Source: Desulfamplus magnetovallimortis (lineage in GTDB: Bacteria > Desulfobacterota > Desulfobacteria > Desulfobacterales > Desulfobacteraceae). From it: a DNA stretch of 35,598 nt. The notes below the pieces were generated by a model that saw nothing but the letters and a program-made list of their open reading frames with translations, had not been told where the DNA came from and searched no databases. The position numbers and the translations under genes are program-made. This document shows positions 1 to 35,598 of this stretch, piece after piece (position 1 is the stretch's first letter; the number at the start of each line of letters is the position of its first letter). The DNA lies in assembly GCF_900170035.1 (NCBI RefSeq), contig NZ_LT828543.1:61147-96744 (forward strand), written 5' to 3'.

Positions 1-115
1 AGATACATTATTTTCATGATCGGGGGTGGCCAGACCCCGGCCATGACGGTTTACCGTGAAAATGGATACAAATTTTAATATTCGGGGGTGACTGAGTCAC
101 AGCCATGTCCGTTTA
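1..115. repeat. F3 61-bp tandem repeat array, partial
   Basis: One full 62-bp unit (50-111, starting TTTACCGTGAAAATGG and ending with a GGGGGTG...CAGCCATG hairpin-like stretch) is preceded by the end of another unit and followed by the first bases of a third. The same unit forms the larger array at 14935-15352. The array is cut by the window start, so its true length is unknown. No coding function is apparent. Confidence 0.75.
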
Positions 116-185
116 TTAAAGTAATTATTTTATTCCTTGAATTGCTTTACTGCTCTTTGGTCAAAACCAAGAAGGAGATAATGAG

Positions 186-1298
186 ATGAGAGTCGGATTT
201 GTTGGTTGGCGTGGTATGGTAGGTTCGGTATTAATGGAAAGAATGCTTGATGAGAAAGATTTTAAAGGCTTTGAACCACTCTTTTTTACCACATCCCAGG
301 TCGGTGAAAAAGGACCTGATATAGGAATGGATATTCCTCTGCTTGTGGATGCTATGGACACTGAGAGTCTATCAAAGATGAATATAATTGTATCCTGTCA
401 GGGGGGAAGCTACACAGAAGCAGTATATGGAAAACTAAGAGGCCAGGGGTGGAATGGCTACTGGATTGATGCAGCCTCCACACTCAGAATGGAAAAAAAC
501 AGCATAATTGTTCTTGATCCTGTCAACCGCAGCGTGATTGATCGTGCTCTTGAATCGGGTGTAAAGGATTTCATCGGTGGCAACTGTACAGTTTCATTGA
601 TGCTCATGGCCCTTGGAGGGCTTTTTGAAAATGATCTTGTTGAGTGGCTCACCTCCATGACCTATCAGGCAGCATCAGGGGCAGGTGCAAACAACATGAG
701 AGAACTTGTGATGCAGATGAAAACCATTGGAGACAAGGCAGCTCCAATGCTTGACAAGTCAGTATCCTCGGCCATCCTTGATCTTGACCGCAATGTAACT
801 GAAAATATCCGTTCTGCTGAGTTTCCTGTTGATAACTGGCTTGTACCCCTTGCAGCAAATCTTATTCCCTGGATTGACAGAGCAATGGATAACGGCCAGA
901 CCCGTGAAGAGTGGAAAGGTTTTGTGGAGACCAATAAAATCCTTGGAAGAAGCGAAAACCCTGTACCCATTGACGGCCAGTGTATCAGGATCGGTGCCAT
1001 GCGCTGCCACAGCCAGGCTTTTACCATCAAACTGAAAAAAAATGTTCCCCTTGATGAAATAGAATCAATGCTTGCGGCCAATAATGACTGGGTTAAAGTT
1101 GTTCCCAATACAAAGGAAGATTCCATAAAGGATCTGACACCTGCTGCTGCCACAGGCACCCTTACTGTTCCTGTGGGAAGAATTCGTAAAATGAATATCG
1201 GGGATGATTATCTTACTGCATTTTCAGTGGGAGATCAGCTCCTGTGGGGTGCGGCCGAACCCCTGCGCCGGATTTTAAAAATCATACTTGAACGATAG
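186..1298 (+). CDS. asd: Aspartate-semialdehyde dehydrogenase
   Basis: Catalyses NADPH-dependent reduction of aspartyl phosphate to aspartate semialdehyde, the branch point to lysine/diaminopimelate, threonine and methionine; cytosolic. The 370-residue product has the length of the Gram-negative (E. coli type) family. An N-terminal nucleotide-binding turn GWRGMVGS is at residues 7-14. The active-site cysteine C134 lies in [10 protein letters not shown], and the substrate-binding histidine is H275 in AMRCHSQAF. The start is fixed by AAGGAG at 172-177, nine bases ahead of ATG 186; an ATG at 181 runs at once into a stop. The stop codon overlaps the AGAT target duplication of F1 copy A, so that element landed exactly at the gene end. 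It is monocistronic as far as can be seen. Confidence 0.96.
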
Positions 1299-1300
1299 AT

Positions 1301-1466
1301 TCTCAAAATCGACATGTTGTTGGCATTTATGGCTTTTGTCTGAATCAGGATAACCAGGATTTACAGGATGCTCAAGATTTTTATCTTGTAAATCCTGATT
1401 ATCCTGGGCATCCTGATTCAGACAGTATTGACAAGCTTCAAAAGCTCATAGGTATCGTTTTTGAGT
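1301..1466 (-). repeat. F1 MITE-like element, copy A
   Basis: Left end TCTCAAAATCGACA (1301-1314) and right end TATCGTTTTTGAGT (1453-1466) are degenerate forms of the F1 terminal inverted repeat. The interior is the long CTGAATCAGGAT palindrome. The element is flanked by the direct repeat AGAT (1297-1300 and 1467-1470), a 4-bp target duplication. Orientation is reverse relative to copies B and D. It lies directly behind asd and could act as a transcript-end hairpin. Confidence 0.85.
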
Positions 1467-1469
1467 AGA

Positions 1470-1660
1470 TTTATATAATGTTCATAAAAGGCCACTTTAT
1501 CACAACGAAAATTGAAACGTAGGGGGCGGATTCCATATCCGCCCCCAATGGGGTAGAAATGGATTCTGCCACTACAGTCTAACCCTATGATTTCGATGGC
1601 ATCACAACGATGCATAAAACTTGTTATATATCAGCATATTATGAGAATTTTCATATAAAA
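1470..1660. other. Repeat-rich gap with a strong GC hairpin
   Basis: The gap between F1 copy A and the next gene holds a perfect 10-bp hairpin (arms 1522-1531 and 1537-1546, GGGGGCGGAT / ATCCGCCCCC, 5-nt loop) with no following T-run. It also holds degenerate pieces of the 79-bp repeat seen at 6149-6306 (GCATCACAACGA and ATATATCAGCAT, about 1591-1645). No convincing gene is present; a short minus-strand reading frame here consists of repeat sequence. Confidence 0.6.
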
Positions 1661-1686
1661 AATTCTAAAGGACACAATAAAACAAA

Positions 1687-2433
1687 ATGTACGAAAAACT
1701 TAAAAAAGCATTTATTGAACTCTCTGAAGAAGCTGGTATCCTTGATTCTGAAATCAATATTACAGCGAGGCGCCTGACCCCCAAAGAGGCCATTGGCGAA
1801 ACAGAACGCCAGGATTTTCCACTGCTGCACGGAAAAGAGAGCCTGATTCAGGCAGATTTCAGGGGAGCTTTGGGACAGGCATTTACAGATATGCCCAGAG
1901 ATTTCAATGGAAAAATCAGGGAAATTCTTGATTTTAATTTTGATAACAATGGAGAACGTGCCCTTTTTATAGCAACCCTTAACGCTGTTATGCGATTTCT
2001 GGGCAAAACTGAGAGAACTATACACTGCAAAAACGAATCGCCTGAACTCTGTTCTCAGGAAATTGTCAAAAATATCATTGAAAAACACGGAGAAAAGATT
2101 TGTGTGGGAATTGTGGGGTTCCAGCCGGCTATAATAGACCACTTTTCAAAAACAATATCCCCTGAAAATATCAGGATCACAGATCTTGATAAAGAGAATA
2201 TAGGAAAAGAGAAATATGGAGTCGTGGTGTGGGACGGCCATACAATGGCAGAAGAAATTTTCAAGGTGTGCGATGTAATCCTTGCAACAGGTTCCACAAT
2301 TGCAAATAACTCCCTGGGTGAGCTAACCGATCTTTCAGAGAAATACGGCAAACCAATCTATTTCTATGGTACAACAGTTGCGGGGCCGGCCTCTATCCTC
2401 AATCTCAACAGATTGTGTTTCAAGGCATCATAA
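1687..2433 (+). CDS. DUF4213/DUF364 Rossmann-like protein
   Basis: A 248-residue soluble protein resembling the DUF364 family (described in databases as putative heavy-metal chelation) with a DUF4213-like N-terminal half. Family-like features are GIVGFQPAII at 141-150 (start of the Rossmann-like half), DVILATGSTIANNSLGEL at 196-213, and IYFYGTTVAGPAS at 224-236, a ligand-pocket signature of the family. Substrate and reaction are unknown; members often occur near metal-cofactor or anaerobic metabolism genes, but no such partner is visible here. AAAGGAC about 13 bases upstream is a plausible ribosome site. It is followed after 45 bases by hicA, with which it could share a transcript. Confidence 0.8.
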   Translation: MYEKLKKAFIELSEEAGILDSEINITARRLTPKEAIGETERQDFPLLHGKESLIQADFRGALGQAFTDMPRDFNGKIREILDFNFDNNGERALFIATLNAVMRFLGKTERTIHCKNESPELCSQEIVKNIIEKHGEKICVGIVGFQPAIIDHFSKTISPENIRITDLDKENIGKEKYGVVVWDGHTMAEEIFKVCDVILATGSTIANNSLGELTDLSEKYGKPIYFYGTTVAGPASILNLNRLCFKAS

Positions 2434-2478
2434 TCTTTACATTTTCTAATGCTTCATCTATTCACGGAATAACTAATA

Positions 2479-2739
2479 ATGTCATTAAACTCTAAACACG
2501 CAAAAACGCTTAGAAAGATATATGAAAAACCAACTCATGCAAATATTGTATGGACAGATATTATCAATTTACTGGAAGCATGCGGTGCTGATATCTTTCA
2601 ACGTCAGGGATCGAGGGTTTGCATCAAACTTGGTAATCAGAGAGCGGTTTTCCACTCGCCTCATCCTCAAAAAGAAGCGGTTAAAGGTGCAGTCAATGAC
2701 ATTAGGGCGTTTTTGAAAAAAGCAGGAATTCAGCCATGA
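2479..2739 (+). CDS. hicA: HicA-family mRNA interferase toxin
   Basis: An 86-residue protein with the HicA double-stranded-RNA-binding-like fold pattern: WTDIINLLEACGA at 25-37, then QGSRVCIKL at 43-51, FHSPHP at 58-63 and a C-terminal IRAFLKKAGIQP. HicA toxins cleave mRNA to stop growth when unbound by HicB. The canonical GSH catalytic histidine is replaced here by GSR (R46); H59 and H62 in FHSPHP are the only histidines well placed to replace it. This looks like a HicA subgroup with GSR rather than a dead gene, since the open frame is intact. The stop overlaps the hicB start by 4 bases (ATGA), indicating coupled translation. Confidence 0.85.
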   Translation: MSLNSKHAKTLRKIYEKPTHANIVWTDIINLLEACGADIFQRQGSRVCIKLGNQRAVFHSPHPQKEAVKGAVNDIRAFLKKAGIQP

Positions 2740-3095
2740 GTAAAACAAATTTGATTACATATAAAGGCTATATTGGCGAAATCAGTTTTGACAAGGATTC
2801 AAAAATATTTTATGGACACGTTGTCAACACAAAAGATACTATTACATTTCAGTCAGAAAATGCTAAAGAGCTTGAAAAAGAATTTCAGGTATCTGTAGAT
2901 ACATATCTGGATTTTTGCAAAGAGCTTGGTGAACTTCCAGAAAAGCCATATTCAGGTAGGTTTGTATTGAGATTGTCGCCAGATGCTCATCGCAGTGTTG
3001 CACTTGCCGCTCAGGCTGCTAATCAAACCCTTAATAAATGGGCAGCTCAACATTTAATTCAAAAAGCAGAGCAAGAACTTCAAGGTTTAAATTAG
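2736..3095 (+). CDS. hicB: HicB-family antitoxin
   Basis: A 119-residue antitoxin partner of the upstream toxin. The N-terminal part (about residues 8-60) is the HicB partial RNase-H-like fold, with ITYKGYIGEISFDKDSKIFYGHV and DTITFQSENAKELEKEF being typical. The C-terminal segment (about 74-112, FVLRLSPDAHRSVALAA...) reads as an Arc/MetJ-type ribbon-helix-helix DNA-binding domain, so the complex probably represses its own promoter. Its start overlaps the hicA stop (ATGA at 2736-2739). The toxin-first order is the usual one for hicAB. Confidence 0.9.
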   Translation: MSKTNLITYKGYIGEISFDKDSKIFYGHVVNTKDTITFQSENAKELEKEFQVSVDTYLDFCKELGELPEKPYSGRFVLRLSPDAHRSVALAAQAANQTLNKWAAQHLIQKAEQELQGLN

Positions 3096-3254
3096 CATTA
3101 ATTTCTATAAAAATTTTACTTTTATAGCAAAAAAAATCAAACAATTTATACATAGCGCCCTTTAGGCAATGAATTCTTCATAACTATCTGCTTTTGTAGA
3201 AAACAAAATAAGAATCCCTATATACTATTAAATCAAATAGATACAGGATGTTTT

Positions 3255-4355
3255 ATGGATACAAAAAAGAAAAGAAATCGTCTCATAGGAGTTCTTGTTG
3301 TACTTTGTCTTTGCCTTTTTCCTTCCATCTTTCTGCTTGTCTCCTTTGAAAGTAAAAGAGAAAAAGCCTTTCCAGGTTCATCATGGGGCAGCATTGAAGA
3401 GATCACAGTGGCTTTTATTCTTGGCTTGATCGTGATCTCCATTATTGTGGTTGCAGTTATGCTTGAAAAAGCAATTGAGGGCGCTCTCAAGACCGGCTCA
3501 ACCGTTTTTCCTGATCTTGATTATAATTTGAGACTTAAAAAACACAGTGTTCAGGAGTATTTTTCTTCTCCTGCTCCCCGTTTTCTTGACAAAAAAATAG
3601 TCTCAAAGATGTGGGATGCTGTTTTCCCGCCTTTTGTAAGAACCATACTATTGTGCATTGTTCCCCTGACAGTTGTAATGGTTGGAGGGCTTCTTTTTAT
3701 GGTTCTTGGCTTCTGCAAAAATGACCTGACTATGATAAGAGAGGAAACTGCAATATGTAAAGGCTATGTAACCCATATTGAAAAAAAGTCATCCCGTTCA
3801 GGAGTATCCTTCTCTTTTGATTATGAGTACAGGCTCGATAGTCATTACAATTACAGTTCAGATGATAAATCAGGGATTATGAAAGGAAAAAGCTTTACCG
3901 GAAAAAAAATATATGAAAAAGGAGATGTTGTCCCTGTTGAATATCTGCTTGCAGATCCTGTCATAAGCAGAATAAAGGGGATGAGAGCCTCCCCTCTTGA
4001 TCCACTCCTTCCGGCAATTGTTGCTGGTTTGCTTGTTTTTGTTCTGATACCTTTCCTGCTAATTCATGTTACATTGCAAAAACGATTTTTAAAAACGCTT
4101 GTTGTTAACGGGTCTCTTGTCCAGGGGCACATTGTTAGTGTAAAAAAAGGCGGTAAAGGGATGGTTTTCTGCAAGGTAGGATACGAGTTTAACGGGGAGG
4201 AATATGTCCAGAGACTTGTCTGCCCTGCCACCAAGGGTCTTTATTATCCACTGTCTGCCCGCCATGAACAAAAAATTCCTGTCACTTTGCTTGTATCTCC
4301 ACCACTTGTCAGGAAAAGTTATCTTTTTGAAATGCACTTTGCAAATAATGAATAA
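3255..4355 (+). CDS. DUF3592-like membrane protein
   Basis: A 366-residue integral membrane protein of unknown function. Four likely membrane segments are at about 9-30, 49-71, 129-153 and 254-277. Between segments 3 and 4 lies a beta-rich soluble domain (about 160-250) with ICKGYVTHIEKK...FSFDYEYRL and the later KGDVVPVEYLLADP, the pattern of DUF3592 proteins. The tail (285-366) repeats the idea: GSLVQGHIVSVKKGG...KVGYEFNGEEY and IPVTLLVSPPLVRKSYLF. The two DUF3592-like modules suggest internal duplication. The start has only a weak AGGA-like site. It stands alone, with 159 bases upstream and 80 bases before F1 copy B. Confidence 0.7.
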   Translation: MDTKKKRNRLIGVLVVLCLCLFPSIFLLVSFESKREKAFPGSSWGSIEEITVAFILGLIVISIIVVAVMLEKAIEGALKTGSTVFPDLDYNLRLKKHSVQEYFSSPAPRFLDKKIVSKMWDAVFPPFVRTILLCIVPLTVVMVGGLLFMVLGFCKNDLTMIREETAICKGYVTHIEKKSSRSGVSFSFDYEYRLDSHYNYSSDDKSGIMKGKSFTGKKIYEKGDVVPVEYLLADPVISRIKGMRASPLDPLLPAIVAGLLVFVLIPFLLIHVTLQKRFLKTLVVNGSLVQGHIVSVKKGGKGMVFCKVGYEFNGEEYVQRLVCPATKGLYYPLSARHEQKIPVTLLVSPPLVRKSYLFEMHFANNE

Positions 4356-4434
4356 ATTCAGCATTTTGACGCTCACAAGGGATATTGAAAAACAGGGACA
4401 AATTCCACAAACGCACCATATAGATCACATATCT

Positions 4435-4611
4435 ACTCAAAATCGACACCTATGATCTTGTAAGCCTTGTCAACACTGTCTGAATCAGGATTCCCAAGAT
4501 TAACAAAGATAAGGCAGGATTATCTATCCTGAGCATCCTATCCATCCTGGTTATCCTGGTTCAGACAACTGCAATGACTTCGGAAAAAGCATTAAAATGT
4601 CGATTTTGAGT
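4435..4611 (+). repeat. F1 MITE-like element, copy B
   Basis: A complete 177-bp copy. ACTCAAAATCGACA (4435-4448) and TGTCGATTTTGAGT (4598-4611) are perfect 14-bp terminal inverted repeats. The element is flanked on both sides by ATCT (4431-4434 and 4612-4615), a 4-bp target duplication. The interior carries the CTGAATCAGGAT...ATCCTGGTTCAGAC palindrome. No reading frame of note lies inside. Confidence 0.9.
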
Positions 4612-5180
4612 ATCTATCGGGGCAAAAATTTATTTTGCCACCTACATTTCACAAAAATCAATCTTGATAAATCTTTAAAAAGTCTGATTTCCCCCCTTAT
4701 CAACTGCAACACTCCCTCTCCAACTTGTAATCCTTTTTGGCTTGACTCCGACCATCTCCGTTCATGAAATTGCGTATGAAAATCTCTATAACTGTATGTT
4801 TTTATAAAAGTTTTCACTCTTTCGATTTTGGCGGCTATCCACCATGTCCGTTATATTGGCATTTATATGGCAAAGTATAAAATTTCATAGTATCCAATTG
4901 TTTTTTAGGAAATGATAAAAAAGCTGTTTTTTTAGGAATAGCGTGCTTTATCAATACCATAACTCTCTATAATCTGTTTTATAATGGCATATTAGCTGAC
5001 ACACGTTTGACATAATGATTAGGATTCTATATATTATTATCCTTAGTTTGGATTTGCAGGATGTTTCTCAATTCACAATTAAAAAACTTTATCAGGCATC
5101 CTTCATATCGGTTCCTAAGTAATTTGTACCAAATTTATGGAGGGTGATAAAGTTTACAAGATTGTTTTTAAGGGTATTTT
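4612..5180. other. Gene-free stretch before the ABC importer operon
   Basis: It holds a decayed F4 module at about 4738-4855 (ending TTTTGGCGGCTATCCACCATGTCCG) and a solo F2-like end GGCATCCTTCAT at 5095-5106. That F2-like end is bracketed by the inverted repeat AACTTTATCA (5085-5094) and TGATAAAGTT, about 60 bases before the first permease gene. That inverted repeat could be an operator or only a repeat remnant. The short minus-strand reading frame at 4614-4817 is repeat-derived. No gene is supported. Confidence 0.55.
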
Positions 5181-6140
5181 ATGAAAAATATTTTACTATT
5201 AATTTGTAAGCGTATCGGAGCCAGTCTGATAACCATTTTTGTTATTTCACTTATTATTTTTATCGGTGTTGAACTTCTTCCCGGGGATGTTGCAGAAACT
5301 GTTCTTGGACAGTCTGCTACCCCTGAAACTGTGGAGGCGTTCAGAAAGGAACTGAAGCTTGATTTGCCGCCACATGTAAGATATGCAACGTGGCTTAATC
5401 ATTTTGTTCATGGTGATTTTGGCAATTCACTTGCAAACAAAAGGCCGGTGGCAGAGCTTGTGAACTGGCGCCTCTCCAATACCCTTCTGCTTGCCATGGT
5501 GACAGCATTTATTGCTGTCCCTCTCTCAATATTTCTTGGGATACTGGCTGCCCTTTACAGAAATACCCTGTTCGACAAAATGATATCTATCACAACCCTC
5601 TCATTTATATCTTTTCCCGAATTTTTTATCGCCTACGTTCTAATTGCCCTTTTTTCTGTGCAGTTGAACATTTTCCCAAGCCTTGCAATCATTGACGATA
5701 ACATGGGTTTTTTTAACAAACTTTATGCGATTATACTCCCGTCGCTGACACTTACCTGTGTTGTTACAGCTCATATGATGCGCCAGACAAGGGCTGCAAT
5801 TATCAATGTGCTTGGAAGCGCCTATATTGAGATGGCAGAGATAAAAGGGATAAGGGGCTTCAGGATAATTGTGTATCATGCGTTCCCCAACGCACTTTCA
5901 CCAGTTATCAATGTGGTTGCCGTTAATCTGGCTTATCTTGTTGTAGGAGTTGTGCTGGTTGAAGTTGTTTTTGTCTATCCAGGGCTTGGGCAGTTACTTG
6001 TTGACTCAGTTGCAAAAAGGGATCTTCCCGTTGTACAGGCATCTGGGCTTATTTTTTCAATTGCCTATATCTTTATGAACCTTGCAGCAGATATTCTATC
6101 CATGCTTGCCAATCCCAAATTAAGACAATCCAATTTTTGA
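5181..6140 (+). CDS. DppB/OppB-type peptide ABC permease
   Basis: Inner-membrane permease of a dipeptide/oligopeptide/nickel-type importer, 319 residues (normal length). The N-terminal transmembrane helix (about 9-30) is followed by a periplasmic loop with FGNSLANKRPV (80-90, family signature), and then five more helices from about residue 100. The cytoplasmic EAA coupling loop, EMAEIKGIRGFRIIVYHAFPNA, lies at about 218-238 and docks on the ATPase. The C-terminal EVVFVYPGLGQLLVDSVAKRD (261-281) is the conserved substrate-path motif. AAGGG lies shortly ahead of ATG 5181. It is the first gene of a four-gene importer cluster on the plus strand. Confidence 0.93.
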   Translation: MKNILLLICKRIGASLITIFVISLIIFIGVELLPGDVAETVLGQSATPETVEAFRKELKLDLPPHVRYATWLNHFVHGDFGNSLANKRPVAELVNWRLSNTLLLAMVTAFIAVPLSIFLGILAALYRNTLFDKMISITTLSFISFPEFFIAYVLIALFSVQLNIFPSLAIIDDNMGFFNKLYAIILPSLTLTCVVTAHMMRQTRAAIINVLGSAYIEMAEIKGIRGFRIIVYHAFPNALSPVINVVAVNLAYLVVGVVLVEVVFVYPGLGQLLVDSVAKRDLPVVQASGLIFSIAYIFMNLAADILSMLANPKLRQSNF

Positions 6141-6148
6141 TAAATCCC

Positions 6149-6306
6149 CATGTTTGCTGACGCATCACAACAAAAACAAGAAAGCGATTGTATATCAGCA
6201 TGTTATAGATATTTTCTAACAAACCTCCATGTTTGCTGACGCATCACAACGAAACATTAAAGTCGTTGTATATCAGCATGTTATGGAGATTTTCTAATAA
6301 AACCTT
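6149..6306. repeat. 79-bp palindromic unit, two tandem copies
   Basis: CATGTTTGCTGACGCATCACAAC starts near 6149 and again at 6228 (period 79). Each unit contains an interrupted palindrome, GCTGA...ACAAC with GTTGT...TCAGC, and ends in TTTTCTAA. It separates the two permease genes and therefore lies inside the presumed operon transcript. A degenerate piece occurs near 1591-1645. Confidence 0.8.
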
Positions 6307-6331
6307 AAAAAAACTGATTTAAGGCTTTTTT
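6303..6331 (+). terminator. Terminator-like hairpin inside importer operon
   Basis: CCTTAAA (6303-6309) pairs with TTTAAGG (6318-6324), with an 8-base loop, and is followed by CTTTTTT (6325-6331). The stem is short and AT-rich, so termination would be partial. It sits between the two permease genes. Confidence 0.45.
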
Positions 6332-6416
6332 AAGAGGTAAAATACTGAAATTAAAGGGTGCCAAAAATTTGTAAAACTCTTTGATTCAGGCTTTCCAGAT
6401 CAGGAGGAACTCCAAA

Positions 6417-7235
6417 GTGATTAAATTATTAAGACAATCCCCTTTATCAGCGAGAATAGGCATGGGGATTTTACTGTTTAATGTTTTTCTTGCTCTCTTT
6501 GCTTCGGTTATAGCTCCCTATGAAGAGACCAGTGTGGTCGGAGATGTTTGGGAGAGCTTTTCCGGTAACTTTTTCCTCGGCACCGACCATATAGGAAGAG
6601 ATCTTTTCAGCCGTATGATCTATGGCGCAAGAAATACAGTTGCCCTTGCATTTGTGACAACGGTTTTGTCTTTTCTGATAGGCTCTTCCCTTGGTTTTAT
6701 TGCTGCTGTGAAAGGGGGATGGGTTGATCAGATGTTAAGCCGCATAATTGATGCGATAATGGCATTTCCCACACTAATTTTTGCTTTGATGATCTTATCT
6801 GTTGTTGGTTCTTCCATCCCAACATTGATTACCACCATCGCAATCCTTGACTCAACAAGGGTCTATCGCCTTTCCAGGGCTGTTGCAATGGATATTGAGG
6901 TTATGGAGTTTGTGGAAGCTGCCAGATTAAGGGGTGAAGGATTATGGTGGATCATTTCCCAGGAGATCTTGCCCAACGCCATTCCTCCGCTTATGGCTGA
7001 GTTCGGCCTTAGATTCTGTTTTGTATTTCTTTTTATAGCATCCTTAAGTTTCCTTGGTTTAGGTTTGCAGCCGCCACTTGCGGATTGGGGAGGAATGGTA
7101 AGGGAAAATGCCGGAGCTATAACATTTGGCATATATACCCCCCTGATTCCAGCGGCTGCCATTGCCTGCCTCACTGTTGGGGTTAATTTGATAGTTGACT
7201 GGCTTCTGCATCTTTCAAGTGGGCTGCAAGATTAA
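6417..7235 (+). CDS. DppC/OppC-type peptide ABC permease
   Basis: Second membrane subunit of the importer, 272 residues. GTG 6417 is chosen over the in-frame TTG at 6381 because AGGAGG (6402-6407) sits nine bases before it, the best ribosome site in the region. Residues 13-33 form the first helix. GTDHIGRDLFSRMIYGAR (55-72) is the DppC/OppC N-terminal signature. The EAA loop FVEAARLRGEGLWWIISQEI is at about 165-184, followed by LPNAIPPL, and ASLSFLGLGLQPPLADWG is near the C-terminus. It is separated from the first permease by 276 bases of tandem repeat and a weak terminator-like hairpin. Confidence 0.93.
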   Translation: MIKLLRQSPLSARIGMGILLFNVFLALFASVIAPYEETSVVGDVWESFSGNFFLGTDHIGRDLFSRMIYGARNTVALAFVTTVLSFLIGSSLGFIAAVKGGWVDQMLSRIIDAIMAFPTLIFALMILSVVGSSIPTLITTIAILDSTRVYRLSRAVAMDIEVMEFVEAARLRGEGLWWIISQEILPNAIPPLMAEFGLRFCFVFLFIASLSFLGLGLQPPLADWGGMVRENAGAITFGIYTPLIPAAAIACLTVGVNLIVDWLLHLSSGLQD

Positions 7236-7318
7236 TCATTGATGAAACTTAAAAAAAGTCAAATTTCAGGATTTTAAATTATAACTCTTTTTGTGTCTGC
7301 CATTTTATCCCTGGAGGC

Positions 7319-7408
7319 TGTCTGAATCAGGATGCCCAAGATTAACAAGATAAGGCAGGATTTTTTATCCTGAAAATCCTTTTTATCATGATTCAAACAA
7401 CTGCAAGG
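7319..7408 (+). repeat. F1 element core, copy G (ends lost)
   Basis: The core palindrome only: TGTCTGAATCAGGATGCCC...through GATTCAAACAACTGCAAGG. The 14-bp terminal repeats are absent, so this is a decayed or partial copy. It fills the gap between the second permease and the ATPase gene. Confidence 0.75.
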
Positions 7409-7453
7409 TGAGAAAATTAAATTGCTTGGAAAACTACAGATAAGGAATGCTTT

Positions 7454-9070
7454 ATGGACAATTTACTTAAAATCAAAAATCTGAATATAGAAGGCTTTTA
7501 TGAAGACCGATGGCAACCCATTGTTCATAATATAAACCTTGAGCTTAAAAGAGGTGAAGTTCTCGGGCTTATTGGCGAATCTGGTGCCGGAAAATCCACC
7601 ATCGGCCTTGCGGCAATGGGCTATACCCGACAAGGGTGCAGGATTGCATCAGGTTCCATCAACATTGAGGGCATTGAGCTATATGACGCCTCAGAAGAGG
7701 ATTTAAGATTGGTCAGAGGCTCAAAAATTGCCTATGTTGCCCAGAGTGCGGCAGCTTCCTTTAATCCATCCCATAGGGTTATAAATCAATATGTGGAGGC
7801 CCCTGTACAGCATGGCCTGATGGCCTATGATGAGGCGGAAAAAGAGGCCATAGATATATACAGGCGGCTTTTTCTGCCAACGCCTGAGACCATTGGGCTG
7901 CGATATCCCCATGAACTTTCCGGAGGTCAGCTACAGAGGGCCATGGTGGCAATGGCCATGTCATGCAAGCCTGATATTATTGTTTTTGATGAGCCAACAA
8001 CCGCCCTTGACGTTACAACCCAGATTGAGGTTCTGGCTGCTGTAAAAGAGATCACCGAAACCATGAACAAGGCAGCCCTTTACATTACCCATGATCTGGC
8101 TGTTGTGGCACAGGTGGCAAACCGGATAATGGTATTACGAAATGGCCGCCTTGTTGAAGAGGGTGAAACCAGGCAGTTGATCAAAAAACCAAAAGAGGCA
8201 TACACCAGGGAACTTTTAAATGTACGAAATCTGAGGCAGGAGAAAAGCATTTCTGACAAAATGGATGTGATCCTGAAAGTCAGGGATCTCAAGGCAACCT
8301 ATACGGGGAGGGAGAATGTCCTTGAAGATATTGATCTTGATGTCAGAAAAGGAAGAACCGTTGCACTGGTGGGGGAATCCGGCAGTGGAAAAAGTACTCT
8401 GGCAAGAGTTATAACAGGTCTTCTTCCAGCCATTTGTGGCAGCATTAATTTTTTGGGACAAGAGATCCCTCTTGATTTTAAAACAAGGGATAAAGATACC
8501 TTAAGGCGTTTGCAGATGATCTACCAGATGCCGGACACAGCCTTGAATCCCAGGCAAACTGTGAGAAAAATCATAGGCAGGCCACTAAAATTTTATTTTG
8601 GAATAAAGGGCAGGGAGGCAGAAGAGCGCATAAGGGAGCTTCTGACAAAAATTGAGCTTGATCCTGATACTTATATTGACCGTCTTGCCACAGAGCTTTC
8701 AGGTGGCGAAAAACAGAGAATCTGCATAGCAAGGGCACTTGCGGCACGACCGGATCTCATTATATGCGATGAGGTGACATCTGCTCTTGATCAGCTTGTT
8801 GGCGAAGGGATATTGGATCTTTTGCAGGATCTTCAAAACAAAACCAATATCTCTTATCTCTTTATCACCCATGACCTTGCAACTGTAAAAGCAATTGCAG
8901 ACAAAATTGTAATCATGCTGGAGGGCAGAATTATTGAGCAGGGAGATAAAAAAGAGGTGCTGACTCCACCCCACCATGAATATACTGACAAACTGCTGGC
9001 ATCTGTCCCTGAAATGGACCCTGACTGGCTGGATAACCTTCTGGATAAGCGGTTGTCAACATTTATATAA
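7454..9070 (+). CDS. Fused double ABC ATPase (DppD-DppF type)
   Basis: Energises the importer. One 538-residue chain carries both nucleotide-binding domains that are separate subunits in Dpp/Opp systems. Domain 1: Walker A GESGAGKST (41-49), signature LSGGQ (155-159), Walker B IIVFDEP (175-181), switch H213. Domain 2: Walker A GESGSGKST (307-315), signature LSGGE (415-419), Walker B LIICDEV (435-441), switch H473. Both sets are intact, so both sites should hydrolyse ATP. This fused layout is also known from YejF-like proteins. AAGGA (7442-7446) is seven bases before ATG. It follows the permeases and precedes the binding protein. Confidence 0.94.
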   Translation: MDNLLKIKNLNIEGFYEDRWQPIVHNINLELKRGEVLGLIGESGAGKSTIGLAAMGYTRQGCRIASGSINIEGIELYDASEEDLRLVRGSKIAYVAQSAAASFNPSHRVINQYVEAPVQHGLMAYDEAEKEAIDIYRRLFLPTPETIGLRYPHELSGGQLQRAMVAMAMSCKPDIIVFDEPTTALDVTTQIEVLAAVKEITETMNKAALYITHDLAVVAQVANRIMVLRNGRLVEEGETRQLIKKPKEAYTRELLNVRNLRQEKSISDKMDVILKVRDLKATYTGRENVLEDIDLDVRKGRTVALVGESGSGKSTLARVITGLLPAICGSINFLGQEIPLDFKTRDKDTLRRLQMIYQMPDTALNPRQTVRKIIGRPLKFYFGIKGREAEERIRELLTKIELDPDTYIDRLATELSGGEKQRICIARALAARPDLIICDEVTSALDQLVGEGILDLLQDLQNKTNISYLFITHDLATVKAIADKIVIMLEGRIIEQGDKKEVLTPPHHEYTDKLLASVPEMDPDWLDNLLDKRLSTFI

Positions 9071-9260
9071 CGGCCATGGCATACATATTTGCCACAACGA
9101 AGCATGAAAGTCCTTAAAACCTTAAAAGACGGGGACTTTCTTATAACCAACATGGCGGTTCACCGCCACAATCGAAGTGTTGAAAGTCTTTATAAAAACA
9201 GCCGTTTGCGGGGACTTTCATATAAAACGTACATGGCAGATATACGCCACAATCTAAGTA
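9071..9260 (-). repeat. F4 two-hairpin modules, minus orientation
   Basis: About two F4 units read on the minus strand: GATTGTGGCGTATATCTGCCATGTACG, then GAAAGTCCCCGCAAAC...GACTTTCA, and a second round ending in GCCATGGCCGTTATA. The modules fill the whole gap between ATPase and binding protein. They leave the plus strand open, which falsely extends the downstream reading frame by 71 codons. Confidence 0.8.
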
Positions 9261-9301
9261 ACAAGGCATATTTCATATTCACCCCAAAGGAGAAATGTAT
9301 T

Positions 9302-10894
9302 ATGAGCTATCTATCTTTGTTAGAAAAAATGCTTGAACAGAAAAAAATTTCACGCAGACAGTTTATGACTCAGGCATCTGCATTGGGCCTTATTGCAGCA
9401 GCACCCACCATTTTGACAAAACATGCCATAGCTTCCGAGACTCCCCAAAAAGGCGGTACTTTCAGGCACGCAATGACTGGTGCAAGCACCTCTGATTCCC
9501 TTGATCCTGCTACACTTTTTGCAAATCATGCAATCAATATAAGCAGCCAGGTCAGCAACTGCCTTGTTGAAATTGACCATAATTTCAAACCTGTTCCAGA
9601 ACTTGCAGAATCATGGGAAGCTTCTTCTGATGCAAAAAAATGGGTTTTCAAACTGCGTAAAGGCGTTGAGTTTCATAATGGCAAGACAATGACGGTTAAT
9701 GATGTTATTTTTTCAATTAACCACCACAGGGGAGAAGAGTCAAAATCTGCGGCTAAACCATACCTGAAAAGCGTGGAGAGTATAAAAGCTGACGGAAATG
9801 ATACTGTGGTTTTCACGCTTTCTGAAGGTAGTGCTGACTTTCCCTTTATTCTCGGAGATTACCATTTAAGAATTTATCCTGAAGGTACTGAGGGTAAAGA
9901 TTGGGAAAAGGCAATTGGAACAGGTGGTTATATTCTTGAAAACTGGGAACCTGGTGTACGTGCTTTGACAAAGCGCAATCCCAACTACTGGAAAACTGGC
10001 AGGGCACATTTCAATGAAGTTGAAACAATTGCCATTTCAGATGTCAATGCCAGAACCAATGCCCTGAAAACAGGTCGTATTGATGCCATGGATCGCGTGG
10101 ATGTCAAGACAGTACATCTTCTGAAAAAAATGCCAAACCTAAATGTCTCAGCCATTACAGGAACCATGCACTACAGCGTTCCAATGCTTGTGGATGTGAA
10201 GCCCTATTCCGACAAGAATGTCAGAATGGCGTTAAAACTTGCTGTTGATCGTGAAGAGATGGTTAAAAATATTCTGAAAGGATATGGGGAACTTGGTAAT
10301 GATCATCCCATTTCATCAGTTAACCGCTACCATGCCTCAAACCTTGAACAGAGAAAATATGATCCTGACAAGGCAAATTTTTACATGAAAAAAGCCGGAA
10401 TGCTTGATCACACATTTAATCTTCATGCTTCGGATGCAGCATTTTCAGGTGCTGTTGATGCGGCTGTTCTCTATCAGGAGAGTGCAAAAAAGGCTGGCAT
10501 TAAAATCAATGTGGTAAGGGAGCCAAGTGATGGTTACTGGAGTAATGTCTGGACAAAGAAGGAGTGGTGCATGTGCTACTGGTCTGGACGCCCTGTTGAG
10601 GATATGATGTTTTCTGTTGGCTATGCCACAGGAGCACCATGGAATGACACCCACTGGAGTAACGAAAAATTCAACAAGCTTTTAAAAGAGGCCAGGGCAG
10701 AGCTTGATGAGGCAAAACGTCTTCAGCTCTATACTGAAATGCAGCAGATATGCAATGAGGATAGCGGTACTGTTATTCCCATGTTCAACCAGATTGTCGA
10801 GGGCTTCTCCAGCAAGCTTGGACATGGAGCTGTTTCCGCGCACATGGAACTTGACGGCCACAGAAATACTGAGCGCTGGTGGTTCAAGGCATAA
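9302..10894 (+). CDS. Periplasmic peptide-binding protein, family 5, Tat signal
   Basis: Substrate receptor of the importer (SBP_bac_5, DppA/OppA type), 530 residues. ATG 9302 is chosen because AAAGGAG (9286-9292) is nine bases upstream; the frame is open back to 9089 only through F4 repeat DNA. The N-terminus has a twin-arginine signal: SRRQFM at residues 17-22, then a hydrophobic stretch and a likely cleavage site AIA|SE after residue 44. This implies export in folded form, unusual for the more often Sec-exported DppA. The mature part begins with KGGTFRHAM and has WVFKLRKGVEFHNG, the family signature. Which peptide or other ligand it binds cannot be read from the sequence. It is the last gene of the importer cluster. 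Confidence 0.93.
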   Translation: MSYLSLLEKMLEQKKISRRQFMTQASALGLIAAAPTILTKHAIASETPQKGGTFRHAMTGASTSDSLDPATLFANHAINISSQVSNCLVEIDHNFKPVPELAESWEASSDAKKWVFKLRKGVEFHNGKTMTVNDVIFSINHHRGEESKSAAKPYLKSVESIKADGNDTVVFTLSEGSADFPFILGDYHLRIYPEGTEGKDWEKAIGTGGYILENWEPGVRALTKRNPNYWKTGRAHFNEVETIAISDVNARTNALKTGRIDAMDRVDVKTVHLLKKMPNLNVSAITGTMHYSVPMLVDVKPYSDKNVRMALKLAVDREEMVKNILKGYGELGNDHPISSVNRYHASNLEQRKYDPDKANFYMKKAGMLDHTFNLHASDAAFSGAVDAAVLYQESAKKAGIKINVVREPSDGYWSNVWTKKEWCMCYWSGRPVEDMMFSVGYATGAPWNDTHWSNEKFNKLLKEARAELDEAKRLQLYTEMQQICNEDSGTVIPMFNQIVEGFSSKLGHGAVSAHMELDGHRNTERWWFKA

Positions 10895-10912
10895 TAAAAA
10901 ATAGATGAAATT

Positions 10913-10946
10913 CAAGGGCAGAGTGATCTTTTTTACTCTGCCCTTG
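10913..10946. terminator. 12-bp hairpin between convergent genes
   Basis: CAAGGGCAGAGT (10913-10924) and ACTCTGCCCTTG (10935-10946) are perfect complements with the loop GATCTTTTTT. No T-run follows directly on either strand, but the position between the importer's last gene and the oppositely oriented receiver gene suits a shared transcript end. The 3' arm is also the start of the 35-bp tandem repeat. Confidence 0.6.
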
Positions 10947-11063
10947 CTGTTTTGCAGTGATTTTTCTTTATTCTGTCCTTGCTGTTCTGCAGAGATCTTT
11001 CTTTACTCTGCCCTTGCTGTTCTGCAGTGAACTTTCTTTACTTTGTCCTTGCTGTTCTGCATT
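10929..11063. repeat. 35-bp tandem repeat, four units
   Basis: CTG(C/T)CCTTGCTGTT(C/T)TGCA recurs at 10938, 10973, 11008 and (as TTGTCC...) 11043, exactly 35 bases apart. Units differ by a few substitutions. The last unit runs into the 3' end of the receiver gene and encodes its final residues. It has no spacers, so it is not a CRISPR. Confidence 0.9.
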
Positions 11064-11520
11064 GCGGCAGAGAAACAATATCAAACCAGTAGTCAGCAAT
11101 TTTTTCGACTGCCTTTATATATGCTTCAAAACCTATGGGTTTTGAAATGTAGCTGTTTGCCCCTTGGTCATATGATCTGTTGATGTCATCAGGACAGGAT
11201 GATGTGGTCATGACAACAACAGGAATCTTCCTCAACCTGGGGGTATTTTTTATCTCTTTTAGCACTTCACGGCCATCGGTTCCCGGCATATTTAGATCAA
11301 GAAGCACAATTGATGGCCTCGGGGCTTTGCCAGGGTCAATGAATTCTCTGCGGCAGAACAGATAATCAAGAGCTTCATCACCATCCTTGCAACGGACAAA
11401 CGAGTTCCGCAGACCTGCTTTTTTAAACGCCCTGAGTATAGTAAAGTAGTCCTCCTCACTATCTTCAACAATCAGAATTAAATCATTTTTATCAGGGCTT
11501 TCTGCAAAGATTTTTTTCAT
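11038..11520 (-). CDS. Stand-alone response regulator (Rcp1-like receiver)
   Basis: A single receiver domain of 160 residues with no output domain, of the Rcp1-like type that pairs with PAS or phytochrome-like kinases. The acidic pocket is at E19/D20 (VEDSEED), the phosphorylated aspartate is D75 in IVLLDLNMPG, the switch residue is T105/T106 and the lysine is K127 (SYISKP). It lies 19 bases behind the PAS/HisKA_2 kinase and probably is its phosphoacceptor. The last eight residues (QCRTARTK) are encoded by the final unit of the 35-bp tandem repeat, so the native C-terminus may have been altered by repeat growth. Confidence 0.93.
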   Translation of the reverse strand: MKKIFAESPDKNDLILIVEDSEEDYFTILRAFKKAGLRNSFVRCKDGDEALDYLFCRREFIDPGKAPRPSIVLLDLNMPGTDGREVLKEIKNTPRLRKIPVVVMTTSSCPDDINRSYDQGANSYISKPIGFEAYIKAVEKIADYWFDIVSLPQCRTARTK

Positions 11521-11539
11521 ACTGTTTTTTCACGCTGTA

Positions 11540-12883
11540 TCAAATATTTTTGTCATAAGGAAGAATAATAACAACTTCAGTTCCATTTGTGTTTTTAAAA
11601 CAAACACTTCCATTAAGCTGCTCTTCAACAAGGCGATGTACCAGCCTTAAACCCAGCCTCCGGCTGTCAACCGAAAGTAGTTCATCTGAAATACCAATGC
11701 CGTCATCAATGACTGTCAATTGAACTCTCTCTTTTCCATTATCCACTATTGGGATCACTGAAATAGATATTGTCCCCTCTCTGCCATCAGGAAAGGCGTG
11801 TTTGATGGAATTTGTGATAAGCTCCGAGACAACAAGCCCTATGGGCACAGCCTTATCCATATGTATTGTGGGGATGTCTATCTCTGACTTAAGTAGAATC
11901 CCCTTATTGCCCACACCATATGCAATTGCAATGTGGCGGGATAATTTGCTCATGTACTTCTGAAGTGATATGGATTTGAGATCCTCGGACATGTAAAGTA
12001 TATCATGAATTATTGCCAGTGCCCTTATTCTGTTCTGGCTCTCCATCAATGCTGCAAGGGCATCTGGATCCTCTGTCTGTTTGGTCTGAAGTTTCATAAG
12101 GGAGAGCATTATCTGCATGTTGTTCTTGACTCTGTGGTTTACCTCCCGCAGAAGAGTTTTCTGGGTCTCTGCATAGACTTTGGCCTTCTCTTCAGCGTTT
12201 TTACGATCTTCAACCTCCTGTGCCATCATTAAATTGGCTTCCTGCAACTCCCTTGTTCGCTCATTTACAAGGTTCTCAAGATTATGGTTAAGCTCCTTGA
12301 TCTCCTTTTCTATCTGTTTCTCTTTTGAGACATCAAGTATTGAGCATAGTATCATACTTCCGCTACCTGTTGTTTTTTTTATGAGAAACATATCAACTCT
12401 TGCCCAGAATGTACCCCTTCCATGCACCCTTAACATTACCTCGCTGTGCTGTGGATGGTTGCTCTCCATTAATTTTGTCAGGCACCTGTTGTACTCAACA
12501 ATACTTTCATGGGGAATAAAAGACTGGAATCTTTGACCTTTGAGTATTTTTCTGCTTGCCAGAAAATATGTTGCAGCTCTTTCATTTATATCTTCAATCC
12601 TGCCGTCAACGGTCATTACAATATATCCTATGGGGGCATATGCATAAAGATCATTGAGGTAGTTTCTTGAAGCCTCAAGCTGATCCCTTGCTGTCTGAAG
12701 TTCCTCATGTTGAAGCTCAAGCTCAATCTGAAAAACATTAAGCTCTTCAAGAAGATATTTCCTATCCATATCGTCATCTTTTATCCGTGGATTTCCCAGT
12801 TGTTCCAGAATTTTGCTTGCTTTCTGGCGTAACTCTGAGAATTGCAGGCCGGCACGGGAACCAGCAGATGTTTTTGACATCAT
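11540..12883 (-). CDS. PAS sensor histidine kinase, HisKA_2 type
   Basis: A 447-residue soluble sensor kinase. A coiled coil at about 44-72 is followed by one PAS domain (about 75-185: APIGYIVMTVDGRIEDINERA) and a second coiled coil (190-240). The HisKA_2 phosphorylation segment LLREVNHRVKNNMQIMLSLM has H250 as the phosphorylated residue. The ATPase domain shows an N-box ELITNSIKHAF and VIDDGIG. HisKA_2 kinases typically phosphorylate stand-alone receivers, matching the gene 19 bases downstream. The start has tandem ATGs; GAGGAG (12886-12891) fits the second (12880) slightly better. It has no membrane segment, so the signal is intracellular. Confidence 0.92.
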   Translation of the reverse strand: MMSKTSAGSRAGLQFSELRQKASKILEQLGNPRIKDDDMDRKYLLEELNVFQIELELQHEELQTARDQLEASRNYLNDLYAYAPIGYIVMTVDGRIEDINERAATYFLASRKILKGQRFQSFIPHESIVEYNRCLTKLMESNHPQHSEVMLRVHGRGTFWARVDMFLIKKTTGSGSMILCSILDVSKEKQIEKEIKELNHNLENLVNERTRELQEANLMMAQEVEDRKNAEEKAKVYAETQKTLLREVNHRVKNNMQIMLSLMKLQTKQTEDPDALAALMESQNRIRALAIIHDILYMSEDLKSISLQKYMSKLSRHIAIAYGVGNKGILLKSEIDIPTIHMDKAVPIGLVVSELITNSIKHAFPDGREGTISISVIPIVDNGKERVQLTVIDDGIGISDELLSVDSRRLGLRLVHRLVEEQLNGSVCFKNTNGTEVVIILPYDKNI

Positions 12884-12894
12884 ATCTCCTCTTG

Positions 12895-12926
12895 GGTATC
12901 TTTCATTCCATGCTTTACACTTTCAG
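12895..12926 (+). repeat. F2 element, orphan left end
   Basis: GGTATCTTTCATTCCATGCTTTACACTTTC matches the left end of F2 (GGCATCTTTCAT...GTTTACACTTTTC). The sequence breaks off where F1 copy C begins, and no matching right half lies beyond it. Confidence 0.6.
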
Positions 12927-12931
12927 GATAT

Positions 12932-13244
12932 ACTCAAAATCGACATCTTATTGCTTTTTCAGAAGTTCTTAGCAGTTGTCTGAATCAGGATAACCAGGAT
13001 GGATAGGATGTTCAGGATAGATAATCCGGCATCTTTCATTTCCCAGTTTACAATTTCCCGAAAAGAATGCCCGTTTTTCGGGGATACTGTTCTGGAAAGT
13101 GTAAGATACTGTTCTGAAAAGTGTAAAGTACTTTCTGTATGATATGAAGGATGCCGATAATCCTGCCTTATCTTGTTAATCCTGGGAATCTTGATTCAGA
13201 CAGTGTTGACAAGGCTCACAAGATCATAGGTGTCGAATTTAATG
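12932..13244 (-). repeat. F1 element copy C, interrupted by F2
   Basis: ACTCAAAATCGACA starts at 12932 and the degenerate other end TGTCGAATTTAATG finishes at 13244. The interior matches other F1 copies but is split by a 128-bp F2 element. It ends seven bases from the stop codon of the MASE3 kinase. With the two flanking pieces it explains the whole gap 12884-13251. Confidence 0.85.
13028..13155 (+). repeat. F2 MITE-like element inside F1 copy C
   Basis: 128 bp with ends GGCATCTTTCAT and ATGAAGGATGCC. It is flanked by the perfect 8-bp direct repeat GATAATCC (13020-13027 and 13156-13163). Removing the element and one repeat rebuilds the F1 interior seen in copies D and E. It contains a tandem 22-bp duplication (GATACTGTTCTG(G/A)AAAGTGTAA, about 13083-13126). 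Confidence 0.9.
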
Positions 13245-13251
13245 AAAGATA

Positions 13252-13992
13252 CTATTTTTGTATTGTTGTATCGTGCAAAAAATCAATTTTAGGTTCAGGG
13301 ATGGAAAAGAAAAATACAGATCCTTCTCCTTCTGTGGATTCAAGCCATATTTTCCCATTATGTCTGTTGATAATGCTTTTTACAATAGCAAGGCCTACAC
13401 CTGTGCCTCCTTCCCAGCTCTCCTTTTCATGCAGTTTTCTGAATATTGTAAATATCTTGTTAAAATGCCTCTGGGGAATGCCTATTCCATTGTCCCTGAT
13501 ATAAAAAACAGGTGGTATTTCATTGGCAAGAGTTCCAATTTCAATCCATTTTTCCGACTTATCGTTAAATTTTACGGCATTATGAATCAGATTTGTGAAA
13601 ATATGTTCAAGGAGTGTGCGGCTGCATCGCAGTGTAGGCAAAGGTTTATGGATTCTTACATCTACCTGGGGGTAACGTTGCCTGATCTGGATGTTGTCAC
13701 ACACCTCTTCAATTAAAACTTCTGTGTCAACCGGTGATTCCTTGGAGTTTAATGCATTTTTTCTCACTTTTGAATATTCAAGAAGAGCTGCAATCATTTT
13801 TTCCTGACGCCTTGCAAGCTTTATGATGGTCCCAAGCATATAGTGAGCTTCTTCATCAAGTTTTTCATAATTTTCATCAAGAAGAATCTCTGCAAAATTG
13901 TTGATTCCTCTCAGAGGTTCTCGGAGATCATGGGAGACAATATGTGCAAATTCTTCAAGCTCTTTGTTGGCAATGGAGAGAATGTCATTCAT
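13252..13992 (-). CDS. Histidine kinase C-terminal half (HisKA + ATPase), frameshifted
   Basis: Kinase core of the MASE3 sensor encoded upstream. From ATG 13992 it reads 246 residues. H21 in FAHIVSHDLREPLRG is the phosphorylated histidine, NLIHNAVKFN the N-box, IRDNGIGIP the G1 box and GGTGVGLAIVK the G2 box, all intact. The frame stays open upstream to about 14072 and encodes KKDELEKLSKTLEAKVYERT, a typical linker coiled coil that joins the MASE3 half after a -1 shift at 14061-14067. No ribosome site is convincing at 13992. The most likely product is a single 533-residue protein (13252-14852) made by frameshifting, or a gene recently broken by loss of one A. Confidence 0.85.
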   Translation of the reverse strand: MNDILSIANKELEEFAHIVSHDLREPLRGINNFAEILLDENYEKLDEEAHYMLGTIIKLARRQEKMIAALLEYSKVRKNALNSKESPVDTEVLIEEVCDNIQIRQRYPQVDVRIHKPLPTLRCSRTLLEHIFTNLIHNAVKFNDKSEKWIEIGTLANEIPPVFYIRDNGIGIPQRHFNKIFTIFRKLHEKESWEGGTGVGLAIVKSIINRHNGKIWLESTEGEGSVFFFSIPEPKIDFLHDTTIQK

Positions 13993-14042
13993 TTTTTCAA
14001 GCTCTTCTGTCCGTTCATAAACTTTTGCTTCAAGTGTTTTAC

Positions 14043-14852
14043 TCAGCTTTTCCAGCTCATCTTTTTTCTTTTAAGCCTTGAAAACAGAATATTCTGGGGT
14101 TTTGTCATGCTCTCTTCAATAATCAATCTGTATATAAAATAGACATAGACAAGATAACAGACATGACCAAGGAGGTTGGAGATGTCGTAAACTCCAACAT
14201 AGAGGATAAATGCAAGACGACTTAAAGAGTTGACAATAAGGGCAGCAGTTAGGGTTGTTTTAAGTGAATCTGTTAGAAGCTTTGTTCTGCGAATTGGGAT
14301 AATTGAGGCAATAAGAGTAAGGCATATCACCAGTTCACTCAGTTTCTTAAAGATTGTAAGGCCCTGGCCTTCAATGTAGCAATCTGGAAACCAACCCTCA
14401 AAGGCCATAGCTGTAATGACTATTATCATTAATAAGCCTGTGTAAAAAAGGGCATGGGGGTTTACTTTTTTATTGAAAAAAAATTGAGCTGCAGCAAAAC
14501 TTGAACATTGCAGATATCCCCCCATAATCCATAGCTGTGTTGGAAGATTTGCATCAAATCCATGGAATATATTCATCCCCTTGTAGGCAAGTGTATGCAG
14601 AAGAGAGATAATGGCAATGAAAAAATGGCATATGCCCACAAACAAGAAAAAGTGGTTATCAATATTATCCCTGGCGTTCCAGGTAATAAAAAAAATGCCC
14701 AGCGCAACGCCTACCCCTACAAGCTCAACAAAGGTATGAAACAGAAGAAAACTGTGGAGACGCAGCATGTAAAGCAACAGCCCTGCGGCAATGATAAAAA
14801 TGACCTGGTTGATGACGTTTCTCTTTTTTGCCGTTACTGTTTCAGCAGACAT
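14043..14852 (-). CDS. MASE3 membrane sensor, N-terminal half of kinase
   Basis: A 269-residue reading frame made almost entirely of a MASE3 sensory domain: about seven membrane helices from residue 12 on, with the family signature LLHTLAYKGM at about 84-93. The ligand is unknown. It ends in FSRLKRKKMSWKS, where the last five residues come from reading past the A AAA AAG heptamer in the zero frame. A -1 shift there fuses it without any residue lost to the kinase core downstream. AAAGGAAT lies about ten bases upstream of ATG 14852. It lies on the same strand as the CheB-CheR fusions but is separated from them by a repeat array. Confidence 0.88.
   Translation of the reverse strand: MSAETVTAKKRNVINQVIFIIAAGLLLYMLRLHSFLLFHTFVELVGVGVALGIFFITWNARDNIDNHFFLFVGICHFFIAIISLLHTLAYKGMNIFHGFDANLPTQLWIMGGYLQCSSFAAAQFFFNKKVNPHALFYTGLLMIIVITAMAFEGWFPDCYIEGQGLTIFKKLSELVICLTLIASIIPIRRTKLLTDSLKTTLTAALIVNSLSRLAFILYVGVYDISNLLGHVCYLVYVYFIYRLIIEESMTKPQNILFSRLKRKKMSWKS
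14061..14067 (-). other. Slippery heptamer A AAA AAG at -1 frameshift junction
   Basis: On the minus strand the codons AGA AAA AAG place the heptamer A AAA AAG in exactly the zero-frame phase used by dnaX-type -1 frameshifting. Slipping back one base continues with GAT GAG CTG into the kinase frame. AAGG lies eight bases upstream as a possible stimulator. Only a weak 4-bp hairpin lies downstream, so a simple one-base deletion in an A7 run remains possible. Confidence 0.7.
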
Positions 14853-14934
14853 TTTTTTAAATTCCTTTAACAGTGGCTCTTCAATTTTATACTGTCGGGC
14901 AAGCTTTCAGGCAATTCAAAGGTTCAAGGCCTTT

Positions 14935-15352
14935 TTTACCGTGAAAATGACTATCATTTTTATGGTTGGGGGTGATTGATACATAATCATGCCCGTTTAC
15001 CGTGGAAATGGATACAAATTTCGGCATCTTTCATTTATCGGTTTACACTTTTCTGAACCATGATTTTCATGATTAAGGGATTTTCTTGATTATTCATCAT
15101 GTTAATCCTTAAATCCTTTAATCATGGTTCAAAATTTTCCGAAAAGTGTAAACTACTTTTGAGCTGATATGAAGGATGCCCAAATTTCCATATTCGGGGG
15201 TGCCTGAATGCCGCCATGATCGTTTACCGTGAAAACAACTATCATTTTTATATTTGGGGGAGATTGATACACAATCATGCCCATTTACCGTGGGAATAGA
15301 TACAAATTTGTCATATTCGGGGGTGGATAGATGGCAGCCATGACCGTTTACC
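14935..15352. repeat. F3 61-bp tandem array, four units plus partial
   Basis: Units start with TTTACC at 14935, 14996, 15223, 15284 and 15347. Lengths are 61, 61 (after removing F2 and one 8-bp duplication), 61 and 63. Two subtypes alternate: one with ACTATCATTTTTAT...CATAATCATGCCC and one with GGATACAAATTT...ATTCGGGGGTG...GCCATGA. The same unit occurs at 1-115. Confidence 0.88.
15023..15180 (+). repeat. F2 MITE-like element inside F3 array
   Basis: 158 bp with ends GGCATCTTTCAT and ATGAAGGATGCC and sub-terminal GTTTACACTTTTC / GAAAAGTGTAAAC. It is flanked by the perfect 8-bp direct repeat CAAATTTC (15015-15022 and 15181-15188). The middle is a further inverted repeat (GAACCATGATT...AATCATGGTTC). 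It has no coding capacity. Confidence 0.93.
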
Positions 15353-15383
15353 CTTGAACAAACACTACACACAGCCACTTCTC

Positions 15384-18350
15384 TTAATAGGCAACTGTAT
15401 CAATCCTGAATATTGCACCATCCACCTTTTTTTTGGCATTAAAGGTGGGGTTGGCATTGAGGTTAAGTATTATCCTTTTTCCATCAGGTCGCTTTATGCA
15501 CATTATGTAATTTTTAAGGGGTTTTTCAGTGTCAAGTATTAAGGCAAGAGGTGTTTTCTCAAGGGGAATTGTTTTGTCGTCAAGATCTGTTATTCCGAAT
15601 TTTTTGGAGTTGATCTTCATTTTAAGGAGTGTGGAGCGCTGGATACCAAGAATATCTTCAACATGTTTGTTGACAAAAATTATCTTGCCGTCTCTATTCG
15701 TCATTATTGTTGCAGCAGGACTTCCTTCAAGAATGGAAAGAAGAAGATTGTGCTGAATCTCCCATGCAAGTTCAGCGTTTTTCTGGTCAGTTATCTTAAC
15801 CATGGTCAGAACAACACCTTCAACCTGTTTCCTGTCGTTTATAAACGGGAGCATTCTCTGGAGAAACCAGTCACTATTGTGTTTGATGGTCTTTATCAGG
15901 GGTTTTCCATCTTTAATAAGTTTTTTTGTATCTTGAGTAAGAGTTGTCAACATTGGAAGATTAAGATCTGTTATTGGTCTTCCAATATCCTGTTCAAGAA
16001 GGTTTATCTCACTTGTCATTGCAGAGGTGAATTTGCGGATACAGAGATTCTTGTCAAGAAAAATGGTGGGAATATCGGAGCTTGTCAAAAGGTTGTCCAT
16101 GTCAGTATTTAATTCCGTCAACTCAAGCACCTTGTTCTGGTATTCGGCATTGACAGTGTTAAGCTCTTCATTGACTGACTGAAGCTCCTCATTTGTTGAC
16201 TGAAGCTCCTCATTTGCAGCAAGAAGCTCTTCGTTTGTGGCCTGAAGTTCTTCAATTGTGGTTTGAAGGTTTTCCCTTGTAAACTGCACCTCCCGCTCAA
16301 GATCCTCAATCCTCTCTTCTGCAAGATAGTTTCTTGAATCTATTTTGACTGGTAGTTCAATATCTCTCTTTTTGCTGTTCCGGGTGATGCTGATGACAAA
16401 AAGGTGATTTTTTTTCTCTTTTTCCTCTGTGAGCAGATCCACAGTCAGATCCAGCTCAATCGTCTTTTTACCTGACGCAACCTTAATATTGCTGAAGGTT
16501 ACAGATTTGTTCTCTTTGCGAACACGTTGGATGGCCGATGATATGGAGAGTGAGAGTTCATTGGGAAGGAGGGCAAGGATGTCAAGGGAAGAGTTGCCTT
16601 TGGGTATTTTAAGAAGAGTTTCCGTTTTGCCAAAGGATTGAACAAGCTCCCTTGTCTCATTGATCACAAGAACAATATCAACAACCTTGTTTAGCAGATT
16701 ATGGTAATATTTTTCCTGACTTGCATATCTTGTTTTTTTTATGGAGTCTGTTCTCTCTTCAAAGGCAGCATTTGCTGATGAATATGGATAGAGTTTTTTG
16801 GGCTGTTTTACAAACGGCATGGAGACAGCAATATTGCCGGGATGTGTATGTTTATAGATTCTGTTTTTATTGTCAATATCGCTGAATGCATCTTCAACTG
16901 CAATAAGGGTTTCACTGTTACCTAGGAAAAGAAAACCATTTTTCTGGAGAATATAGTTTATTGTATTGAATATTTTTTTCTGGAGAACCGGCTGAAAATA
17001 GATGAGAAGATTCCGGCAGACAATCATGTCTATCTTGGTAAATGGAGGGTCATTAATGATATTGTGAACAGCAAATATAACCATCTGGCGTATTGATTTT
17101 TTGACCCTGTAGCTTCCCGGGATTTTATCAAAATACTTGCTCAAATGCTCCACATCAATATCTGCGGCAATACTTTCAGGGTAGGTTCCTGCCCCTGCAA
17201 ACTCTATTGCCTGCTGGTCTATGTCTGTTGCAAATATCTTTACTTCAAGGTCATTTGCTCCAATATTTTGCTCTTTATCCCTGTCAGATGTTACAGCGTC
17301 GAGGTGATCCTGTATAAGCATTGCAATGGAGTAAGCCTCCTCCCCTGTGGAGCTGCCGATATCCCAGACCCTTAACTGGGGAGGATTTCTTTTTTTTGCA
17401 GTGGCAATTATCTGTGATATTACATTTTTATCAAGGGATTTAAATGCCTCTCTATCCCTGAAAAACTTTGTAACCCCGATGAGCAGATCCTTGAAAAGGT
17501 AATGTATCTCCTGTGGTGTCTGCTGGATATATGATATGTACTCCTCAATGTCAGAAACCTGTACAAGACCCATGCGCCTTTCTATCCTGCGTATTACGGT
17601 AGCGGGTTTGTAGTAGCTGAAATCGACTCTGGTTTCTGCTTTAAGGATTGAGAAAAGTTTTGCAAAACTGTTCTCCTCCTTCTTGATAACCTCAAGTGGC
17701 TCCTCGGGAAGGGATATGCGGGGATGGCTGATAAATTTAAGAAGCTGGGCAGGCATCTTTTCCGGAGGAAGGATAAAGTCTGCAAGACCTGTTGCTATGG
17801 CGCATCTTGGCATTCCGTCAAATTCTGCTGACTCCTCATTCTGTACAAATACAGTACCACCTTCGGCCTTTATTGCCCGCAGCCCCCTTGTTCCATCACT
17901 GCCTGTACCCGACAGAATAATACCAATTGCTCTCTCACCCTGATCTTCTGCAAGGGATCTGAAAAAGATATCTATGGGAAGGTTTAGCCCCTGACGCTCG
18001 CTCTGTTCTGATAAAAAAAGCCGTCCGCGCATGGTTGTCATGTTCATTCTTGGGGTAATAAGATAAATATGGTTGGCTTCCATTACCATTCGATCTTCTG
18101 CACGGCAAACTGTCATATCTGTATTTTTTGCAAGCAGTTCAACCATCATGCTTTTATAATCAGGTGATAGGTGCTGGATAATGACAAATGCAATCCCGGT
18201 CTCCTGTGGAGTATTGTTAAAAAAGTGCTGTAATGCCTTCAACCCTCCTGCTGAAGCACCTATCCCGACGATATATGATGGCTTGCTTGAGTTGTCGGAT
18301 GAGATCGTCTCTCTGTTTTCTTCCATTGCGGATGATGTTTCAGATGTCAT
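15384..18350 (-). CDS. CheB-CheR-PAS fusion signalling protein, paralogue 1
   Basis: A 988-residue soluble protein. Residues 25-205 form a CheB methylesterase domain with the catalytic triad S33 (GIGASAGG), H60 and D152 (GTGSDGT). Residues about 225-490 form a CheR methyltransferase with SAM motif RVWDIGSSTGEEAYS (327-341) and CRNLLIYF (445-452). A heptad coiled coil of NEELQ repeats is at about 675-755, followed by two PAS domains (about 755-865 and 870-988). The usual CheB receiver is absent. Such fusions methylate and demethylate glutamates, but no receptor, CheA or CheW is present here, so the target is unknown. It lies 47 bases behind a receiver gene and is likely co-transcribed with it. 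Confidence 0.93.
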   Translation of the reverse strand: MTSETSSAMEENRETISSDNSSKPSYIVGIGASAGGLKALQHFFNNTPQETGIAFVIIQHLSPDYKSMMVELLAKNTDMTVCRAEDRMVMEANHIYLITPRMNMTTMRGRLFLSEQSERQGLNLPIDIFFRSLAEDQGERAIGIILSGTGSDGTRGLRAIKAEGGTVFVQNEESAEFDGMPRCAIATGLADFILPPEKMPAQLLKFISHPRISLPEEPLEVIKKEENSFAKLFSILKAETRVDFSYYKPATVIRRIERRMGLVQVSDIEEYISYIQQTPQEIHYLFKDLLIGVTKFFRDREAFKSLDKNVISQIIATAKKRNPPQLRVWDIGSSTGEEAYSIAMLIQDHLDAVTSDRDKEQNIGANDLEVKIFATDIDQQAIEFAGAGTYPESIAADIDVEHLSKYFDKIPGSYRVKKSIRQMVIFAVHNIINDPPFTKIDMIVCRNLLIYFQPVLQKKIFNTINYILQKNGFLFLGNSETLIAVEDAFSDIDNKNRIYKHTHPGNIAVSMPFVKQPKKLYPYSSANAAFEERTDSIKKTRYASQEKYYHNLLNKVVDIVLVINETRELVQSFGKTETLLKIPKGNSSLDILALLPNELSLSISSAIQRVRKENKSVTFSNIKVASGKKTIELDLTVDLLTEEKEKKNHLFVISITRNSKKRDIELPVKIDSRNYLAEERIEDLEREVQFTRENLQTTIEELQATNEELLAANEELQSTNEELQSVNEELNTVNAEYQNKVLELTELNTDMDNLLTSSDIPTIFLDKNLCIRKFTSAMTSEINLLEQDIGRPITDLNLPMLTTLTQDTKKLIKDGKPLIKTIKHNSDWFLQRMLPFINDRKQVEGVVLTMVKITDQKNAELAWEIQHNLLLSILEGSPAATIMTNRDGKIIFVNKHVEDILGIQRSTLLKMKINSKKFGITDLDDKTIPLEKTPLALILDTEKPLKNYIMCIKRPDGKRIILNLNANPTFNAKKKVDGAIFRIDTVAY

Positions 18351-18397
18351 TTTACTATCTCCTTTTCCCCTGCCAGTCTATTGCATATTCCGCTGTT

Positions 18398-18811
18398 TTA
18401 TCGAGAAGTATCATCAATGGCAATACATTTTGTTAGAATTTGTTTCACCCTGGTAACTGTCTCCTTCATGTCAAAGGGCTTTGTAATATAGGCACATGCT
18501 CCCATCTGATGTGCTTTTTTTATTTTTTCCTCATCTTCAAGTATGGAGAATATACAGACAGGTATTTTTTCGAGATCAGGGTCATTTTTCAGGTTTGCAA
18601 GTATTTTAAATCCGTTTTCATCAGGCATGAATATATCAAGAAGAATAATGTCAGGCATGATTTTTTTTGCCATGATCATTCCTTCCCTGCCATTTTTGGC
18701 AAGGGAAGATATTATATTCTCCCTATGAAAAAGTTTTTCCAGAACTATCCTGTTAACCTCATCGTCATCAATTATCAGGACAGTGGGTTGCGACTTGTCT
18801 TTGTCACTCAT
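18398..18811 (-). CDS. Stand-alone response regulator
   Basis: A single CheY-like receiver domain of 137 residues. The start at 18811 is chosen for AGAGG seven bases upstream, giving MSDKDKSQPTVLIIDDDE; the frame extends 20 codons further upstream without a better ribosome site. The acidic pocket is D15-D17, the phosphorylated residue is D59 in IILLDIFMPDENG, S89 is in the switch position and K111 is in ITKPFD. It lies between the two CheB-CheR fusions on the same strand, with 144 bases on one side and 47 on the other. It may replace the receiver domain that these CheB units lack. Confidence 0.92.
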   Translation of the reverse strand: MSDKDKSQPTVLIIDDDEVNRIVLEKLFHRENIISSLAKNGREGMIMAKKIMPDIILLDIFMPDENGFKILANLKNDPDLEKIPVCIFSILEDEEKIKKAHQMGACAYITKPFDMKETVTRVKQILTKCIAIDDTSR

Positions 18812-18955
18812 CTGTTTACCTCTTAAAAAGTAAAGGTACGGAACCTTTTTGAAGTATTTGTCCCTTTGCATTTATGGAAAGGGTTCTGAGGGGGTATTAT
18901 AACTTCAATTGAGCCGGATATTCAAAAAAAGATACAATCAAAGTAAATATCTTCT

Positions 18956-21913
18956 TCATAAGTCATATGCCACAGGATCTATCCGGAAAACAGCCCCATC
19001 CACATTTTTTTTAGCGTTAAATACAGGGTTGGCATTGATATTGAGTACGATCCTTGTGTTATCTTCCCTTGTAAGATGTACAATATATTTTTCAAGGGGA
19101 GTTCCGGTTGAAAGGATTTTTGTCATAGGTTCTTCCTCCGAAAAGAGAGGTTTGTCATCAAGATCCGTGAACCTGAATTTTGAGGAGTTTATTTTCATTC
19201 TTAAAAGTCTCTTGCGCTCCATGCCCAGAATTTTCTCAGCGCACTGGTTGACCAATATGATCTTTCCCTCCCTGTTGACAAGTATGGTTGGAGAAGGGCT
19301 TGCCTCAATAACTGAAATCATGAACTTGTGCTGCTTATCAAGGGCTATCTCGGCATTTTTCTGATCAGTTATCTTTACAAGTGTAAGCACAACGCCCTCT
19401 ATGGTATCTTTTTCGTGGATAAATGGCAAAATTCTCTGGAGATACCACTCATCCCCATGTCGTATCACCTTTTCTGTGGCAACTCCATTTTTTATCACCT
19501 GTGCCGCTTCTTTTTTCAGATTCCGGAACATGGAAACATTAAGATCTGTAAATGGTCTGCCTATATCCTGGTCAAGGAGATTGAGTTCATGGGTTACAGC
19601 AGTCGTAAATTTTCTAATACAGAGCTTTTTATCAAGGAATATGGTTGAAATATCCGAACTGCTCATGAGGTGATCCATGTCGGTATTAAGCTCTGTAAGC
19701 TCAAGAACCTTGTTCTGGTACTCAGCATTTACGGTGTTCAACTCTTCGTTAACAGATTGAAGCTCCTCGTTTGTTGACTGAAGTTCCTCATTGGCAGCCA
19801 GAAGCTCCTCATTTGTTGCCTGAAGCTCTTCATTTGTTGTCTGAAGCTCTTCAATGGTTGCCTGAAGATTCTCCCTTGTGAAGAGAACTTCACGCTCCAG
19901 ATCATTTATCCTCTCGTCTGCAAGGCTGTTTTGTATCTCTGATGTTGCTGTGGGTGTTGGCAGGCAAGGCTCAATAATTTCGTCAATGGAGATCATGAAC
20001 ATAAATGTATTTTTACCATCATCAGAACGGGAAATGCCATTGACAATGAGATTGACCCGAACATCTCCATCTTCATCATTTATCTTTATATTACTATAGA
20101 CAACCCTTTCCTTGTCCTTTCTGACCTTCTGCATGGCTGATGAAACCGCAAGTGACAACTCCCTTGGCAGCATTGAAAGAATATCAAGGGATACATTTCC
20201 CATTGGAATGGAGAGAAATTTTTTTGTGTTGCCAAAGGATTGCACAAGTTCCCTTGTTTCATTCACCACAATCAGTGTATCCACCATGTTATTGATAAGG
20301 TTTTGATAGTACTTTTCATTACTGGCATTACGAGCCGGAACCATACTGTCCGGACGGTTCTCATAGGCAGCATGGCTTGATGAGAAAGTAACATCCCTGG
20401 TGAGAGTGGTTCTGGGCAGAATTGGTGGCACCGGCATTTCACCGTGACGCTTGTGCCTGTAAAGGCGCTGTTTGGTATTTATATCTTCAAATGTATCTTC
20501 AACAGCAACAACGGTTTCACTGTTACCCAGAAGGAGAAACCCATTCTGGTGCAGAATATAGTTAAATGTGTGAAATATTTTCTTTTGCAGAACCGGTTGA
20601 AAATAGATCAGAAGGTTTCTGCATACAATAAGATCAATTCTTGTAAAAGGCGGATCGTTTATTATATTGTGCACCGCAAAAATAACCATCTGACGTATGG
20701 ACTTCTTGACCCTATAACCTCCGGGCATTTTGTCAAAGTATCTGCTTAAGTATTCCACCTCCACATCTGCTGCAATACTGTCAGGATATGTGCCAAGCCC
20801 TGCAAATTCAATTGCCTGCTGGTCAATATCTGTGGCAAAAATTTTTACATCAACATCAAGGTTGTTGGTATCAAGGTAAGATTGAATAAGGATTGCGACA
20901 GAATAGACCTCCTCACCTGTTGAACTTCCCACATCCCAGACTCTTAACTGTGCAGGAGTTCTTTTTCTGGCTGCTTCAATTATTGCAGGTATGGCATTTT
21001 CTGCAAGTGCTTTAAATGCCTCTCTGTCCCTGAAAAATTTTGTCACTCCAATGAGCAGATCTTTAAAAAGCGCAGATATCTCCTCCGGATTCTTGTGGAT
21101 ATATGTCACATATTCGTCAATGCCCGGAACCTGTACAAGGCCCATTCGTCTCTCTATTCTGCGGATAACTGTGGCAGGTTTGTAGTAAGTGAAATCCACA
21201 CGGGTCTTTTTGTTAAGCATGGACATAAGACGGGTAAAGCTGTTCTCTTCTTTTTTGATAACCTCCAAAGGCTCCTCTGGAAGGGATATGCGGGGATGAC
21301 TTATAAACTTAAGAAGTTGTGCTGGCATCTGCTCCGGAGGAAGAATAAAATCAGCAAGCCCTGTGGCAATGGCGCACCTTGGCATACCATCAAATTCGGC
21401 AGATGCCTCATCCTGGACAAAGGCTGTGCCACCTTCTGCCTTTATTGCCCTTAATCCTCTTGTGCCGTCACTTCCTGTTCCGGAAAGAACAACACAGATG
21501 GCTCGCTCGCCCTGGTCCTCGGCAAGGGATCTAAAAAATATGTCAACCGGAAGATTAAGACCCTGTCGTTCCTGCTGGGGAGCAAGAAATAGCTTTCCTC
21601 CCATGGTTGTTATATTTTTTCTGGGAGTGATGAGATATATATGGTTTGCCTTCATGACCATGCCATCTTCTGCCCTGCATACAACCATCTGTGTATTTTT
21701 TGCCAGAAGCTCAACCATCATGCTTTTATAATCAGGAGAGAGATGCTGTATAATGACAAATGTCATTCCAGTTTCAGGTGGCATGTTACTGAAAAACATC
21801 TGGAGGGCTTTAAGTCCCCCTGCTGAAGCCCCCATTCCAACAATGTGAGAAGGTCTGTCCGTATGTTTTGTCAGTTGTTTTTTAGGAGTTTTTTCTCTTT
21901 TTTGTTCAGCCAT
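18956..21913 (-). CDS. CheB-CheR-PAS fusion signalling protein, paralogue 2
   Basis: A 985-residue paralogue of the fusion at 15384-18350 with the same domain order. CheB triad S30, H57, D149; CheR SAM motif RVWDVGSSTGEEVYS; CRNLLIYF; NEELQ coiled coil; two PAS domains ending FNAKKNVDGAVFRIDPVAYDL. The coiled coil is one heptad longer than in paralogue 1, having both ELQTTNE and ELQATNE. High similarity over the full length indicates tandem duplication around the receiver gene. It is the first gene of the minus-strand signalling block; its promoter should lie in 21914-22180. Confidence 0.93.
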   Translation of the reverse strand: MAEQKREKTPKKQLTKHTDRPSHIVGMGASAGGLKALQMFFSNMPPETGMTFVIIQHLSPDYKSMMVELLAKNTQMVVCRAEDGMVMKANHIYLITPRKNITTMGGKLFLAPQQERQGLNLPVDIFFRSLAEDQGERAICVVLSGTGSDGTRGLRAIKAEGGTAFVQDEASAEFDGMPRCAIATGLADFILPPEQMPAQLLKFISHPRISLPEEPLEVIKKEENSFTRLMSMLNKKTRVDFTYYKPATVIRRIERRMGLVQVPGIDEYVTYIHKNPEEISALFKDLLIGVTKFFRDREAFKALAENAIPAIIEAARKRTPAQLRVWDVGSSTGEEVYSVAILIQSYLDTNNLDVDVKIFATDIDQQAIEFAGLGTYPDSIAADVEVEYLSRYFDKMPGGYRVKKSIRQMVIFAVHNIINDPPFTRIDLIVCRNLLIYFQPVLQKKIFHTFNYILHQNGFLLLGNSETVVAVEDTFEDINTKQRLYRHKRHGEMPVPPILPRTTLTRDVTFSSSHAAYENRPDSMVPARNASNEKYYQNLINNMVDTLIVVNETRELVQSFGNTKKFLSIPMGNVSLDILSMLPRELSLAVSSAMQKVRKDKERVVYSNIKINDEDGDVRVNLIVNGISRSDDGKNTFMFMISIDEIIEPCLPTPTATSEIQNSLADERINDLEREVLFTRENLQATIEELQTTNEELQATNEELLAANEELQSTNEELQSVNEELNTVNAEYQNKVLELTELNTDMDHLMSSSDISTIFLDKKLCIRKFTTAVTHELNLLDQDIGRPFTDLNVSMFRNLKKEAAQVIKNGVATEKVIRHGDEWYLQRILPFIHEKDTIEGVVLTLVKITDQKNAEIALDKQHKFMISVIEASPSPTILVNREGKIILVNQCAEKILGMERKRLLRMKINSSKFRFTDLDDKPLFSEEEPMTKILSTGTPLEKYIVHLTREDNTRIVLNINANPVFNAKKNVDGAVFRIDPVAYDL

Positions 21914-22180
21914 TTTTTTCCTTTTCAGAGACTTTACATAGTCATATATACCTGCGCTATTTCCAGGGGCTGCCTGGAAAAAATACCATCCACAGGGTCT
22001 TTGATCTATTTATGACAGGTAGGCAATGATCAGATGTTTTGATATCTTACCAATAATATTCCACATATGTCAAATTCCTTCAATGGTGTGATCAGTGAGA
22101 TGTTTTTTCTTTGACATTGGCTGTACTGATTTTTATATTGACTAATGTAAAAGTTAGTGTGTGACACGGAAATTTTTATA

Positions 22181-22340
22181 TGAAAGTCCCCGCAAATGGG
22201 TGTTTTTATAAAGACTTTCAACTCTTCGATTGTGGCGGTCATCAGCCATGTACGTTTATATGAAAGTCTCAGTAATTGGCTGTTTTTAAAACGACTTTCA
22301 TCTCTTCGATTGTGGCGATAATCCGCCATGTACGTTATAA
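22181..22340 (+). repeat. F4 80-bp module, two tandem units
   Basis: TGAAAGTC at 22181 and 22261 mark two units of exactly 80 bp. Each has hairpin 1 (GAAAGTC...GACTTTC) and hairpin 2 (GTGGCGGTCATCAGCCATG or TGTGGCGATAATCCGCCATG) and ends TACGTT(T)ATA. Other copies are at 4738-4855 (decayed), 9071-9260 and 34530-34647. Confidence 0.85.
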
Positions 22341-22341
22341 G

Positions 22342-22508
22342 ACTCAAAATCGACACCTATGATCTTGTAAGCCTTGTCAACACTGTCTGAATCAGGATTC
22401 CCAAGATTAACAGGATAAGGCAGGATTATCTATCCTGAGCATCCTATCCATCCTGGTTCAGACAACTGCAATAACTTCTGAAAAAGCAATAAGATGTTGA
22501 TTTTGAGT
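22342..22508 (+). repeat. F1 MITE-like element, copy D
   Basis: A complete 167-bp copy, ACTCAAAATCGACA (22342-22355) to TGTTGATTTTGAGT (22495-22508). It begins one base after the second F4 unit. The flanks TAAG and AAGA do not give a clean 4-bp duplication unless the right end is taken one base shorter. Confidence 0.88.
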
Positions 22509-22520
22509 AAGAAAATATAG

Positions 22521-22627
22521 GGCTCCTTTTCATCTACCGCTTTACACTTTCCGTGATACCATTCCCATTTGTCGGGCGTTTCCAACAAAAAAGTGTAGAG
22601 TACTTTTGGCTGAACATGAAGAATGTC
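22521..22627 (+). repeat. F2 element, degenerate copy
   Basis: GGCTCCTTTTCATCTACCGCTTTACACTTTCC at the left and AAAAAGTGTAGAGTACTTTTGGCTG...ATGAAGAATGTC at the right match F2 ends with several changes. No target duplication remains, so it is probably an old insertion. It lies just upstream of the PHP/ATPase gene. Confidence 0.7.
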
Positions 22628-22728
22628 AAAATCCCCGTACTTTAAAGTTCTGGGGGACTTTCATGCATCGTTGTGATACCCTCGCTATCATGAGATTTTT
22701 TCATCGAGGAATATCTGGAGGAAAAAAG

Positions 22729-25386
22729 ATGACTCAAAGTCACCAAAAAGTTGATCTCTTCGCCCATGGTTCTACCTGGCTCCTGGCGGATTTTCATCTG
22801 CATACCAGGGCTGATAATGAATTTGAGTATACAGGTGAAGATAACAGTTTTGTTTCCGATTATATATCCAGATTGAAGGCTGCAAAAATAAGGATTGGTG
22901 TCATCTCCAATCATAACAAATTTGATAAAAACGAGTTCAACGCATTACGGAAAAAAGCGTGCAAAGAAGATATCTGCCTCTTACCCGGGGTCGAGTTGTC
23001 ACTCAACGACGGTTCCAATGGTATTCACACCATTATTGTATTTAGTGATCAGTGGCTTAAAAACGGAAATGACTACATCTCCCCTTTCATTACCAGTATG
23101 TTTCCTGGCAAGGCTGAGTCAGAGTATCAGCATGAAAACGGGCGGAGCGATAAAAACATTCTTCAGGTGGTCGAAGAACTGGAAAAAACAGCCCGTGACT
23201 ATTTTCTCATTTTTGCCCATGTTGAGCAAAAAAACGGCTTATGGAAGGAGATGGACGGCGGAAAAATCGGAGATTTCAAAGAGAGCCGTTATCATAAGGT
23301 CAGGATGCGAACCCTTGGATTTCAAAAAGTCAGGACACATGATGTACCGGATAGAGATAGAGTCTGCCGGGTCAAAGTGAAACGCTGGCTTGATGGCTGG
23401 TATCCTGCCGAAGTGGAAGGATCGGACTGTAAATCCATTGATGGGATCGGCAATGGGAATCCGTGTTATCTCAAGCTCGGGGCAGCCTCATTTGATGCAG
23501 TCAAGTTTGCCCTCATCGACAAGGAGAACCGGGTGGCCACTCAGCCGGTACAACACCCCCATTCCCATATTCGTAGAATCCGCTTTACAGGCGGGACACT
23601 GGACGGAAAAAAACTTAATTTTTCACCGGAACTAAACACTTTGATCGGCATTCGTGGCAGTGGCAAGTCTTCTATTCTGGAAGTACTCCGATATGGGCTT
23701 GAAATCGCTTTTGGAGAGAAAGCCGGAGATCGGGACTACAAGCAGGAACTTGTGGGATTCACCATGGGAAGCGGAGGAAAAATTGAGATCGATGCCACAG
23801 ACCGATATGGGCAGTCGTACACGATTCGGCGGGTCTGGAAGGAGCCTTTTTCTGAGGTTATGATCGACGGCAGGCTCCAGCCTGGAGTTTCCATACGGGA
23901 AACGGTACTCCATAAACCGATCTATTTCGGGCAAAAAGATCTTTCCTGCACTGGGGAAGGCTTTGAAAAAGATCTGGTGGACAAGCTGCTTGGCTCGAAA
24001 CTGGAGGATGTCCGCCGCAGAATTGACCAGCAGAAACGTAAAGTGACACAAACGGTGGACAGAATGCTCAAAATTAGCAATGTTCAAGAGCAGATTGAAG
24101 AGCAAAAACAGATCCGGCAGGATACCGAACATCGGCTGAAACTGTATAAAGAGCATGGCGTTGAAGAGAAACTGCAAAAACGGCTGGATTTTGACAAGGA
24201 TGCCCGAACCATTGAAAAAGGCATCCGGTTAACCAGGGATTTCGTATCCGATCTGGAGGCGCTGCTGGCCAGACATGAGGATGAGATACGTAATTTTAAA
24301 GGATATACATCCAAATTTAATGCAGAATTGTTCGACCGCTTCTACACACACTATGAGATCAATATCTCTTTTCTCGATCTGTCCAAAAAATGGTTGAGTG
24401 AACAAAATATGGCGCAAAAATCACTCTCGAAATGCCAGAACGAACTTTCGGACATCCGAAAAGGCATGGTGGAAGAATTTGCGGTAATCGAGCGAAATTT
24501 ATCCGAACAGTTAAAAGGAAGTGGCTCTCAAAACATCAATCCAGATGAATTTTTGCAATTAAAGAAACAATTGACCTTTGCAACTCAGCTTATTACCGAG
24601 CTTGAAAAACAGTCCAAACAACAGACTGGATGGCGTGACTCGCTTTTAATTGAACTGACGGCATTGAACGATCTTTGGCTTGAAGAGTTCAACCTCATCA
24701 AGAATGAGCTGGATAAAGTCGGTGCTGACGACTCTCCTCTGTCAATTGCCTCAGGGTATAAAGAGGATAAGCAGGCCTTTCTCTCTTTTATGAAGGAGAT
24801 GTTCAAAGGCAGTGGCATTCGGGAGGCCACCTATCAGAGGATTGTGGATCAATATGTCGATTTCTTAGCTATCTATAAAGATTTCGAGAGTGCCCAAAGG
24901 TTATTTGGAAACAATCCGCAAATCTTGGTGGATCTGTTTATTAAAGGCCTGAAAAGTCTGTTGACCTATCAGACGCCAAACAAATTCAAAATGATCTATC
25001 GCGGTAAAGAGTTGCAACATCATTCGCTGGGACAGCGGGCTTCAGCGTTAATTCTATTTGTTCTCAGCCAAAAAGAAAACGACCTGATCATCATCGATCA
25101 ACCGGAAGATGATCTGGATAATCAGACCATCTATGAAGATGTGATCAAATTGATCCGGGAGATGAAACCGAATGTCCAATTCATTTTTGCCACCCACAAT
25201 CCAAATATACCGGTTCTGGGTGATGCGGAACTGGTTCACGCATGCTCATTTGCCAATGACAAAATCCAGGTAGAATCCGGCAGTGTGGACAACCATCAAA
25301 CCCAGCAGACCATTATAAGAATTATGGAAGGCGGCAAAGAGGCTTTTAACCGCCGCAAGGAGATTTATCAGATATGGAAACCGTAG
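22729..25386 (+). CDS. PHP-domain / SMC-like AAA ATPase (TrlF-like)
   Basis: An 885-residue protein. ATG 22729 is chosen because GGAGG (22717-22721) is seven bases upstream; the frame is open further back only through repeat DNA. The N-terminal PHP phosphoesterase domain has HLH at 23-25, NHN at 61-63, E89 (PGVEL), H100 and FAHVE near 163-166, which are metal ligands typical of PHP nucleases or phosphatases. An ABC/SMC-type ATPase follows: Walker A GIRGSGKSS (307-315), Q-loop Q402, a long coiled coil about 425-700, signature-like LGQRASA, Walker B LIIIDQ (786-791), EDDLDN and switch H823. The design resembles RecF/SMC-like defence ATPases and the family I recall as TrlF. The second gene overlaps by 13 bases. 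Function is unproven. Confidence 0.85.
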   Translation: MTQSHQKVDLFAHGSTWLLADFHLHTRADNEFEYTGEDNSFVSDYISRLKAAKIRIGVISNHNKFDKNEFNALRKKACKEDICLLPGVELSLNDGSNGIHTIIVFSDQWLKNGNDYISPFITSMFPGKAESEYQHENGRSDKNILQVVEELEKTARDYFLIFAHVEQKNGLWKEMDGGKIGDFKESRYHKVRMRTLGFQKVRTHDVPDRDRVCRVKVKRWLDGWYPAEVEGSDCKSIDGIGNGNPCYLKLGAASFDAVKFALIDKENRVATQPVQHPHSHIRRIRFTGGTLDGKKLNFSPELNTLIGIRGSGKSSILEVLRYGLEIAFGEKAGDRDYKQELVGFTMGSGGKIEIDATDRYGQSYTIRRVWKEPFSEVMIDGRLQPGVSIRETVLHKPIYFGQKDLSCTGEGFEKDLVDKLLGSKLEDVRRRIDQQKRKVTQTVDRMLKISNVQEQIEEQKQIRQDTEHRLKLYKEHGVEEKLQKRLDFDKDARTIEKGIRLTRDFVSDLEALLARHEDEIRNFKGYTSKFNAELFDRFYTHYEINISFLDLSKKWLSEQNMAQKSLSKCQNELSDIRKGMVEEFAVIERNLSEQLKGSGSQNINPDEFLQLKKQLTFATQLITELEKQSKQQTGWRDSLLIELTALNDLWLEEFNLIKNELDKVGADDSPLSIASGYKEDKQAFLSFMKEMFKGSGIREATYQRIVDQYVDFLAIYKDFESAQRLFGNNPQILVDLFIKGLKSLLTYQTPNKFKMIYRGKELQHHSLGQRASALILFVLSQKENDLIIIDQPEDDLDNQTIYEDVIKLIREMKPNVQFIFATHNPNIPVLGDAELVHACSFANDKIQVESGSVDNHQTQQTIIRIMEGGKEAFNRRKEIYQIWKP

Positions 25387-26537
25387 AAATTTTAAAGATC
25401 CTTGCTCAGGGTGAGGACAGCAAAAACCAGTTCAAAAAGGATTTCACCAATGGCGATGCTTTGGCTGCCGAACTGGTAGCCTTTAGCAATACACTGGGTG
25501 GTAAAATTTTTGTTGGTGTAGATGATGATGGTGAAATTGTGGGTCTGGAAACAGAGGATATTCAGCGAATCAATCAACTTTTGTCCAATACGGCCAGTCA
25601 GAATGTAAAACCAGCCATAAACCCATTGACAGAAATTTCTACAATTGAAAAAAAACGTATCCTCATTGTTGAAGTGGCCAAAGGAAACAATAAACCCTAT
25701 CAGGATAAAAACGGTGTGATTTGGGTTAAAAGCGGAGCGGACAAGCGAAGAGCCACAGCTCGAGAAGAAATTCAACGGTTTTTTCAGGAATCCGGGATGA
25801 TACACGCAGATATCACTCCGGCCAACATGACCATAGCCGATCTTGATATGCCTTATTTCACCTCATTTTTTCAGAAACGGTATGGCAAATCTCTTGAGAA
25901 TCAACAGGTTTCTCTTGAAAAGCTCATCATGAATTTAAATCTGGGCAAAGATGGTATCTTAAATATTACCGGGGCATTATTGTTTTCCAATACCCCTGAA
26001 ATCCGTCTTCCCTCTTATATCGTTAAAGCTGCGGCATTCCCGGGAACAAGCATTGCGAGAGAAGAGTACATTGATAGTCGAGATATTACCGGAAAATTAT
26101 CGAATATTTTTCAGCAGGCCATTGGTTTTCTTATGGATAACACAAAGCATGTCCAGGGCGAACAAGGGATCAACAGTCCAGGAAAACCTGAAATTCCAAA
26201 AATTGTATTGGAAGAGCTTGTCACCAATGCCCTTGTGCATAGGGACTATTTTATTTCTGCTCCGGTTCGGATATTTGTCTTTTCTGATCGAATCGAAATC
26301 ATTAGCCCTGGTCATCTTCCGAATAATTTGACAGTGGAAAACATCAAAGCTGGAAATTCTAACACCAGGAATCCTGTTTTAGCCTCATTTGCCTATCAAA
26401 TTTTACCCTATCGCGGTTTTGGTTCAGGGATTTTAAGGGCGCTGGAGAATTATCCGGATATTGAATTTATCGATGACAGATATGGCAACTTATTTAAATG
26501 TATTGTTTGGCGACAATCGACACCTATGATCTTTTAA
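25374..26537 (+). CDS. AlbA_2 (Schlafen-like) + HATPase_c_4 protein, 3' end altered
   Basis: A 387-residue protein. Residues about 14-135 form an AlbA_2/Schlafen-type nucleic-acid-binding domain (AAELVAFSNTLGGKIFVGVDDDGEIVG; VIWVKSGADKRRATAREE). Residues about 270-375 form a GHKL-type ATP-binding domain (EELVTNALVHRDYF, IEIISPGHLP, GFGSGI). Database names for such proteins include 'ATP-binding protein' and 'RecG-like transcriptional regulator'. ATG 25374 lies inside the upstream gene's last codons, with AAGGAG at 25357-25362, so translation is coupled. The last seven residues (QSTPMIF) and the stop come from F1 copy F, so the original C-terminus, possibly including a winged helix, is lost or shortened. 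Confidence 0.87.
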   Translation: METVEILKILAQGEDSKNQFKKDFTNGDALAAELVAFSNTLGGKIFVGVDDDGEIVGLETEDIQRINQLLSNTASQNVKPAINPLTEISTIEKKRILIVEVAKGNNKPYQDKNGVIWVKSGADKRRATAREEIQRFFQESGMIHADITPANMTIADLDMPYFTSFFQKRYGKSLENQQVSLEKLIMNLNLGKDGILNITGALLFSNTPEIRLPSYIVKAAAFPGTSIAREEYIDSRDITGKLSNIFQQAIGFLMDNTKHVQGEQGINSPGKPEIPKIVLEELVTNALVHRDYFISAPVRIFVFSDRIEIISPGHLPNNLTVENIKAGNSNTRNPVLASFAYQILPYRGFGSGILRALENYPDIEFIDDRYGNLFKCIVWRQSTPMIF

Positions 26538-26779
26538 GCCTTGTCAATAATGTCTGAATCAGGATGCCCAGGATTATCAGGATAAGACAAGATTATCTAT
26601 CCTGAACATCCTACTGCTTCTTCAAGTTTAAACTGTCGGGTGACTTTTAAGGCTTTTCAAAGGTTCAAGGCATTTTCTACCCGACAATCAAACCTTGAAA
26701 GAACACTGCTAATCTTGGTTATCCTGACTCTGACAAATGCAACAACTTCTAAAAAAACAATAAAATGTCGATTTTGACG
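26509..26779 (+). repeat. F1 element copy F, interrupted by F5
   Basis: The left end is degenerate (GGCGACAATCGACA at 26509-26522) and overlaps the last codons of the AlbA_2 gene. The right end TGTCGATTTTGACG finishes at 26779. The interior matches other F1 copies except for about 96 extra bases at 26613-26708. It fills the gap to the convergent reductase gene. Confidence 0.85.
26613..26708. repeat. F5 element inside F1 copy F
   Basis: ACTGCTTCTTCAAG...AACTGTCGGGTGACTTTTAAGGC...AAAGGTTCAAGGCATTTTCTACCCGAC...AACCTTGAAAGAACACTG. It shares the CTGTCGGG and CAAAGGTTCAAGGC blocks with 14888-14932. It contains no F3 unit. The ends are imperfect inverted repeats and a clean target duplication is not visible (possibly CTA). 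Confidence 0.65.
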
Positions 26780-26796
26780 GGTATCTACCACGCACA

Positions 26797-28101
26797 TTAC
26801 AAAAACTTCTCAAGATATTTATAATTAGGCGTAAGATTACCTTTGTATACAATCACAGCCTTTTTTATCTCAGGAAGCAGTCCTGATGATTCAAGGTCTG
26901 AATCATAGTCTGCACCAAGGATGCTGGCAACAAAGGGAGTGAGCTGATTACTGAAAAAAGTGGAAGAGTCGTTTGGAAGCTCACATGGCAGATTATCAAC
27001 TGCAAGCACAACAATACCATCACCCTTGTGTCCATCTGTAATTTTTTGATTAAGAGGATCCACAAGATAGGCAGGCATACCGGAATCAGTTGATTTTACA
27101 TTGCACTCAACAGAGCCGTTGGTGTCGCATGTGATGTCTGCAATTCCACACAATTTTGGCTCTGGATACTTTTCACAAAGTGCTTTCAGGCCTTCCCAGG
27201 TTACAAATTTAGGATATTGCTTATCCCAGTAAACAGCATTTATCAAGACAGTGCAAAATGGCAGATATTGATCAAAGATACTTTCATATCTTTCAGGATG
27301 GGTAAAATACTCATTGAGGTCAAACTCTTTGCCATCTGTTTTTTTAACAAGATCCTTTTCCTTGAATATTGTGACATAAACGGTCTTGGCATCAAAATCA
27401 CCTGATTTAACAAGATTTTCAAGCTCTTCAGGTTCAACTCTTTTGCTGGGCAGACAATCTATTATCTGCTGAGCACCGCCTGAAACATTCCCGTATCCAA
27501 GAATTCCAAAAACCACAGGTGCAAGTTGATCTGGAAAACCGTCTTTTTTTATCTCGTTACCAACTTTTTCAAGCTCTTTTTTTGCATCTTCAACCGAGCT
27601 GTATTGATGAGCTGGCAAACATTTTTTAAATGGAGTGGAAATCCCCTTGTTCTCCCAATACTCACCCATCAGATGCAGGATATCAATTGCACCTGCATCA
27701 CCTGCATAACGCCCAAAATAGATAAGCCTGCGATTTTTTTCATCTGTAATCTTTTCATAATCAATAAGAGTTGAACCTCCTGCCATTATTTTTTTCAGAA
27801 GGGGCATACCAGATGGTTGTCCCTTTATGGTATGGGAAAAGAAAATGTATGTTTTTCCATCTAATAGTTTCTCTTCAGGAATCTCTTTTACACCGAAAAT
27901 CACATCGCCCTGTTCCATGCTGCTGCAAAGCTTTGCACCTGCCTTTTCATAGTCAGATGCACTGAAAAATCTCTTTTCAGACTCTTCAACAAATGCTTCT
28001 GCTCCCGTCTGTTCAACTATTTTTTTTATATCATCAGGCACAATGGGAGCTCTTTTTTCCCAGATGTTTTTGTCTTCAGCCCTTATAAGCAATGATTTCA
28101 T
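26797..28101 (-). CDS. Lysine-2-oxoglutarate reductase-like protein (saccharopine forming)
   Basis: A 434-residue protein matching the N-terminal LKR half of eukaryotic AASS/LKR-SDH. An alanine-dehydrogenase-like N-terminal domain (IRAEDKNIWEKRAPIVPDD at 6-24, IFFSHTIKGQP at 86-96) is followed by a Rossmann domain with PVVFGILGYGNVSGGAQ at 195-211. The predicted reaction is condensation of lysine and 2-oxoglutarate to saccharopine with NAD(P)H, or the reverse. It lies 46 bases downstream of the saccharopine dehydrogenase gene on the same strand. GGGGGAA precedes ATG 28101. Direction of flux (lysine breakdown or synthesis) cannot be read; with asd present, a catabolic role is a reasonable guess. 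Confidence 0.87.
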   Translation of the reverse strand: MKSLLIRAEDKNIWEKRAPIVPDDIKKIVEQTGAEAFVEESEKRFFSASDYEKAGAKLCSSMEQGDVIFGVKEIPEEKLLDGKTYIFFSHTIKGQPSGMPLLKKIMAGGSTLIDYEKITDEKNRRLIYFGRYAGDAGAIDILHLMGEYWENKGISTPFKKCLPAHQYSSVEDAKKELEKVGNEIKKDGFPDQLAPVVFGILGYGNVSGGAQQIIDCLPSKRVEPEELENLVKSGDFDAKTVYVTIFKEKDLVKKTDGKEFDLNEYFTHPERYESIFDQYLPFCTVLINAVYWDKQYPKFVTWEGLKALCEKYPEPKLCGIADITCDTNGSVECNVKSTDSGMPAYLVDPLNQKITDGHKGDGIVVLAVDNLPCELPNDSSTFFSNQLTPFVASILGADYDSDLESSGLLPEIKKAVIVYKGNLTPNYKYLEKFL

Positions 28102-28147
28102 AGTTCCCCCTGCAAGTTATTCAGGAATTTTCTTTATCATATTTATT

Positions 28148-29482
28148 TCACGAATTTGTCAAAACTGTCCTTTTTTCACAAAACCTGATGTTAAGCCTAT
28201 CAAGTTCATTCAGTACCGGCTTGTAAATCTGGGGATGAACGGGAATACAAACACCCTTAAGATCAATTTTTTCTTCAGCAATAAGTCTTGCAGCAATGGC
28301 AGCAGGCAGGCCAACTGTTTTGGACATGGAGCTGTCTCCTCCCGGTGTTCCGCTGTCCACAAGTGTTGCCATGACCTTCTCTTTTTTGCCATCAGGATAT
28401 TCTCCTGTGAACTCATGGTGCTGGAGAAGCAGATCAACTTCGCCGTCATCGTAGGTAAGTTTCTGTTTTAATACATGGGCAAACATCTCAAAGACAGAGA
28501 CGGTTCTGTCTATATCAAGGCATTCACTGCTGAACATGCCTAACCACTGCAATTTTTTAAGTGTCAGTGAGTATTCCGGAATTTTAAGGTATTCCGCCAC
28601 ATCTTTTTTAATATTTTTACCGTCGCTGTTGATCATGTTGGCAATGACCTGGCATGGCGGGGTATCTGACATGTTAAACATCATCTTGCGATTCAGAAGT
28701 CCAAGTTTTTTGAAAAAATCCCAGGTTTCGCAATATCCGATGTTTCTTAATGTGCCGCGGTAGATGGTTTTTGCAGATTCAATACCGTAAACTTTAAGAT
28801 AAGGCAAAGCATCACGGTTTACATAAGCCTCAAAAACACCTGAACCAGGAATGTCTGTGAGCCAGTAGTGTTCAAAAAGCTTGTTGCCAGGAACTTCAAT
28901 GATTTTACCGTTTTTCAGATATCTGCCGTCATTATTGGCCGCCATCATTGCTCCTTCAGGACTCCATGAAAATTTGTATCCCAAAGGATTATTATTGTTG
29001 GCCATGGCCGGAAGGCCCCCGCAATATGAGTAGAAGCTTGTGACAGTGCCGCCTGCGCCCTTTATTTCATCAATGATTTTCATGGCGGCCATATGGTCAA
29101 CTCCTGGATCAACCCCGATTTCATTTAGGAAAATCAAACCTTTTTCCCTGGCCTCACTATCCATTGCCTGCATCTCATCCTTTACATATGAGGCTGTTAC
29201 AAGATGTTTTTTATGATCAAGGCAAAGTCTTGCAACCATTGGATGAAGTGTCCAGGGCAGTAGGCTTATGACAATGTCTGCTTCGGCAACTCTCTTACCC
29301 AGCACTTCACGATTGTTTACATCCATTGCTATGGCAGTGCCCGAAGGGTCATTTCCAATAAGCTCCTCGGCTTTCTCTTTCATCTGGTCTGCAAGGGTTA
29401 TTTCTATATCTGGAGATGCCAGAAGATAACGTACAAGGGGTCTTGCAACAAGTCCTGCACCCAATATCAATATTTTTTTCAT
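28148..29482 (-). CDS. Saccharopine dehydrogenase (glutamate-forming type)
   Basis: A 444-residue protein of the Lys9/SDH family. The Rossmann start is KKILILGAGLVARPLVRYL at residues 2-20. Other family features are ADIVISLLPWTLHPMVA, NEIGVDPGVDHMAAMKIID and SYCGGLPA. Predicted to split saccharopine to glutamate and aminoadipate semialdehyde with NAD(P)+. ATG 29482 is chosen for the GGGAGGG run just upstream; the frame extends seven codons further to a TTG with no ribosome site. First gene of a two-gene unit with the reductase. Confidence 0.9.
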   Translation of the reverse strand: MKKILILGAGLVARPLVRYLLASPDIEITLADQMKEKAEELIGNDPSGTAIAMDVNNREVLGKRVAEADIVISLLPWTLHPMVARLCLDHKKHLVTASYVKDEMQAMDSEAREKGLIFLNEIGVDPGVDHMAAMKIIDEIKGAGGTVTSFYSYCGGLPAMANNNNPLGYKFSWSPEGAMMAANNDGRYLKNGKIIEVPGNKLFEHYWLTDIPGSGVFEAYVNRDALPYLKVYGIESAKTIYRGTLRNIGYCETWDFFKKLGLLNRKMMFNMSDTPPCQVIANMINSDGKNIKKDVAEYLKIPEYSLTLKKLQWLGMFSSECLDIDRTVSVFEMFAHVLKQKLTYDDGEVDLLLQHHEFTGEYPDGKKEKVMATLVDSGTPGGDSSMSKTVGLPAAIAARLIAEEKIDLKGVCIPVHPQIYKPVLNELDRLNIRFCEKRTVLTNS

Positions 29483-29591
29483 AATCCCTCCCCCGTAAAT
29501 CAATACCTTGTATTTTTATCTGTGTTTGTGTGTTGCTACCTACAGGACAACATTACACATGACCTGCAATACTGTCAATCATTATTTAAAT

Positions 29592-29767
29592 ATTCAAAAT
29601 CGACATCTTATTGCTTTTGCAAAGTTATTGCAGTTGTCTGAACCAAGATAACCAGGATGGATAGGATGCTCAGGATAGATACTCCTGCCTTATCTTTGTT
29701 AATCTTGGGAATCCTGATTCAGACAGTGTTGACAAGGCTTACAAGATCATAGGTGTCGAGGTTGAGT
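29592..29767 (-). repeat. F1 MITE-like element, copy E
   Basis: ATTCAAAATCGACA (29592-29605) to TGTCGAGGTTGAGT (29754-29767), reverse orientation, flanked by AAAT on both sides (29588-29591 and 29768-29771), a 4-bp target duplication. It occupies most of the 348-bp gap between the saccharopine dehydrogenase start and the TrmB-like gene end, so the promoter of the saccharopine genes must lie in 29483-29590 or within the element. Confidence 0.88.
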
Positions 29768-29830
29768 AAATACTGTATTGTGTGACAGGGGATGTGATGT
29801 TAGAACATGAAAATCGAACATGAAGATCGA

Positions 29831-30616
29831 TCAAATATCTTTGCATACACTTTTATAAAGGGCTTTATCAGATGCGGAGAGGGGAATATCATTCATGATT
29901 TTATGGAGAAAATAGTGAAAGAAATCGTGCCGCAGGCTATCTCTTACAGAGATTACAAACCACTTGTTTTTTCCCCAGTTAATGATGGAATTTGCCTCGT
30001 CACCTTCCATGAACATGCCGCAAAGAACCTCTTTTCTATCAACCACAACATCAAAAAAACGGTGTTTGCCGTAATCCATGCCAGGCTCACGGGGAGGATG
30101 AATTACCTGCCATTCAAATGTCAGTTCCACAGGTTTAAGTGAGATATATTTTATCTGCACCCCTTTTTCAGCAGCTTTTTTAAGTTCAGGATCAAGGAAT
30201 TTGCCTTCTTCAGGGGATATCCTCACATATACCTCTTCCGCGGCATCAGAGATCATCTCCTGCGCCTTGGCCATGGCCATCTCATATCCTTTGATATTCC
30301 ATATTACATCACTTTGGGTCTGCTGCTGGGCATTTTTGAGTTTTTCTTCAAGTTCGGACAGAGAGTTTTCATGATCATTACGAAGCCGTCTTATAAGCTC
30401 TTCAGGGGGAATGGGGGTGTACATCCCTTCACTTGACTCCACAACAAATCCTTTACTTTTCAACACTCTGAGCACATCATAAATCCTGGCTCTCGGAATT
30501 CCGGAGTTACGACTCAGTTGTGAACCATTGACCGGATGCTTGGCAACAAGGGCAGTGAAAGCTGTTACCGCATATTCAGATAATCCAATGGTTAACTGGG
30601 CATTTCTTTTAAACAT
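29831..30616 (-). CDS. TrmB-like transcriptional regulator
   Basis: A 261-residue regulator with a TrmB-type winged helix at about 11-75: SQLSRNSGIPRARIYDVLRV supplies the recognition helix (41-54) and wing SKGFVVESSEGMYTPI. A short coiled coil (about 80-100) leads to a C-terminal effector domain (about 105-255) resembling the PLDc-like/TrmB sensor fold. TrmB proteins are commonest in archaea and bind sugars or other small ligands; the ligand here is unknown. It sits on the same strand just upstream of the saccharopine genes, with F1 copy E in between, and is a reasonable candidate for their regulator. The plus-strand frame overlapping it is a shadow. Confidence 0.88.
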   Translation of the reverse strand: MFKRNAQLTIGLSEYAVTAFTALVAKHPVNGSQLSRNSGIPRARIYDVLRVLKSKGFVVESSEGMYTPIPPEELIRRLRNDHENSLSELEEKLKNAQQQTQSDVIWNIKGYEMAMAKAQEMISDAAEEVYVRISPEEGKFLDPELKKAAEKGVQIKYISLKPVELTFEWQVIHPPREPGMDYGKHRFFDVVVDRKEVLCGMFMEGDEANSIINWGKNKWFVISVRDSLRHDFFHYFLHKIMNDIPLSASDKALYKSVCKDI

Positions 30617-30773
30617 TTATGTATAAATCTCCGCAAAATGAATTTTTTTATCATAGTGCTTTGTCAGCACTTAATTTTTGGGGTTGGAATCTTTAATTCT
30701 ATGTTTTAGATGCTGTTTCAATCGACTCAACCCAAAATTTTAATTTTAACAATGCAATAGTCTGCCATGGCCG

Positions 30774-32564
30774 TTATTTTGAAAACACTTCTTTTATTGC
30801 CTCACCGAGTACTTTCATGGTGCAGGGTTTTTTTAAATATTTGGATGCTCCAAGGCGTATGACTTCATCAACCTTTTCACTTTGTGAGAATCCGCTTAAA
30901 ACAATGGCTTTCTGTTCAGGATGTATTTTTATAATTTCTCTGTAGGTCTCAAGCCCATCCATGCCCTCTCCCATTATCATGTCAAGAAGAACAAGATCCG
31001 CCACGTTATGCTGTAGATATTCAATGGATTCCTCTCCATTCTGGACGTAAACAGGTGAGTAATTCAACGACTTGAGCATTACAGTTATAACATCTCCAAG
31101 TGATTTGTCGTCATCAACAATTAATATTGACTCCTTGTTGCCCATGATGTGATTTAAATTTTTTTCCATATTTTTTGCTTTGCGCCTTTCAAAAGTTACG
31201 GGGAAATATAATGTAAATTGTGTACCCTCATCGAGGATACTTTTGACATCAATATAGCCTTCATGATCCTGAACAGTACCCCATACAACTGCCATGCCAA
31301 GTCCTGTACCACTGCGTCCCATCTTTTTTTTTGTGAAAAAGGGTTCAAAAATCCGCTCAAGATCTTCAGATGATATTCCTGTGCCCTGGTCTTCAACTCC
31401 AAGAAGTACATACTCCCCTTTTGGTACGCGGCAGTAGCTTTGTATGGTTTTTTTAACATGACAATGGCTTGTTGAGACTGTTATTATACCATTTTTATCT
31501 GACTGAGCTTCTGCAGCATTGGATATGAGATTCATCAGGGTTTTTTCAAGATGATGCTGTGAACCCATTACAAGAGGCAGATTTTTCTGTAATTTTTTGT
31601 TAACAGTTGTATTTGGATGAAAAGAGAGTATGGTTTTGAATTCAGGTGTGTTAAAAAAGTCTGTGACAACATCATTTAAATTGATAACTTCCCTGTTTGA
31701 GACACCCCTGCGTGAAAGTGTCAAAAGATCCTGTATTATTTCAGCAGCTCTGTTTCCTGAGTTTTTTATTGCAAGAAGATAAGGACGCATGGGATGATCT
31801 TCCTCTATCTCCATCATAAGAAGATCCGGAAAGCCCACAATTGCTGACAGAATATTATTAAGATCATGTGCAACACCTCCTGCAAGAAGTCCAAGGGCCT
31901 CCATCTTGCGGGCACGGTTAAGCTGCTCCAGGGAGAGTTTAAGCCCTTTCAGCACAGATGCTGCCGAAAACACCACAATGGTGTTGAGCAGCATGAAATT
32001 CAGGGATGATACCACCCATTTTTCAACAGGATTTACAACAACAGCTATCTTTGCCCATCCTTCAAAATTGTATATCATCATTAAAGCACCTATGCCGAAG
32101 ATGCTTATCCCATTAAGTATAAGAGCCATCACAGCTTCACGAAGGGTCATTAAAAGCACAGTGATAACAGGAAAAACAAAAAGCCATACCGGGCCACCTC
32201 CAAAAGGTCCGAGCACTATCAGCAGTATCATACCGAGGAAATATGATATAAGACTCAAACTTGACGCACGAACCATGTAGGGAAGTTTTTTAAAGAAAAA
32301 AAGAACTATAATATAAGTATAAATCAATGTATCTGCAACTGCAATAATCCATAAATCCTCTTTTATTGAGAGAGCAACGCTTGGAATATAGACAATTGTT
32401 CCAAAAACAAAGCACAGAGAGAGAAGAATCAGTAGATTTTTCTCCTGCCAGTAACGTATTCCGGAGTTGGCAACGCTTTCATCAGGTGTTGTCAAAAGCA
32501 GCATCTTCTGCTTCAAATTGGTTATAATTTTGTTGATCAAAGCCTTGTCCATTGGTTTTTTCAT
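30774..32564 (-). CDS. Membrane hybrid histidine kinase with C-terminal receiver
   Basis: A 596-residue sensor. About six membrane helices lie between residues 43 and 208. HisKA follows, with H233 in GGVAHDLNNILSAIVGFP (NtrB-like variant), then an ATPase domain with MNLISNAAEAQ, DQGTGIS and SGTGLGMAVVWGTVQDH. A receiver domain occupies 478-596 (ILIVDDDKS, phospho-acceptor D528 in LVLLDMIM, K579). No separate PAS or periplasmic sensor domain is seen, so the membrane region itself probably senses. AGGAG precedes ATG 32564. The partner output protein is not visible nearby. It is divergent from the fmdB-like gene across 301 bases. Confidence 0.93.
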   Translation of the reverse strand: MKKPMDKALINKIITNLKQKMLLLTTPDESVANSGIRYWQEKNLLILLSLCFVFGTIVYIPSVALSIKEDLWIIAVADTLIYTYIIVLFFFKKLPYMVRASSLSLISYFLGMILLIVLGPFGGGPVWLFVFPVITVLLMTLREAVMALILNGISIFGIGALMMIYNFEGWAKIAVVVNPVEKWVVSSLNFMLLNTIVVFSAASVLKGLKLSLEQLNRARKMEALGLLAGGVAHDLNNILSAIVGFPDLLMMEIEEDHPMRPYLLAIKNSGNRAAEIIQDLLTLSRRGVSNREVINLNDVVTDFFNTPEFKTILSFHPNTTVNKKLQKNLPLVMGSQHHLEKTLMNLISNAAEAQSDKNGIITVSTSHCHVKKTIQSYCRVPKGEYVLLGVEDQGTGISSEDLERIFEPFFTKKKMGRSGTGLGMAVVWGTVQDHEGYIDVKSILDEGTQFTLYFPVTFERRKAKNMEKNLNHIMGNKESILIVDDDKSLGDVITVMLKSLNYSPVYVQNGEESIEYLQHNVADLVLLDMIMGEGMDGLETYREIIKIHPEQKAIVLSGFSQSEKVDEVIRLGASKYLKKPCTMKVLGEAIKEVFSK

Positions 32565-32865
32565 TATTTCTCCTGAACATACTGTGCTTCAAGAAGTAAA
32601 CCCGTTATCCACATTTAGTGTCAATGCTTGATATAACAATACAAAGTATGGTTGAAATGTCAATTATTACTTTAAAAATATTACCCACATTAAACGGAAA
32701 AACCTTGATCGCGACAATGGTATTTATGATTAAAATGAAGAAAAACGTAAATTTTAGTAACTTATGAAATAAAAATCTTGACAACTTTGCTTTAGAGATT
32801 ATTTTATTAAATTAATATTTTGCTCAGGTACATTTTTAATCAATAATTTTAAACAAGGAAAAATC
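32565..32865. promoter_or_regulatory. Divergent promoter region; TTGACA-type promoter candidate
   Basis: A 301-bp AT-rich gap between the hybrid kinase (minus) and the fmdB-like gene (plus), free of the repeat families seen elsewhere. TTGACA (32778-32783) followed after 16 bases by TATTTT (32800-32805) is a plausible sigma-70 promoter for the plus-strand fmdB-gltA unit. No regulator-binding palindrome stands out. Confidence 0.45.
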
Positions 32866-33117
32866 ATGCCCATATTTGAATTTAAGTGTTCAGACTGTGA
32901 AGAATTTTTTGAAATTCTTTTTATGAGCGGAGACAGCGAAAAAGAGATAAAGTGTCCAAAATGCAGTTCGTTTGCAGTTGAACGGGTTGTAAGTACCATC
33001 AACTATGCCATGGGGCCTTCAGTATCTGCAAAAAAGGAAGGTGTTTCAAAGCAAACACGTAATTGCTCAAGTGGTTCATGTTCAACATATACCGTTCCCG
33101 GAGAAAGCAGAGGTTAG
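32866..33117 (+). CDS. FmdB-type zinc-ribbon protein
   Basis: An 83-residue protein beginning MPIFEFKCSDCEEFFE, the FmdB/CxxC_CxxC_SSSS regulatory-protein signature. Two CxxC pairs (C8/C11 and C30/C33, KCPKCSS-type) should bind one zinc ion. The tail is polar and ends in a short cysteine-containing stretch CSSGSC. FmdB-like proteins were named for a formamidase regulator, but their true role is unclear. AAGGA is six bases upstream of ATG. It is followed after 105 bases by citrate synthase on the same strand. Confidence 0.88.
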   Translation: MPIFEFKCSDCEEFFEILFMSGDSEKEIKCPKCSSFAVERVVSTINYAMGPSVSAKKEGVSKQTRNCSSGSCSTYTVPGESRG

Positions 33118-33222
33118 AAAAAAGCGTATTAACGCCTCTCCTTTAAGCAAACACTGGATGGAGACCGCTTTGTACATCCCTGGCCTGAAAATAATATCAC
33201 AGTAAAGTAAGGAGAATAACAG

Positions 33223-34506
33223 ATGACGGATTTTGCAACCCTGACCCTTGACGGGAAAACTTATAATCTGCCTGTCATTGTGGGCAGTGAAGGTGAAAAG
33301 GCAATTGATATAAGATCATTACGGCAGGAAACCGGTCACATTACATTTGACCCAGGATTTGCCAACACCGGAAGCTGTCAGAGTGCCATTACCTTTATGG
33401 ATGGTGAGAAGGGAATTTTGAGATACAGGGGCTATCCCATTGAGCAACTTGCCGAAAAATCGACATTTGTGGAGACCGCCTATCTTCTCATAAATGGAAA
33501 CCTTCCGGATAGATCCGCACTGACAAGAAAAAGTGTCATGTTAAATGACTTTTCTCTTCTACATGAAGACATGAAGGCGTTTTACCAGAATTTTCCCAGC
33601 AAGGCCCATCCAATGGGAATTCTTTCAGCCATGCTGAATGCCTTGAGAAGTTTCTATCCTGAATTGATTGATCTTGAGGAGGATCTTAACCAGACATTTC
33701 TGCGTCTTATCTCCAAAGTAAGAACCATGGCTGCCATGGCATACAAGATATCAAGGGGTCATGCAACTGTATATCCAAGGTCTGATTATTCATACTGCGC
33801 AAATTTTCTTCACATGATGTTTGATAATCCTGTGATCCCCTACCAGATGAAGGATGATCTTGTACAGGCGCTCAATGTTTTCTGGATTCTTCATGCTGAT
33901 CATGAGCAGAACTGCTCCACAGCAGCGGTAAGGGTTGTCGGCAGTGGAAAGGTAAATCTTTATGCTGCTCTTTCCGCTGGTATTTCAGCTTTGTGGGGCC
34001 CCCTTCATGGAGGAGCAAACCAGGCTGTTATTCAGATGCTTGAATCCATGCACAGGGAAGGCTTTACACCGGCGCAGGTAATTGAAAAAGCAAAGGATAA
34101 AGATGATCCGTTCCGTCTAATGGGATTTGGTCACAGGGTTTACAAAACTTATGACCCCCGTGCAAAAATTATGAAAAAGATGTGCGACAAGGTACTTGCC
34201 ATACTCAATATCAAAGACCCGTTGCTTGACATTGCCATGGGACTTGAAGAGGCTGCCCTTAATGACACTTATTTTCAGGACAAAAATCTCTATCCCAATG
34301 TTGATTTTTACAGTGGTATTGTACTTCGGGCAATGGGAATTCCCACAAACATGTTTACTGTCATGTTTGCAATAGGCAGGCTTCCTGGCTGGATTGCACA
34401 ATGGCGTGAAGATGCCCTTGATCCTAACCAGAGAATCAGCAGACCAAGGCAGGTATATACCGGCGAAACAATAAGGGATTATATTCCTATTGGAGATAGG
34501 AAATAG
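33223..34506 (+). CDS. gltA: Citrate synthase (type II)
   Basis: Condenses acetyl-CoA and oxaloacetate to citrate, 427 residues, the length of the hexameric Gram-negative type. The catalytic triad is H262 (GPLHGGAN), H304 (MGFGHRVYKTYDPRA) and D361 (NVDFYSGIVL). The N-terminal beta-rich extension with DIRSLRQETGHITFDPGFANT is typical of the type II enzyme. TAAGGAG (33208-33214) is eight bases before ATG. In sulfate-reducing relatives citrate synthase can feed an oxidative citric acid cycle; whether it does here is inference. A terminator-like hairpin follows 26 bases after the stop. Confidence 0.97.
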   Translation: MTDFATLTLDGKTYNLPVIVGSEGEKAIDIRSLRQETGHITFDPGFANTGSCQSAITFMDGEKGILRYRGYPIEQLAEKSTFVETAYLLINGNLPDRSALTRKSVMLNDFSLLHEDMKAFYQNFPSKAHPMGILSAMLNALRSFYPELIDLEEDLNQTFLRLISKVRTMAAMAYKISRGHATVYPRSDYSYCANFLHMMFDNPVIPYQMKDDLVQALNVFWILHADHEQNCSTAAVRVVGSGKVNLYAALSAGISALWGPLHGGANQAVIQMLESMHREGFTPAQVIEKAKDKDDPFRLMGFGHRVYKTYDPRAKIMKKMCDKVLAILNIKDPLLDIAMGLEEAALNDTYFQDKNLYPNVDFYSGIVLRAMGIPTNMFTVMFAIGRLPGWIAQWREDALDPNQRISRPRQVYTGETIRDYIPIGDRK

Positions 34507-34529
34507 ATCTTGTGTGTCGAATATAAACT

Positions 34530-34647
34530 TGTGGCAGATGTGTCTGCCATAGCTTTTTTATAAGAAAGTCCCCGTATTTCAAGGTTTTTTTCAGGGCTTT
34601 CATGCTTCGTTGTGGCAAGACGGGTTTGCCATGGCCGTTATATAGGT
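34530..34647 (+). repeat. F4 two-hairpin module, single copy
   Basis: Begins in TGTGGCAGATGTGTCTGCCAT, continues with AGAAAGTCCCCG...CAGGGCTTTCATGCTTCG and ends TGTGGCAAGACGGGTTTGCCATGGCCG, matching the modules at 9071-9260 and 22181-22340. It lies in the gap between citrate synthase and the family 3 binding protein. Confidence 0.75.
34532..34559 (+). terminator. Intrinsic terminator after citrate synthase
   Basis: TGGCAGA (34532-34538) pairs with TCTGCCA (34543-34549) with loop TGTG, followed by TAGC and TTTTTT (34554-34559). The hairpin is also the leading part of an F4 module, suggesting that the repeat has been recruited as the transcript end. Confidence 0.65.
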
Positions 34648-34674
34648 TTCCAGCAAAAGGATTTTGTCATCTGA

Positions 34675-34713
34675 TTTAAGGGCAACCAAATCTGGGGTGC
34701 CCTTAAAATTTTT
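34675..34713 (+). terminator. Hairpin terminator candidate before binding-protein gene
   Basis: TTTAAGGGCA (34675-34684) and TGCCCTTAAA (34698-34707) are perfect 10-bp arms with a 13-base loop, followed by ATTTTTG. It may insulate the next gene from the citrate synthase transcript, or act as its leader hairpin. Confidence 0.55.
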
Positions 34714-34793
34714 GTCAAGTCAATTATCTGGAAGATTACAATTGGAACAATTGATAACTTACGGTTTTTGAAACCAAAAAGAGAGGAACAACT

Positions 34794-35537
34794 ATGAAAA
34801 AAACTATTGTCACCATTGCTGCTTTATTCTTTACATCCATCTCCTATGCTCAAAGTTTGGAAGATATTACATGGGTTACTGAAGACTATCCTCCTTTTAA
34901 CTATTCAGAAAATGGTGCTGCTGCCGGAATATCAGTAGATGTTCTCCTTGAAATCTGGAAAAGAGCCGGCTTGAATAAAACAGTGGCAGATATTAAAATC
35001 TGGCCATGGTCTCGGGGATATGAAATGACCAAAAAGAAAGTTGGTCTCTGCCTTTTCAGCATGACAATCACAGATTCACGAAAAGAGTTTTTTAAATTTG
35101 TAGGCCCTATTCCAGCAGGCTCTGGAAATACCATCATTGCAAAAAAGAGCAAAGAATTAAAACTGAATTCCATTGACGACTTAAAGAAATTAAAGATAGG
35201 TATTATTCTTAAGGATGTCGGAGAACAGCTTCTCGTAGATGCCGGTATTGACAAAAACACTCTGGATCAATGTGTTGATCCTGCCTGTCTGTTAAAAAAG
35301 CTGGATGCAGGAAGAGTTGATGCCATATCCTATGGTTATGAAACTGCTGTTTATAAAATGAAAGAATTGGGAATAGATCATACCAAGTTCGAGAATGTTT
35401 ACACATTAAGCGAATCTAACATGGGATATGCCTTTCACAAAGACACAGATCCATCAATTATTGAAAAGCTTCAGGCCATTTTGGATGAGATCAATGCCGA
35501 CGGTACAGGGAAAAAAATTCAGAGCAAGTATCAATAA
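34794..35537 (+). CDS. Periplasmic amino-acid-type binding protein, family 3
   Basis: A 247-residue solute-binding protein (SBP_bac_3 type). A Sec signal peptide is at residues 1-19 (MKKTIVTIAALFFTSISYA|Q). Mature landmarks are WVTEDYPPFNYSENGAAAGISVDVLLEIWKRAG, LCLFSMTITDSRKEFFKFVGPI and the later LKKLKIGIILKDVGEQLL, the family's two-lobed ligand cleft. Arginine R96 (DSRKEF) corresponds to the residue that grips the alpha-carboxylate in amino-acid receptors. No permease or ATPase gene follows in the window, so it is either an orphan receptor or linked to genes beyond the edge. GAGAGGA lies shortly before ATG 34794. Confidence 0.88.
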   Translation: MKKTIVTIAALFFTSISYAQSLEDITWVTEDYPPFNYSENGAAAGISVDVLLEIWKRAGLNKTVADIKIWPWSRGYEMTKKKVGLCLFSMTITDSRKEFFKFVGPIPAGSGNTIIAKKSKELKLNSIDDLKKLKIGIILKDVGEQLLVDAGIDKNTLDQCVDPACLLKKLDAGRVDAISYGYETAVYKMKELGIDHTKFENVYTLSESNMGYAFHKDTDPSIIEKLQAILDEINADGTGKKIQSKYQ

Positions 35538-35549
35538 ATCAAGGGTTGT

Positions 35550-35598
35550 AATTGCTTTTTCAGAAGTTATTGCAGTTGTCTGAACCAGGATAACCAAG
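35550..35598 (-). repeat. F1 element, copy H, cut by window end
   Basis: ATTGCTTTTTCAGAAGTTATTGCAGTTGTCTGAACCAGGATAACCA matches the left part of reverse-oriented F1 copies C and E. The outer 14-bp terminal repeat is missing (TTGTA instead). It runs off the window edge. Confidence 0.75.

Follow-up and report, generated by a model that had tools for sequence, protein, structure and literature searches.

The two overlapping genes described here are homologues of trlF and trlG, a pair of bacterial genes already named as part of the Temperature Restricting Locus (TRL) but studied little so far, and we consider it probable that trlF-trlG is a phage-triggered growth-arrest unit, found either standalone or as an auxiliary or guard cassette in R-M and BREX operons. 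They lie in a stretch of 35,598 nucleotides of Desulfamplus magnetovallimortis (contig NZ_LT828543.1), called here the window. The copies in the window and in Photorhabdus are standalone. Since many relatives of the pair are located inside varied anti-virus gene clusters, it probably serves as an accessory in phage defence, either raising the alarm or acting as a second line of attack; this role is suggested by the genomic association of the relatives and would extend to the window copy.

Both open reading frames are on the forward strand, at 22729-25386 and 25374-26537. The first, the trlF homologue, encodes 885 aa with a PHP domain and an SMC/ABC-type ATPase with coiled coil (NF045780, AlphaFold2 model, Foldseek), and its start at ATG 22729 is supported by a GGAGG ribosome-binding site read directly at 22717-22721 (+). 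The second, the trlG homologue, starts at ATG 25374 and encodes 387 aa with AlbA_2 and HATPase_c_4 domains (Pfam, identity to Photorhabdus TrlG). From the coordinates the genes share 13 nt (25374-25386, +), in agreement with the translational coupling that the initial annotation had proposed, and all 44 pairs found among relatives overlap. The same annotation had read the pair as alone and oriented against both neighbours, and indeed it is a solitary unit whose nearest called gene on either side is on the opposite strand; no recognised defence gene adjoins the window copy. It had also reported surrounding mobile repeats. The repeats are real and flank the pair, but they are dispersed over the genome and not specific to it (54 among the matches listed in a search of the genome, with 40 of 735 candidates scored), and the final 7 codons of trlG fall within one of them. 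Because the same repeats recur across the genome, the possibility that they are the edges of a mobile element carrying the pair was rejected.

The pair had first been taken for one without a name, a reading which is not tenable. The window protein scores 551.5 bits against the NCBIfam TrlF model NF045780 (cut-off 350), with aa 13-881 aligned to positions 1-944 of 944 of the profile, which places it in the TrlF family, and it is followed, as in TRL, by an overlapping trlG with AlbA_2 and HATPase_c_4. Two Photorhabdus loci were recovered (L065 and L068), both with a trlF-trlG overlap of 22 nt. L065, inspected ORF by ORF, has the published order polA, trlR, trlF, trlG, dsbA (polA and dsbA identified by eye), and its proteins are 49% (TrlF) and 59% (TrlG) identical to those of the window. 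Compared with TRL as presented in the accessible text of PMC7554251, the window has the same two proteins in the same order, overlapping genes and TrlG domains at near-identical positions; it differs in its surroundings and in having no detected trlR. A tblastn search with Photorhabdus TrlR (E<=1) of the window and of the relative loci compared with it did not find trlR in the window and gave matches only in L035, L065, L068 and L076.

In Photorhabdus, according to the accessible text of PMC7554251, TRL stands alone between polA and dsbA, TrlG is required for the arrest of growth at 36 C, and both arrest and transcription are induced by temperature in Photorhabdus laumondii. Recessive mutations restoring growth were obtained in trlG, deletion of the operon is tolerated, and the screen yielded no mutation in trlF (PMC7554251), so that TrlF need not be the toxic component. 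We compared the substitutions in TrlG with our alignment: 8 of the 11 growth-restoring sites are in columns with 90% conservation or more, the 11 sites average 0.87 in conservation vs 0.69 overall (reached by 47 of 10000 random sets), and the window residue is identical at 9 of the 11.

The PHP plus SMC-type ATPase and AlbA_2-HATPase_c_4 architecture originally proposed was recovered by Pfam, NCBIfam and structural models. In TrlF, Pfam gave AAA_21 above its cut-off and SMC_N under its cut-off; the AlphaFold2 model (pLDDT 83.0) has its best Foldseek matches in MukBEF, SMC, JetABC and Rad50 chains, with low TM-scores to the query (0.21-0.29 in the first ten), and no PHP chain was among the best 50 matches listed. 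The PHP-type domain was placed at aa ~10-265 (22756-23523, +; limits approximate) by a Ppl profile match over aa 14-325, by residue conservation and by a profile match (E=7.6e-6) to TM0559 (2anu), which we take to have the PHP fold. H23, H25, H62, E89, H100, H164 and D233 are, from the motif, presumably the metal ligands. We aligned 40 selected paired proteins, among them the one from the window; H23, H25, E89, H100 and H164 are identical in 40/40, while H62 and D233 are kept in 39/40. The Walker A motif GIRGSGKSS (aa 307-315; 23647-23673, +) has G307, R309, G310, G312, K313 and S314 in all 40 and S315 in 36. Long helices in the model form a coiled-coil arm (aa 412-665; 23962-24723, +), and Q402, S766/G768/Q769, D790, E793 and H823 occur in 40/40, D790 and E793 belonging to the Walker B/D-loop IIIDQPEDDLDN (aa 786-797; 25084-25119, +). 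The initial statement that PHP ligands, Walker A, Q-loop, Walker B and switch residues are intact was right.

TrlG carries an SLFN_AlbA_2 domain at aa 14-127 (25413-25754, +; Pfam, profile alignment to SLFN14) and, at 26214-26453 (+), a GHKL-type region defined by Pfam and conservation. The latter comprises the segment E281 to Y292 (26214-26249), which we take to be the N box, and HATPase_c_4 at aa 296-360; E281, N285, H289, G350 and G352 are present in 40/40 paired proteins. With its structural model (pLDDT 84.6), Foldseek placed the four 3lmm chains on top and then mainly human Schlafens. Pfam (E<=0.01) found in the 387 aa AlbA_2 and HATPase_c_4 only, without a C-terminal wHTH. TrlG is frequently annotated as RecG, HATPase_c_4 merely bearing a RecG C-terminal description; a RecG-like helicase was rejected, as the Pfam scan has no helicase domain.

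In the profile alignment to SLFN14, TrlG E14, Q19, K21 and D51 are at or near Schlafen active-site positions. The catalytic Schlafen set is Glu-Glu-Asp, being E205, E210 and D248 in rat SLFN13 (accessible text of PMC5862951). In the window TrlG, E14 and D51 are present and the second Glu is Q19; the positions are those of the SLFN14 alignment, in which the SLFN14 E211A entry has Ala in the Q19 column. Across 45 paired TrlG (44 plus the window), position 14 is E in 45/45, position 19 is Q in 45/45, and position 51 is D in 32, N in 12 and E in 1. Gln at the second position is also found in 12/12 readable short unpaired and 23/23 long TrlG forms, which makes it a trait of the clade independent of pairing; in 7 pairs from the phylum sample the same position is Glu in 4 and Gln in 3. 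An ordinary Schlafen RNase was rejected because the second catalytic Glu is replaced by Gln. This residue, together with Asn or Glu at the third position in 13/45, argues against TrlG as a classical RNase and makes doubtful, for this protein, the early suggestion that AlbA_2 cuts RNA.

The pairing itself was evaluated on 44 pairs. They come from the top 80 TrlG relatives, out of 558 or more, and are therefore near relatives. Within the same 80, TrlF is directly upstream in 43 of 55 complete short TrlG, and an overlap of 10-28 nt with the same frame relation is found in 44/44 pairs; counted by the first possible start codon, it is 13 nt in 9 of the 43 complete short paired relatives and 10, 19, 22 or 28 nt in the rest. 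The distances of TrlF and TrlG in 40 pairs are correlated (r=0.947, matched by 0 of 2000 permutations, without species-tree control). The adjacency that the initial annotation proposed to count is thus common in the clade, but it is rarer in TrlF at large (in the phylum sample, 7 of the 16 further TrlF loci have it). Many TrlF relatives have no TrlG: at 1e-5, 1142 plasmid records match TrlF and 98 match TrlG, and with 80% query cover the figures are 218 vs 87. No TrlF was found next to the TrlG paralogues of the window's own genome on C2 and C19.

The suspected role in defence was corroborated as a linkage of the pair's relatives to defence genes. Seventeen of these 44 pairs (from the 80 top-ranking of at least 558 TrlG relatives) are nested in a modification-based defence operon or adjoin one: type I R-M at seven loci (L049, L052, L053, L057, L059, L061, L118; Hsd labels taken over by BLAST from annotated genes of a Klebsiella plasmid, in some cases with 24-26% identity), BREX at four (L041, L045, L071, L080), type III restriction at one (L114) and IIG-type at five (L046, L047, L048, L051, L077). 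Since L049, L052 and L118 belong to a single island and L047, L048 and L077 resemble one another, these correspond to approximately 13 independent cases. For the other 27 no modification system was assigned, some contigs being short and neighbour annotation incomplete.

The enrichment that had been suggested as a check was evaluated with PADLOC, taking as neighbours the proteins of at least 120 aa within 6 kb and as controls proteins from the same contigs. At 1e-15, 98 neighbours of 13 pair loci gave 187 matched families vs 6 from 131 controls, a ratio which is overstated because families rather than proteins are counted and one protein matches several models. The 13 loci are on longer contigs, 15 having been prepared and the near-duplicates L068 and L118 removed with their controls; Photorhabdus enters through L065 only, which has no recognised defence system beside it. 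Of 20 neighbours, hand-picked mostly by size, 11 gave a match in individual scans at 1e-30. Because the ORF calling was mechanical and took the longest frames first, some of the neighbours are antisense frames (e.g. L048:3414-5699).

In five loci (L041, L052, L071, L080, L114) the pair is located between genes of one operon, with gaps of -31 to 141 nt. L071, which of the 40 pairs has the smallest distance to that of the window, has the order BrxC..PglX-TrlF-TrlG-PglZ-BrxL. In four related operons picked from match lists the slot either contains nothing (E. coli L199, HsdR-HsdS; BREX L201 and L202) or is occupied by a PDDEXK nuclease (L200). The tight two-sided integration in these five loci could indicate that the nested pair is no separate module but stands in for a part of the R-M or BREX enzyme that serves restriction or maturation. 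This is very improbable, since the host operons retain restriction or core parts of their own (HsdR at L052, Res at L114, PglZ at L041, L071 and L080), related operons without the pair exist and the pair also occurs alone.

These data lead us to favour the phage-triggered growth-arrest unit, in which TrlF would be sensor and nuclease. Its SMC/ABC ATPase with coiled-coil arm may read a DNA-end, nucleotide or anti-restriction signal and license the PHP domain in the manner of E. coli Ppl. TrlG, a partner that the overlapping start would keep in fixed ratio, may bind nucleic acid by its Schlafen-like AlbA_2 domain and change state by its GHKL ATPase, the active state halting growth. A bolder extension, which we hold only tentatively and judge somewhat short of an even chance, is that TrlF-TrlG is a general transferable guard or back-up cassette in a defined slot of unrelated modification systems (restriction of types I, III and IIG; BREX in two layouts or more), arresting the cell when the host system is defeated, and that temperature restriction in Photorhabdus would be a misfiring at high temperature. 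The pairs closest to that of the window differ in their partners (BREX, AIPR, none assigned) and so do not point to one guarded target.

A guard of this kind has known counterparts. PrrC, linked to type I R-M, is an ABC-type ATPase that monitors restriction and frees a toxic partner. The same behaviour is described for PARIS (AriA-AriB) in the accessible text of PMC12839542, and the AriA profile has a match in the C-terminal ATPase region of TrlF; the likeness is in the ABC-type ATPase, the guard role of TrlF-TrlG being a proposal, and no TOPRIM or anticodon-nuclease domain was found in TrlF-TrlG. The same source describes an auxiliary of BREX and BREX-related systems made of a Schlafen RNase, a minimal histidine kinase and a wHTH; AlbA_2 and GHKL encoded within BREX operons recall the pair, whereas TrlG has no wHTH by Pfam and the main text of PMC12839542 contains "PHP" 0 times, naming no PHP partner.

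Among the alternatives, a Ppl-like standalone action survives best, although we regard it as unlikely. TrlF alone would attack phage DNA ends when nucleotide pools drop, TrlG would regulate or inhibit it, and the co-location with R-M and BREX would be ordinary defence-island clustering without guarding. As in E. coli Ppl, an N-terminal PHP domain is followed by an SMC-like ATPase, and TrlF matches the Ppl profile over both parts; Ppl is described as a PHP 3'-5' exonuclease restrained by NTPs (review PMC12904381, accessible text), and TrlF relatives without TrlG exist. The score for NF042955 is 163.6 bits against a cut-off of 1000, and the matches of TrlF in PADLOC are partial, with Ppl best at 114.5 bits (best stretch aa 14-325), followed by mad3 (66.5 bits) and PDC-M49A (57.8 bits). 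TrlG gave weak matches to Argonaute-linked models (best 49.3 bits), and neither protein matches in full length the model of a named PADLOC defence system. Moreover, Ppl is a single-gene system in the accessible text of PMC12904381, whereas TrlF has an AlbA_2/GHKL partner. The growth-restoring mutations of Photorhabdus, recessive and in trlG rather than trlF, together with the tolerated operon deletion, indicate that TrlG resembles an actor and not an inhibitor (accessible text of PMC7554251), and the position of the pair between the genes of one operon in the five loci named above argues against mere clustering.

An improbable alternative is the published reading of TRL as a stress or temperature growth-control locus, not primarily concerned with defence. 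It agrees with the temperature-induced arrest and transcription in Photorhabdus laumondii and with the standalone polA/dsbA site and standalone window copy. The accessible text of PMC7554251 has the word "phage" 0 times, no paper among the matches listed ties TrlF or TRL to phage defence (with TrlF and phage, only the spelling "defense" was searched), and no phage experiment on the pair was found in the literature. Against the temperature-control reading are the insertion into four kinds of modification-based operon, the plasmid and Tn7-like carriage and a patchy distribution.

If the growth-arrest unit with its guard function is true, a locus described as a heat-growth brake would be a widespread immune module, the existing growth-arrest mutants would offer a genetic handle on how TrlG turns toxic, a PHP-ATPase/Schlafen-like pair would join PARIS and PrrC as restriction-watching modules, and a single cassette would serve several unrelated host systems. 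The pair is mobile and rare, with a patchy distribution: in a phylum sample of 198 genomes, 17 have TrlF at 1e-60, counting the window's own, the version from a Klebsiella plasmid occurs in 38 of 5426 E. coli genomes, 40 of the 98 plasmid records with TrlG are conjugative, and Tn7-like genes adjoin the pair in E. coli L203. E. coli has both natural nested copies and a related operon with an empty slot, so that the idea can be tested directly in laboratory strains.

The presence of two overlapping plus-strand genes at 22729-25386 and 25374-26537 was confirmed, while the proposal of the initial annotation that the pair had no name did not hold, since it corresponds to trlF and trlG of the Photorhabdus Temperature Restricting Locus (TRL), an operon described as trlR-trlF-trlG in the available text of PMC7554251. 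The first protein (885 aa) has a PHP-type domain at its N terminus and an SMC/ABC-type ATPase interrupted by a coiled coil; NCBIfam names it TrlF (551.5 bits against a cut-off of 350). In the second (TrlG, 387 aa), Pfam places AlbA_2 at 14-127 and HATPase_c_4 at 296-360, compared with 14-128 and 298-365 in the Photorhabdus TrlG as reported in that text. A Photorhabdus TRL locus (L065 among the loci fetched for comparison) was recovered, flanked by genes recognised by eye as polA and dsbA; its TrlF and TrlG are 49% and 59% identical to those of the window. No trlR was found in the window, and among the loci compared at that stage TrlR matches occurred only at L035, L065, L068 and L076. The putative PHP ligands (residues that we take to be such from the PHP motif) and the ATPase motifs are indeed intact, being invariant or nearly so across a chosen set of 40 paired proteins that includes those of the window. 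The window holds a genuine and intact example of this known, named kind. AlphaFold2 gave models with mean pLDDT of 83.0 for TrlF and 84.6 for TrlG. The best Foldseek matches of the TrlF model were MukBEF, SMC, JetABC and Rad50 chains, with low TM-scores, and no PHP chain was among the 50 matches listed; the PHP call rests on sequence. For the TrlG model, 3lmm chains came first, followed mostly by human Schlafens.

The two genes belong together. We considered the 80 TrlG relatives from genome contigs that were the best 80 of at least 558: TrlF lies directly upstream in 43 of the 55 that are complete and no longer than 420 aa, and in one of the remaining 25, which exceed that length or are truncated at the edge of a contig. 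With starts set at the earliest possible codon, the two genes overlap in all 44 pairs, always in one frame relation, and the overlap is 10, 13, 19, 22 or 28 nt. Across 40 pairs, TrlF distances correlate with TrlG distances (r=0.947, reached by none of 2000 permutations), a correlation to which the shared descent of the hosts may contribute. TrlF at large often occurs without TrlG: in a phylum sample, 7 of 16 other TrlF loci have a TrlG-like neighbour, and TrlF matches 218 plasmid records and TrlG 87 when 80% of the query is covered, or 1142 and 98 at 1e-5 with any coverage. Beside the TrlF of a Serratia plasmid (L037:2588-5699) no TrlG is annotated, and the TrlF end is instead overlapped by an unassigned 178-aa ORF; a TrlF relative also occurs in a Listeria phage record (L038:10001-12583), where a search at 1e-15 gave no TrlG. 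At L089, L095, L110, L112 and L116, type I R-M genes have TrlG-like proteins of greater length (456-527 aa) nearby, with no TrlF; these are possibly of the Schlafen-kinase-wHTH type treated in the available text of PMC12839542.

From genomic context, TrlF-TrlG is likely to belong to phage defence. The 98 neighbour proteins within 6 kb at 13 pair loci matched 187 PADLOC families at 1e-15, against 6 families for 131 control proteins encoded elsewhere on those contigs. For 17 of the 44 pairs, a defence operon based on DNA modification encloses or adjoins the module: type I R-M (L049, L052, L053, L057, L059, L061, L118), BREX (L041, BrxC-PglXI-TrlF-TrlG-BrxH-PglZ; L045, PglXI-TrlF-TrlG; L071, BrxC..PglX-TrlF-TrlG-PglZ-BrxL; L080, PglX-TrlF-TrlG-PglZ-BrxL), type III (L114, Mod-TrlF-TrlG-Res) and IIG-type (L046, L047, L048, L051, L077). 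The BrxL labels derive from position and a single BrxL match in a pooled scan, the L071 protein being 46% identical to that of L080. AIPR is directly upstream of the pair at L040 and L044, Wadjet JetA directly downstream at L105, and a NACHT protein downstream at L066; no system was assigned to the remaining pairs, whose neighbours are annotated in part. Among the 40 pairs compared, the BREX-nested pair of L071 is the window pair's nearest relative by distance.

The pair behaves as a cassette. One E. coli locus (L199) carries a type I operon of the same kind without it, HsdR-HsdS-AAA-HsdM, with HsdR 79% identical to that of Klebsiella, and another (L203) reads HsdR-TrlF-TrlG-HsdS-AAA-HsdM, adjoining Tn7-like transposition genes (L203:2721-18171, on the chromosome near pitA/yhiN). 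Neither L201 nor L202 has anything in the BREX-1 slot between pglX and pglZ, and in L200 a PDDEXK nuclease (L200:12490-13647) occupies it, where L080 has TrlF-TrlG; tblastn found neither TrlF nor TrlG in L199-L202. What is new here, and can be tested, is that the pair nests within several modification systems unrelated to one another, at sites that elsewhere are empty or occupied by something else. Few E. coli genomes (38 of 5426) carry the version close to that of the Klebsiella plasmid, and one of 60 viral-contig loci has both genes side by side (L147:10001-13737, IMG/VR).

In Photorhabdus laumondii, according to the available text of PMC7554251, a shift to 36 C induces the TRL operon and growth halts; it is regained through recessive trlG mutations, none being seen in trlF. 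The TrlG positions hit by substitutions, 11 in number, were located in an alignment of 40 paired TrlG by way of L065, which has the published residue at each of them. Eight fall in columns at least 90% conserved. Mean conservation of the 11 is 0.87, a value that 47 of 10000 random sets attain, against 0.69 over all TrlG positions. At 9 of the 11 the window TrlG has the identical residue, and therefore the residues needed for growth arrest, in both domains, are largely present in it.

Concerning mechanism, the available part of a review (PMC12904381) describes Ppl as a PHP exonuclease that acts 3'-5' on single strands, is inhibited by NTPs and is triggered by phage. TrlF is a Ppl homologue below the curated Ppl cut-off (163.6 of 1000 bits), so that it may work like Ppl without being filed as such. 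In TrlG, E281, N285 and H289 of a GHKL N box are retained, as are two residues of the Schlafen site, E14 and D51; the second Schlafen catalytic Glu is replaced by Gln, and of 45 paired proteins 32 have Asp at the third catalytic position, 12 have Asn and one has Glu. The second Glu is essential in rat SLFN13, as stated in the available part of PMC5862951; on this basis we consider nucleic-acid binding, with a switch driven by ATP, more probable for TrlG than RNA cleavage. By analogy, the module might act as a guard that fires when a phage disables host R-M or BREX. PrrC is the second of two analogues invoked for this idea. The other is PARIS, as presented in the available text of PMC12839542, which also reports, for at least 1017 taxa, fusions of a Schlafen RNase with a minimal histidine kinase and wHTH, linked to BREX and related systems. 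These proteins are close to TrlG, but Pfam found no wHTH in the window TrlG. The term PHP has 0 occurrences in the main text of that article, and the pair may already have been described as a conflict system in an ABC-ATPase survey cited there.

The window pair does stand alone, with opposite-strand genes on both sides, and its TrlF is the only one above cut-off in the genome. Two such TrlF each, on different contigs, were noted in Photorhabdus bodei (G210, L068) and in genome G211 (L073). The window's genome has two TrlG paralogues, on contig C2 (G000:C2:347654-348796, L180; 57% identical) and contig C19 (G000:C19:2708-3838, L181; 43%), neither with TrlF beside it; around the latter an apparent surface-sugar gene cluster was seen by eye. 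Repeats do surround the pair, as first noted, but their families are dispersed across the genome: copies of one lie at 26515-26777 and 22342-22517, and also at 4435-4612, 29583-29767 and 13156-13240. The copy behind trlG, which is interrupted by another inserted repeat, about 95 nt long (26611-26707), starts in trlG codon 381 and provides the stop codon; since the alignment of most TrlG relatives ends at about residue 380, little or nothing of conserved TrlG is lost to it. Elsewhere in the window there are a HicA-HicB toxin-antitoxin pair (2479-3095), two CheB-CheR-PAS fusions with a small response regulator between them (15384-18350, 18398-18871 and 18956-21913, minus strand), and adjacent alanine dehydrogenase-like and saccharopine dehydrogenase-like genes (26797-29503, minus strand).
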